From a virus, in the IMG/VR virus record IMGVR_UViG_3300037245_002836, positions 1 through 44,671 of that record: DNA of 44,671 bases; one strand, written 5' to 3'. The translations under genes and the position numbers were made by a program. The notes beneath the pieces were generated by a model, which was not told the origin of the DNA, did not search any database, and worked only from the letters and a program-made list of their open reading frames with translations. Positions 1-44,671 of the stretch are shown one piece after another (position 1 is the first letter of the stretch; the number at the start of each line of letters is the position of its first letter).

Positions 1-28
1 TGTCTAAGCAAAAAGCGTCAGAGAATTG

Positions 29-52
29 ACCCGCCCCCCGGTTTTTCCGGCC
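29..52. other. Candidate cos/packaging region (GC-rich tract)
   Basis: A C-rich/G-rich tract (CCGCCCCCCGG followed by TTTTTCCGGCC) stands out in a short non-coding gap. On a circular map this gap lies between a 72-residue orphan gene and the small terminase gene, next to HNH and the terminases, where cos sites of HNH-carrying phages usually lie. The sequence alone does not show the cut position. No direct repeat is shared by the two window ends, so the record may be a circle opened here or a linear genome with cohesive ends. Confidence 0.25.
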
Positions 53-84
53 AAAGCACCCAGAATATCCAGAAACCGTCAAGA

Positions 85-303
85 TTATGACGATAAACCA
101 TCAATTACCGGGTAGTATCCACTGGGCCAAGGAATAACCTTGTCATTGTCGGAAGGGCCACCATCCAACTCGTATGGCCCAACAAATCTATTTTCATTTT
201 CCCCACACAAATCCACAGCGGCTTGCTCACTACTAAATACACCATGAATATGCCACATCCCATCTTCTTCAATAACCTCACCCACAATATAAACCTTTCC
301 CAT
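85..303 (-). CDS. Hypothetical protein (72 aa) between HNH and TerS
   Basis: Short acidic protein of unknown function. The ATG at 303 is chosen because GGGAGG lies a few bases upstream; an in-frame GTG just before it is less likely. It follows the HNH gene with only a couple of bases between stop and start, so the two are probably translated together. The N-terminus (MGKVYIVGEVIEEDGMWHI) resembles small phage proteins that start with a beta strand, and the gene at 6606-6839 has a similar opening style. On a circular map it is the last gene before the terminases. I do not recognise a family. Confidence 0.6.
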   Translation of the reverse strand: MGKVYIVGEVIEEDGMWHIHGVFSSEQAAVDLCGENENRFVGPYELDGGPSDNDKVIPWPSGYYPVIDGLSS

Positions 304-305
304 CA

Positions 306-641
306 CTACCTCCCATCTCCATGCACCTTATGACAGTTATCACATAACGCTTGAAAGTTCGCCTCATCTAACCTTGCCCCACCCTGAGAGATCGGCACCT
401 TATGATGCACCATAGTAGCCACATGACCACTCATCTCACAGAATGGATGCTTTCTCAAGTATTGTTCTCTGGCCCTTTGCCAATCAGCATCGTATCCTCG
501 CTGGCTTGAGTTGGGCCGCTTATCCTTCCCCCACCTCTTCTTACTCTCTGCTCGTGTATGCCTTGGGCAATAACCACCCTTGGCTTGGGTTAGCTTACTA
601 CATCCTATCTGCCTACATGGTTTCTTTGGTGCGAGTGCCAT
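306..641 (-). CDS. HNH endonuclease
   Basis: Phage HNH nuclease of 111 residues, probably assisting cos cleavage by the terminase. An N-terminal zinc-binding set is visible at Cys9, Cys14, Cys25 and His28. The HNH core follows: HH at 79-80, a conserved Asn near 95, then the zinc knuckle C100-DN-C103 with H104 and H107. Length is normal for the phage family in which HNH sits beside P27-type small terminase and the HK97-type large terminase. Across the window junction it lies about 0.4 kb upstream of the small terminase on the same strand, matching that arrangement. Purine-rich GAGAG precedes the ATG. Confidence 0.9.
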   Translation of the reverse strand: MALAPKKPCRQIGCSKLTQAKGGYCPRHTRAESKKRWGKDKRPNSSQRGYDADWQRAREQYLRKHPFCEMSGHVATMVHHKVPISQGGARLDEANFQALCDNCHKVHGDGR

Positions 642-702
642 CTTGCTCTCTCAGTTCCCCCTCCAAGGAATTGAAAATAGCGGCGGTATTTACATTGTCA
701 CA

Positions 703-1557
703 TTATAACCTTAACTCCTCTTTAACCTTGTCAATAGTTCTCGCTTGCTTTTTAGAGAAAAACATCCTTCCACTGTCTGATGTCCTGAATTGCTTCATGC
801 TCTTTTGTAATATATGGTTCATCATAGCGGTAAAGGCATAAGTTGTTATCAAGTCCCGTGAAGCCCTGTTCCCTTGGGGATCTTTAGAAAACATAAAATT
901 CCTATATGCCAAAATTGGGCTTCCTTTTTTCAACTCTTCTCCTGAAAAATACTTATCTTCAAATGATAGAACCTCTTTAGGATACACTTTAGCAGCAAAC
1001 GTAAAAGCACCTAATGCAGGAGTAACACACAGACCGCTTACCCTTTGCTTGTTGCTCATGATCATTTTTATTTCTTTTTCATAGATATCATATATTGCCT
1101 TTATTGTCTGAGTTGAACGCTTCAACGTGTTCCCAGTGCAGATCCTTATTACACTTGCCAGTATAGATGATGTCAGATTACCCTCTTTTATTCCATAAGA
1201 AAGAGTCAATTTATCACCAGCCGTCCTCATTCTACTTTCATCAATTGTATCTCGTGTAAATATTGTTGACCCGTTTTTACCATAAGAAATTGGAATATTT
1301 CTCGTCACCATTAAAGTAATTGTCTTTCCAGAAATAACAATGGCTTTTAATCTGTGCTGTCCATCAAGTAAAGAGCCATCCTCACAAAAACTAATTCCTT
1401 GATGATTTAAAGCCCAATTCCCTCTTTTCATATCAAGGGCATATCTGTTGACGACATTTTCATACATTTTTCTGTTTTTTGTGTTTTTTTCATATAACCA
1501 TCTTTCTGCCATTTTCGGAGTAACATCAACTATTTTTACACTTATTCCATCCCTCAT
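703..1557 (-). CDS. DGQHR / ParB-like fold phage protein
   Basis: Protein of 284 residues. The motif DGQHRL lies at about 65-70, preceded by a segment reading NRYALDMKRGNWALN. This is the layout of a widespread phage family with a ParB/sulfiredoxin-like fold, some related members of which are nucleases or regulators. The ATG at 1557 is preferred over one at 1581 because it overlaps the upstream stop (ATGA) and follows GGGAGGGAGAAAA. The rest of the protein is helical and lysine-rich. Its exact role here is not known; its place at the end of the replication operon suggests DNA binding or processing. Confidence 0.65.
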   Translation of the reverse strand: MRDGISVKIVDVTPKMAERWLYEKNTKNRKMYENVVNRYALDMKRGNWALNHQGISFCEDGSLLDGQHRLKAIVISGKTITLMVTRNIPISYGKNGSTIFTRDTIDESRMRTAGDKLTLSYGIKEGNLTSSILASVIRICTGNTLKRSTQTIKAIYDIYEKEIKMIMSNKQRVSGLCVTPALGAFTFAAKVYPKEVLSFEDKYFSGEELKKGSPILAYRNFMFSKDPQGNRASRDLITTYAFTAMMNHILQKSMKQFRTSDSGRMFFSKKQARTIDKVKEELRL

Positions 1558-2009
1558 TTTTCTCCCTCCCTTTTTGTCCATTCAATAAAACGTTTCTTGT
1601 CTGTCTTTGTAGAAGACTTCCAATAACTTTTCAATAAAATTAAATTACCTGATTCCTTCTTTTCTACATTCTTATCTGGCCTTCCGGCACCCTCCCTTTC
1701 ACCGCCATGACCCGGTTCAGTTACATATGACATATCCTCAACAATCACCTCTTCATCTTGATTGTTTTGTTTTTCTGAATCATTTTCAATGGTTGTGTCA
1801 TTGCGGACAGATGTCCGTATTTTTTCTTTATACCTTCTCGCTCTTCTCTCAATGGTTGACGGATTGACCGTTGTCTTAAAAAGCTTTTCTATCCACACTG
1901 AGAGGTCTTTCCCGATTGTGTATGGCGTTTTCCCCTCTTCAAGCCCCTGCTCAATTTCCTGTTCCAAAAACAATTGACACGCTTCCTGCTTCTCAAGTCT
2001 TTCTGTCAT
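1554..2009 (-). CDS. Hypothetical DNA-associated protein with GEREGAGRP motif
   Basis: Protein of 151 residues with a helical N-terminal half that could carry a helix-turn-helix (segment TTVNPSTIERRARRYKEK). An acidic linker follows, then HGGEREGAGRPDK, a motif often seen in phage DNA-binding and terminase-associated proteins. The ATG at 2009 follows GGAGGGGAGATGAA, a better start than the upstream in-frame one at 2045. Its stop overlaps the start of the DGQHR gene, so the two are probably co-translated and may work together. Function not established. Confidence 0.55.
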   Translation of the reverse strand: MTERLEKQEACQLFLEQEIEQGLEEGKTPYTIGKDLSVWIEKLFKTTVNPSTIERRARRYKEKIRTSVRNDTTIENDSEKQNNQDEEVIVEDMSYVTEPGHGGEREGAGRPDKNVEKKESGNLILLKSYWKSSTKTDKKRFIEWTKREGEK

Positions 2010-2010
2010 T

Positions 2011-2205
2011 TCATCTCCCCTCCATATTAGCCCTGGCCGCATCACTCACCGCCTGTTGTTTGGTCAACCCCAGCCCGTCCTTACGATCCCGTTCCCCGTG
2101 CCAATACCGCTTCGGGAACCAATTCCCTTTCGGACTCTTGGCAATTCCCCAACAACGGACCTTGCCCGGTGGGTGGAATATATTTCTGAAAAATCGTCTT
2201 AGCAT
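2011..2205 (-). CDS. Hypothetical basic protein (64 aa)
   Basis: Small, strongly basic protein starting MLRRFFRNIFHPPGK. The ATG at 2205 is chosen because GTGGAGGTGTAAA precedes it; the upstream in-frame start lacks such a site and would overlap the DUF1064 gene. It has many Arg, Lys and Trp residues, consistent with nucleic-acid binding, but no family is recognised. It sits between the DUF1064 gene and the HGGEREGAGRP gene with almost no spacing, so it belongs to the same operon. Confidence 0.5.
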   Translation of the reverse strand: MLRRFFRNIFHPPGKVRCWGIAKSPKGNWFPKRYWHGERDRKDGLGLTKQQAVSDAARANMEGR

Positions 2206-2206
2206 T

Positions 2207-2614
2207 TTACACCTCCACAATATCAAAGCCATGAATGGCCTTGACCAGCTTTTTTTTAAGTTTATAAACAGGGGTTTTCACACCCTTGACATCCTCAACC
2301 ACCACTATAGATTTAAGACCTGAAAACCTTTCTTCAACACGGTCTTGATATCTAAAGTCTGCGAAGTAATTACAAATATGGATACCGTTTATATCAATGG
2401 AAAACTTCGGCTGTAATTCAAGGCCGGAAATCAACCCCGCCTTTTCCGCAAGCTTCAACTCCTGATACCGGGCAGCCTCTTTTTTGGAATCAAAGATAAT
2501 CCCGTCCACCTCTGTTTTCTTGGCATTGTATTTATGTTTTTTGGCTCGTGCCGGACCCTTTGACCGCCTCGCCACGTTTGCCTGAAGTTCTTTCAAGTCT
2601 TCTTCGCTTGGCAT
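2207..2614 (-). CDS. DUF1064 family protein, predicted nuclease fold
   Basis: Protein of 135 residues. The segment KYNAKKTEVDGIIFDSKKEA, then ARYQEL and LELQPKF, matches the DUF1064 family of phage proteins, which is related to the PD-(D/E)XK nuclease fold. The candidate catalytic region includes ADFRYQD and VVVEDVKG: an acidic strand pair with a lysine in the usual D...E-x-K spacing. The ATG at 2614 follows GGAGGGAGGTTGAAG and lies just after the upstream gene's stop; the alternative start at 2653 would overlap that gene. It probably processes branched DNA or supports packaging or recombination; the role is inferred from family and position. Confidence 0.75.
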   Translation of the reverse strand: MPSEEDLKELQANVARRSKGPARAKKHKYNAKKTEVDGIIFDSKKEAARYQELKLAEKAGLISGLELQPKFSIDINGIHICNYFADFRYQDRVEERFSGLKSIVVVEDVKGVKTPVYKLKKKLVKAIHGFDIVEV

Positions 2615-2616
2615 CT

Positions 2617-2931
2617 TCAACCTCCCTCCGGCTCTGGAATTGGGCCTTGCCATTGAATCCCATAATCTTCATCAACCTCATCAATATCAATATCATATCC
2701 AGCAAACTGGAAAGACAGCACACTGACCATGTATCCCTTACGGCTATCAAAATCTCGGGTATAGTCAACATCTACCTCTAATTGTATTTTGTATTTACCC
2801 GGCTCAGTTGGAGCTTCAGTTTTTGGATCATCCGGCCGCGGCTTCTCGTAATCACAGCCCGGCTCTTTTGGTTCGCAGTTTATACCGCATTGGATATGGA
2901 TACATTTTGGATTACATTTTTTCTGGGTCAT
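2617..2931 (-). CDS. Hypothetical protein with Cys-rich N-terminus (104 aa)
   Basis: The first 25 residues contain five cysteines (C6, C10, C15, C20, C26) and could bind a metal. A Pro-rich linker follows, then a mostly beta, acidic C-terminal part (LEVDVDYTRDFDSRKGY onward) ending in PIPEPEGG. Start ATG follows GGAGGGTATT. No family recognised. A gap of 114 bases upstream (2932-3045) contains no gene that I can support. Confidence 0.5.
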   Translation of the reverse strand: MTQKKCNPKCIHIQCGINCEPKEPGCDYEKPRPDDPKTEAPTEPGKYKIQLEVDVDYTRDFDSRKGYMVSVLSFQFAGYDIDIDEVDEDYGIQWQGPIPEPEGG

Positions 2932-3045
2932 AATACCCTCCTATTTGCCATTCTAAGCCACGTTGACCCCTAACCTCTATACTTTTACCCTAACCAAGCC
3001 CCTGGTTTTGACTGGTGGGCAAGGAAGGGGGGTGGGCTATGCTTT

Positions 3046-3420
3046 CTAATCAATATCAAGCTCCAACGCATCACACTCAGGACACCGAGGCCAATTGCCG
3101 TCATTTTTCTTGATAGCCTTTTGCCATGATTTATAGGTTGGATATTTCATCTTCCACCACAGTTTAAAATCCTTTACTATCTCAACAAGAAGCCAATTCC
3201 ATGAAAAAACAGATTCAACCCCCTTTTTGCTTATCCCGATAAAAACAGGTATGTGGGTATATTTAGAAATATGAGCAATTAAGCCACGCTCATGAAATTT
3301 GATAAATTCAGGTTTCCATAGCCATTTAACATCAAACCATATTTTACTAAAAGGATTATAGTTTTTATTATAAAAATCATCCTGAGAAAAATCACAATTA
3401 TGACAATGTAAATAAGACAT
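3046..3420 (-). CDS. Hypothetical protein with split zinc-ribbon cysteines
   Basis: Protein of 124 residues with CHNC near the N-terminus (from His6/Cys7) and CPEC near the C-terminus, giving two CxxC knuckles that could form one zinc ribbon. The middle is very rich in Trp, Phe and Lys. The ATG at 3420 follows GGGGGGAGTG and is preferred over the in-frame start at 3432. It lies downstream of the helicase-loader-like gene. Function unknown. Confidence 0.5.
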   Translation of the reverse strand: MSYLHCHNCDFSQDDFYNKNYNPFSKIWFDVKWLWKPEFIKFHERGLIAHISKYTHIPVFIGISKKGVESVFSWNWLLVEIVKDFKLWWKMKYPTYKSWQKAIKKNDGNWPRCPECDALELDID

Positions 3421-3448
3421 CACTCCCCCCAACCAGGCTCCCGCCCGG

Positions 3449-3844
3449 TTATATTTTCTTAGAATTGATCGTGCCTATTAACTTCTGGACCTCTTTAAGG
3501 TTTTTCTGATTCCATTCAGCTCTTTCCGGGCCAGTCATATTCTCCTGGATTTTATCAACTCGCCTTATTTCAATTAGATTCTGATCTGCAACCCGCCTCG
3601 CTTTGTGTGGATAAGCATATTTCAAAACATCAGACAATTGAGGGAACGGGTAGAACTCAACCTCTGTGTCGGTGATGATATCCTCAACCGCCCTTTTAAG
3701 GTCGTAAAGCTCAACCCCTTTTTTATTAATTAAATAATACCAGTCTTTTAAAAGTTTTTCCCCAATGTCACCGGCAAAGAAACCCGGCTTTTTGTGGGCT
3801 GCCAGCCTACGGAGTTGAGCGTTAGAGTCTTCAATTTTAATCAA
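3449..3844 (-). CDS. Putative helicase loader/inhibitor-like protein
   Basis: Protein of 131 residues. The size, helical content and a W-Y-x-L ... A-x-x-D-I-I-T-D ... FPQLSDVLKYA pattern recall the SPP1 G39P-like helicase loader/inhibitor family, but similarity by eye is weak. Its position two genes downstream of the replication initiator fits such a role, and no phage helicase gene is visible, so it would act on the host helicase. Translation seems to start at a TTG at 3844: AGGAGG lies nine bases upstream, and this start overlaps the methyltransferase stop. It could equally be an unrelated protein. Confidence 0.4.
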   Translation of the reverse strand: MIKIEDSNAQLRRLAAHKKPGFFAGDIGEKLLKDWYYLINKKGVELYDLKRAVEDIITDTEVEFYPFPQLSDVLKYAYPHKARRVADQNLIEIRRVDKIQENMTGPERAEWNQKNLKEVQKLIGTINSKKI

Positions 3845-4577
3845 AGCTAAATACCTCCTGAGATAACCTTTCAGCCGCTATCTCACAATATTTCTCTTCA
3901 ATCTCAATTCCAATGGCTTTGCGGCCTAATTCTTTGGCTGCAGCCAGCGTTGTACCTGATCCACAAAATGGATCGAGAATTCTTGATTCTGGAAGAGAAA
4001 CACCCATCAAAGCTTTTATTAGCTCGAGAGGCTTTTCCGCAATATGATTTTTATCCTTACCTGTCACAGGGGAGAAAGAAAGAACATTTTGCGGAGATTT
4101 CTCACCCTCAATTGGTTTACCTTTTGAAGAATAAAGAACATATTCTGCAGAAGAAGAGAATCTCCCCCTCTGCATTCTGATCCCAGGTTTCCACCAAGTG
4201 ATAATATTTCTCCATACCCAACCACCACACTGAACAGCGTCTGTCATTGTGGGTAACTGCCTCCAGTCTGTAAACGTTAGGGATATGGCCCCAGGGTTGG
4301 AAATATGTATAGCCTTACTAAACCACATGGTAGCCCAAACAAGAAACGCTCTTTGATCCCTATTGTCACCAGAAAAGTTTTCCCTCCAAGTGTCCATCGA
4401 GTCGCTATTTATATATTTTTGTAATGTTGGCAATGTTCGATCGCCCCTAAACATACCTCCACTGGAATACGGCGGATCTGTCAGCACCAAATCAACAGGC
4501 TCAAGCTCCGGCATTATTTCAAGGCAATCGCCTAAATATATCTGAATTCCTTTGTGGTCGTAATATGGCTTAATCAT
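3837..4577 (-). CDS. DNA methyltransferase (DPPY type, N6-adenine or N4-cytosine)
   Basis: Amino-methyltransferase of 246 residues acting on phage or host DNA. The catalytic motif TDPPYSSGG is at about 33-41 and the SAM-binding motif ILDPFCGSGTT is at about 200-210, followed by GRKAIGIEIEEKYCEIA. Catalytic motif before SAM motif is the beta-class order. A DPPY tetrad usually goes with N6-adenine methylation. No partner restriction gene is next to it, so it probably protects phage DNA or marks it during replication. The ATG overlaps the stop of the upstream 62-residue gene. Confidence 0.9.
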   Translation of the reverse strand: MIKPYYDHKGIQIYLGDCLEIMPELEPVDLVLTDPPYSSGGMFRGDRTLPTLQKYINSDSMDTWRENFSGDNRDQRAFLVWATMWFSKAIHISNPGAISLTFTDWRQLPTMTDAVQCGGWVWRNIITWWKPGIRMQRGRFSSSAEYVLYSSKGKPIEGEKSPQNVLSFSPVTGKDKNHIAEKPLELIKALMGVSLPESRILDPFCGSGTTLAAAKELGRKAIGIEIEEKYCEIAAERLSQEVFSFD

Positions 4578-4762
4578 ACCTTCTCGCCTTTTAGGTTATA
4601 TTCAACCTCATATTGGACATCTTCCAATCTCCTGAGACAGTAAATACAATTCCCTTTTCCCCAAGAGCCACCATTCCACCGATGCCTTGAACCTACCCCT
4701 TTGCCTGTTTTTGGATTTACACCCAAACAAGGTCCTACATATAAAAGCTTGGCCTTTTTCAT
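4574..4762 (-). CDS. Hypothetical protein (62 aa)
   Basis: Small protein with two cysteine pairs (GPCLG and CIYCLRRL); CIYC could be half a zinc site. It is Gly- and Trp-rich in the middle (RHRWNGGSWGKG). ATG follows GGAGGGGGTGGA. It overlaps the replication initiator gene upstream and the methyltransferase gene downstream by four bases each, so it is part of a translationally coupled set. Function unknown. Confidence 0.5.
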   Translation of the reverse strand: MKKAKLLYVGPCLGVNPKTGKGVGSRHRWNGGSWGKGNCIYCLRRLEDVQYEVEYNLKGEKV

Positions 4763-5538
4763 TCCACCCCCTCCTTGGCCCTTCTGACCTCTTCTTCAAC
4801 ACGCCTCATACTCTCATTTGTGCCGTCCATGTCCTGATCTGCCTTTGAGCGTGGAGCTTGCCTTTCTGGGTCCGGCTCATCAAGCCAGCGTTCTTTGTTT
4901 AAATAAGTGGTGGGATGAGGTGTCTCTGGAATAAACTCTGCTGTGCTTCCCCTTCTTTCCCACCAAGGAATTTGCCACTCGAGAGACTTGAATATTTCTT
5001 TATGTGTCTCGAGGGACAATTTTAGCCAAATTATTTTGGCCTGTTTTTTTGAAGCTTTCTTAGGATAGATTGACCAAAAATGATCAAAGCTTTTTTCTTT
5101 ATATTCTTTATCTTCTATTCTATTCTTCTTCTCTTCTTCTTCTATAGCTGTAGGTGCCTCTGTAGGTGCCTCTGTAGGTGCCTCTGTAGGTAGTTGTTCT
5201 TTTTTGGGCTTACTTCTTTTTGTCCAATTACTTGATAATTCTACAAATTTAGGTATTTTTATTGACACTAAATCACCATCTATTTTTGACAAGATACGAT
5301 TCTTTTCTTGATAAAAGGTTAACATATCTCTGACTTTTATCCAGGAACTCCTGACCTTTCGTCTGAGAAAAGTCCGAGATATAGTCCACCATCCATCAGA
5401 ATTAAGCTGGTTGTACTCTTTGCCATAAAGCTCTAAAGTGATAAAAAAGAAGCTGTAGGCAGCATGCCCGAACCGATCCATGGCATCAGAAATATCTGGA
5501 TCATCGTGGCTGTCAGTTGAATGTTGATACCATTGCAT
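4759..5538 (-). CDS. Phage replication initiator / replisome organiser
   Basis: Protein of 259 residues. The N-terminal part (MQWYQHSTDSHDDPDI..., then WWTISRTFLRRKV) resembles winged-helix replication proteins of phages. The C-terminal domain begins FDHFWSIYPKK and includes PHPTTYLNKERWLDEP, typical of phage O-like/replication proteins. An acidic linker between them holds a PTEA repeat (about residues 117-131). The DNA coding for that linker is a 12-bp tandem repeat, a possible iteron origin as in lambda O. It overlaps the upstream nuclease gene (TGATG) and the next gene (ATGA). No phage polymerase, primase or helicase is visible, so host machinery is probably recruited. Confidence 0.75.
   Translation of the reverse strand: MQWYQHSTDSHDDPDISDAMDRFGHAAYSFFFITLELYGKEYNQLNSDGWWTISRTFLRRKVRSSWIKVRDMLTFYQEKNRILSKIDGDLVSIKIPKFVELSSNWTKRSKPKKEQLPTEAPTEAPTEAPTAIEEEEKKNRIEDKEYKEKSFDHFWSIYPKKASKKQAKIIWLKLSLETHKEIFKSLEWQIPWWERRGSTAEFIPETPHPTTYLNKERWLDEPDPERQAPRSKADQDMDGTNESMRRVEEEVRRAKEGVE
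5148..5191. repeat. 12-bp tandem repeats inside the initiator gene; candidate origin
   Basis: Three full copies and a partial fourth of CTGTAGGTGCCT run in tandem (5148-5159, 5160-5171, 5172-5183, 5184-5191). To one side, 5100-5147, is a homopyrimidine, AT-rich tract. Repeats plus an AT-rich flank inside a replication initiator gene is the layout of lambdoid and many siphovirus origins. The alternative is that the repeat is just a flexible protein linker (PTEA units). Confidence 0.5.
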
Positions 5539-6053
5539 CAGTAGTCACTGTCACAACTATAAAGTAAACCAGAAAAAACATCGTCAACAATTTTGGCAGG
5601 ATCTTCCATTATCTCTTTTCCTGTAAAGCGATAAATCTTATAACCCAAATTAGATATATCTCGGTCCCTTTTCTTCTCATACCTACGTTCTTTTTCTGTT
5701 CTCTCGTGAAAAGCTTGCCCATCACATTCAACAATTACTTTAATGGGGTTGTCTTTTCCGCAACCATGAGAGACAAAAAAATCAACTCTATATTTTGATA
5801 TTTTGAATTGTGGTATTATGTCTATGCCATAAAAAACGTCACCACTACCACCGACAAAGCCAAAATCTTCAAGGATTGTGTTATTATGTAAATATTGCCG
5901 ACAAACAAAGGAAATATAAAACAATCTCTCAATATGAGATGTTATTTTATATTCTCTAAAGGCGGTTAAAATTAAATTTTTAAGGTTTTTAGAAACCTCT
6001 ATGGACGTAAAATTAATACTTTGACTTAAAAATTCATTAATATCTTTTTTCAC
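5538..6053 (-). CDS. DUF559/Vsr-like endonuclease
   Basis: Protein of 171 residues. The C-terminal half carries a Vsr/DUF559-type nuclease pattern: YRVDFFV (Asp91), VIVECDGQAFHERT (Glu109 and Asp111), then RRYEKKRDRDISNLGY and IYRFTGKEI. These fit the acidic active-site residues and the conserved D-x-x-x-x-x-G-x-x-x-x-R block of the family. The N-terminal 75 residues are helical and unassigned. The start is a GTG at 6053, four bases inside the upstream gene's end (GTGA) and preceded by GAGGTGGTGAA. Overlap with the initiator gene suggests a role in phage replication or recombination. Confidence 0.75.
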   Translation of the reverse strand: MKKDINEFLSQSINFTSIEVSKNLKNLILTAFREYKITSHIERLFYISFVCRQYLHNNTILEDFGFVGGSGDVFYGIDIIPQFKISKYRVDFFVSHGCGKDNPIKVIVECDGQAFHERTEKERRYEKKRDRDISNLGYKIYRFTGKEIMEDPAKIVDDVFSGLLYSCDSDY

Positions 6054-6427
6054 TTCACCACCTCAACCAATTCAGGATTTTCGTGGATGTTGCCGATGAT
6101 TTCAATGTCTGAAACACCAATACCTCCATCTATAAGGAAAAGTGGTTCAAATATATCATCTGGATATTCATACCCAAACGAGCCACCCCGAAAAACAACA
6201 ACCTTAGGTGTCTCCCAATCACGACACGATATGACATCCCCCTCATAAATCTCTTTCCCGTTCTTATCCTTGAGGCCGGTAAATTGTTCGATGATTAAAT
6301 ATCCAGGCTTAACTCCTTTTTCTGGAATAAAAAGCCCTGGGATGTCAGTTGCAAACGGGGTTATCTTTTTCAAGTCAACCATAATTTTGTCAATATCATT
6401 CCACGCCCTAAATTTAATCTCTCTCAT
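6050..6427 (-). CDS. YopX family protein
   Basis: Protein of 125 residues with the full YopX signature: MREIKFRAWNDIDKIM at the start, FTGLKDKNGKEIYEGDVI in the middle and EIIGNIHENPEL at the end. This family is common in phages of many bacteria and its molecular role is unclear. ATG follows GAGGTGATTT. It overlaps the next gene by four bases (GTGA), so it is coupled to the nuclease gene. Confidence 0.9.
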   Translation of the reverse strand: MREIKFRAWNDIDKIMVDLKKITPFATDIPGLFIPEKGVKPGYLIIEQFTGLKDKNGKEIYEGDVISCRDWETPKVVVFRGGSFGYEYPDDIFEPLFLIDGGIGVSDIEIIGNIHENPELVEVVK

Positions 6428-6435
6428 AAATCACC

Positions 6436-6567
6436 TCAACCGCACAAGCGAATCCATGAGATGATAGGTGGTAATGGACACCCCCACGCCTCACGGTTAG
6501 CGGACTCATGGACTCGTTTGTATTTTTGAAATTTATATTTGATTGAACAGAAACCATTACGTTTCAT
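6436..6567 (-). CDS. Possible small protein (43 aa)
   Basis: A 43-codon frame beginning MKRNGFCSIKYKFQKYKR fills the gap upstream of the YopX gene. AGGAG is directly beside the ATG, which is too close to be ideal. An internal ATG four codons later has AGGAG at a better spacing. The stop is just upstream of the YopX ribosome binding site. Basic and aromatic; no family recognised. The rest of the gap (6568-6605) shows nothing else. Confidence 0.3.
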   Translation of the reverse strand: MKRNGFCSIKYKFQKYKRVHESANREAWGCPLPPIISWIRLCG

Positions 6568-6605
6568 CTCCTACTACCTCAAACTAACAAATCCTGGGCC
6601 GAAAG

Positions 6606-6839
6606 TCAAGGGGTTTCTGATATGTCTAAGTCGTGTTCCACCACCCAAATGCAATCACCCTCAGATCCGTACTCGACAAAATAAATCCACCCATCTATTT
6701 CTTCCTCCACAACAGGACCACCCCTGCGACATTGTTCCGCTAAAGCTTTAGCATCACTAATGACATCATCTTTGCTCAAATATGGAGTTGCCTCTGGATC
6801 TGTGTGCCTGTCGTTCTGGATTAGAATATAAACTTTCAC
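6606..6839 (-). CDS. Hypothetical protein (77 aa)
   Basis: Small acidic protein starting MKVYILIQNDRHTDPEATPY and ending ISETP. The first codon is GTG at 6839, preceded by GGAGGTGGAGGG, a convincing ribosome binding site. The pattern of a beta-strand start, an E/D-rich middle and a WIYFVEYG strand resembles other small phage proteins that handle host responses, but no family is recognised. It is the first clear gene after the folded RNA candidates on this strand. Confidence 0.55.
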   Translation of the reverse strand: MKVYILIQNDRHTDPEATPYLSKDDVISDAKALAEQCRRGGPVVEEEIDGWIYFVEYGSEGDCIWVVEHDLDISETP

Positions 6840-6913
6840 CCCTCCACCTCCTCGATTTCCTTATTTGATTGGGAGGCTCCCCGGCTACTCACAATTTTCA
6901 CCAGGAAGCTCCC

Positions 6914-6988
6914 TTTAACCTTGAAAGATCTGCTTCGAACAGATAACCGCCCTTTCGGGACTCTCATTGAGTTACAATCAAGGTTAAA
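6914..6988 (-). ncRNA. Cloverleaf-like folded RNA candidate, 75 nt
   Basis: A perfect 11-bp inverted repeat (TTTAACCTTGA at 6914-6924 with TCAAGGTTAAA at 6978-6988) closes a segment that holds three consecutive hairpins. Read on the minus strand these are ACTC-AATGA-GAGT, CCC-GAAA-GGG and ATCTG-TTCGAAG-CAGAT. The last resembles a tRNA T-arm with loop TTCGAAG. Length and shape are those of a tRNA, but the closing stem is 11 bp and three bases separate the T-like arm from it, so it is not a normal tRNA. No U tract follows. The opposite strand can also fold. Alternatives are an antitermination element or a decayed tRNA. Confidence 0.35.
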
Positions 6989-6994
6989 CTTTTG

Positions 6995-7106
6995 GGGCGG
7001 TGGTGGGGTTTGAACCCACATTTTTCCAGGCCTTCAACCTGTAATAAGGCCTACTGCACCCAGACGCTCTACCGCGGGCCGCTAAACCCTTTGAGCTACA
7101 CACGCC
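6995..7106 (-). tRNA. tRNA-like element, anomalous (about 112 nt)
   Basis: Read on the minus strand, a T-arm GTGGG-TTCAAAC-CCCAC (7019-7003) is followed at once by CACCGCC. That pairs with 5' GGCG(T)GTG (7106-7099) as a 7-bp acceptor stem with one bulged T. Next come TA and GCTC...GGTA-GAGC, the normal D-arm ends, but with an extra dozen bases in the loop. A CAGG-TTGAAGG-CCTG hairpin gives a possible anticodon GAA (Phe), with about 20 unexplained bases before it. So tRNA landmarks are present but the molecule is too long. It may be a decayed tRNA, a tRNA-like regulatory RNA or a former attachment site. Confidence 0.4.
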
Positions 7107-7202
7107 ATAACACTGCCCCGTTGACTGGTGGCCCAGCCCTCCCACCCCTTCAGTTTTGTAAGAATGGGAGAGGCAGCGGCTTCTGGTCCGCTTGGGCCGT
7201 AA

Positions 7203-7409
7203 CTATTCACTTGGGTAAAAATCAGACACGGGAATGTCGCCACCAGTAACCTCGGATATCTTTCTCGCAACCTTAATTCTTGAACCCTCAAGGGGTGTAT
7301 TAAGATAATGAGATAGAAGTTCCTTACTGATACCAACCTTTCCGGCCAGTTCTGTCTCGGTCATCCCGTGATCCTTAACCCACTGTTTTACTTTTATTGA
7401 AATGTTCAT
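7203..7409 (-). CDS. Small HTH (XRE/Cro-like) transcription regulator
   Basis: Protein of 68 residues. The helix-turn-helix reads VKQWVKDHGMTETELAGKVG then ISKELLSHYLN, and the end TGGDIPVSDFYP is typical of Cro/CI-type phage regulators that stop after the DNA-binding domain. The ATG at 7409 is chosen over an upstream in-frame GTG (7427), because the GTG lies between the promoter's -35 and -10 boxes. With no ribosome binding site and a -10 box five bases upstream, the mRNA is probably leaderless, as for lambda cI from PRM. It lies opposite the rightward promoter and probably controls it. No C-terminal cleavage domain is present. Confidence 0.8.
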   Translation of the reverse strand: MNISIKVKQWVKDHGMTETELAGKVGISKELLSHYLNTPLEGSRIKVARKISEVTGGDIPVSDFYPSE

Positions 7410-7414
7410 GATAG

Positions 7415-7444
7415 AGTATAAACACACTTTTAAGGCTTTGTCAA
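7415..7444 (-). promoter_or_regulatory. Leftward promoter of the HTH gene (leaderless)
   Basis: On the minus strand, TTGACA (7444-7439), an 18-base spacer and TATACT (7420-7415) form a near-consensus sigma-70 promoter. The ATG of the HTH gene starts five bases after the -10 box, so transcription should begin at or beside it. It may also feed the leftward RNA elements and replication operon, as no terminator is seen after the HTH gene. Confidence 0.6.
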
Positions 7445-7482
7445 ACTATTTCTTAATAAATGTTTTTTTGTTAAAATAAAGC

Positions 7483-7516
7483 TTGACAAATCAGGATAAG
7501 AGGTATATCTTATAAT
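7483..7516 (+). promoter_or_regulatory. Rightward early promoter with overlapping operator
   Basis: TTGACA at 7483-7488 is followed after 17 bases by TATCTT (7506-7511); TATAAT at 7511-7516 is a second possible -10. A perfect inverted repeat, ATAAGA-N6-TCTTAT (7496-7513), covers the -10 region and is a likely operator for the HTH protein encoded on the opposite strand. The first early gene follows at 7546. Confidence 0.6.
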
Positions 7517-7545
7517 TAACAGTCAAACAAACCAAGGTGGTCATC

Positions 7546-7776
7546 ATGGAATATCAAATGGATTGGCAAGATTGGATCAACGAATATAGAGTAGATAATT
7601 CTCTTGAGTGTTGGGAAGATAACACGATCCAATATAAGATCAATAGAAAGAAAACCACCATGAATATGGTAGCAGATAGGAAATTTATGAATATTAGTAA
7701 GCCAAGCCAGAAAGACCTCAAAGGATACTATGATGGATTTGAGGAAAGCATGATGGATGTTTTCGATAATAGTTGA
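7546..7776 (+). CDS. Hypothetical early protein (76 aa)
   Basis: First gene of the rightward early operon. The protein starts MEYQMDWQDWINEYRVDNS and is acidic, helical and rich in Met and Trp, with a poly-acidic end. ATG follows AAGGTGGTCATC. A short in-frame extension to a GTG at 7537 would overlap that binding site and is less likely. First-expressed position suggests a host-takeover or regulatory role, but no family is recognised. After its stop, TGGGCA/TGCCCA (7791-7812) can form a 6-bp hairpin without a U tract. Confidence 0.55.
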   Translation: MEYQMDWQDWINEYRVDNSLECWEDNTIQYKINRKKTTMNMVADRKFMNISKPSQKDLKGYYDGFEESMMDVFDNS

Positions 7777-7854
7777 TTTAACCACCCTCCTGGGCAAAAG
7801 GAAAACTGCCCATTAAACTATGAGAAACAAAACCCGAACAAGGAGATTGAGAAG

Positions 7855-8088
7855 ATGAAGCATTTACACGAAAAGTACAACAGGATTCAAGATCCAGAAA
7901 AGAAGATTGGCGAGGATGAGCCTGTATTTTTACTGAGAGTGCAGGATATTTTCATGCCGAAGATGCTCAGAGAGTACGCCCATAGGCTTGCAGAGTTTGG
8001 AAACAAAAAAATGTCGGACGAGATTTGGAAATTTGCCGATACTGTGCAGGAATGGCAGAACAAGAATGGTTACAAAATGCCTGACTAA
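7855..8088 (+). CDS. Hypothetical early protein (77 aa)
   Basis: Helical, charged protein starting MKHLHEKYNRIQDPEKKIG. The second half has regularly spaced hydrophobic residues (MLREYAHRLAEFGNKKM...) suggesting two amphipathic helices. ATG follows AAGGAGATTGAGAAG. The downstream gap (8089-8179) contains an imperfect hairpin between 8106 and 8130 (CCTGC...GCAGG). Function unknown. Confidence 0.55.
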   Translation: MKHLHEKYNRIQDPEKKIGEDEPVFLLRVQDIFMPKMLREYAHRLAEFGNKKMSDEIWKFADTVQEWQNKNGYKMPD

Positions 8089-8179
8089 ACCGCTTAACCC
8101 TTTTCCCTGCTTATCCCCAGGGTAGGCAGGCTAAAAGGATTAGAGACAGAAGAACCGAGGATCAAGGAGGATTTGAAAG

Positions 8180-8545
8180 ATGGCAGATTATACTAATTTA
8201 GAAGGCAATGAAGTAGATGTGTATTACAGAGGAAACGGCAAGTTAAATCGCATGGTGGGGATTATTGTTGGCATTGACCCCGACATAGGAATAACTGTTG
8301 TTGGTAAACTTAATCCAAATGATTACATTCTATGCTTGATGAGTCCTGATGTTTTTCGAAGCACTCAAAAAAAAGATCCCAGCAGTCATGACGAAATGCA
8401 CTATATGAATATATTTAATCTCAACGTACAAGCATTGAAAAAAGGTTTTCTCGACATGTACCAACTTGAGATTGCAGAGAGGGATAATTTTTCATTTGAA
8501 TCAGGGCAAAATCCGTCTATTGAGGGTTGTGCTTTTGCCCAATAA
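8180..8545 (+). CDS. Hypothetical early protein (121 aa)
   Basis: The first 65 residues look like a small beta barrel: NEVDVYYRGNGKLNRMVG, then IIVGIDPDIGITVVGK and YILCLMSPDVF. This could be an SH3- or Sm-like fold, which is only an impression from strand spacing. The C-terminal half is helical. ATG follows AAGGAGGATTTGAAAG, a strong site. Its end precedes the next gene's ribosome binding site by a few bases. Function unknown. Confidence 0.55.
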   Translation: MADYTNLEGNEVDVYYRGNGKLNRMVGIIVGIDPDIGITVVGKLNPNDYILCLMSPDVFRSTQKKDPSSHDEMHYMNIFNLNVQALKKGFLDMYQLEIAERDNFSFESGQNPSIEGCAFAQ

Positions 8546-8564
8546 CCCGGCCCAAGGAGATGTG

Positions 8565-9488
8565 ATGAAAAATACTTGTGAGGATTGCCAGCACGAGAAA
8601 GGGCGAAACGGTAACTCAAAGGTTGATTGTGGTTACGACCATTCATTTTATAGAAACAGTGTGCATTGCCCCGCCTTCACCCTGAAGATAGAAAAAACCT
8701 GCCGTAACTGTGATTGGTCAAGAAACATCAGATATGGTGGGGGTGGGTTTGATTGCGATTGGCCTAAAAATCCAGGCAAAGCACTCAATAATGTTGATAG
8801 AAAACTTGGAGGGGGTTGGGAATGCTTCACCCCAAAGAATAAAGGAGAGAAACCAATGAACCAATTCACGAAGAACGATGCCACCTATGTGGTTGGGGAT
8901 CAGCCCTGGACGATCGCTAACTTGTGCGCCAAGTTGACCTCAAGGCAGAACCACGAGGATATTAATGACCTTTATATGGAAATCAAAATGCAAGGTCCAA
9001 TTACAGAGGATCTTAAGGGTTGGGCGGTCTTCCCTGAAATCCTCACTGCCATATCCGAAAAACCCCAATGCTGGACCAATGCCCTGGTCGCCGCCGGATT
9101 CTTGAAAGTGAAGGCTGAGGTCTTTGAGAAAGGTGATTGGATTGAGATTAAAGGTTATGGGAAATATCAACTCACTTTAATAGGCATTTATTATATGTGC
9201 CTCCATGATATTGGGGGTCACTGGTTTTGTAAGCCCTTTAAAGTCCAAGGGAAAACTTTTAGCCGCACTGAAATACAAGAAGGGTCAGAACGTGCATCGC
9301 TTGACTTCAAGAAGATCACCCCCCCTGACATCTCTTGGCCCGGCGATCTTGAGGATTGCGTAGAATGCAAAGGGTTGGGGTATGTGAATAGAGATTTATG
9401 CCCCAGAGCCGCTATTAATTTTCACACATACAAAATTAGGTGCAACCCCTGCAACGGCACTGGCAAAGTCCCGGTGAAGAAGTCATGA
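8565..9488 (+). CDS. Hypothetical protein with several zinc motifs and a DnaJ-like knuckle
   Basis: Protein of 307 residues. The N-terminal 100 residues hold two CxxC units, CEDCQH and CRNCDW, each followed by further Cys. The C-terminus has CVECKGLGY and CNPCNGTGK, which are DnaJ-type CxxCxGxG zinc knuckles. The middle (about 110-200) is helical. ATG at 8565 follows AAGGAGATGTG. A second start at 8856 (MNQFTKNDATYVV), preceded by AAAGGAG, is in frame and could make a shorter product without the N-terminal zinc part. The stop overlaps the next gene (ATGA). Confidence 0.6.
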   Translation: MKNTCEDCQHEKGRNGNSKVDCGYDHSFYRNSVHCPAFTLKIEKTCRNCDWSRNIRYGGGGFDCDWPKNPGKALNNVDRKLGGGWECFTPKNKGEKPMNQFTKNDATYVVGDQPWTIANLCAKLTSRQNHEDINDLYMEIKMQGPITEDLKGWAVFPEILTAISEKPQCWTNALVAAGFLKVKAEVFEKGDWIEIKGYGKYQLTLIGIYYMCLHDIGGHWFCKPFKVQGKTFSRTEIQEGSERASLDFKKITPPDISWPGDLEDCVECKGLGYVNRDLCPRAAINFHTYKIRCNPCNGTGKVPVKKS

Positions 9489-9814
9489 CCAGAGCATCCC
9501 TAATAATTCGCTTCATCCTCGCTGGCCTGATTGTGCTTATGTATTTATTGTACGAAGGCCGCCAGATAGAAAGAATGAGCTATCTGGAAGACAACATCAG
9601 GGAAGATATTGTCATGGCCATAGAAACCTCTGGGCCGATTGTTGAACTCGGTATCCTGGCCGACTTGCCTCAGTACAAGCGGGACGTTGATGAGTGTAAT
9701 TCTCTGGCCTCTAAGTTTGCCGTGGACCTGGACCGTATTGAGAATAGGCTTGAGAGCCTTAAAGGCCGGGTCGACGTTCATGAAGGAATAATTGAAAAGG
9801 AGCATGGGAAATGA
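9485..9814 (+). CDS. Small membrane-anchored coiled-coil protein (109 aa)
   Basis: One N-terminal membrane segment (about residues 6-25, LIIRFILAGLIVLMYLLYEG) is followed by a charged helical region that includes a probable coiled coil (SLASKFAVDLDRIENRLESL). This is the shape of spanin-like or membrane-tethered phage proteins, but it lies in the early region far from the lysis genes. The ATG at 9485 overlaps the upstream stop; the end overlaps the next start, also by four bases. Confidence 0.5.
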   Translation: MTRASLIIRFILAGLIVLMYLLYEGRQIERMSYLEDNIREDIVMAIETSGPIVELGILADLPQYKRDVDECNSLASKFAVDLDRIENRLESLKGRVDVHEGIIEKEHGK

Positions 9815-9975
9815 AGCCGAAAACACAGGAAGAATTAGAGGCCCAACTTGAAGCCTTAAAGAAAAAATCCGATTCATATTATAAATCTTTGTGGGAAAAA
9901 ATTAACGAATTGGAAAAGGAGAAAGAAGAGGTCAAGTTCCTCAAAGCCATTGTTTCAAAGTTGGTGACACCATGA
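9811..9975 (+). CDS. Small coiled-coil protein (54 aa)
   Basis: A 54-residue frame starting MKPKTQEELEAQLEALKKK, almost entirely Glu, Lys and Leu in heptad-like spacing, so a single coiled coil is likely. AAGGAGCATGGGAA precedes the ATG, which overlaps the stop of the upstream membrane-coiled-coil gene. Its helix could pair with that protein's coiled coil. Function unknown. Confidence 0.5.
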   Translation: MKPKTQEELEAQLEALKKKSDSYYKSLWEKINELEKEKEEVKFLKAIVSKLVTP

Positions 9976-10025
9976 CAGACTTCCCGGCCCTGGAATTAAA
10001 CGACTGCATGAAATGTGAGGCTTGA
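9972..10025 (+). CDS. Possible micro-ORF (17 aa)
   Basis: A 17-codon frame, MTDFPALELNDCMKCEA, overlaps the stop of the preceding gene by four bases (ATGA) and ends just before the next gene's start. It has no own ribosome binding site but could be translated by coupling. The CMKC pair could be a metal ligand. Too short for confidence; it may be only spacer. Confidence 0.2.
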   Translation: MTDFPALELNDCMKCEA

Positions 10026-10027
10026 AA

Positions 10028-10336
10028 ATGCCAGAATTAGAAATGTGCTTCATATGTGACCAAGAAACTGGCCGGGCAGGTAAGTTGGATGACTCTCTTT
10101 ATGTCTACGATAAAGCAGGGGATGAGACTGGCCCTTTGTGTGAGGGTTGCTTTGCGGAGCGTGACCCTGAAATGACAACCCTCACCCTATGCACGCGCCC
10201 CGGTTGTCACACTCGAATCATGGCAGGCTCGGTGTCCGCTGAAACCGGGATATGCCCTTTATGCAGGCTCTATGACGAGAAGACCGGGAAGCTAATTGAC
10301 CCTAAACTTTTACAGATTGGGAGGGAAGTAAGATGA
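10028..10336 (+). CDS. Zinc-ribbon protein (102 aa)
   Basis: Cysteine pairs CFIC, CEGC, CTRPGC and CPLC are evenly spread, so the protein probably binds two zinc ions. The start is the ATG at 10028, with GAGG some eight bases upstream. An in-frame TTG two codons earlier is less likely. The stop overlaps the start of the next gene. Such small zinc proteins in phage early regions often bind nucleic acid or host transcription factors; the role here is unknown. Confidence 0.6.
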   Translation: MPELEMCFICDQETGRAGKLDDSLYVYDKAGDETGPLCEGCFAERDPEMTTLTLCTRPGCHTRIMAGSVSAETGICPLCRLYDEKTGKLIDPKLLQIGREVR

Positions 10337-10869
10337 ACGGAAAAATCGACAAAGACGGCAATCTGCACATTGAACGGGCTGGGGTGATGAAGGCAGCCGG
10401 ATGTCCTCAGTTTGTTGGCGGTGACAGGTGTGGTGATTGGTGTGTACACTTTGGGAACCCAGGTAAAACCTCTATTACCCTTGACAATACCATTTACTTG
10501 ATGATTTGCAGGAATGGACAATTAAAATTTGACGAATTCACAGACGAGCGGAAAGTAAACCCGGAAATCCCACCTCTCCACGAACACCCAGAGGTTGCGG
10601 AGGTTGCCGCCTACATGGCGCAAATGGACACCGCCTTCGCTGACCTTATGGCACAGATAGAGGCCGGGGTAAAGGCCACTGAGGGGGATGACAGATCGTA
10701 CATGGGCCAATTCTGGAGGTGGCTTGACTCTCACTTTATCGACCAGATGAGGTTTCAAAGTTTTTGCGATGTGGTTGAGGCGATACGAGGATGGGAGCCG
10801 CCCTTGCCTACTTCCGAGGGTGAAGCAGCGAAGAGGCATGAGCGGGATCACGGGCCGGGGAGGGTGTGA
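10333..10869 (+). CDS. Hypothetical early protein (178 aa)
   Basis: The N-terminal 70 residues contain a cluster CPQF...CGDWCVHF...C (possible metal site). The second half is acidic and helical (HPEVAEVAAYMAQMDTAFAD onward) and the end is basic (KRHERDHGPGRV). It overlaps both neighbours by three to four bases, so it is translationally coupled to the zinc-ribbon gene upstream. No family recognised. Confidence 0.5.
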   Translation: MNGKIDKDGNLHIERAGVMKAAGCPQFVGGDRCGDWCVHFGNPGKTSITLDNTIYLMICRNGQLKFDEFTDERKVNPEIPPLHEHPEVAEVAAYMAQMDTAFADLMAQIEAGVKATEGDDRSYMGQFWRWLDSHFIDQMRFQSFCDVVEAIRGWEPPLPTSEGEAAKRHERDHGPGRV

Positions 10870-11192
10870 TGGGAGAATCGAAGCATACGCCGGGACCGTG
10901 GCTTAAAACAAGGGCAACCAACAAGCCTATTCATGAATGTGATTTTTTAATTCACACCGCAAACGAGAAGCACATAGCTGAAGTTTTCGAGCAACAGTGG
11001 CCTCTTTCAAAAGCACGCTCAATAATAGACCCTACCGCCAACGCTCAACTCATAGCCGCCGCCCCTGACCTGCTTGAGGCTTGCGAAGAGTTTATGTTTA
11101 CACTGTCTTACCCAGGAGAGGCTAAACTATTGGCAGGCGTGCTGGCTGCTAAAAAAATATCTATAGCAATCAAAAAAGCCAAAGGAGAATAA
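10869..11192 (+). CDS. Conserved phage protein, HTPGPW...[14 protein letters not shown] family
   Basis: Protein of 107 residues from a very widespread family in phages of Gram-negative bacteria: HTPGPW near the start and [18 protein letters not shown] in the C-terminal half. Function is not known for any member, but it is usually in early or replication regions. The ATG at 10869 overlaps the upstream stop (TGATG); an in-frame GTG one codon earlier lacks support. SSB follows after one base. Confidence 0.85.
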
Positions 11193-11193
11193 G

Positions 11194-11619
11194 ATGGCAT
11201 CAGTAAACAAAGCAATAATATTAGGAAATTTAGGGCGTGATCCTGAGATCCGCTACACCCAGAGCGGCACAGCCGTTTGTAATTTTAGCGTGGCGACAAC
11301 CTATAAACCCAAAAAAGGCGAGGAAGTTACCGAATGGCATAACATAATCGCCTGGGATAGGCTGGCTGAAATTTGTGGAGAATATCTCACTAAGGGTTCA
11401 CAGGTTTATATTGAAGGTCGCCTTCAAACCTCTTCATGGGAAAAAGATGGGGTCAAGAAATACAAGACCGAAATAGTGGCCTTTGAAATGAAAATGCTTG
11501 GTCAGGGTCAGGGCAAAAAAAATGATCAGGGGCAAAGGTCCAACCAACAGAGCCAGGGCCAGAGACAGAATAGAAACAACCAACCGCCAGAAGATGATGA
11601 CTCGGGCATCCCCTTTTAG
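11194..11619 (+). CDS. ssb: Single-stranded DNA-binding protein
   Basis: Protein of 141 residues, bacterial SSB type. The OB-fold is clear: [60 protein letters not shown], then [10 protein letters not shown] Gln/Asn/Gly-rich linker leads to the acidic tail DDDSGIPF, which in SSBs recruits partner proteins. ATG follows AAAGGAGAATAAG. It precedes an exonuclease and an ERF annealing protein, forming a phage recombination/replication set. Confidence 0.95.
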
Positions 11620-11666
11620 AATGGAATTTTCTTGACTTTACCTTTTTAATTTTAATAGGAGAAGAA

Positions 11667-12410
11667 ATGATTATAGCAGCATTTGACATTGAAACAATTC
11701 CGTCCCAAGAATTACCAGCAGGATTAAAACCAGAATTTGATCCCGAAACAGTAAAATATGGAAACACAAAAGACCTGATAAAAAGACAGATTAAAAAGGA
11801 TTCTGAACGATTGGCCTTCGAGTCCAAGCTTGACAAAAAAATGTCCACTGATCCCGGACTATGTCAAGTATGCACCTTTGTTGGTATGAAATATGACACC
11901 GAGGAAAGGAAGATACTGAAAACAGTTTCAATTCAATGGGGCATTGATGATAACGATGAGCTTGACGTTGTCCATCACGGATGGGAATTCATACAGTCCT
12001 GCTACCTTAACAGGCATCCTATAGTCACCTATAATGGGATTGGCTTTGACTTGCCAGTGATGATCATCGCAGCTTTAAGGCAAGACGTGGTTGTTTCCAG
12101 CCTCATGTATAATGCCCTGAGAGTTAAATGGGAGGGCAATATTCATCATTACGATCTAATGCTTATGCTTTCGGGTTGGGAAAAAACCAGATGGAAAAAA
12201 ATGGACTTCTGGTTAAGACTTCTTGGCATTGGACAGAAAACAGAGGGGATGGACGGCAGCGAGGTTTATCCGGCATTCCAGGCAGAGGAATTTAAAAAAA
12301 TTCAATCTTACTGTGAGGATGATGTCCGCTCAACATGTGAGCTAATGGCAAGAGTTCAGCCGTATTTTGCCCCCAAAGGTGATATGCCGGAAGAAAAGAA
12401 AGAATTTTAA
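11667..12410 (+). CDS. PolB-like 3'-5' exonuclease
   Basis: Predicted DnaQ-fold exonuclease of 247 residues, of the type related to the proofreading domain of family B polymerases. Exo I: IAAFDIETIP (Asp7, Glu9). Exo II: VTYNGIGFDLP (Asn123 to Asp128). Exo III: YCEDDV (Tyr215, Asp219). All three needed acidic motifs are present. There is no polymerase domain. Next to SSB and ERF it probably resects or trims DNA for phage recombination. TAGGAGAAGAA precedes the ATG. Confidence 0.85.
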   Translation: MIIAAFDIETIPSQELPAGLKPEFDPETVKYGNTKDLIKRQIKKDSERLAFESKLDKKMSTDPGLCQVCTFVGMKYDTEERKILKTVSIQWGIDDNDELDVVHHGWEFIQSCYLNRHPIVTYNGIGFDLPVMIIAALRQDVVVSSLMYNALRVKWEGNIHHYDLMLMLSGWEKTRWKKMDFWLRLLGIGQKTEGMDGSEVYPAFQAEEFKKIQSYCEDDVRSTCELMARVQPYFAPKGDMPEEKKEF

Positions 12411-12419
12411 GGAGAAGCC

Positions 12420-13301
12420 ATGAAATTAATTGAAAAGATTTTTGAAATAAAGAACCACGAAAGTATGCAATATTTTCAGAAAGATGCCAAAGGGTTCAAA
12501 GGAAATTACGTAAAAGGGGTTTCTATTCTGTCCGCATTAAATCCGCTAATGAAAAAACATCGGGTTATGCTTTTGCCTGAAATTATTGACGCTGAAATGT
12601 CAGGTAAACACGTTATGTTAAAGAAGCGATTAACATGGTTTGATATTGACAGTGACGAAACATTACCTGTCCTTTGGGTGGATTTCGGAAGTGCTGAAGA
12701 CTTATCTCAGGCCGAGGGGAAAGCCCTTACTTACAATGAGCGTTATTATTTTATGAAAGCATTTCAGATTGCCACTGACGAGGATGACCCTGACAAGTTT
12801 AAAGAAAAGAACAAGCCCTCAGTTAAACTGGCAACCAAAGCCAAAAAAGTAAAAGTTGGGGAATCCGCTAAAAGAAATGGGTGGACAAAAGAAGAAATGG
12901 ATGACCTTATTTCTAAACCTCCATACGAGATGTCTTCAGGCGCATATTTAAATGAAGACCAAGCTGACACCCTTATACAATACTTCAAGGACAACCCAAA
13001 GTCCCAGGAGAAGCCCACCACGGCCCCAGAAACAACCTCTGAGAGCGGCAACTCAAGCCACTTGACCGGGAAATACCCCAGAGAGGGCATGGAAGAGGAA
13101 GACAGGGAAATTCGGGCCAGTTTCATCAAGATCAGGACTGCGGAATCCATGTCAACTTTTGTCCATAATCCAGCAAATAAAGATACTATATATTACATGA
13201 AGGAAACGTACCCTCATACCTTTGAAGACCTTCGGAATAAGTTCTTTGAGTTGTGCAAAGACAGCGGGGCAAAATTCCCCTTTGACGAACCGAGTCAATA
13301 A
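12420..13301 (+). CDS. ERF family single-strand annealing protein
   Basis: Protein of 293 residues. The N-terminal 130 residues match ERF-type recombinases: YVKGVSILSALNPLMKKHRV, then GKALTYNERYYFMKAFQIAT and DEDDPD. The C-terminal half has a Lys-rich linker and a Ser/Thr/Pro-rich stretch before a last helical part. It should anneal complementary single strands bound by SSB. It follows the exonuclease by nine bases with its own AAGGAGAAGCC. The SSB-exonuclease-ERF order supports a phage recombination module. Confidence 0.85.
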   Translation: MKLIEKIFEIKNHESMQYFQKDAKGFKGNYVKGVSILSALNPLMKKHRVMLLPEIIDAEMSGKHVMLKKRLTWFDIDSDETLPVLWVDFGSAEDLSQAEGKALTYNERYYFMKAFQIATDEDDPDKFKEKNKPSVKLATKAKKVKVGESAKRNGWTKEEMDDLISKPPYEMSSGAYLNEDQADTLIQYFKDNPKSQEKPTTAPETTSESGNSSHLTGKYPREGMEEEDREIRASFIKIRTAESMSTFVHNPANKDTIYYMKETYPHTFEDLRNKFFELCKDSGAKFPFDEPSQ

Positions 13302-13401
13302 GACCTCACCGGGTGTCACGGGCCGTTTTCAGGCTTTATGCCCCGTAAACCCACAACCCTGGCAGCGTGGCATGTTCGGGGATCTTCTTGGAGGGGAGAT
13401 T

Positions 13402-13611
13402 ATGAACAGTACAATTGAGCAGCTTCAAAACATTTTAGATGATGGCCCGGTTTGGGATGGTAACCTCATAGATAAATCAGCCAGGACTCGATTGATGGAA
13501 GCTGGCTATGTGGAAAAAATTAATGGGTGGAATTTTCTGACGAAAGCAGGGGTTCTCTTGTGTTCAAATCTCAGGCTACTGGTTGACAGACAAGGCAGAG
13601 TTCCTAAATAG
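13402..13611 (+). CDS. Hypothetical small protein, possible winged helix (69 aa)
   Basis: ATG at 13402 follows GGAGGGGAGATT. A longer in-frame extension back to 13222 would lie inside the ERF gene and is rejected. The pattern IEQLQNILDDG...SARTRLMEAGYVEKINGWNFLT-KAG looks like a short winged-helix domain: helix, helix, then a strand-turn-strand wing. A DNA-binding role is therefore possible. The 100 bases before it (13302-13401) show no gene. Confidence 0.5.
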   Translation: MNSTIEQLQNILDDGPVWDGNLIDKSARTRLMEAGYVEKINGWNFLTKAGVLLCSNLRLLVDRQGRVPK

Positions 13612-13618
13612 CAACACA

Positions 13619-13728
13619 AAACCCCTACCCCAGCCTTCTCAGAATTTCCGTGGCTGAGAGCGCATAGGGCGTGCATAGCGGAAAACCAATACTTTGTTGT
13701 TTGAGAAATTGCAGGCTGGGCGGGGTTT
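13619..13728 (+). ncRNA. Structured RNA candidate / 5' leader element
   Basis: A nested fold fills the 130-base gap. P1: AAACCCC (13619-13625) with GGGGTTT (13722-13728), continued by CCCAGCC (13629-13635) with GGCTGGG (13714-13720). P2: TTCTCA (13636-13641) with TGAGAA (13702-13707). P3: TTTCCG (13645-13650) with CGGAAA (13679-13684). Twenty-six base pairs agree with one nesting. The right arm of P1 ends directly before the ribosome binding site AAGGAG of the next gene. It could regulate that gene or be a separate RNA. It matches no riboswitch class I recognise. Confidence 0.4.
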
Positions 13729-13741
13729 AAGGAGAATAAGA

Positions 13742-14140
13742 ATGGTTGAGAAATGGAAATATAGACAAAGTTATCACAGTGACGAGTACAGGATAGAAAC
13801 TGAGGGAGGGGAACTTATTGCCTATGTACCCACATCTAACCATGGCAAGATTATAATTAAAGCCCACAATTCAGACATCGCAACCCAGGCCCAGGAGATC
13901 GAGCGGCTTGAGGCAGAAGTTAAAGATGATATTGAGATTATTCATGATGCTACAGCTGAGATTCTTGTGCGTGATGATCATGTTAATGTTCTTGAGGCCC
14001 AGCGGGATGAGTTGGCTGAAATAGCAGACAGGGCTGTATCCACACTCGTAAGGTTAGGGTGGGATAAAGAGATCACTAAAGGTTGGCAAAGTATACTCAA
14101 CTCGATCAAAAAGGAGAAAGACGATGGCAATAAAAATTGA
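13742..14140 (+). CDS. Hypothetical coiled-coil protein (132 aa)
   Basis: The first 50 residues look like beta strands (EKWKYRQSYHSDEYRIETEG and GKIIIKAHN). The middle is a long coiled coil (IATQAQEIERLEAEVKDDIE and VLEAQRDELAEIADRAV). ATG at 13742 follows AAGGAGAATAAGA. The upstream in-frame extension would run into the folded RNA element and is rejected. The last 17 bases overlap the next gene. Function unknown. Confidence 0.55.
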   Translation: MVEKWKYRQSYHSDEYRIETEGGELIAYVPTSNHGKIIIKAHNSDIATQAQEIERLEAEVKDDIEIIHDATAEILVRDDHVNVLEAQRDELAEIADRAVSTLVRLGWDKEITKGWQSILNSIKKEKDDGNKN

Positions 14141-14624
14141 AATCAAGGATGGCCTTGGAGACACCCAAAAAATAGTTACTGTTGTGGATGCCTTTTATCC
14201 CGGTGGCACTCTTAATGTCAGTACGAAAACCTTACGACAACTCCAAACCGAGATCAACAAGGCTCTGGGTGATGGTTGGATATCTGTTGATGATCCGCCT
14301 AAAAACAATGACGAGGTTCTAATCTGTGATGCCTACTGTACCAACACTTACTCGTTTCCGTATAACGTGGAACAGTCATACCGACTTGCATTTTACGAAA
14401 ACGATTTATGGCATCCATCTCTGGGGATTGAGGACACAGAAACATATGAGGATGTAACTCACTGGCGACCACTCCCAGCCCCACCCCAGGAAACCACTGA
14501 GCGGGTCGATGAAGAGGTTGAGAAGCCTGTCTGCCCTGAGTGTGGTGACAGTAAGATAAAATCCCCAGGCAACATGATGTCGGCATCTGTAAGTAACTGC
14601 GACTGCCAGGAAGAGAAACCTTAA
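14124..14624 (+). CDS. DUF551-containing protein with C-terminal zinc ribbon
   Basis: Protein of 166 residues. The DUF551 block runs from GWISVDDPPKNNDEVLICDA to VTHWRPLPAPPQ (about 51-118); this domain is common in phages of Gram-negative bacteria and its function is unknown. The C-terminal tail has CPECGD and CDC, a probable zinc ribbon. The start lies 17 bases inside the previous gene and follows AAAAAGGAGAAAGACG. Confidence 0.85.
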   Translation: MAIKIEIKDGLGDTQKIVTVVDAFYPGGTLNVSTKTLRQLQTEINKALGDGWISVDDPPKNNDEVLICDAYCTNTYSFPYNVEQSYRLAFYENDLWHPSLGIEDTETYEDVTHWRPLPAPPQETTERVDEEVEKPVCPECGDSKIKSPGNMMSASVSNCDCQEEKP

Positions 14625-14660
14625 ACTTTTGACAGGACTTTGGAATTGGAGGGCCAAGCC

Positions 14661-14774
14661 ATGATTGAATTTATCAAACTGTTCTTTACAGATGATTTAT
14701 ATTTTGTCACAACTATCACTACAATCGCATTTTTAGCCACTTTAATTTATGCCGGTTATAGGATTTTAACATGA
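14661..14774 (+). CDS. Small membrane protein (37 aa)
   Basis: A 37-residue frame starting MIEFIKLFFTDDLYFVTT with one membrane segment (TTIAFLATLIYAGYRIL). TTGGAGGGCCAAGCC precedes the ATG, and the stop overlaps the next membrane-protein start (ATGA). It may form a pair with that protein. Small size makes the call moderate. Confidence 0.45.
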   Translation: MIEFIKLFFTDDLYFVTTITTIAFLATLIYAGYRILT

Positions 14775-15010
14775 TACCAAAAGATAAACTCTACCACCTG
14801 ATCACCGGGGCCGGGATAGCCTCCTGGCTGATCGTGATCTTCTTCTTCTACCCGGTTGCCAATCACCATAGGATCATCTGGGTGGCAGTCCTGGCCTTCG
14901 GGGTGGGAAAGGAATTGATCTGGGATTTATCCTGGGGAAAAGGTCAATTCGACCTGATGGATATTGTAGCAACTTTAGCAGGCGGTTCAATCGCCATGAT
15001 AGGAGGGTGA
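14771..15010 (+). CDS. Membrane protein (79 aa)
   Basis: Two or three membrane segments: about 14-30 (GIASWLIVIFFFYPVAN), 35-50, and a Gly-rich end (LAGGSIAMIGG). The opening DKLYHLITGAG, then GKELIWDLSWGKGQFDLMD, resembles YfiM/VanZ-like small membrane families seen in phages. It could alter the host envelope or act as an accessory holin; the sequence does not decide. Confidence 0.55.
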   Translation: MIPKDKLYHLITGAGIASWLIVIFFFYPVANHHRIIWVAVLAFGVGKELIWDLSWGKGQFDLMDIVATLAGGSIAMIGG

Positions 15011-15013
15011 GAG

Positions 15014-15280
15014 ATGCCTGATTGGGTAATTGCAGGAGAGCCAAAAGGTTCGTTCCCAAAAGTGAAGGGAGTCTATGAAATACGGGATTCCAGAAAAGGG
15101 GTTTTTGAAGGAAAAATAATTGACGTTCGAGGAGATTTTGCTGACGTGGAAGTTCTCTCTGGCAAAATCCATTGGGTCTCAAAAGAAAATAATTTATTTA
15201 ATCCCGATCCAGAAGTTGTTTCAATTAGAGATATTTTAGTTTACTTAATACCGAGGATTACTTTAGCAAAATCATCTTGA
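15014..15280 (+). CDS. Hypothetical protein (88 aa), last rightward gene
   Basis: Starts MPDWVIAGEPKGSFPKV. The middle is beta-rich (GVYEIRDSRKGVFEGKIIDV and ADVEVLSGKIHWVS), suggesting a small barrel. GGAGGGTGAGAG precedes the ATG. It ends about 55 bases before the terminator, so it closes the early operon. No family recognised. Confidence 0.5.
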   Translation: MPDWVIAGEPKGSFPKVKGVYEIRDSRKGVFEGKIIDVRGDFADVEVLSGKIHWVSKENNLFNPDPEVVSIRDILVYLIPRITLAKSS

Positions 15281-15335
15281 CACCGGGAACATGATCAACT
15301 AAAATACAAGGGTGTAAAAATGTTTCCCAAATATT

Positions 15336-15362
15336 AAGCCCCCTGAGATGGGGGCTTTTTTT
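15336..15362 (+). terminator. Rho-independent terminator between converging operons
   Basis: Perfect 8-bp stem AAGCCCCC / GGGGGCTT (15336-15343, 15350-15357) with loop TGAGAT and a T run on the plus strand to 15362. It ends the rightward early operon. On the minus strand the stem is followed by TTAATATTT, weaker but A/T-rich, so it may also stop leftward late transcription just after the holin gene. Confidence 0.85.
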
Positions 15363-15822
15363 ATTTCGCTATCGGGTTCTTGCTCTGGAGCCAATCCTTA
15401 AGCCCCTTGGTCATGAAGTAGAAAAGAATGACCAGCAGGTAAACGGCTCCAATAGTAATCTTAATGCCGTAAATCTCCAGGATCACCACTTTCATTTTTG
15501 TCTCAAATTCTTCATCAAACAAATAAGACCACATCACCATAGTATGCAGAGATATGGCAATGTAGGGCCGGACAAACCGAGAAAGCCAACCTGATTCCCG
15601 GATGTCCTTATTACGATCTCTCTCGTTCTCATACTCTGCCAAGTCACCGTCTCGCTTGGCCTCAGTGAGAGCGATAGAGATAGATGCCATGTTAGAGTCT
15701 CTGACTGTCTTGTCCACCCATATCTTATCTGCAACCTTACTAAGCGCACCAATTACCGTGCTGGTTACCCCCGTTCCAGAGGCAGCCTTAACCCCGCCTT
15801 TAATGATATCTAAGAATCCCAT
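15361..15822 (-). CDS. Holin, phage_holin_3 (3TM) type
   Basis: Protein of 153 residues. The N-terminal part is amphipathic, followed by a charged helix with the motif ENERDRNKDIRESGWLSRFVRPYI, characteristic of the three-TM phage holin family. Hydrophobic segments follow at about 88-103 and 121-138 (TIGAVYLLVILFYFMTKG). It should make pores in the inner membrane for lysis. It is the last gene of the leftward late operon, beside a candidate lysis enzyme and a membrane coiled-coil protein. GAGG precedes the ATG by nine bases. Confidence 0.75.
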   Translation of the reverse strand: MGFLDIIKGGVKAASGTGVTSTVIGALSKVADKIWVDKTVRDSNMASISIALTEAKRDGDLAEYENERDRNKDIRESGWLSRFVRPYIAISLHTMVMWSYLFDEEFETKMKVVILEIYGIKITIGAVYLLVILFYFMTKGLKDWLQSKNPIAK

Positions 15823-15823
15823 A

Positions 15824-16234
15824 TCAATAAACCTCTTTAATCGTCAAATGAAATTCCATGTTTGCGCCCATGATCTCCATGAACTTCTTAAACGTCTTCC
15901 CAGAGTTCAGGATAGCCCGGTCATACGCTCCAAGCTTGCCCACCGTGTCGCCCAGGAGAATGCACCCCGCAGTGTCGTCAACCTTATTCCCGGCATGAAA
16001 AAGAACGCTGGTGCGGCCCGGTACGTTCGTCACCTGGAAGGTGTCAGGATATTTAGCCGATGAATACCGCTTGCACATGTATTGCTGTGCCGGGATAGAT
16101 GATATATTAGAGGCGTTCAGTTTATCAGGCGGCTCCAAGGTGAAGCAAAATACTTTTTTGTTGACCTTGAGAACGCCGATAGTGCCAAAGCGATGATCCT
16201 CTTCCAAGCGTATTAATTCAATTATTGGTGTCAT
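15824..16234 (-). CDS. DUF5675 protein, candidate lysis enzyme
   Basis: Protein of 136 residues with the DUF5675 layout: FCFTLEPPDKLN, the segment SAKYPDTFQVTNVPGR, then VLFHAGNKVDDTAGCILLGDT (His80, Cys91) and DRAILNSGKTF. The H-x-G-N ... G-C pair resembles the active site of L,D-transpeptidase (YkuD) folds. No other endolysin is recognisable next to the holin, so this is the best candidate for the peptidoglycan enzyme, by position. Some members of the family are not known to be lytic. It overlaps the upstream gene by four bases. Confidence 0.6.
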   Translation of the reverse strand: MTPIIELIRLEEDHRFGTIGVLKVNKKVFCFTLEPPDKLNASNISSIPAQQYMCKRYSSAKYPDTFQVTNVPGRTSVLFHAGNKVDDTAGCILLGDTVGKLGAYDRAILNSGKTFKKFMEIMGANMEFHLTIKEVY

Positions 16235-16527
16235 TGTTTCCTCACTAACTTTAAGATATCCTTGATATCCTGTTTCATTTCCTTAACATCATCTTCTATA
16301 TTTTTGATCATAGTGGTTTGCTGACCGATGATAACATCCTGCTTGTCAATTCGATCTTCTTGAGATTTAACATCTTCTTTAACCTCAGAAATTGTGGATT
16401 CATTGGCAGAGGCCTTGTTGCCCAAGATAGCATATCCACCACTGAAAGTAGCCACCATGCCAAATATCACAAGAAGAGCTACGATAAAATCGGGCCTGAT
16501 TAATTTTTCACCCCACGGTAAAGTCAT
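16231..16527 (-). CDS. Membrane-anchored coiled-coil protein, lysis region
   Basis: Protein of 98 residues with one N-terminal membrane segment (about 13-35, FIVALLVIFGMVATFSGGYAI). A long coiled coil of repeated I-x-x-V/I-x-x-D/K follows (SEVKEDVKSQEDRIDKQDVI onward). The shape fits an inner-membrane spanin or XhlA-like lysis accessory, and it sits next to the DUF5675 and holin genes. GGAGAACTTGAA precedes the ATG. Confidence 0.6.
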   Translation of the reverse strand: MTLPWGEKLIRPDFIVALLVIFGMVATFSGGYAILGNKASANESTISEVKEDVKSQEDRIDKQDVIIGQQTTMIKNIEDDVKEMKQDIKDILKLVRKQ

Positions 16528-16542
16528 TTCAAGTTCTCCGGG

Positions 16543-16764
16543 TTAAGGGTTCTCTAACTGTTCAACTCTGTCTTTAAGTCGGTTGAGGCGTTCAGTGTGA
16601 TTATCAATAATATCTTTCAGGCTCCGTGGGCTGATTTCAGGTAACTTAAAAACCAACCACTTCCCATCAAAATGATGTTGGACAGCCCTTAAAACATATC
16701 CATTGGCTAACTGGTCAATTATTATCTGCCTTTTTTCTTCTGGTGTACTGAATGGTATTCTCAT
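16543..16764 (-). CDS. Hypothetical small protein (73 aa) after tail fibre gene
   Basis: Starts MRIPFSTPEEKRQIIIDQLA. The first half is helical then strand-like (GYVLRAVQHHFDGKWLVFKL), and the second half is a coiled coil ending RLKDRVEQLENP. A short protein of this kind after a receptor-binding gene may be a chaperone or small tail component. It directly abuts the tail protein gene upstream. No family recognised. Confidence 0.45.
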   Translation of the reverse strand: MRIPFSTPEEKRQIIIDQLANGYVLRAVQHHFDGKWLVFKLPEISPRSLKDIIDNHTERLNRLKDRVEQLENP

Positions 16765-17790
16765 TTAAACCACCGTTCCCAGTGTTATAGTATATTCATT
16801 GTCGGTCTTTAAAAACACATCAGAAATAGTAATTGCTCCAAGGTTGCCCCCGGCAGCAGTTCCAGCCCTAATAAACAATGCCACTGTGTCGCCAGAATCG
16901 AAAATCAAATCCTCAGAAACAGTGACATCAGCAGTCCCGCCGGTAACGAGAACGTTTGAAGTTCCGACAAAAACACCGTTTCGTTTCCACTGTGAAAAAT
17001 AATCCCGTGCGCTGTCTGATGAGCCTCTTATTGTATATTCTGTTCTGAACTCGCCACCTTGTTTAGTATTAATTTTTCTGCTTTGTTGGAAGGTTGTCAA
17101 AAGAACAGGACTTGAAACAGAGGTCCATGTAATCGCCACTGTTGAGGCGGCAATAGGAACATCGCCAGGGTTGATACTGACACCCTCAGACATAAACACA
17201 TCATCAAAGCGTGTGATCCCAGAACTGTCAATGTCTGTGGTCCCGCCAATAATACTTACTTGGGCAATGACCGCACTTGAATTGGGTGGAGATAACGCCA
17301 CGGTTTTACTGATCCATCCCGTTGATGCCTCTGAGGTTGCGCTATAAACAGTCTCACTTCCAACGGTGGTCAAAGCTCCATTGAGATAATCAACAATTAC
17401 CTCGTTTTTAGCCCCGGCACTTGCTGACCGTTGAATACTGAAACTTAAATTAAATGGATCAACATTGTTGACATCAAAAGAATCAGACTTCAAGAAGCCG
17501 CCGCCATTGCCAGCACCAGAGGGGAAGGTAAATTGAAACGAATTTTTACCGTGGACCGATATGCTTGTAGATATAACTCCGGCACCGCCAGCAGAAAGGG
17601 TCCGTGTCCAATTATCGGGAACTCCGTCAGCATCCGTGTCAATCTCAAAAGAGCCGTTAGAGGGTAATGTCGGCCCGCCCCCTACCTGACTATTAAGAAA
17701 GTCCTCATTGTCTTTGACCCTTCCCCAGAGTTCGTCTGTTACCGGGCTATCAGGGTCAATCCATGTTGCCGGAATTGTAATAAATGCCAT
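16765..17790 (-). CDS. Tail fibre / receptor-binding protein candidate (341 aa)
   Basis: The N-terminal 35 residues (MAFITIPATWIDPDSPVTDE onward) are the attachment-like leader seen in minor tail proteins. From about 45 comes NGSFEIDTDADGVPDNWTR, the start of a beta-sandwich carbohydrate-binding module of the type preceded by a D-x-D-x-D-G calcium-like loop. The remainder is all-beta and Ser/Thr-rich. The ending DVFLKTDNEYTITLGTVV suggests a trimeric tip. It lies at the distal end of the tail module, where receptor-binding proteins usually are. Confidence 0.55.
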   Translation of the reverse strand: MAFITIPATWIDPDSPVTDELWGRVKDNEDFLNSQVGGGPTLPSNGSFEIDTDADGVPDNWTRTLSAGGAGVISTSISVHGKNSFQFTFPSGAGNGGGFLKSDSFDVNNVDPFNLSFSIQRSASAGAKNEVIVDYLNGALTTVGSETVYSATSEASTGWISKTVALSPPNSSAVIAQVSIIGGTTDIDSSGITRFDDVFMSEGVSINPGDVPIAASTVAITWTSVSSPVLLTTFQQSRKINTKQGGEFRTEYTIRGSSDSARDYFSQWKRNGVFVGTSNVLVTGGTADVTVSEDLIFDSGDTVALFIRAGTAAGGNLGAITISDVFLKTDNEYTITLGTVV

Positions 17791-17792
17791 GA

Positions 17793-20594
17793 TTAAAATA
17801 TCCTATATGCTGGATCAGTGTTGTCTAAAAGCTGACTGGTTGAACTTGCTATAAACCCATATTCTTTCTGTGCATCCGAGGCTGTCCCGTAATCAGTTGA
17901 GGCCGTGGCTGCTGATATCCAACCCATCGGTTTTTGTCTATGCCTCTGGGTGATAATATCAAGGTCGTTTTCTATCTTATCCCTCTTGACCACCATAAAC
18001 CTTTCTTTCTCTAAACCGTTGCCAAAAATATCAACAATCTTTTGTGTGGTCACTTTCACGTTTTCACCCGTGGCGATGGTTGAATCCTTCAACTCAAGGG
18101 TCATGCTCAGTAATTCTCTGGGGTCACGATTCCTTGAAAGCAAACGGGCTGGCACATTGTTTGCATATCTTTCAACGGCACTTGAAGCATCATTACCCAA
18201 GCGAATCCAACGGCTGAAAATCCTTTCTTCTGAAACTTGATCATATTCCTGAGTTGATTCAGCATCAACATCAATTACAATATTAATGCGGTTGTATGCA
18301 ACTGGATCATCGAAGTCATCAATGTGGTTATACTCCCAATACATTGAAGTCCTGGAAATCCTTGAATCGGCATTAAGGTTTAACGATTGTGTTTCCTCAA
18401 TAATATTCGCTTCCTCACTGACGGTTGAATAAACTCGGCCCGGCTGGTTAGGTAGATCCCTCTTGATTGTAATTTGTTGATTCTCATCCTGCCATGACCT
18501 TGCCCCCACATGCCCGGCTATTTCGAAATAAAGGCGGTCCAAGCGTGTAGGCTCAACGATCAAACCTTCAAAACTTGGCTCTATGGGTATGAGGTCACGT
18601 TCAGTCACAAAGGCTGTGGCGTTGATGCTGGTGGCCGGAATACCGCCGTCAATCAGAAGCATGGCAGAGGACATTATATCAAACGGATTGGCCGGGCCGT
18701 AATGTCGGGTGTTCTGAGCCTTGGTATCTTCCTCATGCTCTGCCGGGATGGTATTAAACGAACCACGGGTCAAGCCTGAGAGTATGCCCGTCAGATCATC
18801 TTTGGACGCATAGGCGATTATTTCGTCATCAATACGGACAAACCCGGTTGAGGTCAGAGCGGTCACGGTGTTCAGGGTCAAGCTCTCTGTGCTGGCAGCG
18901 GTCATATTGACCAACAAGGAAAGGTCAAGCTTTTCAGGAACCTCTATCTTTGCAAGGTCTTGAAGGATATCCACAGCAGAGATATTGACACTACCGTCAT
19001 TATTGAAACTGATATTGTCAATCCGGCCTTCCCAACGTAACTCAAACTGATCAGAAGTAAGGCCCAAGAATCCCTCAAAAATTTTAATTGGCCTGCCCAC
19101 ATAGAAAGGATTTCTGGCAATCAGCCGCCTCCAATAATACCCAGTTTTGTTCACCGTGGCCCTGGTGGTAAAGTACGGATCTTCGGTTGCATCGCTGTCC
19201 GGCTCGTCTTCCATCACAATATTGACCCGGCCCTTGACGGTCAAGTCTGTTTTAATCTCAGTGGGCAGGAAGTCGATTGATCGCACATAGGGACGCTCAC
19301 CTTGAAGAAACGGGGCCGGAGAATTGGACATCGTAAAAGAAAGGTCACGGGTTGAGAGGGCATAGTTCTGGGGGTCTTTACAGGTTGACCTTGTATTATA
19401 ACATTCAACCCCCGTGGCCGTGCATGGTGAATTACTGAATATAAGAGAGCAAACATCAAAAGTCGGGATGACTTTAAACTGGGGGGTTCTGGCTATGTCG
19501 TCCAGGCCATCTTCCCAGTTTTTCGGCTTTGGTGGTTTGGCTTTTGTTCCTATCCCTACAATTTTAAAAGTATATGGATTTTCACTATCGTCATTATTGG
19601 CGATTGAAACGATGGCACTATACGGGATAGCTTTTTTAGGATTAAATGCAATAATAAATGTGGTGCTGCCGGAGCCAGCCACCGGAGTTGATGCGTCAGT
19701 GACCAAAGTGAATTGGGCAGTATCGCCAGACATTGAAACCCTGGGTGAATCTGTGAGGTCGAGATCTCCACCGCCTGAATTGTCAATTGTAAATGTGTGG
19801 TTGACAGATGTTTTTTTAACCTGCCCACCCCAATCAGTGTCATCATTGACAGAAGGGTTGACATCCCCATTGGAAATAGAAATTCCATTGCCAGTTATGT
19901 CTATTTCTGGGTCTCCACCACCAACACCATCACCCGTAAAAATTAAATTCTCTGTGTATCCATCTCCAAACGAAGTAAAATCTTCGTGTCCAGGATCTTG
20001 ATGTTGTGAAGCCGGAGCAATCACATAGTTTGACATTTCAAAGAGGGTTAAAAACTCACCATCTATAGTCAATGTTGAGAGTAGGTTAGTTTGCTCTTCA
20101 TCACTATAGATAGTTGCAATATATTGACCCTTGCCGCTAGTACCAGCCCCAGCTGTGTAATTTATTTTGGGGTAGCCTACGAATGAGTCTACACCTGTTA
20201 TATAATCATCTGACGAGGTAGACCCAGGTGATTCTTTTTGTTCACTAACTCTTAATCTTAATCTTTTTGAAGTTGCGAGATTATGGCTAAAATCAAATCG
20301 AAGACCATTGTACTCAAGAAAGTCACGTATATCTTTTAATGCGTCACTAATGAAAAATTGTGACATATTATAATTTTCACCAACACCAGTATTAAGATTT
20401 ATGTTTGAGTAGCTTACTCCAAAATTTACTTCTAAGTCAGCATCCTCGCTTAAGCTAAAAGCGATTGACCCTGTTTTTTCTTCAAGCAATCGAGGATGAA
20501 ATTCCACCCATGACATCTTTGAGGGGATAGCGGATATCTCACCATCGGTATCAGCTATAATAAATTCAGTGAAATCAAATTCTTTTGTTCCCAT
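17793..20594 (-). CDS. Large tail-tip/hub protein with an Ig-like choice-of-anchor D domain
   Basis: Protein of 933 residues. About 245-355 form an Ig-like domain of the HYDIN/choice-of-anchor D type: GNGISISNGDVNPSVNDDTD, HTFTIDNSGGGDLDLTDSP, IVSIANNDDSENPYTFKIVG. Next is a Cys block, FDVCSLIFSNSPCTATGVEC then CKDPQNY (about 375-410), found in phage tail-hub proteins. A long beta-rich hub part with GRIDNISFNNDGSVNISAVD follows. The position after the tape measure and small tail genes supports a baseplate/tip hub. The Ig domain may bind host surfaces. The first ATG has only a weak upstream purine run. Confidence 0.65.
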   Translation of the reverse strand: MGTKEFDFTEFIIADTDGEISAIPSKMSWVEFHPRLLEEKTGSIAFSLSEDADLEVNFGVSYSNINLNTGVGENYNMSQFFISDALKDIRDFLEYNGLRFDFSHNLATSKRLRLRVSEQKESPGSTSSDDYITGVDSFVGYPKINYTAGAGTSGKGQYIATIYSDEEQTNLLSTLTIDGEFLTLFEMSNYVIAPASQHQDPGHEDFTSFGDGYTENLIFTGDGVGGGDPEIDITGNGISISNGDVNPSVNDDTDWGGQVKKTSVNHTFTIDNSGGGDLDLTDSPRVSMSGDTAQFTLVTDASTPVAGSGSTTFIIAFNPKKAIPYSAIVSIANNDDSENPYTFKIVGIGTKAKPPKPKNWEDGLDDIARTPQFKVIPTFDVCSLIFSNSPCTATGVECYNTRSTCKDPQNYALSTRDLSFTMSNSPAPFLQGERPYVRSIDFLPTEIKTDLTVKGRVNIVMEDEPDSDATEDPYFTTRATVNKTGYYWRRLIARNPFYVGRPIKIFEGFLGLTSDQFELRWEGRIDNISFNNDGSVNISAVDILQDLAKIEVPEKLDLSLLVNMTAASTESLTLNTVTALTSTGFVRIDDEIIAYASKDDLTGILSGLTRGSFNTIPAEHEEDTKAQNTRHYGPANPFDIMSSAMLLIDGGIPATSINATAFVTERDLIPIEPSFEGLIVEPTRLDRLYFEIAGHVGARSWQDENQQITIKRDLPNQPGRVYSTVSEEANIIEETQSLNLNADSRISRTSMYWEYNHIDDFDDPVAYNRINIVIDVDAESTQEYDQVSEERIFSRWIRLGNDASSAVERYANNVPARLLSRNRDPRELLSMTLELKDSTIATGENVKVTTQKIVDIFGNGLEKERFMVVKRDKIENDLDIITQRHRQKPMGWISAATASTDYGTASDAQKEYGFIASSTSQLLDNTDPAYRIF

Positions 20595-20596
20595 AG

Positions 20597-21010
20597 CTAT
20601 TCTTCAATATCCTCAATGTCTACTACCCACTCAGTAGCAGGCATTTCGAAATCACCGCCAGGAGTTAGAGCTAAGAGGTCATCCTTATGGTCATCATCAG
20701 GAACCTCTGGGATAGCCGCCTCAGTCATTCTTTGACCCTGTAAACCTCTGGCATCATTGAACTGCTCAATCCACCGCTGAAACCTTCGTCTTTGAAACCG
20801 TCTGAAATCGCTCTCTGGCAAATTGAGGGCTACAGGCATGGAATTAACAAGTCTTGGAGCCAATCTTTTAAGGGCTTCGTATTCATCGGCAGTTAACCCA
20901 ACCCTAAACCATTTGCCAAGGATTCTATGGATGAACTCAGCACGTCCTTTTAACTCATAAGCATGTTGAAGTTTTCTTCTACGGTTATTTACTTCTGCTG
21001 GATACCTCAT
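20597..21010 (-). CDS. Hypothetical tail-region protein (137 aa)
   Basis: Very basic N-terminal half (MRYPAEVNNRRRKLQHAYEL, FRRFQRRRFQRW) and acidic C-terminal tail (DDDHKDDLLAL, DIEDIEE). GGGAGATTTA precedes the ATG. No family recognised. Its place among tail genes suggests a structural or chaperone role. The 55 bases upstream are non-coding. Confidence 0.45.
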   Translation of the reverse strand: MRYPAEVNNRRRKLQHAYELKGRAEFIHRILGKWFRVGLTADEYEALKRLAPRLVNSMPVALNLPESDFRRFQRRRFQRWIEQFNDARGLQGQRMTEAAIPEVPDDDHKDDLLALTPGGDFEMPATEWVVDIEDIEE

Positions 21011-21065
21011 TAAATCTCCCTCTAATTTCTATCCTTGGCTGTAAATAGGTCTTTACGGTCTAATA

Positions 21066-21860
21066 TTAATCTTCCTTAATCCCGGTCATACTGATCGACC
21101 ATTCACCTGTAAGGCTCAAGGTCTGCCGGGTGATTTGAAACTGTGAACCCTCGGTCAGTTGAGTAAAATAAATATCTGCCGGAAGGTTACTGGAATCCAG
21201 GGCAAAAAAGAATGGTTTTAATTCTGACCCGTGGATGTCCCAGAAAGTCTCATAGTCGCCAAGCAAGAACCCTGTTGATGTTTCTGAGGCCGGAAAGGTG
21301 TATTGGTTGGTCACGGGCTTATACTTAATCACGTTGCCCAAGATGTTACCTTGCTGGCTTCTCCTGGTGTCTGCCACGATCCCGGTTCGGCTCGGCACAA
21401 CCGGGCTTCTCGGTTCGTCTGGAAATTGCATTCTGTTTCCCAGAACAGCCACACCCATTTTCGCAAAAGGTGTCGAAGGCGCATTGATTGTCATTTTCCA
21501 ATATCGTCCAACTGCCGTGGTGACAAATTCTTCATAAATCAAGCGGTCATCAGAGGTTGGATTGATTGCGCTGGCAACAGTGGTTTCTGTGTCGAATGAA
21601 CTATTAGTGCTGACCTGAATACTCACGGTGCTTCCAATAGACCCCAGGTTATGCCCTATAATGCCCAGGGTGTCCGCTGATGCCGCCGTATCCTCAGTGT
21701 CAATGGTAATGGTATGGGTTCCGGTAGAATTAGCTTTCCAGAGTGTGTATGTGCGCCAATCAGTGATGTTTGACACAGCAAAGCCCGTATCCGTATCAGA
21801 GGCCGTTAAAGACGTGGAATCTTCAAATCGATTTTCATATAGAATATTTGGTGTTGACAT
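21066..21860 (-). CDS. Minor tail protein with discoidin-like beta-sandwich (264 aa)
   Basis: The first 150 residues resemble a discoidin/galactose-binding-like sandwich: NILYENRFEDSTSLTASDTD, WRTYTLWKANSTGTHTITID, GIIGHNLGSIGSTVSIQVST, then GRYWKMTI. The C-terminal part is beta-rich (RQTLSLTGEWSISMTGIKED). Such proteins are common in siphovirus tail tips and may hold a carbohydrate. Its start overlaps the upstream small gene's stop. Confidence 0.5.
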   Translation of the reverse strand: MSTPNILYENRFEDSTSLTASDTDTGFAVSNITDWRTYTLWKANSTGTHTITIDTEDTAASADTLGIIGHNLGSIGSTVSIQVSTNSSFDTETTVASAINPTSDDRLIYEEFVTTAVGRYWKMTINAPSTPFAKMGVAVLGNRMQFPDEPRSPVVPSRTGIVADTRRSQQGNILGNVIKYKPVTNQYTFPASETSTGFLLGDYETFWDIHGSELKPFFFALDSSNLPADIYFTQLTEGSQFQITRQTLSLTGEWSISMTGIKED

Positions 21861-22162
21861 TAATCATTCCTGTAATAGACTGTTACCTCTGCCCCTGTAC
21901 CTGTGGACATTTCAAGATTTAAACCGTTTCCAGCCTCAACTTCAAATCCAGACATTACACCAGCATATCCAAGGACAGCGGATGAGCCAAGAAAAATGCC
22001 TGTCGGGATGACTTTATCCCCGAATGTGTCCGTACTGTTTCTAAGATTGATAGTTACAGCCCCGACAGTTGTTGGTGATACTACAATCCCGGTATAAACA
22101 GCTCGGCTTTTCTTAACGACCACTGAAACAGTGGATGTTTTAAATAGTGATTTTTGTGCCAT
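21860..22162 (-). CDS. Minor tail protein, small beta protein (100 aa)
   Basis: All-beta sequence with short strands (VSVVVKKSRAVYTGIVVSPT, AVTINLRNSTDTFG, AEVTVYYRND). It resembles small tail or decoration proteins but no motif is decisive. TAGGAGATAGC precedes the ATG. It lies between two larger tail genes. Confidence 0.5.
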   Translation of the reverse strand: MAQKSLFKTSTVSVVVKKSRAVYTGIVVSPTTVGAVTINLRNSTDTFGDKVIPTGIFLGSSAVLGYAGVMSGFEVEAGNGLNLEMSTGTGAEVTVYYRND

Positions 22163-22170
22163 GCTATCTC

Positions 22171-22863
22171 CTAATATACTCCTGTTAAAAGCCCTTGATT
22201 TGCGCCAGTTGGAGCTAATATTCCTTCAATAGACAGGTCATTAACTGATCCATCTATATCCGCACTAAGCCCTAATATGTCATTTGAGGCAAAACCATAT
22301 CGATAATCTGTAAATTCTGATAACGATTCAACTCTTATCTCATACTTGTCAGAATGAATAAGTGTCGAATACGCATCTGAGTACGCTAATACTGTCACTT
22401 CACCTTTACCAGCCCCGCCACCTGTATCTGATGTCCTTATCTCAATCCACCACCGAGCATAGGGTGGGGCTGCATGTAAGGTAAAGGAAATACTATCTTG
22501 GAGAACACTATTAATCCATTGCCGAGAATTAAGCGTGAGCGGTTTTGGAGCATTTTTACTGGCTATAAGTAAAGTTACAGACGTAGTAGAGCCGGCTGCT
22601 CTTTGCTCAACAGTATTTCCTATAGTATCACTCAAAGAAAAAAGCGACATTGAATTTGTATTTATACTTGTCTTCCAAACAGGTAAAAAATTAAATCTAT
22701 ATTTCTGATTCTCACTCGCCGGATAACTAAACACGTCATAAACAAAAGATGATACGTCATTAGTATTTATACCATCAAAATTAATTTCATCTGACGAGAC
22801 AGTTAAGGAATCGGTAATATCATCCTCTATCATGCCATCATATGGTATAGGTATAAAAGCCAT
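22171..22863 (-). CDS. Minor tail protein (230 aa)
   Basis: Begins MAFIPIPYDGMIEDDITDSL, similar in style to the leader of the fibre candidate at 16765-17790 (MAFITIPATWIDPDSPVTDE), so the two may share an attachment segment. The remainder is beta-rich and ends with NDLSIEGILAPTGANQGLLT. GAGGAGTAATT precedes the ATG. No family assigned. Confidence 0.45.
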   Translation of the reverse strand: MAFIPIPYDGMIEDDITDSLTVSSDEINFDGINTNDVSSFVYDVFSYPASENQKYRFNFLPVWKTSINTNSMSLFSLSDTIGNTVEQRAAGSTTSVTLLIASKNAPKPLTLNSRQWINSVLQDSISFTLHAAPPYARWWIEIRTSDTGGGAGKGEVTVLAYSDAYSTLIHSDKYEIRVESLSEFTDYRYGFASNDILGLSADIDGSVNDLSIEGILAPTGANQGLLTGVY

Positions 22864-22865
22864 AA

Positions 22866-23231
22866 TTACTCCTCGACGTCATGTGGATCAATTACAAATT
22901 CACTGTTTTTACTCATAATCTTAATGTATTTATTGAGTTTTCTGCCTATTGATAGGTCTTTCTGTAGAAAAAACTCTTGTCGGTTATCCATAATTTCTTT
23001 GCTTATAAATTCTGAATAAGTAGTGCGACCTCTTAAATTTTCAGGAAAAAAACAATCCCCCCACCCTATTATATCTATAGGCTCTGTTCCAGTATACTGC
23101 CCTGGTGTCAGACCATGCTGATGCCATACGGCATGGATATTATGGCATAGAATAGCATTTACCCCTGCGCCTGCGAGTGCCTCGGCTTTCTTGCGTGGTG
23201 TATTACAATTTACTGGATACGTTATTGGCAT
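22866..23231 (-). CDS. Hypothetical tail-associated protein (121 aa)
   Basis: Mixed alpha/beta protein with two His-containing patches (LCHNIHAVWHQHG). Follows the tape measure gene immediately, where chaperones or distal tail proteins usually are. The ATG has GGAG nine bases upstream. No family recognised. Confidence 0.4.
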   Translation of the reverse strand: MPITYPVNCNTPRKKAEALAGAGVNAILCHNIHAVWHQHGLTPGQYTGTEPIDIIGWGDCFFPENLRGRTTYSEFISKEIMDNRQEFFLQKDLSIGRKLNKYIKIMSKNSEFVIDPHDVEE

Positions 23232-23232
23232 A

Positions 23233-25767
23233 TTATCTCACTCCATCTGAAAAAGCCTGTTCAAGTTTTGGTATTAAAATCCGTGCCAACTCTTGCTCAC
23301 TGGTCACGCTTCCCTGGACGTTGATTATAATTTTAATTTCTCTTATCGCTGGCTCTGTGGTTGCGTCCTGAATACCTTCAAGGGTTGCTGTGCCAGTTCC
23401 CGGAGTGCCAACAGATTCACCAGTGTCGGGGGTTGCAGTGCCTCCCGGTTGTGTAGATAATATCTGAGCAACATTAGCGGCACCAGTAGCGGCGGCGGCG
23501 GCGGCAAGGGCTGGCCCAAGGAAAGGACCACCCTGCGCTAAAGCTTTCTGGACTGCCAGAACAGTGTCAATGGAAACTTGAGCAATGGCAATCGCCTTAA
23601 AGGCCACGAAAGCCGCCTCGTTTTGCTGGCCCAACTGTTGAAAAAGAACAGCGAAACTGCCAAGCACTGTGGACATTGCTAAATCCCTTACCCGTTGTTT
23701 AGCCGCTTCCGTTTCCGTTAATTGCTGGATCTCCCACTGCTCAAAAGCAAGTTGTTCCTGTTGGGATGCGACAAAGAAAGCGTTCAGTCCGGCAAGTTGC
23801 CTGTCGGCAGACTCCTGCCTCATAGTTTCCTGTTTTTCAAGCCCGGTCCTGATAGTCTCGTTTTCCATCTCAATCATATCAGCGATGCCACGAGCAATGT
23901 CAATTTCAGGGTCAAAAATAAGAAAATCTTTTTCAAAATCTTTTAGTTCTTTTTTCTTGCCCTTCTTACCTTTATCCTTTTCTCTTTCTTCCATCGCCCG
24001 ATCAAAAGCCTCAATCTGTTCCAGGGTTCCAGTAAGGAATACACCCAAAGCGATCCCCTCTTCAATCAACGCATCTCTGTCAACAAGACCCTTGATTAAT
24101 CCCTTCTGTAGATTAGCGGTGTCTCCGAGGTCTTTTAGTTCAGCTTCAAGTTTTTGAACCTCTTCCCTAACTTTTTTTACCTTCCCATCACCACCCAAAA
24201 ACAGCCTGAAAAACGAGAAAGTTTTATTTTTTTCTTCCATCGCTTCCAGTTCATCATTAAGAGCATCGAGTTCAGTGATAACGCCTTCTATTTCTTTATT
24301 TACGTTGTCGAATGATTTAGTGGCATCGTCAACAGTTTTAAAGCTTAAGTTTCTGAAAGTCTCGTCCATCTTGTCGAGTTCTTTGTTAGCTAAAAATAAC
24401 GCACCTTGAATGGCCGTGAAAGTTCCAACTATAATTATCGCTATGGCATTTGTCGCTGTTATTGCCGCCCCAAGTGTTCTGAATGCCACCGCCGCAAGTA
24501 AAGCTTTTTGAGCCAAAGCACCCAGAAAAAAAGCGAGCTTCAATGATATAAAAATCTTGGCTGCCTGAACAACCAAGTCAAGGTTATTAAGGAATATTTT
24601 AGCACCCCTGGCGGCCCCGTCAAAGGCTCGCTTCATTTCATCCCTGTTGTTTTTAAGCCAGTCAGAAACATCATTTAACTGTTCATTAACAAGGGGCAAG
24701 ATAGACTGACCCAAATCAACTAATTCAGCGTTGAGTTGACTTTTGATTGTTGTTGTAAGCGCATTGGTTGATTCTCTCCAATCGTCAAAAGCCCTCTGTG
24801 CAGAACCAACACCCGTGGACATAGCAACAATTTTTTCATTCAATTTTTGGAAGTCTTGAGAGGCCAGAGCAGAAAGACCCTTCAAGCCCCTGACATTTGA
24901 GAACAGTTTCGCCATCTGTTCGGCACTACCTTGAGTTGAGTCCTTAAGTCTTTTCAACGTCTCGGCAAAACCAAGTTGAGCAATGGCCGCCTCAGTGGAT
25001 TCAAATCCAAGTTCTTTGATAGTCCTCTTCATGTCAACAGTAGGTTTTAAGAGTCCCAGGAACACGCCTTGAAGCTGAACCGCCGCCTCTTCCGTACTTC
25101 CTGCCGTCTGTGTGATCTGAGCCAGAGCAGCACCAAGTTCTTTTGATTCAACACCTAAATCTTTTGAGACTTTAGCAAGTGAACCAATGACCGGGACCAG
25201 TTCAGCCACCGTGGTTTGACCTTCACGCTCAATAGTAAACAGCAGATCGGCCGCTTCTGCCGCATTCTTAACCTCGCCCTCAAAGCCAGCCATGATCTTG
25301 GTCAGACCCTTGATGACCTCTGACTGCTCAATCTGAGCAACTTTAGCGGCTTGAGATGCAACCGTCAAAAGTTCAACTGATTTTAAGGGATCACGGACAC
25401 CAGCAGAAAGGACTTGATAAAAGCCCTTTGTTAATTCAGTAGCAGTACCAAGGATAGGATCAAGCCCTGCGATTTGTTCCTGGATATCTTTTAAACTGCG
25501 GTCAGTAACACGGCCCAGACTGATGACGGCTTCTTCAAGGTCGGCTGATTCAGTGATGGCGTTACCGAATAAGCGTTTAGCCGCAAAGACACCGCCCAGA
25601 GCAACCACCGTGCGCCTAAGATTCTTGAAAGCGTTATCTACGCCTTGCGCCCTTTTCTTTGACTGCTGCGCCCACTTCTTGGTATTCCTGTTCGCCTGAT
25701 CCAAACCCTTCCGAAGTCGGGTTGTATCTGCTTGAAGATCAATAACCAGTGACGCTACCGTTGCCAT
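23233..25767 (-). CDS. Tape-measure protein
   Basis: Protein of 844 residues. N-terminal coiled region starts VIDLQADTTRLRKGLDQANRN, a common opening of phage tape-measure proteins. The segment about 100-340 resembles the TMP core (LTKGFYQVLSAGVRDPLKSV, QITQTAGSTEEAAVQLQGVF). Hydrophobic helices lie near 400-450 (FFLGALAQKALLAAVAFRTL and IAIIIVGTFTAIQGALFLAN). A long Glu/Lys coiled coil and an Ala-rich segment end it. At roughly 0.15 nm per residue this would set a tail near 120-130 nm, an estimate only. It follows the tail chaperone gene directly. Confidence 0.9.
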   Translation of the reverse strand: MATVASLVIDLQADTTRLRKGLDQANRNTKKWAQQSKKRAQGVDNAFKNLRRTVVALGGVFAAKRLFGNAITESADLEEAVISLGRVTDRSLKDIQEQIAGLDPILGTATELTKGFYQVLSAGVRDPLKSVELLTVASQAAKVAQIEQSEVIKGLTKIMAGFEGEVKNAAEAADLLFTIEREGQTTVAELVPVIGSLAKVSKDLGVESKELGAALAQITQTAGSTEEAAVQLQGVFLGLLKPTVDMKRTIKELGFESTEAAIAQLGFAETLKRLKDSTQGSAEQMAKLFSNVRGLKGLSALASQDFQKLNEKIVAMSTGVGSAQRAFDDWRESTNALTTTIKSQLNAELVDLGQSILPLVNEQLNDVSDWLKNNRDEMKRAFDGAARGAKIFLNNLDLVVQAAKIFISLKLAFFLGALAQKALLAAVAFRTLGAAITATNAIAIIIVGTFTAIQGALFLANKELDKMDETFRNLSFKTVDDATKSFDNVNKEIEGVITELDALNDELEAMEEKNKTFSFFRLFLGGDGKVKKVREEVQKLEAELKDLGDTANLQKGLIKGLVDRDALIEEGIALGVFLTGTLEQIEAFDRAMEEREKDKGKKGKKKELKDFEKDFLIFDPEIDIARGIADMIEMENETIRTGLEKQETMRQESADRQLAGLNAFFVASQQEQLAFEQWEIQQLTETEAAKQRVRDLAMSTVLGSFAVLFQQLGQQNEAAFVAFKAIAIAQVSIDTVLAVQKALAQGGPFLGPALAAAAAATGAANVAQILSTQPGGTATPDTGESVGTPGTGTATLEGIQDATTEPAIREIKIIINVQGSVTSEQELARILIPKLEQAFSDGVR

Positions 25768-25962
25768 TTATCCCTGCCTCATTCCCTCGAAAACATTCCT
25801 TGATACTGCTTCAACTTGTTTCGGGTCCGGCTTCTCTTCTTTCTTTGGCTCATTCTGTGTTTTAAAATAAGCCTTCCACTCACTCAACTCCCGGCTGGTC
25901 ATATTCTCAAAAAGATATTGGACCGTCATTCCGAGTTCACGGGCCAGGGAGAACGCAAACAT
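25768..25962 (-). CDS. Tail assembly chaperone, GT-type C-terminal frame
   Basis: 64 residues from the ATG at 25962, with LARELGMTVQYLFENMTSRE and ELSEWKAYF, a pattern typical of the T part of tail chaperones (lambda T-like). The frame is open upstream to the slippery site at 25983-25989, so it is likely made mostly as the -1 frameshift extension of the gene before it, adding about 72 residues. An independent start with GGGGAGGG close by is also possible. It ends one base before the tape-measure gene. Confidence 0.75.
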   Translation of the reverse strand: MFAFSLARELGMTVQYLFENMTSRELSEWKAYFKTQNEPKKEEKPDPKQVEAVSRNVFEGMRQG

Positions 25963-25979
25963 TCGCCCTCCCCGGCTTC

Positions 25980-26348
25980 TTAGTTTTTTACAAGTTCCTC
26001 TTCATCCTCTGCTGAAATACCATTCAATTTAGAGGCAATATTAAAAAGCTTCTGAACAGGCCTTGCACCCTTCCCAGACAGGGCCGGAATGTCACCCTTT
26101 GAAAACATGAGCTTTCCCTTGTCGTCACAAACCGTTCTGATAACCAGTTCAGCCCTGAAATTCTCTCTCTTGAATGTGGCGGTGGCATCTTTGTCATCAA
26201 GGTTAAAATCATAGATGGCTGATTCATAGTCGTCACGTTCTCCGGCAGTCATCATCCTGACCCTAACCGTGCCGCCCCATTCCTTGACTTCCACTTCTTC
26301 AAACGATAAATCGTCTGCCTTTAAAATCTGATCTTTTGTAAGTAACAT
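25980..26348 (-). CDS. Tail assembly chaperone (G-like)
   Basis: Protein of 122 residues starting MLLTKDQILKADDLSFEEVE, with VEVKEWGGTVRVRMMTAGER and ALSGKGARPVQKLFNIASKL. This is the common siphovirus tail chaperone layout. The gene ends GTA-AAA-AAC-TAA, in which A-AAA-AAC is a slippery heptamer, so a share of ribosomes should pass into the next frame to make the G-T fusion. It lies between tail tube and tape measure as expected. GGAGGGGGAA precedes the ATG. Confidence 0.8.
   Translation of the reverse strand: MLLTKDQILKADDLSFEEVEVKEWGGTVRVRMMTAGERDDYESAIYDFNLDDKDATATFKRENFRAELVIRTVCDDKGKLMFSKGDIPALSGKGARPVQKLFNIASKLNGISAEDEEELVKN
25983..25989 (-). promoter_or_regulatory. Programmed -1 frameshift site (A AAA AAC)
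   Basis: The 0-frame reads GTA AAA AAC TAA. Slippage by -1 on A-AAA-AAC gives AAA then CTA AGA AGC CGG GGA GGG CGA ATG TTT, which has no stop and enters the T frame. A purine-rich AGAGGAA lies seven to ten bases upstream, a possible stimulator as in dnaX. The site is at the exact end of the G-like frame, as in lambda G/GT. Confidence 0.75.
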
Positions 26349-26364
26349 TTCCCCCTCCGTTAAG

Positions 26365-27027
26365 TTAAGTTTTTGCGATTAAGCGCACCTCACCAGTCAC
26401 TTTTAATGTCATTGATACCTTGGCAGCATCATCAACGGTAACGGCGGGTGCGAAGTTTACAACATAAGCATCGAAATAATAGAAGCTCGGCTGGTCGCCA
26501 GCGGTTGCCCCTTCGTCAGTAAACCTGATATCAAAAGACCTTAAGCCTCTTTCCTGCTGGTCACTCATCATGTTAGTCTGCTGTGCCGTAGCATCAAAGT
26601 TCAGCAACCCCTCAAGGGTCACCTGTCCATTATCCAAAAGTCCAGGGATAAACTCTTTTGCCGTGCTTTGCAAAGAGGTTATATCAATCTCACTGTTTGA
26701 TTGAGACGGCCCGCTAATTCCTGTCATCTCTGCAATCTCAGCCATCGTCTGCCCGGTTATCTGGATGGCTGTTGAGGCATCCACCGTTGACGGCTGGTAA
26801 AGAGTGATGGCAGAGGCCGACACTGCGGACACATTATAAACAGCCGTGTTATTCGTGCCGTTGGATAATATGTTCATTGCAGAGGTATAACCAAGATCCA
26901 CAAAATCAACCACAGCGGTATCAGAGGAAAGCACCTGAGAGGTTGAGAACGACAAGACACTTGATAATGTCACCACCTCCGTGGTACTGGCCCGGCGTAT
27001 CTGTACGCCTTGAGATTCCATAGTCAT
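26365..27027 (-). CDS. Tail tube protein, long paralogue (220 aa)
   Basis: Beta-rich. Contains SNSEIDITSLQSTAKEFIPG then LLDNGQVTLEGLLNFD, almost identical in pattern to the neighbouring gene 27040-27462, and ends with YVVNFAPAVTVDDAAKVSMT, like a tail tube subunit. Relative to its neighbour it has about 75 more residues near the N-terminus. AAGGAGG precedes the ATG by seven bases. Either this or the neighbour is the main tube protein. Confidence 0.75.
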   Translation of the reverse strand: MTMESQGVQIRRASTTEVVTLSSVLSFSTSQVLSSDTAVVDFVDLGYTSAMNILSNGTNNTAVYNVSAVSASAITLYQPSTVDASTAIQITGQTMAEIAEMTGISGPSQSNSEIDITSLQSTAKEFIPGLLDNGQVTLEGLLNFDATAQQTNMMSDQQERGLRSFDIRFTDEGATAGDQPSFYYFDAYVVNFAPAVTVDDAAKVSMTLKVTGEVRLIAKT

Positions 27028-27039
27028 AATAAAACCTCC

Positions 27040-27462
27040 TTAAGCGGTTGCCCCGGTCACGCCCCCGGTGATTCTGATAGTTCCTGAGAGGCTAACTTTG
27101 TCATCAGTGGCAATAGATGGCGAGAAATTAGTAATGTACCCGTCACCCACAATCTGATAACTTGACGCATCATTGAAAGCAATGACCCATTTTTTCTTAG
27201 TCCTGGCCCTCTGGTCAATCTGCATGTTTGCCTGACCAGGATCGGCAGGATCAAAATTTCCCTCGAAAGTAAGGTTGCCATTGTCAAGTAAACCGGGAAT
27301 AAATTCCTTGGCTGTACTTTGCAAGTCAGTGATGTCAATCTCACTGTTTGCAGCATTAGGGCCAGTTATCCCGGTAATGCCCCCAACCAGAGCCGTTGAG
27401 CTGGTACTAAGCCCGGTTGATGTCGACCAATAAAGTCTTGCGCCTTGTGATTCAAAAGCCAT
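27040..27462 (-). CDS. Tail tube protein, short paralogue (140 aa)
   Basis: Begins MAFESQGARLYWSTSTG and holds ANSEIDITDLQSTAKEFIPG then LLDNGNLTFEGNFDPADPG, the tube core, ending with ITNFSPSIATDDKVSLSGTI. It is clearly related to the gene directly downstream (26365-27027), so the two arose by tandem duplication. The shorter size is normal for a siphovirus tail tube protein. GGGAGTAGAAATC precedes the ATG. Confidence 0.75.
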   Translation of the reverse strand: MAFESQGARLYWSTSTGLSTSSTALVGGITGITGPNAANSEIDITDLQSTAKEFIPGLLDNGNLTFEGNFDPADPGQANMQIDQRARTKKKWVIAFNDASSYQIVGDGYITNFSPSIATDDKVSLSGTIRITGGVTGATA

Positions 27463-27467
27463 GATTT

Positions 27468-27860
27468 CTACTCCCTATTCCATATTGAAAAGTCTATAAA
27501 TCTTGCCCGTTGTTGTAATTCATCATCCCACTCATCTTCATAACCAGATAAATTTATACTGGAAAAAGCTGTGGTATTTTCCACCGCTTCATGCACAGCG
27601 GTCGTGACAGCGTCCATTACCTTAAGAGGTTGGCCTGTCGCCCGTGTACTTACATATATTGTCACTGTCATTTGAGGATTCTCAAGTCCAGCATAACCTT
27701 TAAGCGTATATTCCCGACTACCCCCATTCCGCTCGTATGTGAGGGAGGGGGACAAGCTCACACTTTGCGGCAAAGGCACCGGAAATATACGCTCTCCAAC
27801 CAGTGCCGCTAAAGTGGTCGAAGATGATAAGGCTTTAAAAAGTTTTTCCTCTGCTGACAT
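27468..27860 (-). CDS. DUF3168 tail completion protein
   Basis: Protein of 130 residues. The pattern EEKLFKALSSSTTLAALVGE-RIFPVPLPQ, then PSLTYERNGGSREYTLKGYA, PQMTVTIYVST and EDEWDDELQQRARFIDFSIW matches the DUF3168 tail terminator/completion family. It overlaps the gp10-like gene by a base and precedes the tail tube genes, the usual order. Confidence 0.85.
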   Translation of the reverse strand: MSAEEKLFKALSSSTTLAALVGERIFPVPLPQSVSLSPSLTYERNGGSREYTLKGYAGLENPQMTVTIYVSTRATGQPLKVMDAVTTAVHEAVENTTAFSSINLSGYEDEWDDELQQRARFIDFSIWNRE

Positions 27861-28381
27861 TATCTGACCATTTTACCTTTTGGTCTGTGTTCTTTTTCAA
27901 TCCATTTGTGTAGCCTTGCTGCCCATGCCCCTAAAGCCCTTTTTCTCGATATGTCAAAAGACCTTCTGAGCCACGGTTTAGGTCTTGACCCAGGATGAGA
28001 AACCGATTTGACTAATTTGTTCCCCTGTAACCTTAACGCTCCCCCTTTCTTTCTGGGGGTTATTGTGTGTGGCCTTGTTCCCTTCTCAACCAACACACCA
28101 TACCAACCCTCACCCAGTTTTTTATTCCTACTTCTAAATACTCCAATCTCATGAAACGGTAGACCAGCCTTACTCTTCTTGGTGTTTTTCCTGGTCCTTA
28201 TTGCTCGCTTTAATTTCCCCGATCTTACATTCACATTAGTTCTGGCAACCTTAACAACCTCTTTGCCGTATGCCTTGTTTGCAAAATCAAGGGCTTTACG
28301 TTGCATGTCGAGGGGAAAAAACTTTAATTCATTGTCAAGCTCTTTCAGCCCTTTAACGTCTAATTTAAAATCAAGGCCCAT
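27860..28381 (-). CDS. HK97 gp10-like head-tail joining protein
   Basis: Protein of 173 residues. LDVKGLKELDNELKFFPLDM, RSGKLKRAIRTRK, VLVEKGTRPHTITPRKKGGA and PKPWLRRSF match HK97 gp10, which lies at the head-tail junction. It is a very basic protein, as usual. It overlaps its neighbours on both sides. Confidence 0.85.
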   Translation of the reverse strand: MGLDFKLDVKGLKELDNELKFFPLDMQRKALDFANKAYGKEVVKVARTNVNVRSGKLKRAIRTRKNTKKSKAGLPFHEIGVFRSRNKKLGEGWYGVLVEKGTRPHTITPRKKGGALRLQGNKLVKSVSHPGSRPKPWLRRSFDISRKRALGAWAARLHKWIEKEHRPKGKMVR

Positions 28382-29166
28382 TAGTTAAAAACCACATGCC
28401 CCTGTGCCATGATTTGAAAATCCTCTAAATCTGTCAAATCATCCTGTATTAATATTTCTAAAATATCACCCGGTTCCATTCTTAACGTGACTCCGTGTTT
28501 TGATGCCCCAGCATAGGTGTTTCTAAACCTAAACCCAAAAGAACCCGCTGGGGCTTTATCTGTGTCGTTTGCATCGAAAGCTAAAAGACCTATTTCACCA
28601 TTACTTTTAACATTCCAGATATTCACCATCGTGCCATTGTTCTGACGTAAAACTACCCCATAGGTTAAAGCCGCAATGTTACCGAACAAAGAATCATCCA
28701 TAACTGAACCTGTTTGGATGTACCCCATTATTCTGGTGATATCTATATCAATATTTGTTTCTCCACCCACAGGGCCAACCTGAAATATTTGCGTTGTCAC
28801 AGAACCATCAATATTCAAATGGTGACTTGCTGGCAACACTGTAGACCCTATTGGATAAGCAACATCTATAGGGGTGTCCAGTGATACCACGTTACCAGCT
28901 ACAGCCCCGATCTGTTGACCGAAATAAAAATTTCCATCAGGAGTAAAAATTCCAACAGTGATGGTATCAATAAATCCTACAGTTGATGTAACTGTTATTG
29001 AAGTATCTTCCACAACGGCAGCGACAGATAATGTAGTTGGTGGTGCGAGAGCTTGAATGAATCTTAAATCTAATGACCTAGTTGTCTGGTCTTGGACATT
29101 AACGTCAAGCGCAAAATTTGTCCCTACGTTTGCATGTCTACCGCCTGTTATGTTATCTATCCTCAT
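28381..29166 (-). CDS. Unassigned virion-region protein (261 aa)
   Basis: Beta-rich with Asp/Thr-rich strands (NITGGRHANVGTNFALDVNV, ITVTSTVGFIDTITVGIFTP, GNFYFGQQIGAVAGNVVSLD). It lies between the head-tail joining genes 27860-28381 and 29163-29507, where most HK97-type phages have no extra gene of this size. The all-beta content suggests a virion surface or connector protein. Its first four bases overlap the upstream stop. Confidence 0.45.
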   Translation of the reverse strand: MRIDNITGGRHANVGTNFALDVNVQDQTTRSLDLRFIQALAPPTTLSVAAVVEDTSITVTSTVGFIDTITVGIFTPDGNFYFGQQIGAVAGNVVSLDTPIDVAYPIGSTVLPASHHLNIDGSVTTQIFQVGPVGGETNIDIDITRIMGYIQTGSVMDDSLFGNIAALTYGVVLRQNNGTMVNIWNVKSNGEIGLLAFDANDTDKAPAGSFGFRFRNTYAGASKHGVTLRMEPGDILEILIQDDLTDLEDFQIMAQGHVVFN

Positions 29167-29507
29167 TGGGTTATCGCCTCTGCCCCGATCATCAAGTGCT
29201 TGTTTGAGTTGTCGGGGTCAATAATCTGCTTAATATCCCAAGTCTTTCCTTTCCAGGCAACCAACCCTTTTTGATTCAGGCTGGCATCTATGGCGGTGGT
29301 ATACCTGATAACGAAAGTGTCCAATAATCTGCCGTGTCGTTGGTCCTCTGTGAAAAACTCGTTGCCCGCTTGAGGTTGAACAGAACACCAAAGACCGCTG
29401 GAAATAGTCGAAACAGTTTGTATAGACTCGCCCGTGTCGGTACTCCTGACAAACGTGGTGGCCTGGATTGATATCTGTTCTCTCATTTTTCCAGCCTGAA
29501 AGGTCAT
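29163..29507 (-). CDS. Head-tail joining protein
   Basis: Protein of 114 residues. MREQISIQATTFVRSTDTGE, GLWCSVQPQAGNEFFTEDQR, TFVIRYTTAIDAS and TWDIKQIIDPDNSNKHLMIG are the blocks of the phage head-tail joining family (gp16/gpFII-like adaptor). The ATG at 29507 overlaps the upstream stop; an internal ATG eight codons later would also fit the family start. Normal position after the gp6-like connector. Confidence 0.8.
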   Translation of the reverse strand: MTFQAGKMREQISIQATTFVRSTDTGESIQTVSTISSGLWCSVQPQAGNEFFTEDQRHGRLLDTFVIRYTTAIDASLNQKGLVAWKGKTWDIKQIIDPDNSNKHLMIGAEAITQ

Positions 29508-29692
29508 ATACCGGCCCCATCCTCAAAGGTAATAATTAATTCAAAGTATGGCCCTGAATATATTGGCTCATAAGGGATAGCATCATTTAACCGAATAAAG
29601 AGTGTTGGGTCTAATGCCTGACATGGTTCTATCCAACCCATATTACATTTCTCACAATTTCTATCTGCCCTTGAACAATTACACGTTGCCAT
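29504..29692 (-). CDS. Small Cys-containing protein (62 aa)
   Basis: Starts MATCNCSRADRNCEKCNMGW: four or five cysteines in the first 16 residues, a likely metal site, then ALDPTLFIRLNDAIPYEPIY. GGAGG precedes the ATG at 29692, which overlaps the connector gene's stop (TGATG). It overlaps the next gene too. Function unknown. Confidence 0.45.
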   Translation of the reverse strand: MATCNCSRADRNCEKCNMGWIEPCQALDPTLFIRLNDAIPYEPIYSGPYFELIITFEDGAGI

Positions 29693-30300
29693 CACTGAAC
29701 CTCCTTAATCCGATATTCATCAAGTAAGCCATCCACAAAATCACGCTTCAATGTGGTTCTGACAGACGTACTGACCGGGTTCCGCTCATCATACATCTGT
29801 AAAACCCTTGAATTAATCCAGAGCTTTAAATCTTCTGGTGTGGTTGCCTCGCTGGAAGCGTCCAGGATATAGCCAGAAACATAATTCACAGTCACAGAAT
29901 TTACACGAGTTGAGGTTTCGGGCCATTGCGTCACGCCAGTTGAAAGGGTAATCATTCCAGGCTCAGAAACATAATCAACAAAATAATTGGCCTCAGGAAG
30001 CGTTGTGCTGCCACCCGTGGTGTTGATATAGGAAACACTCACGTTTGACGACACGGTGGACAGGGGAGGCCTCAACAATTCAATAGGGCCATCATTCAAA
30101 GGAAAGCCGTGTTTAAGCGTGACAGCCCAGGACTGAGACATTAGGCTCCGCTTTGTCTTGATCTCTGCCTGCTTGGTAGCCGCCCGTATCATGCTGGTGA
30201 TAAGTGAATCATCAACCGTGGTCTGAACCCGGCAATATTGTTTCGCCTCTGCCAGAGTGACAGGGTAAATGGTTGATTCTGTTATCAGCCTTAATGTCAT
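29692..30300 (-). CDS. gp6-like head-tail connector
   Basis: Protein of 202 residues. The opening PVTLAEAKQYCRVQTTVDDS then LITSMIRAATKQAEIKTKRS is the classic signature of HK97 gp6-like connector proteins. A beta-rich middle and the ending TPEDLKLWINSRVLQMYDER also fit. It forms the first ring under the portal. It lies between a glycosyltransferase-like protein gene and the joining protein gene. Confidence 0.9.
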   Translation of the reverse strand: MTLRLITESTIYPVTLAEAKQYCRVQTTVDDSLITSMIRAATKQAEIKTKRSLMSQSWAVTLKHGFPLNDGPIELLRPPLSTVSSNVSVSYINTTGGSTTLPEANYFVDYVSEPGMITLSTGVTQWPETSTRVNSVTVNYVSGYILDASSEATTPEDLKLWINSRVLQMYDERNPVSTSVRTTLKRDFVDGLLDEYRIKEVQ

Positions 30301-30339
30301 CCTCTAACCTCAAATCCTTCTGAGATTGTGCGCTCAAAA

Positions 30340-31302
30340 TTACCCGAGTACCTGGATCTTCTGCATCTCTCTAATTCCTTCGAGTGCGCCCGTGTACTGG
30401 TCCTCTTTTTTCGAGGCAATTCTGGCAGTTTCAGCCTCTTTGGCCCTCCGCATGGCGAGGTTCTTCTTAACGTTTGACAATTTCTTTTCATATGCTGTCG
30501 CCTCCGGTTCCTGTAGCCCGTATTGAAAGAGGGTCTTTAAAAGATCGCATTCATCGGGAAGCGTGATTTTAATTCCCAGGCCCTCCGCAATCCCAAGGTA
30601 ATATTCAACTGACGGCCTCTGCGCCATGTATTCTTCAGCCACGGCCATATCAACTCCCCAGATTCCAATCTCTTCAAAATCGTTGTATATAGCCCACGCA
30701 ATTTGCCAAGAAATCGTATTTGTGAAATATGGGTGAAACCTACGCAGCAGATCATCAAAAGGAAATACAGCAGCGTTTGGCATTGGGATTGGAATTGACT
30801 TAGACATGTCCGTGACTTTCTTGCCATTTTCCCAAATCTTGACGATATGCCCATTCTCAATAAGCGGGAGGTCAAGGCTTTGAACGTAAACGGGGAATTT
30901 AAGTTGTCCAAGTTGCTCAAGATATTCATTGACTTTCTGCCCCCTGAACACCGGGTTATATCGCCTTGAAATATTCCCCTTGCCATCATGCCCGAAAAAG
31001 TGAATCTCAAACCAACTGGTAAAACTTTGAAGCGGGACATGGTGGTAAAGATTATTAACCCCCATCATCTCCCAGGTGTCATCCCCCCAAGGCGCCTGAT
31101 CTCTGGAATCTGAACAGCCAATTATAGCCAACTTCTTCTTCTTGCCTTTAACGTCTTTTTTTCCAGGACCGCCAGCCGCATCCTCGGCCTCTTTCATGGC
31201 CTTCATTTTTTCGGACGGGTTCATGTCATCTTCTGGCTTCTGTCCCGTCACAAACGTTTTTGAAATATTGTAATTTTCTGGTCCTTTTTTAACTTCGGTC
31301 AT
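30340..31302 (-). CDS. Rossmann-like, GT42/Maf-reminiscent phage protein (320 aa)
   Basis: The Lys-rich N-terminus leads to KLAIIGCSDSRDQAPWGDDT (about 58-75), VNNLYHHV and SWFEIHFF (about 96-103). At about 190-220 are HPYFTNTISWQIAWAI and EEIGIWGVDMAV. The layout (G-x-S near the start, N-x-L-Y-x-x, W-x-E, S-x-x-x-x-A-x-A-I ... I-x-G-x-D) recalls GT42 sialyltransferases and MptE-like/Maf folds, but identity is too low to name it. A long coiled coil ends it. Similar proteins occur in the connector region of other phages as unknowns. It may decorate virion proteins using the sugar made by the cassette upstream (inference). Confidence 0.45.
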   Translation of the reverse strand: MTEVKKGPENYNISKTFVTGQKPEDDMNPSEKMKAMKEAEDAAGGPGKKDVKGKKKKLAIIGCSDSRDQAPWGDDTWEMMGVNNLYHHVPLQSFTSWFEIHFFGHDGKGNISRRYNPVFRGQKVNEYLEQLGQLKFPVYVQSLDLPLIENGHIVKIWENGKKVTDMSKSIPIPMPNAAVFPFDDLLRRFHPYFTNTISWQIAWAIYNDFEEIGIWGVDMAVAEEYMAQRPSVEYYLGIAEGLGIKITLPDECDLLKTLFQYGLQEPEATAYEKKLSNVKKNLAMRRAKEAETARIASKKEDQYTGALEGIREMQKIQVLG

Positions 31303-31356
31303 TTAATCCCCCTCAGAATTAGGTTGTGGGCGGGAATCTCACCCGCCCGTTGTTGA

Positions 31357-32139
31357 TTAAGTAGGTTTAATCTGCGCCAGGAAGCCGTGGTTGACTGCTG
31401 GCTTGTAGTAACCATCCTTTACGTGGCTGACAGACATCAGAACCGCAGTGGCGGCACTGGTGAGATGTACTGATACATACTTGCTGGTTGAATCCAAGGC
31501 ATAAGCCGGGATTTCAATCCTCTTCTCCTGATGGATAAGAGCCGCCAGGAAAGCCGCAGCGGTAGACTGCACATTCACAGTAGTTGAGGCTGTGTCATTA
31601 ACAACAATCTCAATAGCCGCCGTGGATATGGTCGAGGCTGTCAGGCCCACCAATGCGGGGTCAGTACTGGCGTTAATTTTGGAAGCCAGACTGTTTGTAA
31701 TGGCATCAAGCGCACCAGCACCAGATGAATCAATTGTTGACCCGAAAGATGTGGTGGCTGTAGCCGCCCCACCAATAGTAGACTGTGTCAATCCGACAGA
31801 ATTAATAAATATCTGATTATCGGTTGCCGCAGTGGTTACGGTGATACTCACTTTCCGGGCCAGTAATATCCCAGTGGTCCCAGGGTTGCCGAGTGTAAAA
31901 GCGGCGGAAAGAGTCGAGGCCGCTGAACTCCTGGCCTTGGTTGCTGATTCAGCCTGGAAGAGCTGAACAGTATCCTCAATCCCACCAGCAGCGGTCCCCA
32001 TGCCCACGGTATACATGAGAGTTTGCACACCCTCCATGTTAATAGCCTGAGAATAGAAAGTGCCGTTAGTGGAAATTGAAATAGCCTCATTTCCACTTGC
32101 GTATGCTTCCGTTTTTCGTGCTGTATTAATTAATGACAT
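31357..32139 (-). CDS. Virion-region protein after the capsid gene (260 aa)
   Basis: Ser/Thr/Ala-rich, beta-type sequence (SAISIST-like start MSLINTARKTEAYASGNEAI, then LARKVSITVTTAATDNQIFI). It directly follows the capsid gene with AAGGAGATTGAAAG before the ATG. Such a position and composition fit a head decoration or capsid-associated protein. No family recognised. Confidence 0.5.
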   Translation of the reverse strand: MSLINTARKTEAYASGNEAISISTNGTFYSQAINMEGVQTLMYTVGMGTAAGGIEDTVQLFQAESATKARSSAASTLSAAFTLGNPGTTGILLARKVSITVTTAATDNQIFINSVGLTQSTIGGAATATTSFGSTIDSSGAGALDAITNSLASKINASTDPALVGLTASTISTAAIEIVVNDTASTTVNVQSTAAAFLAALIHQEKRIEIPAYALDSTSKYVSVHLTSAATAVLMSVSHVKDGYYKPAVNHGFLAQIKPT

Positions 32140-32153
32140 CTTTCAATCTCCTT

Positions 32154-33440
32154 CTATGCGCCCAGAATGACAAACGGGGAAACGAGGCTTGTGGCATCAC
32201 CCTCAAGCGGGATAGGTGCCTCAATCCAAGGATGGCCGTCAGTATTCCAGAACATTTTCATAACAGTTTTATTTTTGGTAAAATGCACATGCTCAGATGA
32301 GGCAATGAACGGGCCAGAACCATCCTTGATGATATACATTGACATATCCACCAACATCAGGTCGCCGGCGGTTCCAAGTCCAGGTGAACGCTCATTAAAA
32401 TTAAAATCCCTGCCCATCAAATCAGACGGTGCGCCTGAAACAGCGTCACGCCTCCAAATTAGGGTTCCAGCAGATCCAGGGTCAACAATCGTGTTCAACT
32501 GACTCTTGATTGTCGGAGAACCGATGTAAGTATAGGCAGAAAAACCGATTTCACGGGCCGCTTGTTCGATGTTTACCAAATCCTGATAGACAATTAAGTT
32601 TGCCGTACCTCTTGGAATGGTAATGGCCGCCGGACTATTCAAAACGCTCAAGGGTTGAGCAACTCCGGTGCCACTGGTAAGAAAGGTTGTATCCTCAAGA
32701 GCAACTTTGGCCTTCCTGAATTGTTCGGAAATAAACGGACCAGCCGCTGACCAATTACGGAGAAGTTTGTCGGTAATGACAACATGACCAGCAACCTCGT
32801 GCGGGGTCCAGGTAACATCCTTGAGCTTGATGTCAGTTTCAGGCTTTGCCTGACCCTCACCAATCCACTCAAACTCTACACCGCCATACATGTTTTCTGC
32901 CGCACTCTGGTTGAGGGCTGGCATGGTGATTGAGGCATCAGGCGGGCTACCTGCGGGAATTATTGTGGCACGAGGGCGCACAATGGCATCCTGAACGTCC
33001 AAGGAAAGAATCTGATCCCTGAACTGGTTCGGAACCATGAAACCGCCTTCCTCACCAACACCCATTGACTGCTCACGGGTGTCATACTGAGCGGCCAGCC
33101 TTGGGTCGTCACGTTTAAACCGGATGGAGTGAATGAACTCGCCAAAGGATTCAAACTCTTCATCGTTATCGGCTTTACCCGGCACATTGCGGATATTGAG
33201 TTCCCTCACTGGCTTATCAAGTTCGGCCTTTCTGGCAGCAGCTTTTTCTCTGCGGTCCATGTCAACTTCTTCTTTGCGGACTTCTTCCTCGACACCTTCA
33301 TAGTCTTTTTCGAGGGCATCATAAGCCGCCACCTCTTCATCGTTAATGTCACGCTTTTCTTCATCAACGAGAGCCAGCATGGCAGTCATTTTATCGTGGA
33401 TCTCTACCAGTTCTGCTCTCAGTTCTGCTAATTTATTCAT
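32154..33440 (-). CDS. HK97-type major capsid protein
   Basis: Protein of 428 residues. The N-terminal 100 residues are the coiled-coil delta domain (ELRAELVEIHDKMTAMLALV and YDALEKDYEGVEEEVRKEEV), removed by the prohead protease. The mature part has GGFMVPNQFRDQILSLDVQD, WTPHEVAGHVVITDKLLRNW, then GTGVAQPLSVLNSPAAI and the C-terminal QDLVNIEQAAREIGFSAYTY, all typical. ATG at 33440 follows GGAGGAAGCA; the upstream in-frame ATG is part of that site. It overlaps the protease gene by eight bases. Confidence 0.9.
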   Translation of the reverse strand: MNKLAELRAELVEIHDKMTAMLALVDEEKRDINDEEVAAYDALEKDYEGVEEEVRKEEVDMDRREKAAARKAELDKPVRELNIRNVPGKADNDEEFESFGEFIHSIRFKRDDPRLAAQYDTREQSMGVGEEGGFMVPNQFRDQILSLDVQDAIVRPRATIIPAGSPPDASITMPALNQSAAENMYGGVEFEWIGEGQAKPETDIKLKDVTWTPHEVAGHVVITDKLLRNWSAAGPFISEQFRKAKVALEDTTFLTSGTGVAQPLSVLNSPAAITIPRGTANLIVYQDLVNIEQAAREIGFSAYTYIGSPTIKSQLNTIVDPGSAGTLIWRRDAVSGAPSDLMGRDFNFNERSPGLGTAGDLMLVDMSMYIIKDGSGPFIASSEHVHFTKNKTVMKMFWNTDGHPWIEAPIPLEGDATSLVSPFVILGA

Positions 33441-34062
33441 TGCTTCCTCCATAGGATAAATTGTTAAGGTTGGCTATTCTGTTTTTCGCTTCCAGTTTTT
33501 TCCTCATGACATAAACCCGGCTCCCAGAAAAACCCCCCTCTTCTTTTTTGCGTAGTTCAAAATTTCTGAGTGCTATATCTGTCCCCTCATAAAACGGGAA
33601 CGTAACGGGCGAAACTTCAAAAAGCCTCACCTCAAGTAATGTTCGGAGCGGGATTTTAAGGTCGTTGCGGTCGCTTACATCGTCCCACTCTTCGCGGACT
33701 GGCTCAAATCCAAAAGACATTTGATCCACGTCTCCACGCTCGATTGACGCTATAAAACCACGCATTGCCTCGGTATCAGGCGGGGAAATTTCAACATGCA
33801 AACCCCGGTCATCTTCCCGAAGTTCCAATGTTCCCGCCTTTTTGCGCCCCATGACAATGGATGTGTCGTGGTTCCATAACGCTCTGATGTCGTCATTCTT
33901 CAGGCTCTCCCTGAACGCTCCCGGTGCTATTTTCTCGTCAAACCCCCAACCTTCCCCAATCTCGTCAAAGACTGCGGCATGACCAGACAGGCTCACCCCC
34001 CCATCTTCCCGCTTTTCAAACTTGAGGTCGTTAAAATTAACGGTTCTTTTTTCTTTATACAT
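33433..34062 (-). CDS. HK97-type prohead protease
   Basis: Protein of 209 residues, family U35 (HK97 protease). Key segments: VSLSGHAAVFDE, WGFDEKIAPGAFRESLKND, RALWNHDTSIVMGRKKAGTL, MRGFIASIERGDVDQMSFGF, then LFEVSPVTFPFYEGTDIAL. The His in LWNHD and the Ser in DQMSFGF are the predicted catalytic residues. ATG at 34062 follows AAGGTGACGAGG and lies just inside the portal gene's end. It processes the capsid protein delta domain. Confidence 0.9.
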   Translation of the reverse strand: MYKEKRTVNFNDLKFEKREDGGVSLSGHAAVFDEIGEGWGFDEKIAPGAFRESLKNDDIRALWNHDTSIVMGRKKAGTLELREDDRGLHVEISPPDTEAMRGFIASIERGDVDQMSFGFEPVREEWDDVSDRNDLKIPLRTLLEVRLFEVSPVTFPFYEGTDIALRNFELRKKEEGGFSGSRVYVMRKKLEAKNRIANLNNLSYGGSNE

Positions 34063-35317
34063 CCTCGTCACCTTCCGTGTCTGTTGGTTCGTTTGGTTCA
34101 TCATCCCCCGCCTCTCCCGGTGTGATATTGGGATTCTCGAACACTTCACCGCCTTCAATGGGGTTCATATTCTCTAAGGCTCTGACTTCGTTTACATTCA
34201 TCCACCTATTTTGCAGGGCCATAGCGTAGGCACCAAAGCGAGTTTTAGTGTCTGCCCTTAGTAACCCCTCGACTATAAACTTGATGAACAGCCCGGCCTT
34301 ACGCTCTGTCTCGGTCAAAAGAGACTGGTTCATGGCGTTTTCAAGGCGTGTTACCCAAGGAACAACCGTATATGTCACGTAAGATTGAAAGAACTGTTCG
34401 GCAGAGGCGAAGGTACTGGCTTTATCTTGTCGTTGGATTAATTGCAGGGGCATCCTGAAAAACCGGGCGATGTCCTCAATGGAAAAGCCCCGTGTCTCTA
34501 AGAACTGTGAATCTTCATTAGACAAGCCCAGAGTTTCTATCTTTAAACCACCCTCAAGCACAGCAACACCACGCTGACCATCACCACCCTGATTTTCTTC
34601 CCAAGACTCTTTCAATCTGGCAGCAGCGTCCTCTTTCATAACACCGGGCATTGAAAGGGCTATTCTTGGGGTTGCATCATTACCAAAGAACTTTTCCCCG
34701 TATTGTCTGGCGGCAATATCAAGGCCAATGGCCTCACGGGCGACCTCGACAGGGCCAATACCCCAGAAGCCGTCTTTGGTTAAATATTTGGGGTGGTATA
34801 TTTCATCTGGCCGAAAGGTCTGTTCTTTGCGCCCGTCTTCTGGCGGGGTCCACTTGTAGACAATTCTATTTCCATCAGCCTCAAGGGTTACAGAATCGAG
34901 GGGCAGTAACGGGATAAGTTGAAGTACCTCACCGCCCTTACTTCTCTGCACGAAGTTGACAGAGTTGCCCCTGAGATTAACCAGACTGACAGACAGTTCT
35001 TGGAATTCAAATGCCGTCTGGACCTCGTTGGCACGTTCTTTGAGGATTATATTAACGGGGTGATCTGGATCAGGCTCCCTGCCACCATCGTCAGTTTTCT
35101 TGAAAACACCACGGGGAAGTGATGCGATTGTTTCGGAGATTACACGATTACAAGCGAATACAGCGGAACTTCTCATGGCTGAATCTGGATTTACTACTGG
35201 CCCCGCCCGTGTGGGTAGGCCTTGACTTCCAAAAAGGAAAGGCCATTGCCAGCGTTCACCCGGCCCAGACCATCCAGCCTCTCGTTTTTCCTTGCGCCCA
35301 AACCCAAAAAAGGCCAT
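34055..35317 (-). CDS. HK97-type portal protein
   Basis: Protein of 420 residues. NPDSAMRSSAVFACNRVISE, TIASLPRGVFKKTDDGGREP, FEFQELSVSLVNLRGNSVNF, IYHPKYLTKDGFWGIGPVEV, and FSIEDIARFFRMPLQLIQRQ are classic HK97 portal blocks. The ATG at 35317 (MAFFGFGRKEKREAG) is favoured by homology; an in-frame start at 35347 is possible, and the ribosome binding site is not decisive. Acidic C-terminus. The portal normally follows the large terminase; here six kilobases of accessory genes separate them. Confidence 0.9.
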   Translation of the reverse strand: MAFFGFGRKEKREAGWSGPGERWQWPFLFGSQGLPTRAGPVVNPDSAMRSSAVFACNRVISETIASLPRGVFKKTDDGGREPDPDHPVNIILKERANEVQTAFEFQELSVSLVNLRGNSVNFVQRSKGGEVLQLIPLLPLDSVTLEADGNRIVYKWTPPEDGRKEQTFRPDEIYHPKYLTKDGFWGIGPVEVAREAIGLDIAARQYGEKFFGNDATPRIALSMPGVMKEDAAARLKESWEENQGGDGQRGVAVLEGGLKIETLGLSNEDSQFLETRGFSIEDIARFFRMPLQLIQRQDKASTFASAEQFFQSYVTYTVVPWVTRLENAMNQSLLTETERKAGLFIKFIVEGLLRADTKTRFGAYAMALQNRWMNVNEVRALENMNPIEGGEVFENPNITPGEAGDDEPNEPTDTEGDEDV

Positions 35318-35410
35318 ATGAAAACCAATCCTTGCGAATTGGCCCATACGGCCCTCAATGGTGACTTTACACCCAAAAGAAGAAAGTTTTTAACGACTCA
35401 GCATCGTTAG

Positions 35411-35445
35411 ATTATATTAATTTCATACTTTTTTTAATCTGTCAA
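35411..35445 (-). promoter_or_regulatory. Candidate promoter upstream of the portal gene
   Basis: On the minus strand TTGACA (35445-35440) and TATAAT (35416-35411) flank an AT-rich segment, but the spacer is 24 bases, longer than ideal. A TATGAA-like block lies between. It sits in the only clear gap between the accessory cassette and the portal, so a separate capsid-gene promoter here would make sense. Low certainty. Confidence 0.3.
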
Positions 35446-35463
35446 TAGTTTTTTTAGGGAACT

Positions 35464-35640
35464 TTAAAGCTCTCCAAATATTGCAGGGATTAAACCAGCA
35501 ACAACTACTACAATGTACCCCCCGATAATCCAACCCCAAGATTGAGGCACAAGGCCCCACCCGTGAATCATTATCAACAAAGATACTCCAAAAATAATCC
35601 CCGTACAGACTAAACCCAACACTAATTTAAACAAAATCAT
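35464..35640 (-). CDS. Small two-TM membrane protein (58 aa)
   Basis: A 58-residue frame starting MILFKLVLGLVCTGIIFGVS with two membrane segments (about 2-25 and 35-55, ending VAGLIPAIFGEL). GGGGAATAA precedes the ATG. It lies between the Com-like zinc protein and the portal gene. Function unknown; it may be a host-membrane accessory. Confidence 0.45.
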   Translation of the reverse strand: MILFKLVLGLVCTGIIFGVSLLIMIHGWGLVPQSWGWIIGGYIVVVVAGLIPAIFGEL

Positions 35641-35657
35641 TTATTCCCCTTTTTATT

Positions 35658-35846
35658 TCACGAACTCGGTTTTTCCATCTGGTAAGATGGACCCATGTGC
35701 TTTGTCGCTGGCTTCTTTTTAAAATTCACAGTCTGTTCAAGGCCGCAAGCCTTACATTTGCACCTCCCGACAAACTGCTCGGCATAAACAAGCGTCCACC
35801 CACACTTTTTACACTTTATTTTATGGCAGGTCATGTATTCGGTCAA
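35658..35846 (-). CDS. Com-like zinc-ribbon protein (62 aa)
   Basis: Protein with MTCHKIKCKKCGWTLVYAEQ and RCKCKACGLEQTV: two CxxC knuckles in the layout of Mu Com, an RNA-binding translational regulator. Translation seems to start at a TTG (35846): GGAGGG lies four bases upstream and the TTG overlaps the FkbM stop (TTGA). The ATG four codons later lacks a site. Whether it regulates translation of the cassette or late genes is inference. Confidence 0.6.
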   Translation of the reverse strand: MTEYMTCHKIKCKKCGWTLVYAEQFVGRCKCKACGLEQTVNFKKKPATKHMGPSYQMEKPSS

Positions 35847-36565
35847 TTTACCCTCCTGAAAATCAAATTTCTGGCCGGAATACCATCTTTTTCACGCCTG
35901 AATGTTGAGTGATTGGGCATTTTCATCAGATTTTTATCCAATTTAAAGCCGTTTGCGATCAATACTGCGGTTGCAACAACCCCTCTATCTGGCCCATTTA
36001 CCTCAATTAACACACTTTTTAAGCATTTATCCTTGAGAGTTTCGACCATTCCAGCCAAAACCTTAAGCTCTTGGCCGTCCACATCTATCTTAACATGTAC
36101 GTTTTGAGGTAAATTCATGACCTTAAAATCATCCAAGGTTAATCCAACTGTCGCCAAAACCGCTGTCGGGAATATTCTGCCTCCCCCTTCGTTAACCATT
36201 ACATTGAACTGACTGCCAGATGACCCATTCTCATCATTTACCACCGCAAGACGACCAAGACCAGACCTATCAGTTACGGCAACCGCATGTTCAATAATTG
36301 TTCCCATAATTTTAGGGTTTAATTTAATATTTTTTCTCAGTCGGGCAAAGTTCTTGGGGTCCGGCTCAAAGGCATCCACCGCCATACCTCTTGAGGCGGC
36401 ATAGAGTGAATAAATCCCGATATTAGCCCCAACGTCAATGAAATGATCCCATTTCGGCATGGTATCTATCCAGGCCAGGGTTTCCGGCTCCTTTGTCCAG
36501 AAGGTTTCAGCTCTCATGACCTCGATATCTGACTCGATTGACATCTCAAAAGGTATTGATTTCAT
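35843..36565 (-). CDS. FkbM family methyltransferase
   Basis: SAM-dependent O-methyltransferase of 240 residues. Motif I is FIDVGANIGIYSLYAAS (about 42-58), then AVDAFEPDPKNFARLRKNI (about 63-81), and VHVKIDVDGQELKVLAG, typical of FkbM. FkbM enzymes methylate hydroxyls of sugars and related compounds, so the natural substrate is the sugar made by neighbouring genes, by context. The start overlaps the HAD stop by four bases. Confidence 0.85.
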   Translation of the reverse strand: MKSIPFEMSIESDIEVMRAETFWTKEPETLAWIDTMPKWDHFIDVGANIGIYSLYAASRGMAVDAFEPDPKNFARLRKNIKLNPKIMGTIIEHAVAVTDRSGLGRLAVVNDENGSSGSQFNVMVNEGGGRIFPTAVLATVGLTLDDFKVMNLPQNVHVKIDVDGQELKVLAGMVETLKDKCLKSVLIEVNGPDRGVVATAVLIANGFKLDKNLMKMPNHSTFRREKDGIPARNLIFRRVN

Positions 36566-36885
36566 AGATTTAACCCCCCATATCCATTATTAAAATCTAA
36601 ATCCTCGAACTTCGTCACCGCCTTGTCATCAACCAAGAGGTCGAAAACAGGCTTATCAAGGCGAAGTTCGTCATATTCAGCCCCCCAGTCCTTTAATTGG
36701 CCCGCGGTCAACTCCCGGTGGTCTATCCCGGTCCCTACACCCCTGGCCGTCCAGTAGATTATCGTATGTCCGGCATTTCTTAGGCCGTTAATACGATCTA
36801 TGATGTAGCGGAACGGTGCTGCTTTGTCATACTGAGTGCCAATGGTCCGGCAGATGGTGTTGTCAATATCAACGTAGATTATCAT
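36562..36885 (-). CDS. HAD phosphatase (capless, sugar-phosphate type)
   Basis: Protein of 107 residues. HAD motif I DIDNTICRT with Asp6 (nucleophile) and Asp8; motif II YWTARG with Thr46; a Lys near DKPVFDLLVDDKA; the acidic motif IV is also there. Small HADs of this kind occur in capsule and nonulosonate loci, where one removes the phosphate after the condensing step. Start at 36885 follows AGAGGGGATGAGAAG and overlaps the transketolase stop. Substrate not shown by sequence; the KDN-9-phosphate-type product is the context guess. Confidence 0.75.
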   Translation of the reverse strand: MIIYVDIDNTICRTIGTQYDKAAPFRYIIDRINGLRNAGHTIIYWTARGVGTGIDHRELTAGQLKDWGAEYDELRLDKPVFDLLVDDKAVTKFEDLDFNNGYGGLNL

Positions 36886-38183
36886 CTTCTCATCCCCTCT
36901 ATTTCCGGCATTGCAGCCAGCCTGATATAAACCGGGCCGTCTGTGTTGTAGATCGCCCACCTGAGAGCCTTGTCAATGTCATTCCATCCTGGCTCAAGGA
37001 TTGTCATGCCCGGCATAGTTTTCATAAGGGCGATATCATCAAAAGCCTCGTGAGAATGTCCGATGTTTGACGGTAGCGGCCCGGCAAGACTCCCCACGTA
37101 GATTATATGTGTTCCCTCGGTGCAGTTATTATAAATCTGTTCGTTGGCCCTGCGGGTTAGGAAAGCAGCGAAGGAATGAACAACTGGGATGAACCCGGAT
37201 AGGGCAAGACCACCAGCGGTTGACACTATGTCTTGCTCTGCTATTCCACATTGGATGTACTGATTGGGGTATTTTCCTCTAATAACCTCAAGGCCATGGT
37301 CGATGCAAAGGTCGGCATCCAACACTATTATATTTTTATCACGATTGACAAGGAGTGTTAATATTTCACCACAATTTCTACCCAGAGATTTAATGTTTTT
37401 TGGAGTTTGATATTTATTCTCGTTTTTCCGTGAATTAGGCTTCTCAACCTCAACCACCTTCGGATTTCCCGCTTTCGGTAAAAGTTCCTCAAGCGCAAGG
37501 CTGTACTCTTCCTCACTCAATGCGCCTGAGTGGTAGGGGTAGGGTTCGCCAGCGTCTTCCATGAAAGATACGCCTTGGCCTTTTTTGGTGAACACAGACT
37601 CAACACATCCAACCCCATTACCTATTTCAAGACCCTTCATTTTAAAGTCAGACCCAAAACCGTTACAGTCAATAATTACCCTTAAATTGTCAGGTAATTT
37701 TTGAAAAAACGCCTCCCAGTTCTGCCCCTCTGCCATCTCCCCATCACCACAAAGCACAAACACCCGGCCCGGCTCACCTTTCATCTTCTTTGCCAAGGCC
37801 AGCCCCTTTCCTTTGCTTATCCCCATGCCCAGGCTCCCGGTATTGGTCACAATCCCCGGTGTTTTAATGTCGGGGTGTCCCGGTAGGCCGTCCGGCTGCC
37901 TGAAAGTGTGAATATCGCCAAACGGGATAATGCCACGAGCCGCCAAGATAGAATATTGCAACGGCACATCATGGCCCTTACTGCTCAGAAAAATATCATC
38001 CGGCCCCATTTCCTCATAATAAAGCCGGGTCATTATTTCAGCCGATGAAAAACAGGTGCCGATATGACCGCTTCCAGCCCTTTGGATCATATACAGAGCG
38101 TTGATCCGGTGCATGTAGGCAAGCCGTTCAACGGAATCACCCTTAAGGTAAAACTCACTATATGGTATATATTTAAGAATCAT
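36882..38183 (-). CDS. Transketolase-like enzyme lacking the C-terminal domain
   Basis: Protein of 433 residues. Thiamine diphosphate site: GDGEMAEGQNWEAFFQKLP with Asn174 (GDG at 146-148), and GSGHIGTCFSSAEI and SSKGHDVPLQYSIL at the N-terminus. The Pyr domain follows from about 260 with ADLCIDHGLEVIRGKYPNQY then CGIAEQDIVSTAGGLAL (catalytic Glu). Normal transketolases have about 620-660 residues, so the C-terminal domain is missing, as in two-domain transketolases of sugar clusters. It transfers two-carbon units between sugars. ATG at 38183 follows GGAGGTGGGGA and overlaps the cytidylyltransferase end. Confidence 0.85.
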   Translation of the reverse strand: MILKYIPYSEFYLKGDSVERLAYMHRINALYMIQRAGSGHIGTCFSSAEIMTRLYYEEMGPDDIFLSSKGHDVPLQYSILAARGIIPFGDIHTFRQPDGLPGHPDIKTPGIVTNTGSLGMGISKGKGLALAKKMKGEPGRVFVLCGDGEMAEGQNWEAFFQKLPDNLRVIIDCNGFGSDFKMKGLEIGNGVGCVESVFTKKGQGVSFMEDAGEPYPYHSGALSEEEYSLALEELLPKAGNPKVVEVEKPNSRKNENKYQTPKNIKSLGRNCGEILTLLVNRDKNIIVLDADLCIDHGLEVIRGKYPNQYIQCGIAEQDIVSTAGGLALSGFIPVVHSFAAFLTRRANEQIYNNCTEGTHIIYVGSLAGPLPSNIGHSHEAFDDIALMKTMPGMTILEPGWNDIDKALRWAIYNTDGPVYIRLAAMPEIEGMRR

Positions 38184-38895
38184 TCCCCACCTCCGGCAAA
38201 GTTGCCTTGCCACTTTTGATTAATTGTTCAGCCATCATCCAGTCAAGCTCAGTGTTAATGTCAAAGCCCTCGATTGCATCCATCATAAACGGGGCAATCA
38301 CTTTCCCTGACCATGAGCCACCCTCAAGATTAACAGTCTTACAAAATTCCATGCTTGAATTTTGGACATAAACAGGATCGAAGTCCTGTGTCGGCTGATT
38401 GTAAAGTTCCATCAAGTCGCTTTCTGCCATCAACGGCTTTGCGACCTCTTCCAGAATCTCCCACATCTTCATGGGATGCTCAGTTACCTTGACCATTGAG
38501 CGCATAGAGGTGATATCATCCCGTGCGCTGTACGCCTCCCACATGGCCTTGATTGTTTCGGGCTTGCGGAATGGCGTGGTCGGCCTAATTATGGCGAAGG
38601 TATCGAATATTTCAGCATAATCCACCATCTCATTAAAAAAATTATTTATCCAAATAAAATCAGTTTCACTGGATTCAGATTTTTCTCTTTCGTAGGACCA
38701 CGCATAATAATTTTTAGCAACTCTATATATTTCATAAGTGTCCGAACAAACCCAAACACTTTCAAACACCCCTGAATCAATGGCTGCCCTGATCGAATAG
38801 GCAACCAAAGGATGACCGTTCAACCCACGAACATTCTTGCCCGGCACCCTCTGGCTTCCCCCTCTTGCGCCTATCAATGCTATCGGTTTAGTCAA
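38173..38895 (-). CDS. neuA-like: CMP-nonulosonate (NeuA-type) cytidylyltransferase
   Basis: Protein of 240 residues. The nucleotide-binding start PIALIGARGGSQRVPGKNVR and GLNGHPLVAYSIRAAI, then SVWVCSDTYEIYRVAKNYYA, AIIRPTTPFRKPETIKAMWE and IEGFDINTELDWMMAEQLI are the NeuA/KdsB-like blocks. It activates an acidic nine-carbon-type sugar as its CMP derivative. It is in the same operon as the NeuB gene, so its substrate is the NeuB product or its phosphate-free form. It overlaps a small gene upstream and the transketolase downstream. Confidence 0.85.
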   Translation of the reverse strand: MTKPIALIGARGGSQRVPGKNVRGLNGHPLVAYSIRAAIDSGVFESVWVCSDTYEIYRVAKNYYAWSYEREKSESSETDFIWINNFFNEMVDYAEIFDTFAIIRPTTPFRKPETIKAMWEAYSARDDITSMRSMVKVTEHPMKMWEILEEVAKPLMAESDLMELYNQPTQDFDPVYVQNSSMEFCKTVNLEGGSWSGKVIAPFMMDAIEGFDINTELDWMMAEQLIKSGKATLPEVGNDS

Positions 38896-39148
38896 AAATA
38901 ACCCTCCCTTTTATCTCTTTTGCGTTGCAACAAGAAGAAAAACTCTGTGTTATTTCAAGGCTTCCGATTGGTAAAAATGTCCCTTCCTCAACCTCTGGTA
39001 AATCCCCACCCTTTAAAATTAAAATAACTTGAGGCGGTAACTTCGTGTAATCCATTTGAAGCGCAAGAATAGACATTCCTTCAGGAAGGCTGAATAAATC
39101 AGCGAGAACCTCAACCGTGGCTGATATCCTACAGGCTCTCTCAGTCAT
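38888..39148 (-). CDS. Hypothetical protein (86 aa) in the cassette
   Basis: Starts MTERACRISATVEVLADLFS. Mostly beta (VILILKGGDLPEVEEG, GSLEITQSFS) with a Cys pair SCCNAKEI near the end. It overlaps the NeuA gene and the Cys-rich gene upstream. The start is uncertain: an in-frame GTG three codons earlier is possible. No family recognised. It may simply be a phage structural accessory trapped in the cassette. Confidence 0.45.
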   Translation of the reverse strand: MTERACRISATVEVLADLFSLPEGMSILALQMDYTKLPPQVILILKGGDLPEVEEGTFLPIGSLEITQSFSSCCNAKEIKGRVIFD

Positions 39149-39542
39149 CTTTGCCACTCGTTGATGGTTGAGTTAAAAGAACACCATCCACCGAACCTGT
39201 CGAACCCCTGGCAATCACGTTAATGGATTCATCGTCCTCTAAAATATCCAAGGCATCTTTTGATGAAACACTTCCACTACCAGAATGATCAACCCCAACA
39301 TCATTTTTGCTCATGTATGGTCCAGGTGCATAAACCCCGGCCCCGTGAAAATGATGGCAGCCCACTTTATCCAGCCTCACAGGAGGCAGAACAGCCTCAA
39401 CTTGTGTCTGGTCCTGCTGAAACTTATTCGCTCCCGGCTTATTAATCGTGGCGACTTGAGGGATATCGTAATTACATATCCCGACCTCTTCATTCTGAGC
39501 CTGACAATATAAACACTCTCCACATTTATTTCTTTCTACCAT
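39141..39542 (-). CDS. Hypothetical Cys-containing protein (133 aa)
   Basis: N-terminal ERNKCGECLYCQAQNEEVG with C-x-x-C-x-x-C and CNYD nearby suggests a metal or iron-sulfur site. The pattern CHHFHGAGVYAPGPY follows. The C-terminal third is Gly/Ser-rich (HSGSGSVSSKDALDILEDDE). It overlaps its neighbours on both sides by a few bases. No family recognised. Confidence 0.45.
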   Translation of the reverse strand: MVERNKCGECLYCQAQNEEVGICNYDIPQVATINKPGANKFQQDQTQVEAVLPPVRLDKVGCHHFHGAGVYAPGPYMSKNDVGVDHSGSGSVSSKDALDILEDDESINVIARGSTGSVDGVLLTQPSTSGKDD

Positions 39543-39724
39543 AATTTCTCCCCCTCATTCGAAGTTAAAAATACACCTATAGCCAAAAAGATGACTATAA
39601 AAATAACTGAGACAAACGCACCAAGTGCCAGCCAAATACCATCAGAAACAGCCATAGATACAAATATCACTAAAAAAACAAATCCTATCATTAAGCCGCC
39701 CAATATTCTTTTAAGGTTTACCAT
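39536..39724 (-). CDS. Small two-TM membrane protein (62 aa)
   Basis: Starts MVNLKRILGGLMIGFVFLVI; two membrane segments (about 7-27 and 31-53) with almost no charged residues between them. It overlaps the SDR gene by seven bases and the Cys-containing gene downstream. It may anchor part of the cassette machinery to the host membrane, but this is only a guess. Confidence 0.5.
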   Translation of the reverse strand: MVNLKRILGGLMIGFVFLVIFVSMAVSDGIWLALGAFVSVIFIVIFLAIGVFLTSNEGEKLW

Positions 39725-40407
39725 GCTGTATATCCCCCATCGACCATCATCTCATGGCCCGTCATATAGGTTTGCATTAAAAGTCCAATCAAGGCCCACT
39801 TGTAATCGTCTGCTTGGGCCATCCTCTGCATTGGAACGCTTCTCAAATATTTTCTCTTAAAGGTTTCTTCCTGCCCGCTGTCAAAGGCCGCCAGTGAAAG
39901 CATGTTGACCCGGATGCCAAAGGGCGCACCCCTGGTCGCAAGATGTCTGGTCAATTCCCCTAATGCCGCCTTGCTTGCCCCATACATGGCTGGCTTATCG
40001 AATCCGGCAGGATAGTTCCGATGGTCAGGTGACACGCTCCCAAAGATAGAGCCGATAAAAATAATATGACCGCCCCATCTTTTAAATAACTCCCAAAAAG
40101 CCTCACAAACATCCTGCGCCCCAAAATAGTTAACGTCCATTATCCTGCGACTGCCCCACATATCTGATGTTGAATTTGGTGGATTGTCTATTCCGGCATT
40201 GTAAATAATAATTTCAGGTATTTCTTTTTTAGTCCGGCAAACCCTAACATAATTTTCTATACTCCCTGGAACTTCAACGTCTAACTCTGTTAAATCAGGA
40301 GCAAGCACGGTCACGCCACTGCTTTCCAAGGCCTCCAACCACACAGGCCCAAGGTTGCCGGAGCTACCCACAAGCAGGGCTGTTTTTCCTTCAAGGTTGA
40401 ATGTCAT
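39718..40407 (-). CDS. Short-chain dehydrogenase (SDR)
   Basis: Protein of 229 residues. Cofactor-binding VGSSGNLG (about 13-20), YNAG (69-72), catalytic Ser120 and Y142-GAS-K146, with VDGGYTAW at the C-terminus. It is a classical SDR. Proteins of this type (PtmA-like) occur in legionaminate- and pseudaminate-type loci, which fits its place directly after the NeuB gene. It overlaps NeuB and the membrane protein gene. Substrate unknown; a sugar or sugar nucleotide is likely from context. Confidence 0.85.
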   Translation of the reverse strand: MTFNLEGKTALLVGSSGNLGPVWLEALESSGVTVLAPDLTELDVEVPGSIENYVRVCRTKKEIPEIIIYNAGIDNPPNSTSDMWGSRRIMDVNYFGAQDVCEAFWELFKRWGGHIIFIGSIFGSVSPDHRNYPAGFDKPAMYGASKAALGELTRHLATRGAPFGIRVNMLSLAAFDSGQEETFKRKYLRSVPMQRMAQADDYKWALIGLLMQTYMTGHEMMVDGGYTAW

Positions 40408-41459
40408 CCTCCACTCTCCTGTAACGTATTAGCACCTAAAACGCTCTCAGTGGTTAAGTCTTCCAACGCCTTGTATCCGGGTAATTTATCAATATACTCA
40501 GGTGGAAGCTTTGCGAATGGGCTTCTCAGTTCCAGGTTGTCCACCATTACAATTTCACCCTTTCTGATGCCATATTTCAAATACGGACTCTTACCCATCT
40601 TCCGCATCGGCTCAACCTCTTCCGGTAGAATAATTTTGATAGCATCGGAAGACATCATGTCCTTTGTTTCGGAAAGATAGGAAATCATTTTAGAGAGGCC
40701 GGAAGGTGCAAGGGAGAAAGCGTGATCAGTTCCCTTTGCGGTGCGGTCAAGGGTGAAATGCTTCTCGATAATTCTTGCGCCCAAGGAATAGGCCAGGGCC
40801 GCATCAAGGGTGCCGGAATAATGAGAACTCAATCCGATGATATTATCAGGGAAAACCTCCATGAGCTTAGATATAAACCTGAGATTCATTTGGCTTGATT
40901 TGGTTGGATAGGTGGCTGTGCATTGCAGAAAAGCCACGTTAGCGAAATTAATCTCTGTTTTTAATTTAATAACATCAGCAAGACTTTTTCCCCCCAAGGA
41001 AATCAAAACAGGCTTACCCGTTTCCTGCACCCTCCGAATCAACGGGTAATTATTTGAATCGCCAGAGGCAATTTTGTAAACCGGGCAGTTAACCCTTTCC
41101 AGGAGATCCACGGACTCGAAGTCAAACGGGGTGGCAAAAGCCGTGATTCCAATCCTGCCGCCCACGGCCAGCAGACCCTTGAACATTACCTCGCTGAACT
41201 CTAAAGCCTCCCTGTGTTCACCATAGGTCGCACCATAGGCTTGTTCTGAGTTGTAAGGTGCATCGTAAAACTCTTTCGTATATAGTTTCTTGTTGTCCCG
41301 CTTCTGGAATTTCACCGCATCGGCCCCGCAAGCCCTGGCCTTCTCAATCATCAGGGTTGCTGTGTCAACATCACCCCCGTGGTTATGGCCTATTTCGGCA
41401 ATTACATAGGCTGGTGAATCCTGGGTGATCTCCGTGCCGTTAAGATTTATTTTTCTCAT
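40404..41459 (-). CDS. neuB-like: NeuB-type nonulosonate synthase
   Basis: Protein of 351 residues; condenses PEP with an aldose (phosphate) to form a 2-keto-3-deoxy nine-carbon-type acid. Blocks: AEIGHNHGGDVDTATLMI (21-38), DAVKFQ (47-52), ITAFATPFDFES (105-116), KIASGD (129-134), HFTLDRTAKGTDHAFSL (234-250). The C-terminal part from about 285 is the SAF (antifreeze-like) domain. All main motifs are present. ATG follows TAGGAGGGGAA, eight bases after the terminase gene. It starts the cassette within the late operon. Confidence 0.9.
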   Translation of the reverse strand: MRKINLNGTEITQDSPAYVIAEIGHNHGGDVDTATLMIEKARACGADAVKFQKRDNKKLYTKEFYDAPYNSEQAYGATYGEHREALEFSEVMFKGLLAVGGRIGITAFATPFDFESVDLLERVNCPVYKIASGDSNNYPLIRRVQETGKPVLISLGGKSLADVIKLKTEINFANVAFLQCTATYPTKSSQMNLRFISKLMEVFPDNIIGLSSHYSGTLDAALAYSLGARIIEKHFTLDRTAKGTDHAFSLAPSGLSKMISYLSETKDMMSSDAIKIILPEEVEPMRKMGKSPYLKYGIRKGEIVMVDNLELRSPFAKLPPEYIDKLPGYKALEDLTTESVLGANTLQESGG

Positions 41460-41467
41460 TTCCCCTC

Positions 41468-43177
41468 CTAAATAATAGTTAAACCTCGTTTATCATACGG
41501 ATTTTCTTCCTCTGGGTCTTCCGGTTCTGCCCTGGTGAAGGATAAAAGCGTTGCGGCAATGCCATCAATCTTGTTTTGCGGTAGCTTCTTATCCTTTCGT
41601 GGGAAGATATTCCCCTTCGCATCCTCATGTGCAACGGCATTTGAGGCCATCCAATAGTAAACCGGGTTCCCATCCCAGTGAAAACGCTTGTCAAAATAGA
41701 TCGCCTCGAACTGACGGGCCGCCCCTGACCATACCTGAGTACTGCCAGCCGGGACAGCAACCACCTCCATGCCCTCGTTAATCATATGTGCTGCAAACTG
41801 TTGTGAGTGCCACGGGTCAATCACCACCTCCTTTATTTCCATCTGCTCTCTGACTTTCCTTAAGTCTTCCTCGATAATATCATAATCTATAATGTTCCCA
41901 GGGGTAGAAATCAAGTGCCCTTGGTCTACCCACCCTGAATAGGAAGCATTTTTGCTCTCTTGAATGGTTGTTTCGGGCAGATAGAACCTATTAAATAAAT
42001 AATATTGTCTTAACCCCCGCTCGTCAATCTGCCTGAACAGGAATATCATTGCCGCAATGTCCCACTTCTCCGCAAAATCTATGCCAACCCAAAGCTCGGA
42101 CCCTGCGAAATCCTCCATTTTCATATCAAGATCTATGCCACGCTTAAGTTTTTCCAGGTTGATCCATTGGGAATCAGCCCCAGCCCAAACATTCAGCCTT
42201 AATTTTTTAAATGTGTTTGCCGCTGATGGTGTGTTGATTGCTTTCTTGGCTAACCTTTTGATATCATCAGGGTAAACAGAAACGTCCCAGTTAGGATTTG
42301 CTTTTTGCCACACGCCTGGATCAGTCCATTCATCCTCTTCATCAACCGTGTAAATGATCCCGAAATAGGTTTCATCTTCAATCACACCTTCAAGTATTTT
42401 AGTAACATAGTTCCTCTGTTCATAACAAATCCCTGCGGTGTCCGTCCCTGCGGTAGTCACGATAAACATTAAAGGTTGAGAACGTGCGCCCATCCCTGTT
42501 TCCATGACATCATAGATCCCCCTCGTCTTGTGGGCATGAAGTTCATCTATCAAGGGGCAATGAGGATTGAGGCCGTCAAGGGTGTTGGAATCAGCGGCCA
42601 GGGCTTTGAAAATATTAGCATCTCTTTCAATATATAAGGCATGTGCGCCAACACCTATTTCAAATTTATTTCTAAACCCAGAATCAGAATTGTTTTTCTT
42701 TGTCATCTGCTTTGCCACACCAAAAATTATATTAGCTTGGTCTTTTGTTGTGGCGGCTGAATAAACTTCTGCCCCCGGCTCACCATCTAAAGCCAACATA
42801 TATATACCAACGCCAGCGGCTATGGTTGACTTGGCATTTTTTCTCGGGACCTCTTCATATGCTACTCTGTATCGCCTCAAGCCATCATTTTTATTTACCC
42901 ATCCAAAGGTGGTGGTTAAAACAAAACACTGCCACCCCTCAAGATCAATAGTGCTGCCAGCCCATTTACCTTTCACATGAGGCAGTCTGGATATAAATTT
43001 ACATACCCGTTCAGCCGCTTCCTTGTCGAAACGATAGGGCCAGTCCTTATCCTTGACCAGTGCAAGGTCTTTGGTCTGCCGCTCACAGGCCAGCTTTACC
43101 CACTTGCAAGCGTCTATCTTGCCAGACGCTATGTCTTTGCGGTACTGGTTTGCTTTATTGACATGGGGGGATGGCAT
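41468..43177 (-). CDS. terL: Large terminase subunit (Terminase_1, HK97-type)
   Basis: Protein of 569 residues. ATPase: Walker A-like PRKNAKST (111-118), Walker B PLIDELH (208-214), MFIVTTAGTD coupling motif (about 237-246). Nuclease domain: WVGIDFAEKWDIAAMIFLF (Asp367), VIDPWHSQQF (about 447) and KIDGIAATLLS near the end. Full length for the family. It translocates DNA into the prohead and cuts concatemers. The P27-like small subunit and HNH are nearby. The start abuts a 90-residue gene. Confidence 0.95.
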   Translation of the reverse strand: MPSPHVNKANQYRKDIASGKIDACKWVKLACERQTKDLALVKDKDWPYRFDKEAAERVCKFISRLPHVKGKWAGSTIDLEGWQCFVLTTTFGWVNKNDGLRRYRVAYEEVPRKNAKSTIAAGVGIYMLALDGEPGAEVYSAATTKDQANIIFGVAKQMTKKNNSDSGFRNKFEIGVGAHALYIERDANIFKALAADSNTLDGLNPHCPLIDELHAHKTRGIYDVMETGMGARSQPLMFIVTTAGTDTAGICYEQRNYVTKILEGVIEDETYFGIIYTVDEEDEWTDPGVWQKANPNWDVSVYPDDIKRLAKKAINTPSAANTFKKLRLNVWAGADSQWINLEKLKRGIDLDMKMEDFAGSELWVGIDFAEKWDIAAMIFLFRQIDERGLRQYYLFNRFYLPETTIQESKNASYSGWVDQGHLISTPGNIIDYDIIEEDLRKVREQMEIKEVVIDPWHSQQFAAHMINEGMEVVAVPAGSTQVWSGAARQFEAIYFDKRFHWDGNPVYYWMASNAVAHEDAKGNIFPRKDKKLPQNKIDGIAATLLSFTRAEPEDPEEENPYDKRGLTII

Positions 43178-43449
43178 TAATGGACCGTGTCCCCCTGTTT
43201 TTTAACCTGTTCCATCAGCATATCAAACACATCATTATTAATCATAAAGTAAAGGGTGTGGAATAGGGCCTCGGCTTTGTCCTTGTCCCCATCAGCGATT
43301 GACGAAGAAAACACGAAGGCAGCTGATGTAGCCAACAATTTAGCAATGCTTTTATTTCCCTCTACTTCTTTGTTTTCCCTAACCATCAGAATAAAATATT
43401 CTGACATTTTCCTTGCCAATTCAAAATCTTTATCACTTAAAAGTGCCAT
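43177..43449 (-). CDS. Hypothetical helical protein (90 aa)
   Basis: Helical and acidic protein starting MALLSDKDFELARKMSEYFI, with AKLLATSAAFVFSSSIADG and ALFHTLYFMINNDVFDML. It lies between TerL and the membrane-Cys gene; the end overlaps the TerL start region. Such small genes near terminase are of unknown function. Confidence 0.5.
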   Translation of the reverse strand: MALLSDKDFELARKMSEYFILMVRENKEVEGNKSIAKLLATSAAFVFSSSIADGDKDKAEALFHTLYFMINNDVFDMLMEQVKKQGDTVH

Positions 43450-43503
43450 CTTAAAAATCCCTCCTATGTTTTGATTGGTTGGCGTTATTGACGTGGGGTG
43501 TTT

Positions 43504-43932
43504 TCATTTAATCTTGATTGTTGGCTTTATTGAATTCCAATTTTCTTTTGCTTGCTTGTGTTTTTCTCTTCTTATTTTAGACTCCTTCTCTTCTTCAACT
43601 ATTGTCTGAACAAAACAAACGTAATTTTGTATATCATGTGGTAATTCATCCTCTGTGTGATTTTTAAGGAATTTATCAATGGCATCCCAACATTCCTGAT
43701 GATATTCCACTGGTTTATTACAACTCTGCCCTTCACCGTCAGACACATAAAATGATTTTTTTGTAATTTTTCCGCTTGTTAGCCCGCAGAAGCAGCACTT
43801 CATTATTTTTTCTGGCCACACCATCTCTTTTGACTTAGATTTAATTGGCTTAGACGTTCTTTCTGTAGACAAAAAACTTAAGATCATCAGTAAAGATAAC
43901 ACAACGATCAAAATAACAACAAAATAAATCAT
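43504..43932 (-). CDS. Membrane-anchored Cys-rich protein (142 aa)
   Basis: One N-terminal membrane segment (about 2-22, IYFVVILIVVLSLLMILSFL). A Cys/His-rich domain follows with KCCFCGLTSGKITKKSF, SCNKPVEYHQECWDAID, resembling a zinc-finger (RING/PHD-like spacing). The C-terminal part is a charged coiled coil. It is an unusual neighbour of terminase. No family recognised. Confidence 0.45.
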   Translation of the reverse strand: MIYFVVILIVVLSLLMILSFLSTERTSKPIKSKSKEMVWPEKIMKCCFCGLTSGKITKKSFYVSDGEGQSCNKPVEYHQECWDAIDKFLKNHTEDELPHDIQNYVCFVQTIVEEEKESKIRREKHKQAKENWNSIKPTIKIK

Positions 43933-43957
43933 CTTAAAAATCCCCCCATTTATTTAA

Positions 43958-44161
43958 TTAAAGTGTTGCCATCTCCCACCGATATTCACAGCGATTGCAT
44001 ATAACAATAAATCGACCCTCATTATAATCATTAGAATCCATCACCGTTACATCAATCAAATTTCCTTGTGCGTTTTGAATCAGTGTTGGTGGGGTGTAGT
44101 TAATATCACAAACCTGACCACCACACTTTCTGCAAACAAGTCTTTCTACAAAAGCATCCAT
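43958..44161 (-). CDS. Zinc-ribbon protein (67 aa)
   Basis: MDAFVERLVCRKCGGQVCDI and VICNRCEYRWEM: two CxxC knuckles forming a probable zinc ribbon. It directly follows the small terminase gene by one base. Function unknown. Confidence 0.55.
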   Translation of the reverse strand: MDAFVERLVCRKCGGQVCDINYTPPTLIQNAQGNLIDVTVMDSNDYNEGRFIVICNRCEYRWEMATL

Positions 44162-44629
44162 TTAAAAATCCCCCCATTTATCATCTTTTGGTTTCTTTGG
44201 ATTAAGCCGCTTCACCCTCTCACGGCTGGCTGGTGTCAAGCCGAACTCTGCAAATAGTTTTAAGAGTCTGTCCTGGACCTTGGCAGACATTCTAAAGAAA
44301 GGCGTGGTTCTCATGATCCCCATATTGTCTTTAGCAAACATGCCATGCTTTTTTTGAAGCTCAGTCAGTTCAATCCATTCCCCCACATTATGACAGAGGA
44401 CGGTAAAGGCCATGAGGTCATGAACAGATAGAATGCCAGCGTCAGAAATAATTTGGAATACACCATCCCAATGTTTCTTGGCGAGATCAGACAAAAACTC
44501 TGGTGGATCTGCTACGGTCAAGAGAGGGGCATCAGGCAAGTCGGCCTCACGCTTTGCGAGGTTGCGTTTACCTGGGTTCCCTTTGCGTTTCAGCGTTTCG
44601 GTTGGTGTTTTTTTCCTGCCTCTGGCCAT
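44162..44629 (-). CDS. terS: Small terminase subunit (P27 family)
   Basis: Protein of 155 residues. MARGRKKTPTETLKRKGNPG is the hallmark start of P27-type small terminases, followed by PPEFLSDLAKKHWDGVFQII, ISDAGILSVHDLMAFTVLCH and NMGIMRTTPFFRMSAKVQDR. It recognises the packaging site and presents it to the large subunit. The HNH gene lies upstream across the window ends. Confidence 0.9.
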   Translation of the reverse strand: MARGRKKTPTETLKRKGNPGKRNLAKREADLPDAPLLTVADPPEFLSDLAKKHWDGVFQIISDAGILSVHDLMAFTVLCHNVGEWIELTELQKKHGMFAKDNMGIMRTTPFFRMSAKVQDRLLKLFAEFGLTPASRERVKRLNPKKPKDDKWGDF

Positions 44630-44671
44630 GATTATAAAAAAGCTCCAATTTTGCGGTCGTTTAAATTGAGT

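Follow-up and report, generated by a model that had tools for sequence, protein, structure and literature searches.

A late-operon gene block for a putative CMP-ulosonic acid pathway in a phage, with a GT42-like candidate transferase beside the capsid genes

The DNA analysed here, referred to as the window, is a stretch of 44,671 nucleotides (IMG/VR virus record IMGVR_UViG_3300037245_002836). On its minus strand, six enzymes are encoded as late genes between the large terminase gene (TerL) and the portal gene, in the order NeuB, SDR, NeuA, transketolase, HAD and FkbM (35843-41459), and an unannotated gene that we designated GTx lies outside this block, two genes after the capsid gene and between the capsid and connector genes. 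The features are as follows.

41468..43177, minus strand: large terminase (TerL), upstream flank, given for context
40404..41459, minus strand: NeuB-type PEP-dependent ulosonate synthase, 351 aa (PF03102, E 5e-66)
39718..40407, minus strand: SDR oxidoreductase, 229 aa (PF13561/PF00106, E 1e-22)
39536..39724, minus strand: accessory hydrophobic small ORF, 62 aa, coupled through overlaps
39141..39542, minus strand: accessory Cys-rich small ORF, 133 aa, coupled through overlaps
38888..39157, minus strand: accessory small ORF, 89 aa, coupled through overlaps
38173..38895, minus strand: NeuA-type CMP-ulosonate cytidylyltransferase, 240 aa, TTG start (PF02348, E 3e-18)
36882..38183, minus strand: transketolase-like ThDP enzyme without the C-terminal domain (likely start 38183; listed ORF from 38213)
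36562..36885, minus strand: accessory small HAD phosphatase of the EcbF/BcbF type (TIGR01689, 4e-5; PHROG 1238, 1e-22; listed ORF from 36960)
35843..36565, minus strand: FkbM-family SAM methyltransferase, 240 aa (PF05050, 6e-11; TIGR01444, 6e-24)
35658..35846, minus strand: zinc-ribbon-like small ORF, 62 aa, last coupled gene of the block, overlapping FkbM by 4 bp
34055..35347, minus strand: portal, downstream flank, given for context
32154..33452, minus strand: HK97-type major capsid protein, possible acceptor, 38-39% identical to annotated Caulobacter phage capsid proteins
31357..32139, minus strand: 260-aa Ser/Thr-rich (25%) protein, candidate decoration protein and possible glycan acceptor by conserved position and composition
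30340..31302, minus strand: GTx, GT42/DUF115-like candidate CMP-ulosonate transferase, 320 aa (AF2 pLDDT 91.3, Foldseek)

The NeuB start is separated from TerL by a gap of 8 bp, and the junctions after NeuB, down to the zinc-ribbon-like ORF, are overlaps of 4-17 bp, mostly with Shine-Dalgarno-like stretches; the genes form a unit in the late operon. An earlier note on this DNA had described one overlapping run of six enzymes; its location and enzymes stand, but three small ORFs (62, 133 and 89 aa), for which no family match was found in Pfam, NCBIfam or PHROG, separate SDR from NeuA. The same note had called an enzyme block at this place unusual and proposed looking for the gene order in other phages. 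About 15 further IMG/VR phage populations, diverged phages included, carry NeuB-SDR-NeuA-(TKT)-FkbM in the same position, while the TerL-portal gap is at most 185 bp in capsid-protein relatives lacking the cassette. As judged from this recurrence, the block is a long-standing feature of the phage lineage, not a stray insert. The phage collection yielded only three NeuB matches, only one GTx match (a Microcystis phage) and no near DNA match to the first 25 kb of the window.

The NeuB protein belongs to the ulosonate synthase family, having the Pfam domain together with the PEP and metal residues. In comparison with NmNeuB, residues E25, K53, Q55, T110, K129, S154, S213, H215, E234, H236 and D247 are identical, N184 is replaced by Ala (11 of 12 compared residues matching), and in addition Arg314 is replaced by Ser, a position that is also replaced in nearly all aligned NeuB proteins of the phage cassettes. 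Arg314 positions the N-acetyl group of ManNAc (PMC6795526). Since the phage NeuB lacks this residue, it is predicted not to make Neu5Ac or any other 5-acetamido nonulosonate; plain KDN is still a conceivable product. NeuB also scored below the cut-offs of the Neu5Ac/pseudaminic acid synthase equivalogs (TIGR03569, 230 vs 400 bits; TIGR03586, 217 vs 340 bits). NeuA carries a CTP_transf_3 domain and has CMP-Neu5Ac synthetases as its nearest solved relatives (1eyr, E 9e-37), identifying it as a CMP-ulosonate synthetase, and it scored 93 bits against the PseF equivalog cut-off of 206 bits.

The SDR-type Ser, Tyr and Lys are kept in all six aligned phage copies of the SDR, and FkbM matches TIGR01444 above the cut-off. 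The transketolase, likely 433 aa in length, has the pyrimidine and ThDP domains in Pfam (4e-21 and 5e-15), and the phage transketolases end after the pyrimidine domain. As in human TKT, the ThDP motif and the catalytic His/Glu are kept; unlike human TKT, the C-terminal domain is absent, and R318, S345, H416 and R474, which we take to be the sugar-phosphate site of the human enzyme (our literature search found no paper on transketolase phosphate contacts), are all replaced. The four residues are replaced in 42 of 42 aligned sequences of the subfamily, save for a rare Lys at R474 (L011), and S345 is Asp in every one of them. Together with the missing Arg314 of NeuB and a HAD that lies outside the conserved core, this loss of the phosphate-binding residues, shared with the bacterial relatives, points to a probably new sugar built from substrates that carry no phosphate.

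Those bacterial relatives lie in a cassette of the order NeuB-HAD-SDR-ALDH-NeuA-TKT, found in bacteria of about eleven phyla (L014-L041), of which the literature search found no description. The bacterial cassette shares NeuB, SDR, NeuA and transketolase homologues with the phage block, and in both the transketolase phosphate site is lost; NeuB Arg314 is mostly lost in the bacteria as well. In contrast to the phage block, it has a full-length transketolase (~650 aa), an aldehyde dehydrogenase and, in some cases, a KdsC-like HAD, whereas FkbM and GTx are found on the phage side.

No glycosyltransferase was detected by sequence families among the proteins scanned, and we therefore performed a structure-based search. 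GTx has no significant match in Pfam, PHROG, the NCBIfam glycosyltransferase families or PDB sequences: a first profile of seven sequences matched nothing in the PDB, and in a further sequence-profile search CstII ranked first, weakly, at E 0.4. AF2 models built from 7 sequences (pLDDT 68) and from 65 sequences (pLDDT 91) both gave GT42 sialyltransferases as all of their top PDB matches. By Foldseek, the ten best of 350,542 PDB chains were all GT42 sialyltransferases (probability 0.95-1.00), so that the predicted model has the overall fold of a GT42 CMP-sialic acid transferase, with TM-scores of 0.39-0.48 marking the relationship as remote; DUF115/MptE-like proteins are among its fold neighbours from viruses. 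Asn, Thr-Asn and Asp motifs of GTx align with CstII, in which N31, T-S-G, D154, Y156/Y162 and H188 are presumably the CMP-binding and catalytic residues; no counterpart of the catalytic His188 was identified. The modelled fold thus suggests that GTx, although outside the GT42 sequence family, is a candidate CMP-ulosonate transferase.

The occurrence of GTx was compared with that of the cassette. Within the capsid lineage the two coincide completely (11/0/0/23 table, p 3e-9), but a single change on the capsid tree explains this association, and the table was therefore set aside as independent support. Among loci with other or unseen capsids, GTx occurred with NeuB in 7 of 34, compared with 0 of 23 controls (p 0.03); an example is L144, where GTx is accompanied by NeuB and a UDP-GlcNAc 2-epimerase. 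In L010, L011, L012/L013 and L126, the cassette itself contains GTx paralogues. FkbM is the cassette gene retained in relatives without NeuB. Some relatives with GTx carry FkbM and lack NeuB (L100 and L122) or have NeuB alone (L104 and L131), which suggests that GTx may use other donors.

Taken together, we consider it reasonably likely that the phage encodes a CMP-ulosonic acid pathway (an ulosonic acid being a sialic-acid-like 2-keto-3-deoxy sugar acid) and a GT42-like transferase, by which its own particle would be glycosylated during head assembly. The earlier note had proposed a cassette for an ulosonate-type activated sugar in the late operon, with virion glycosylation or surface masking as its suggested purpose, and the finding of a GT42-like gene beside the capsid genes strengthens that case. 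In the proposed pathway, SDR, together with the transketolase in this sub-group, would produce or modify an aldose that carries neither a phosphate nor a 2-acetamido group; NeuB would couple the aldose with PEP to give an ulosonate; NeuA would convert the ulosonate to its CMP form; GTx would attach the sugar to a late protein, for which the capsid and the Ser/Thr-rich protein next to it are the most plausible candidates; and FkbM would O-methylate the glycan. The computations establish the enzyme families, the retention of most catalytic residues, the conservation of the unit and the GT42-like fold of GTx, whereas the exact sugar, the order in which SDR and transketolase act, the acceptor and the benefit are inferred. 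The gene of the 260-aa Ser/Thr-rich protein sits between the major capsid gene and GTx. The case for this protein as a cassette-specific acceptor is weakened, since a gene of similar size (244 aa) occupies this position in Caulobacter phage Kronos, which lacks the cassette. The glycan might protect the particle against binding to surfaces or against recognition, or make it more stable. The more specific version, a new ulosonic acid from unphosphorylated sugars, with a rewired transketolase in one branch, placed as an O-methylated sugar on the capsid by the GT42-like enzyme, is put forward tentatively.

It is rather unlikely, in our estimate, that the CMP-ulosonate is instead transferred to the LPS or capsule of the host, blocking superinfection or altering a receptor or antigen. 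The classical substrate of GT42 enzymes is lipooligosaccharide, which they sialylate, and glycosyltransferases can lie next to the bacterial relatives of the cassette. Prophage nonulosonate genes that change the host capsule are also known, namely epaA/epaB of Acinetobacter, found in 17 prophages (PMC12053666). However, the cassette lies in the late operon between TerL and portal and GTx between the capsid and connector genes, while a lysogenic-conversion module would be expected in a temperate phage with an integrase and outside the late structural operon; no integrase, transporter or flippase was found among the proteins scanned (a subset of the ORFs in a possibly incomplete record), and a surface could hardly be remodelled in the short interval between late expression and lysis.

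Less probable still is a classical KDN or KDN-9-phosphate route, the latter named in the earlier note, in which Man-6-P and PEP would be condensed and a HAD phosphatase and CMP transfer would follow; the transketolase would then be incidental. NeuB, HAD and NeuA are all present, the loss of Arg314 would suit a non-acetamido sugar such as mannose, and the relatives of the HAD among the fetched loci are restricted to NeuB-bearing viral contigs, one of them a NeuA-HAD fusion. The HAD, most likely starting at 36885 and about 107 aa long, was nevertheless detected solely by the NCBIfam EcbF/BcbF and PHROG 1238 models, and no KdsC-type phosphatase is present in the cassette. Moreover, the other phage cassettes have no HAD, which places it outside the conserved core, and on this ground we rejected the KDN-9-phosphate route as the core logic; the route would also leave SDR, transketolase and FkbM without a role, and across many bacterial phyla members of the transketolase subfamily go together with NeuB.

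We regard as very improbable that GTx uses the CMP-ulosonate to modify a non-virion protein of host or phage, such as RNA polymerase or a defence protein: no transmembrane or secretion feature was seen in GTx, and it also occurs in phages with unrelated capsids, but within the capsid lineage it keeps its position among the head genes, and the cassette belongs to the late block. Captured host DNA or a misassembly has a negligible probability, even though the nearest cellular relatives of the enzymes are bacterial, since the 6,814 bp from the TerS region through TerL, NeuB, SDR and NeuA to TKT, including the TerL-NeuB junction, recur with 100% identity in an independent contig of IMG/VR (L002), since diverged phages keep the same gene order, which also rules out a chance arrangement, and since the phage transketolases form one clade (support 99/99).

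The usual view is that phages, in glycosylating their particles, borrow nucleotide sugars of the host at most, and to our knowledge no virus has been described before with a complete CMP-ulosonate pathway that serves the virion. If true, the proposal of virion glycosylation would establish the first such pathway, with a parallel in an unstudied bacterial ulosonate pathway, and a conserved acidic-sugar pathway with its own transferase in a head and packaging operon would mean that some phages make their own glycan coat. It also predicts a new sugar and points to the little-known pairing of NeuB and transketolase across bacterial phyla; the literature search found no paper that links NeuB with transketolase or deals with the sialylation of phage capsids. 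The biosynthesis of sialic, pseudaminic and legionaminic acids with CstI/CstII has NeuB, NeuA and the fold of the CMP-sugar transferase in common with the phage system, but the phage block lacks genes for a HexNAc dehydratase, an aminotransferase and an acetyltransferase, and adds transketolase, SDR and FkbM. In mycobacteriophages such as Che8, phage glycosyltransferases glycosylate capsid proteins and alter antibody recognition (Freeman et al. 2023, cited in PMC11256854). Phage-encoded glycosylation is common to those phages and to our proposal; for those phages only glycosyltransferases are reported in the text consulted, whereas the packaging and head operon of the present phage holds a whole putative CMP-ulosonate pathway with a GT42-like transferase. 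Stenotrophomonas phage DLP4 likewise carries a NeuB-like gene (PMC6469090), but DLP4 and the epaA/epaB prophages have one or two phage-borne nonulosonate genes, compared with a full pathway that is a fixed part of the late operon throughout a phage lineage. Finally, the proposal would give a function to the large, unnamed phage protein family of GTx, which was matched in at least 188 IMG/VR stretches. Within this family, intein-like inserts were observed at the same conserved motif in L145, L175 and L189/L190.

The earlier note had described a block of sugar enzymes between the terminase and portal genes of this 44,671-bp IMG/VR virus record, and the gene calls together with Pfam, NCBIfam and PHROGs confirmed both the block and its enzyme families. 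It is flanked by the following genes:

41468-43177, minus strand, large terminase (TerL), upstream flank
34055-35347, minus strand, portal, downstream flank

From TerL to portal on the minus strand, the order is NeuB, SDR, three small ORFs, NeuA, a transketolase-like enzyme (TKT), a small HAD protein, FkbM and a 62-aa ORF. NeuB starts 8 bp past TerL, the genes that follow it overlap by 4-17 bp at each junction as far as the 62-aa ORF, and Shine-Dalgarno-like stretches precede most of the genes, indicating that the block belongs to the late operon. Misassembly was excluded, since L002, an independent IMG/VR contig, matches the window at 100% identity along 6,814 bp that run from the TerS region across the TerL-NeuB junction into the transketolase gene. 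Elsewhere in the window, two tandem genes (26365-27462) each match the major tail protein family phrog_158, and the early region encodes a DNA methyltransferase (3837-4577).

The same gene order recurs in diverged viral contigs. When viral contigs were scanned with the transketolase as query, 6 further contigs from about five populations (L008-L013) were found, all carrying NeuB-SDR-NeuA-TKT-FkbM in identical order, with TerL in view in 5/6, the portal in view in 6/6, and enzymes about 34-49% identical to those of the window. Two further scans yielded two more transketolase-bearing populations (L210, L221) as well as populations with NeuB-SDR-NeuA-FkbM and no transketolase (L096, L099, L120, L128, L175, L185); thus, NeuB-SDR-NeuA-FkbM is the core and the transketolase marks one branch. 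In one cassette otherwise without transketolase, a 95-aa transketolase N-terminal fragment lies directly ahead of NeuB (L111:1062-1349), perhaps a decayed gene. The HAD is private to the window phage among the phage cassettes compared. Since its relatives among the fetched loci occur only in three viral contigs (L005, L007, L169), all NeuB-bearing, and one is fused to a NeuA-type cytidylyltransferase (L005:5832-6851), the protein probably has an accessory role in this chemistry.

The earlier reading of this block as a KDN-9-phosphate cassette for virion glycosylation or surface masking was supported in part; the sugar logic changed, and a newly found transferase was added. In the tree, a single clade (99/99) unites the phage transketolases and lies within a bacterial subfamily whose genes belong to NeuB-(KdsC-like HAD)-SDR-aldehyde dehydrogenase-NeuA-TKT cassettes of about eleven phyla (L014-L041); the papers searched contained no description of such a cassette. 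All of the cassette transketolases, phage and bacterial (about 42), keep the catalytic Glu and ThDP motifs and have R318, S345, H416 and R474 replaced (human transketolase numbering, from alignment), with Asp for S345 in every one and Lys for R474 in L011 only. These four residues are the phosphate contacts of the human enzyme, and with them replaced the cassette enzyme probably moves ketol groups between unphosphorylated sugars. In the window NeuB, 11/12 of the other NmNeuB active-site residues compared are kept, N184 being Ala. The C-terminal domain residue Arg314 holds the N-acetyl group of ManNAc in position (PMC6795526). Ser, Ala, Ile or Thr takes its place in the phage cassette NeuBs and in all compared NeuBs of the bacterial transketolase cassettes but one (L040), while pseudaminate synthase retains the Arg, as do two further viral NeuBs (L004_357, L144). 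The substrate would therefore probably be without a 2-acetamido group.

No glycosyltransferase was recognised by sequence family among the proteins scanned. The candidate transferase, which we call GTx, had no match as such in Pfam, PHROG or NCBIfam:

30340-31302, minus strand, GTx, 320 aa, two genes past the major capsid gene

Relatives are encoded in at least 188 IMG/VR stretches, and paralogues lie within the cassette itself in L010, L011, L012/L013 and L126. Tandem duplicates were seen at L106:1058-2625 and L107:3479-4991. Its motifs, which run from an N-terminal IVGCSD-type loop through NN to YFTNSISWMIALAI...GVDM, had prompted the guess of a CstII-like fold ahead of the structure search. 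For a first AlphaFold model (7 sequences, pLDDT 68), the best seven PDB matches were seven CstII chains; for a second (65 sequences, pLDDT 91.3), the best ten were all GT42 sialyltransferase chains (CstII, CstI and a Pasteurella enzyme; prob 0.95-1.00, TM 0.39-0.48). A structure-independent sequence-profile search of the PDB also placed CstII first, as a weak match (E 0.4). The annotated fold neighbours among viral structures were DUF115/MptE-like proteins, the fold relatives of Maf-type flagellin glycosyltransferases. Inteins tend to sit at active sites, and intein-like insertions, which start with Cys, end in His-Asn and precede Thr/Ser, occupy the identical position between GVDMA and EYxxQRPS in L145, L175 and L189/L190; one of them has a match to LAGLIDADG:

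L145:191-1720, intein-like insertion in GTx
L175:12098-13846, intein-like insertion in GTx
L189:2407-3966, intein-like insertion in GTx

Among GTx loci that fall outside the capsid lineage or have no capsid gene in view, 7/34 carry NeuB, against 0/23 controls (p 0.03); L144 carries GTx together with NeuB and UDP-GlcNAc 2-epimerase. We conclude that GTx is a remote transferase of the GT42/DUF115 type and a candidate for GT42 in the strict sense; its donors are most likely CMP-ulosonates (sialic-acid-like 2-keto-3-deoxy sugar acids). The L144 genes (668-10675), with an Arg314-bearing NeuB, lie near structural genes in an unrelated phage gene set and resemble a classical precursor route for sialic or legionaminic acid.

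Capsid-protein relatives fell into two groups, compared in unique contigs that show both TerL and portal. Of those with GTx downstream of the capsid gene, 11/11 have cassette genes in a 1.3-8.2 kb TerL-portal gap; of those without GTx, 23/23 have a gap of at most 185 bp and 0 cassette genes. This split represents one evolutionary event, not 34 independent observations, because one change suffices on the capsid tree (support 96/92). The cultured Caulobacter phage Kronos, whose capsid protein is similar, falls in the group without GTx and cassette. The module has been retained over deep divergence.

In the best reading, SDR and, in the window phage, transketolase would make or tailor an aldose, NeuB would build the ulosonate, NeuA would activate it with CTP, GTx would transfer it and FkbM would methylate it. 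Relatives without NeuB retain FkbM and GTx (L100, L122), in keeping with a role for both at the end of the pathway. The virion is the favoured target, given that the genes belong to the head/packaging block, that GTx has the capsid gene on one side and connector genes on the other, and that the proteins scanned included no surface-export or integrase gene. Che8-type mycobacteriophages, as cited in PMC11256854, provide a precedent for glycosylation of the phage particle. The main rival is that the sugar modifies the host surface, for which epaA/epaB provide a precedent (PMC12053666). Candidate acceptors on the virion are the capsid protein and a Ser/Thr-rich 260-aa protein (25% S+T).
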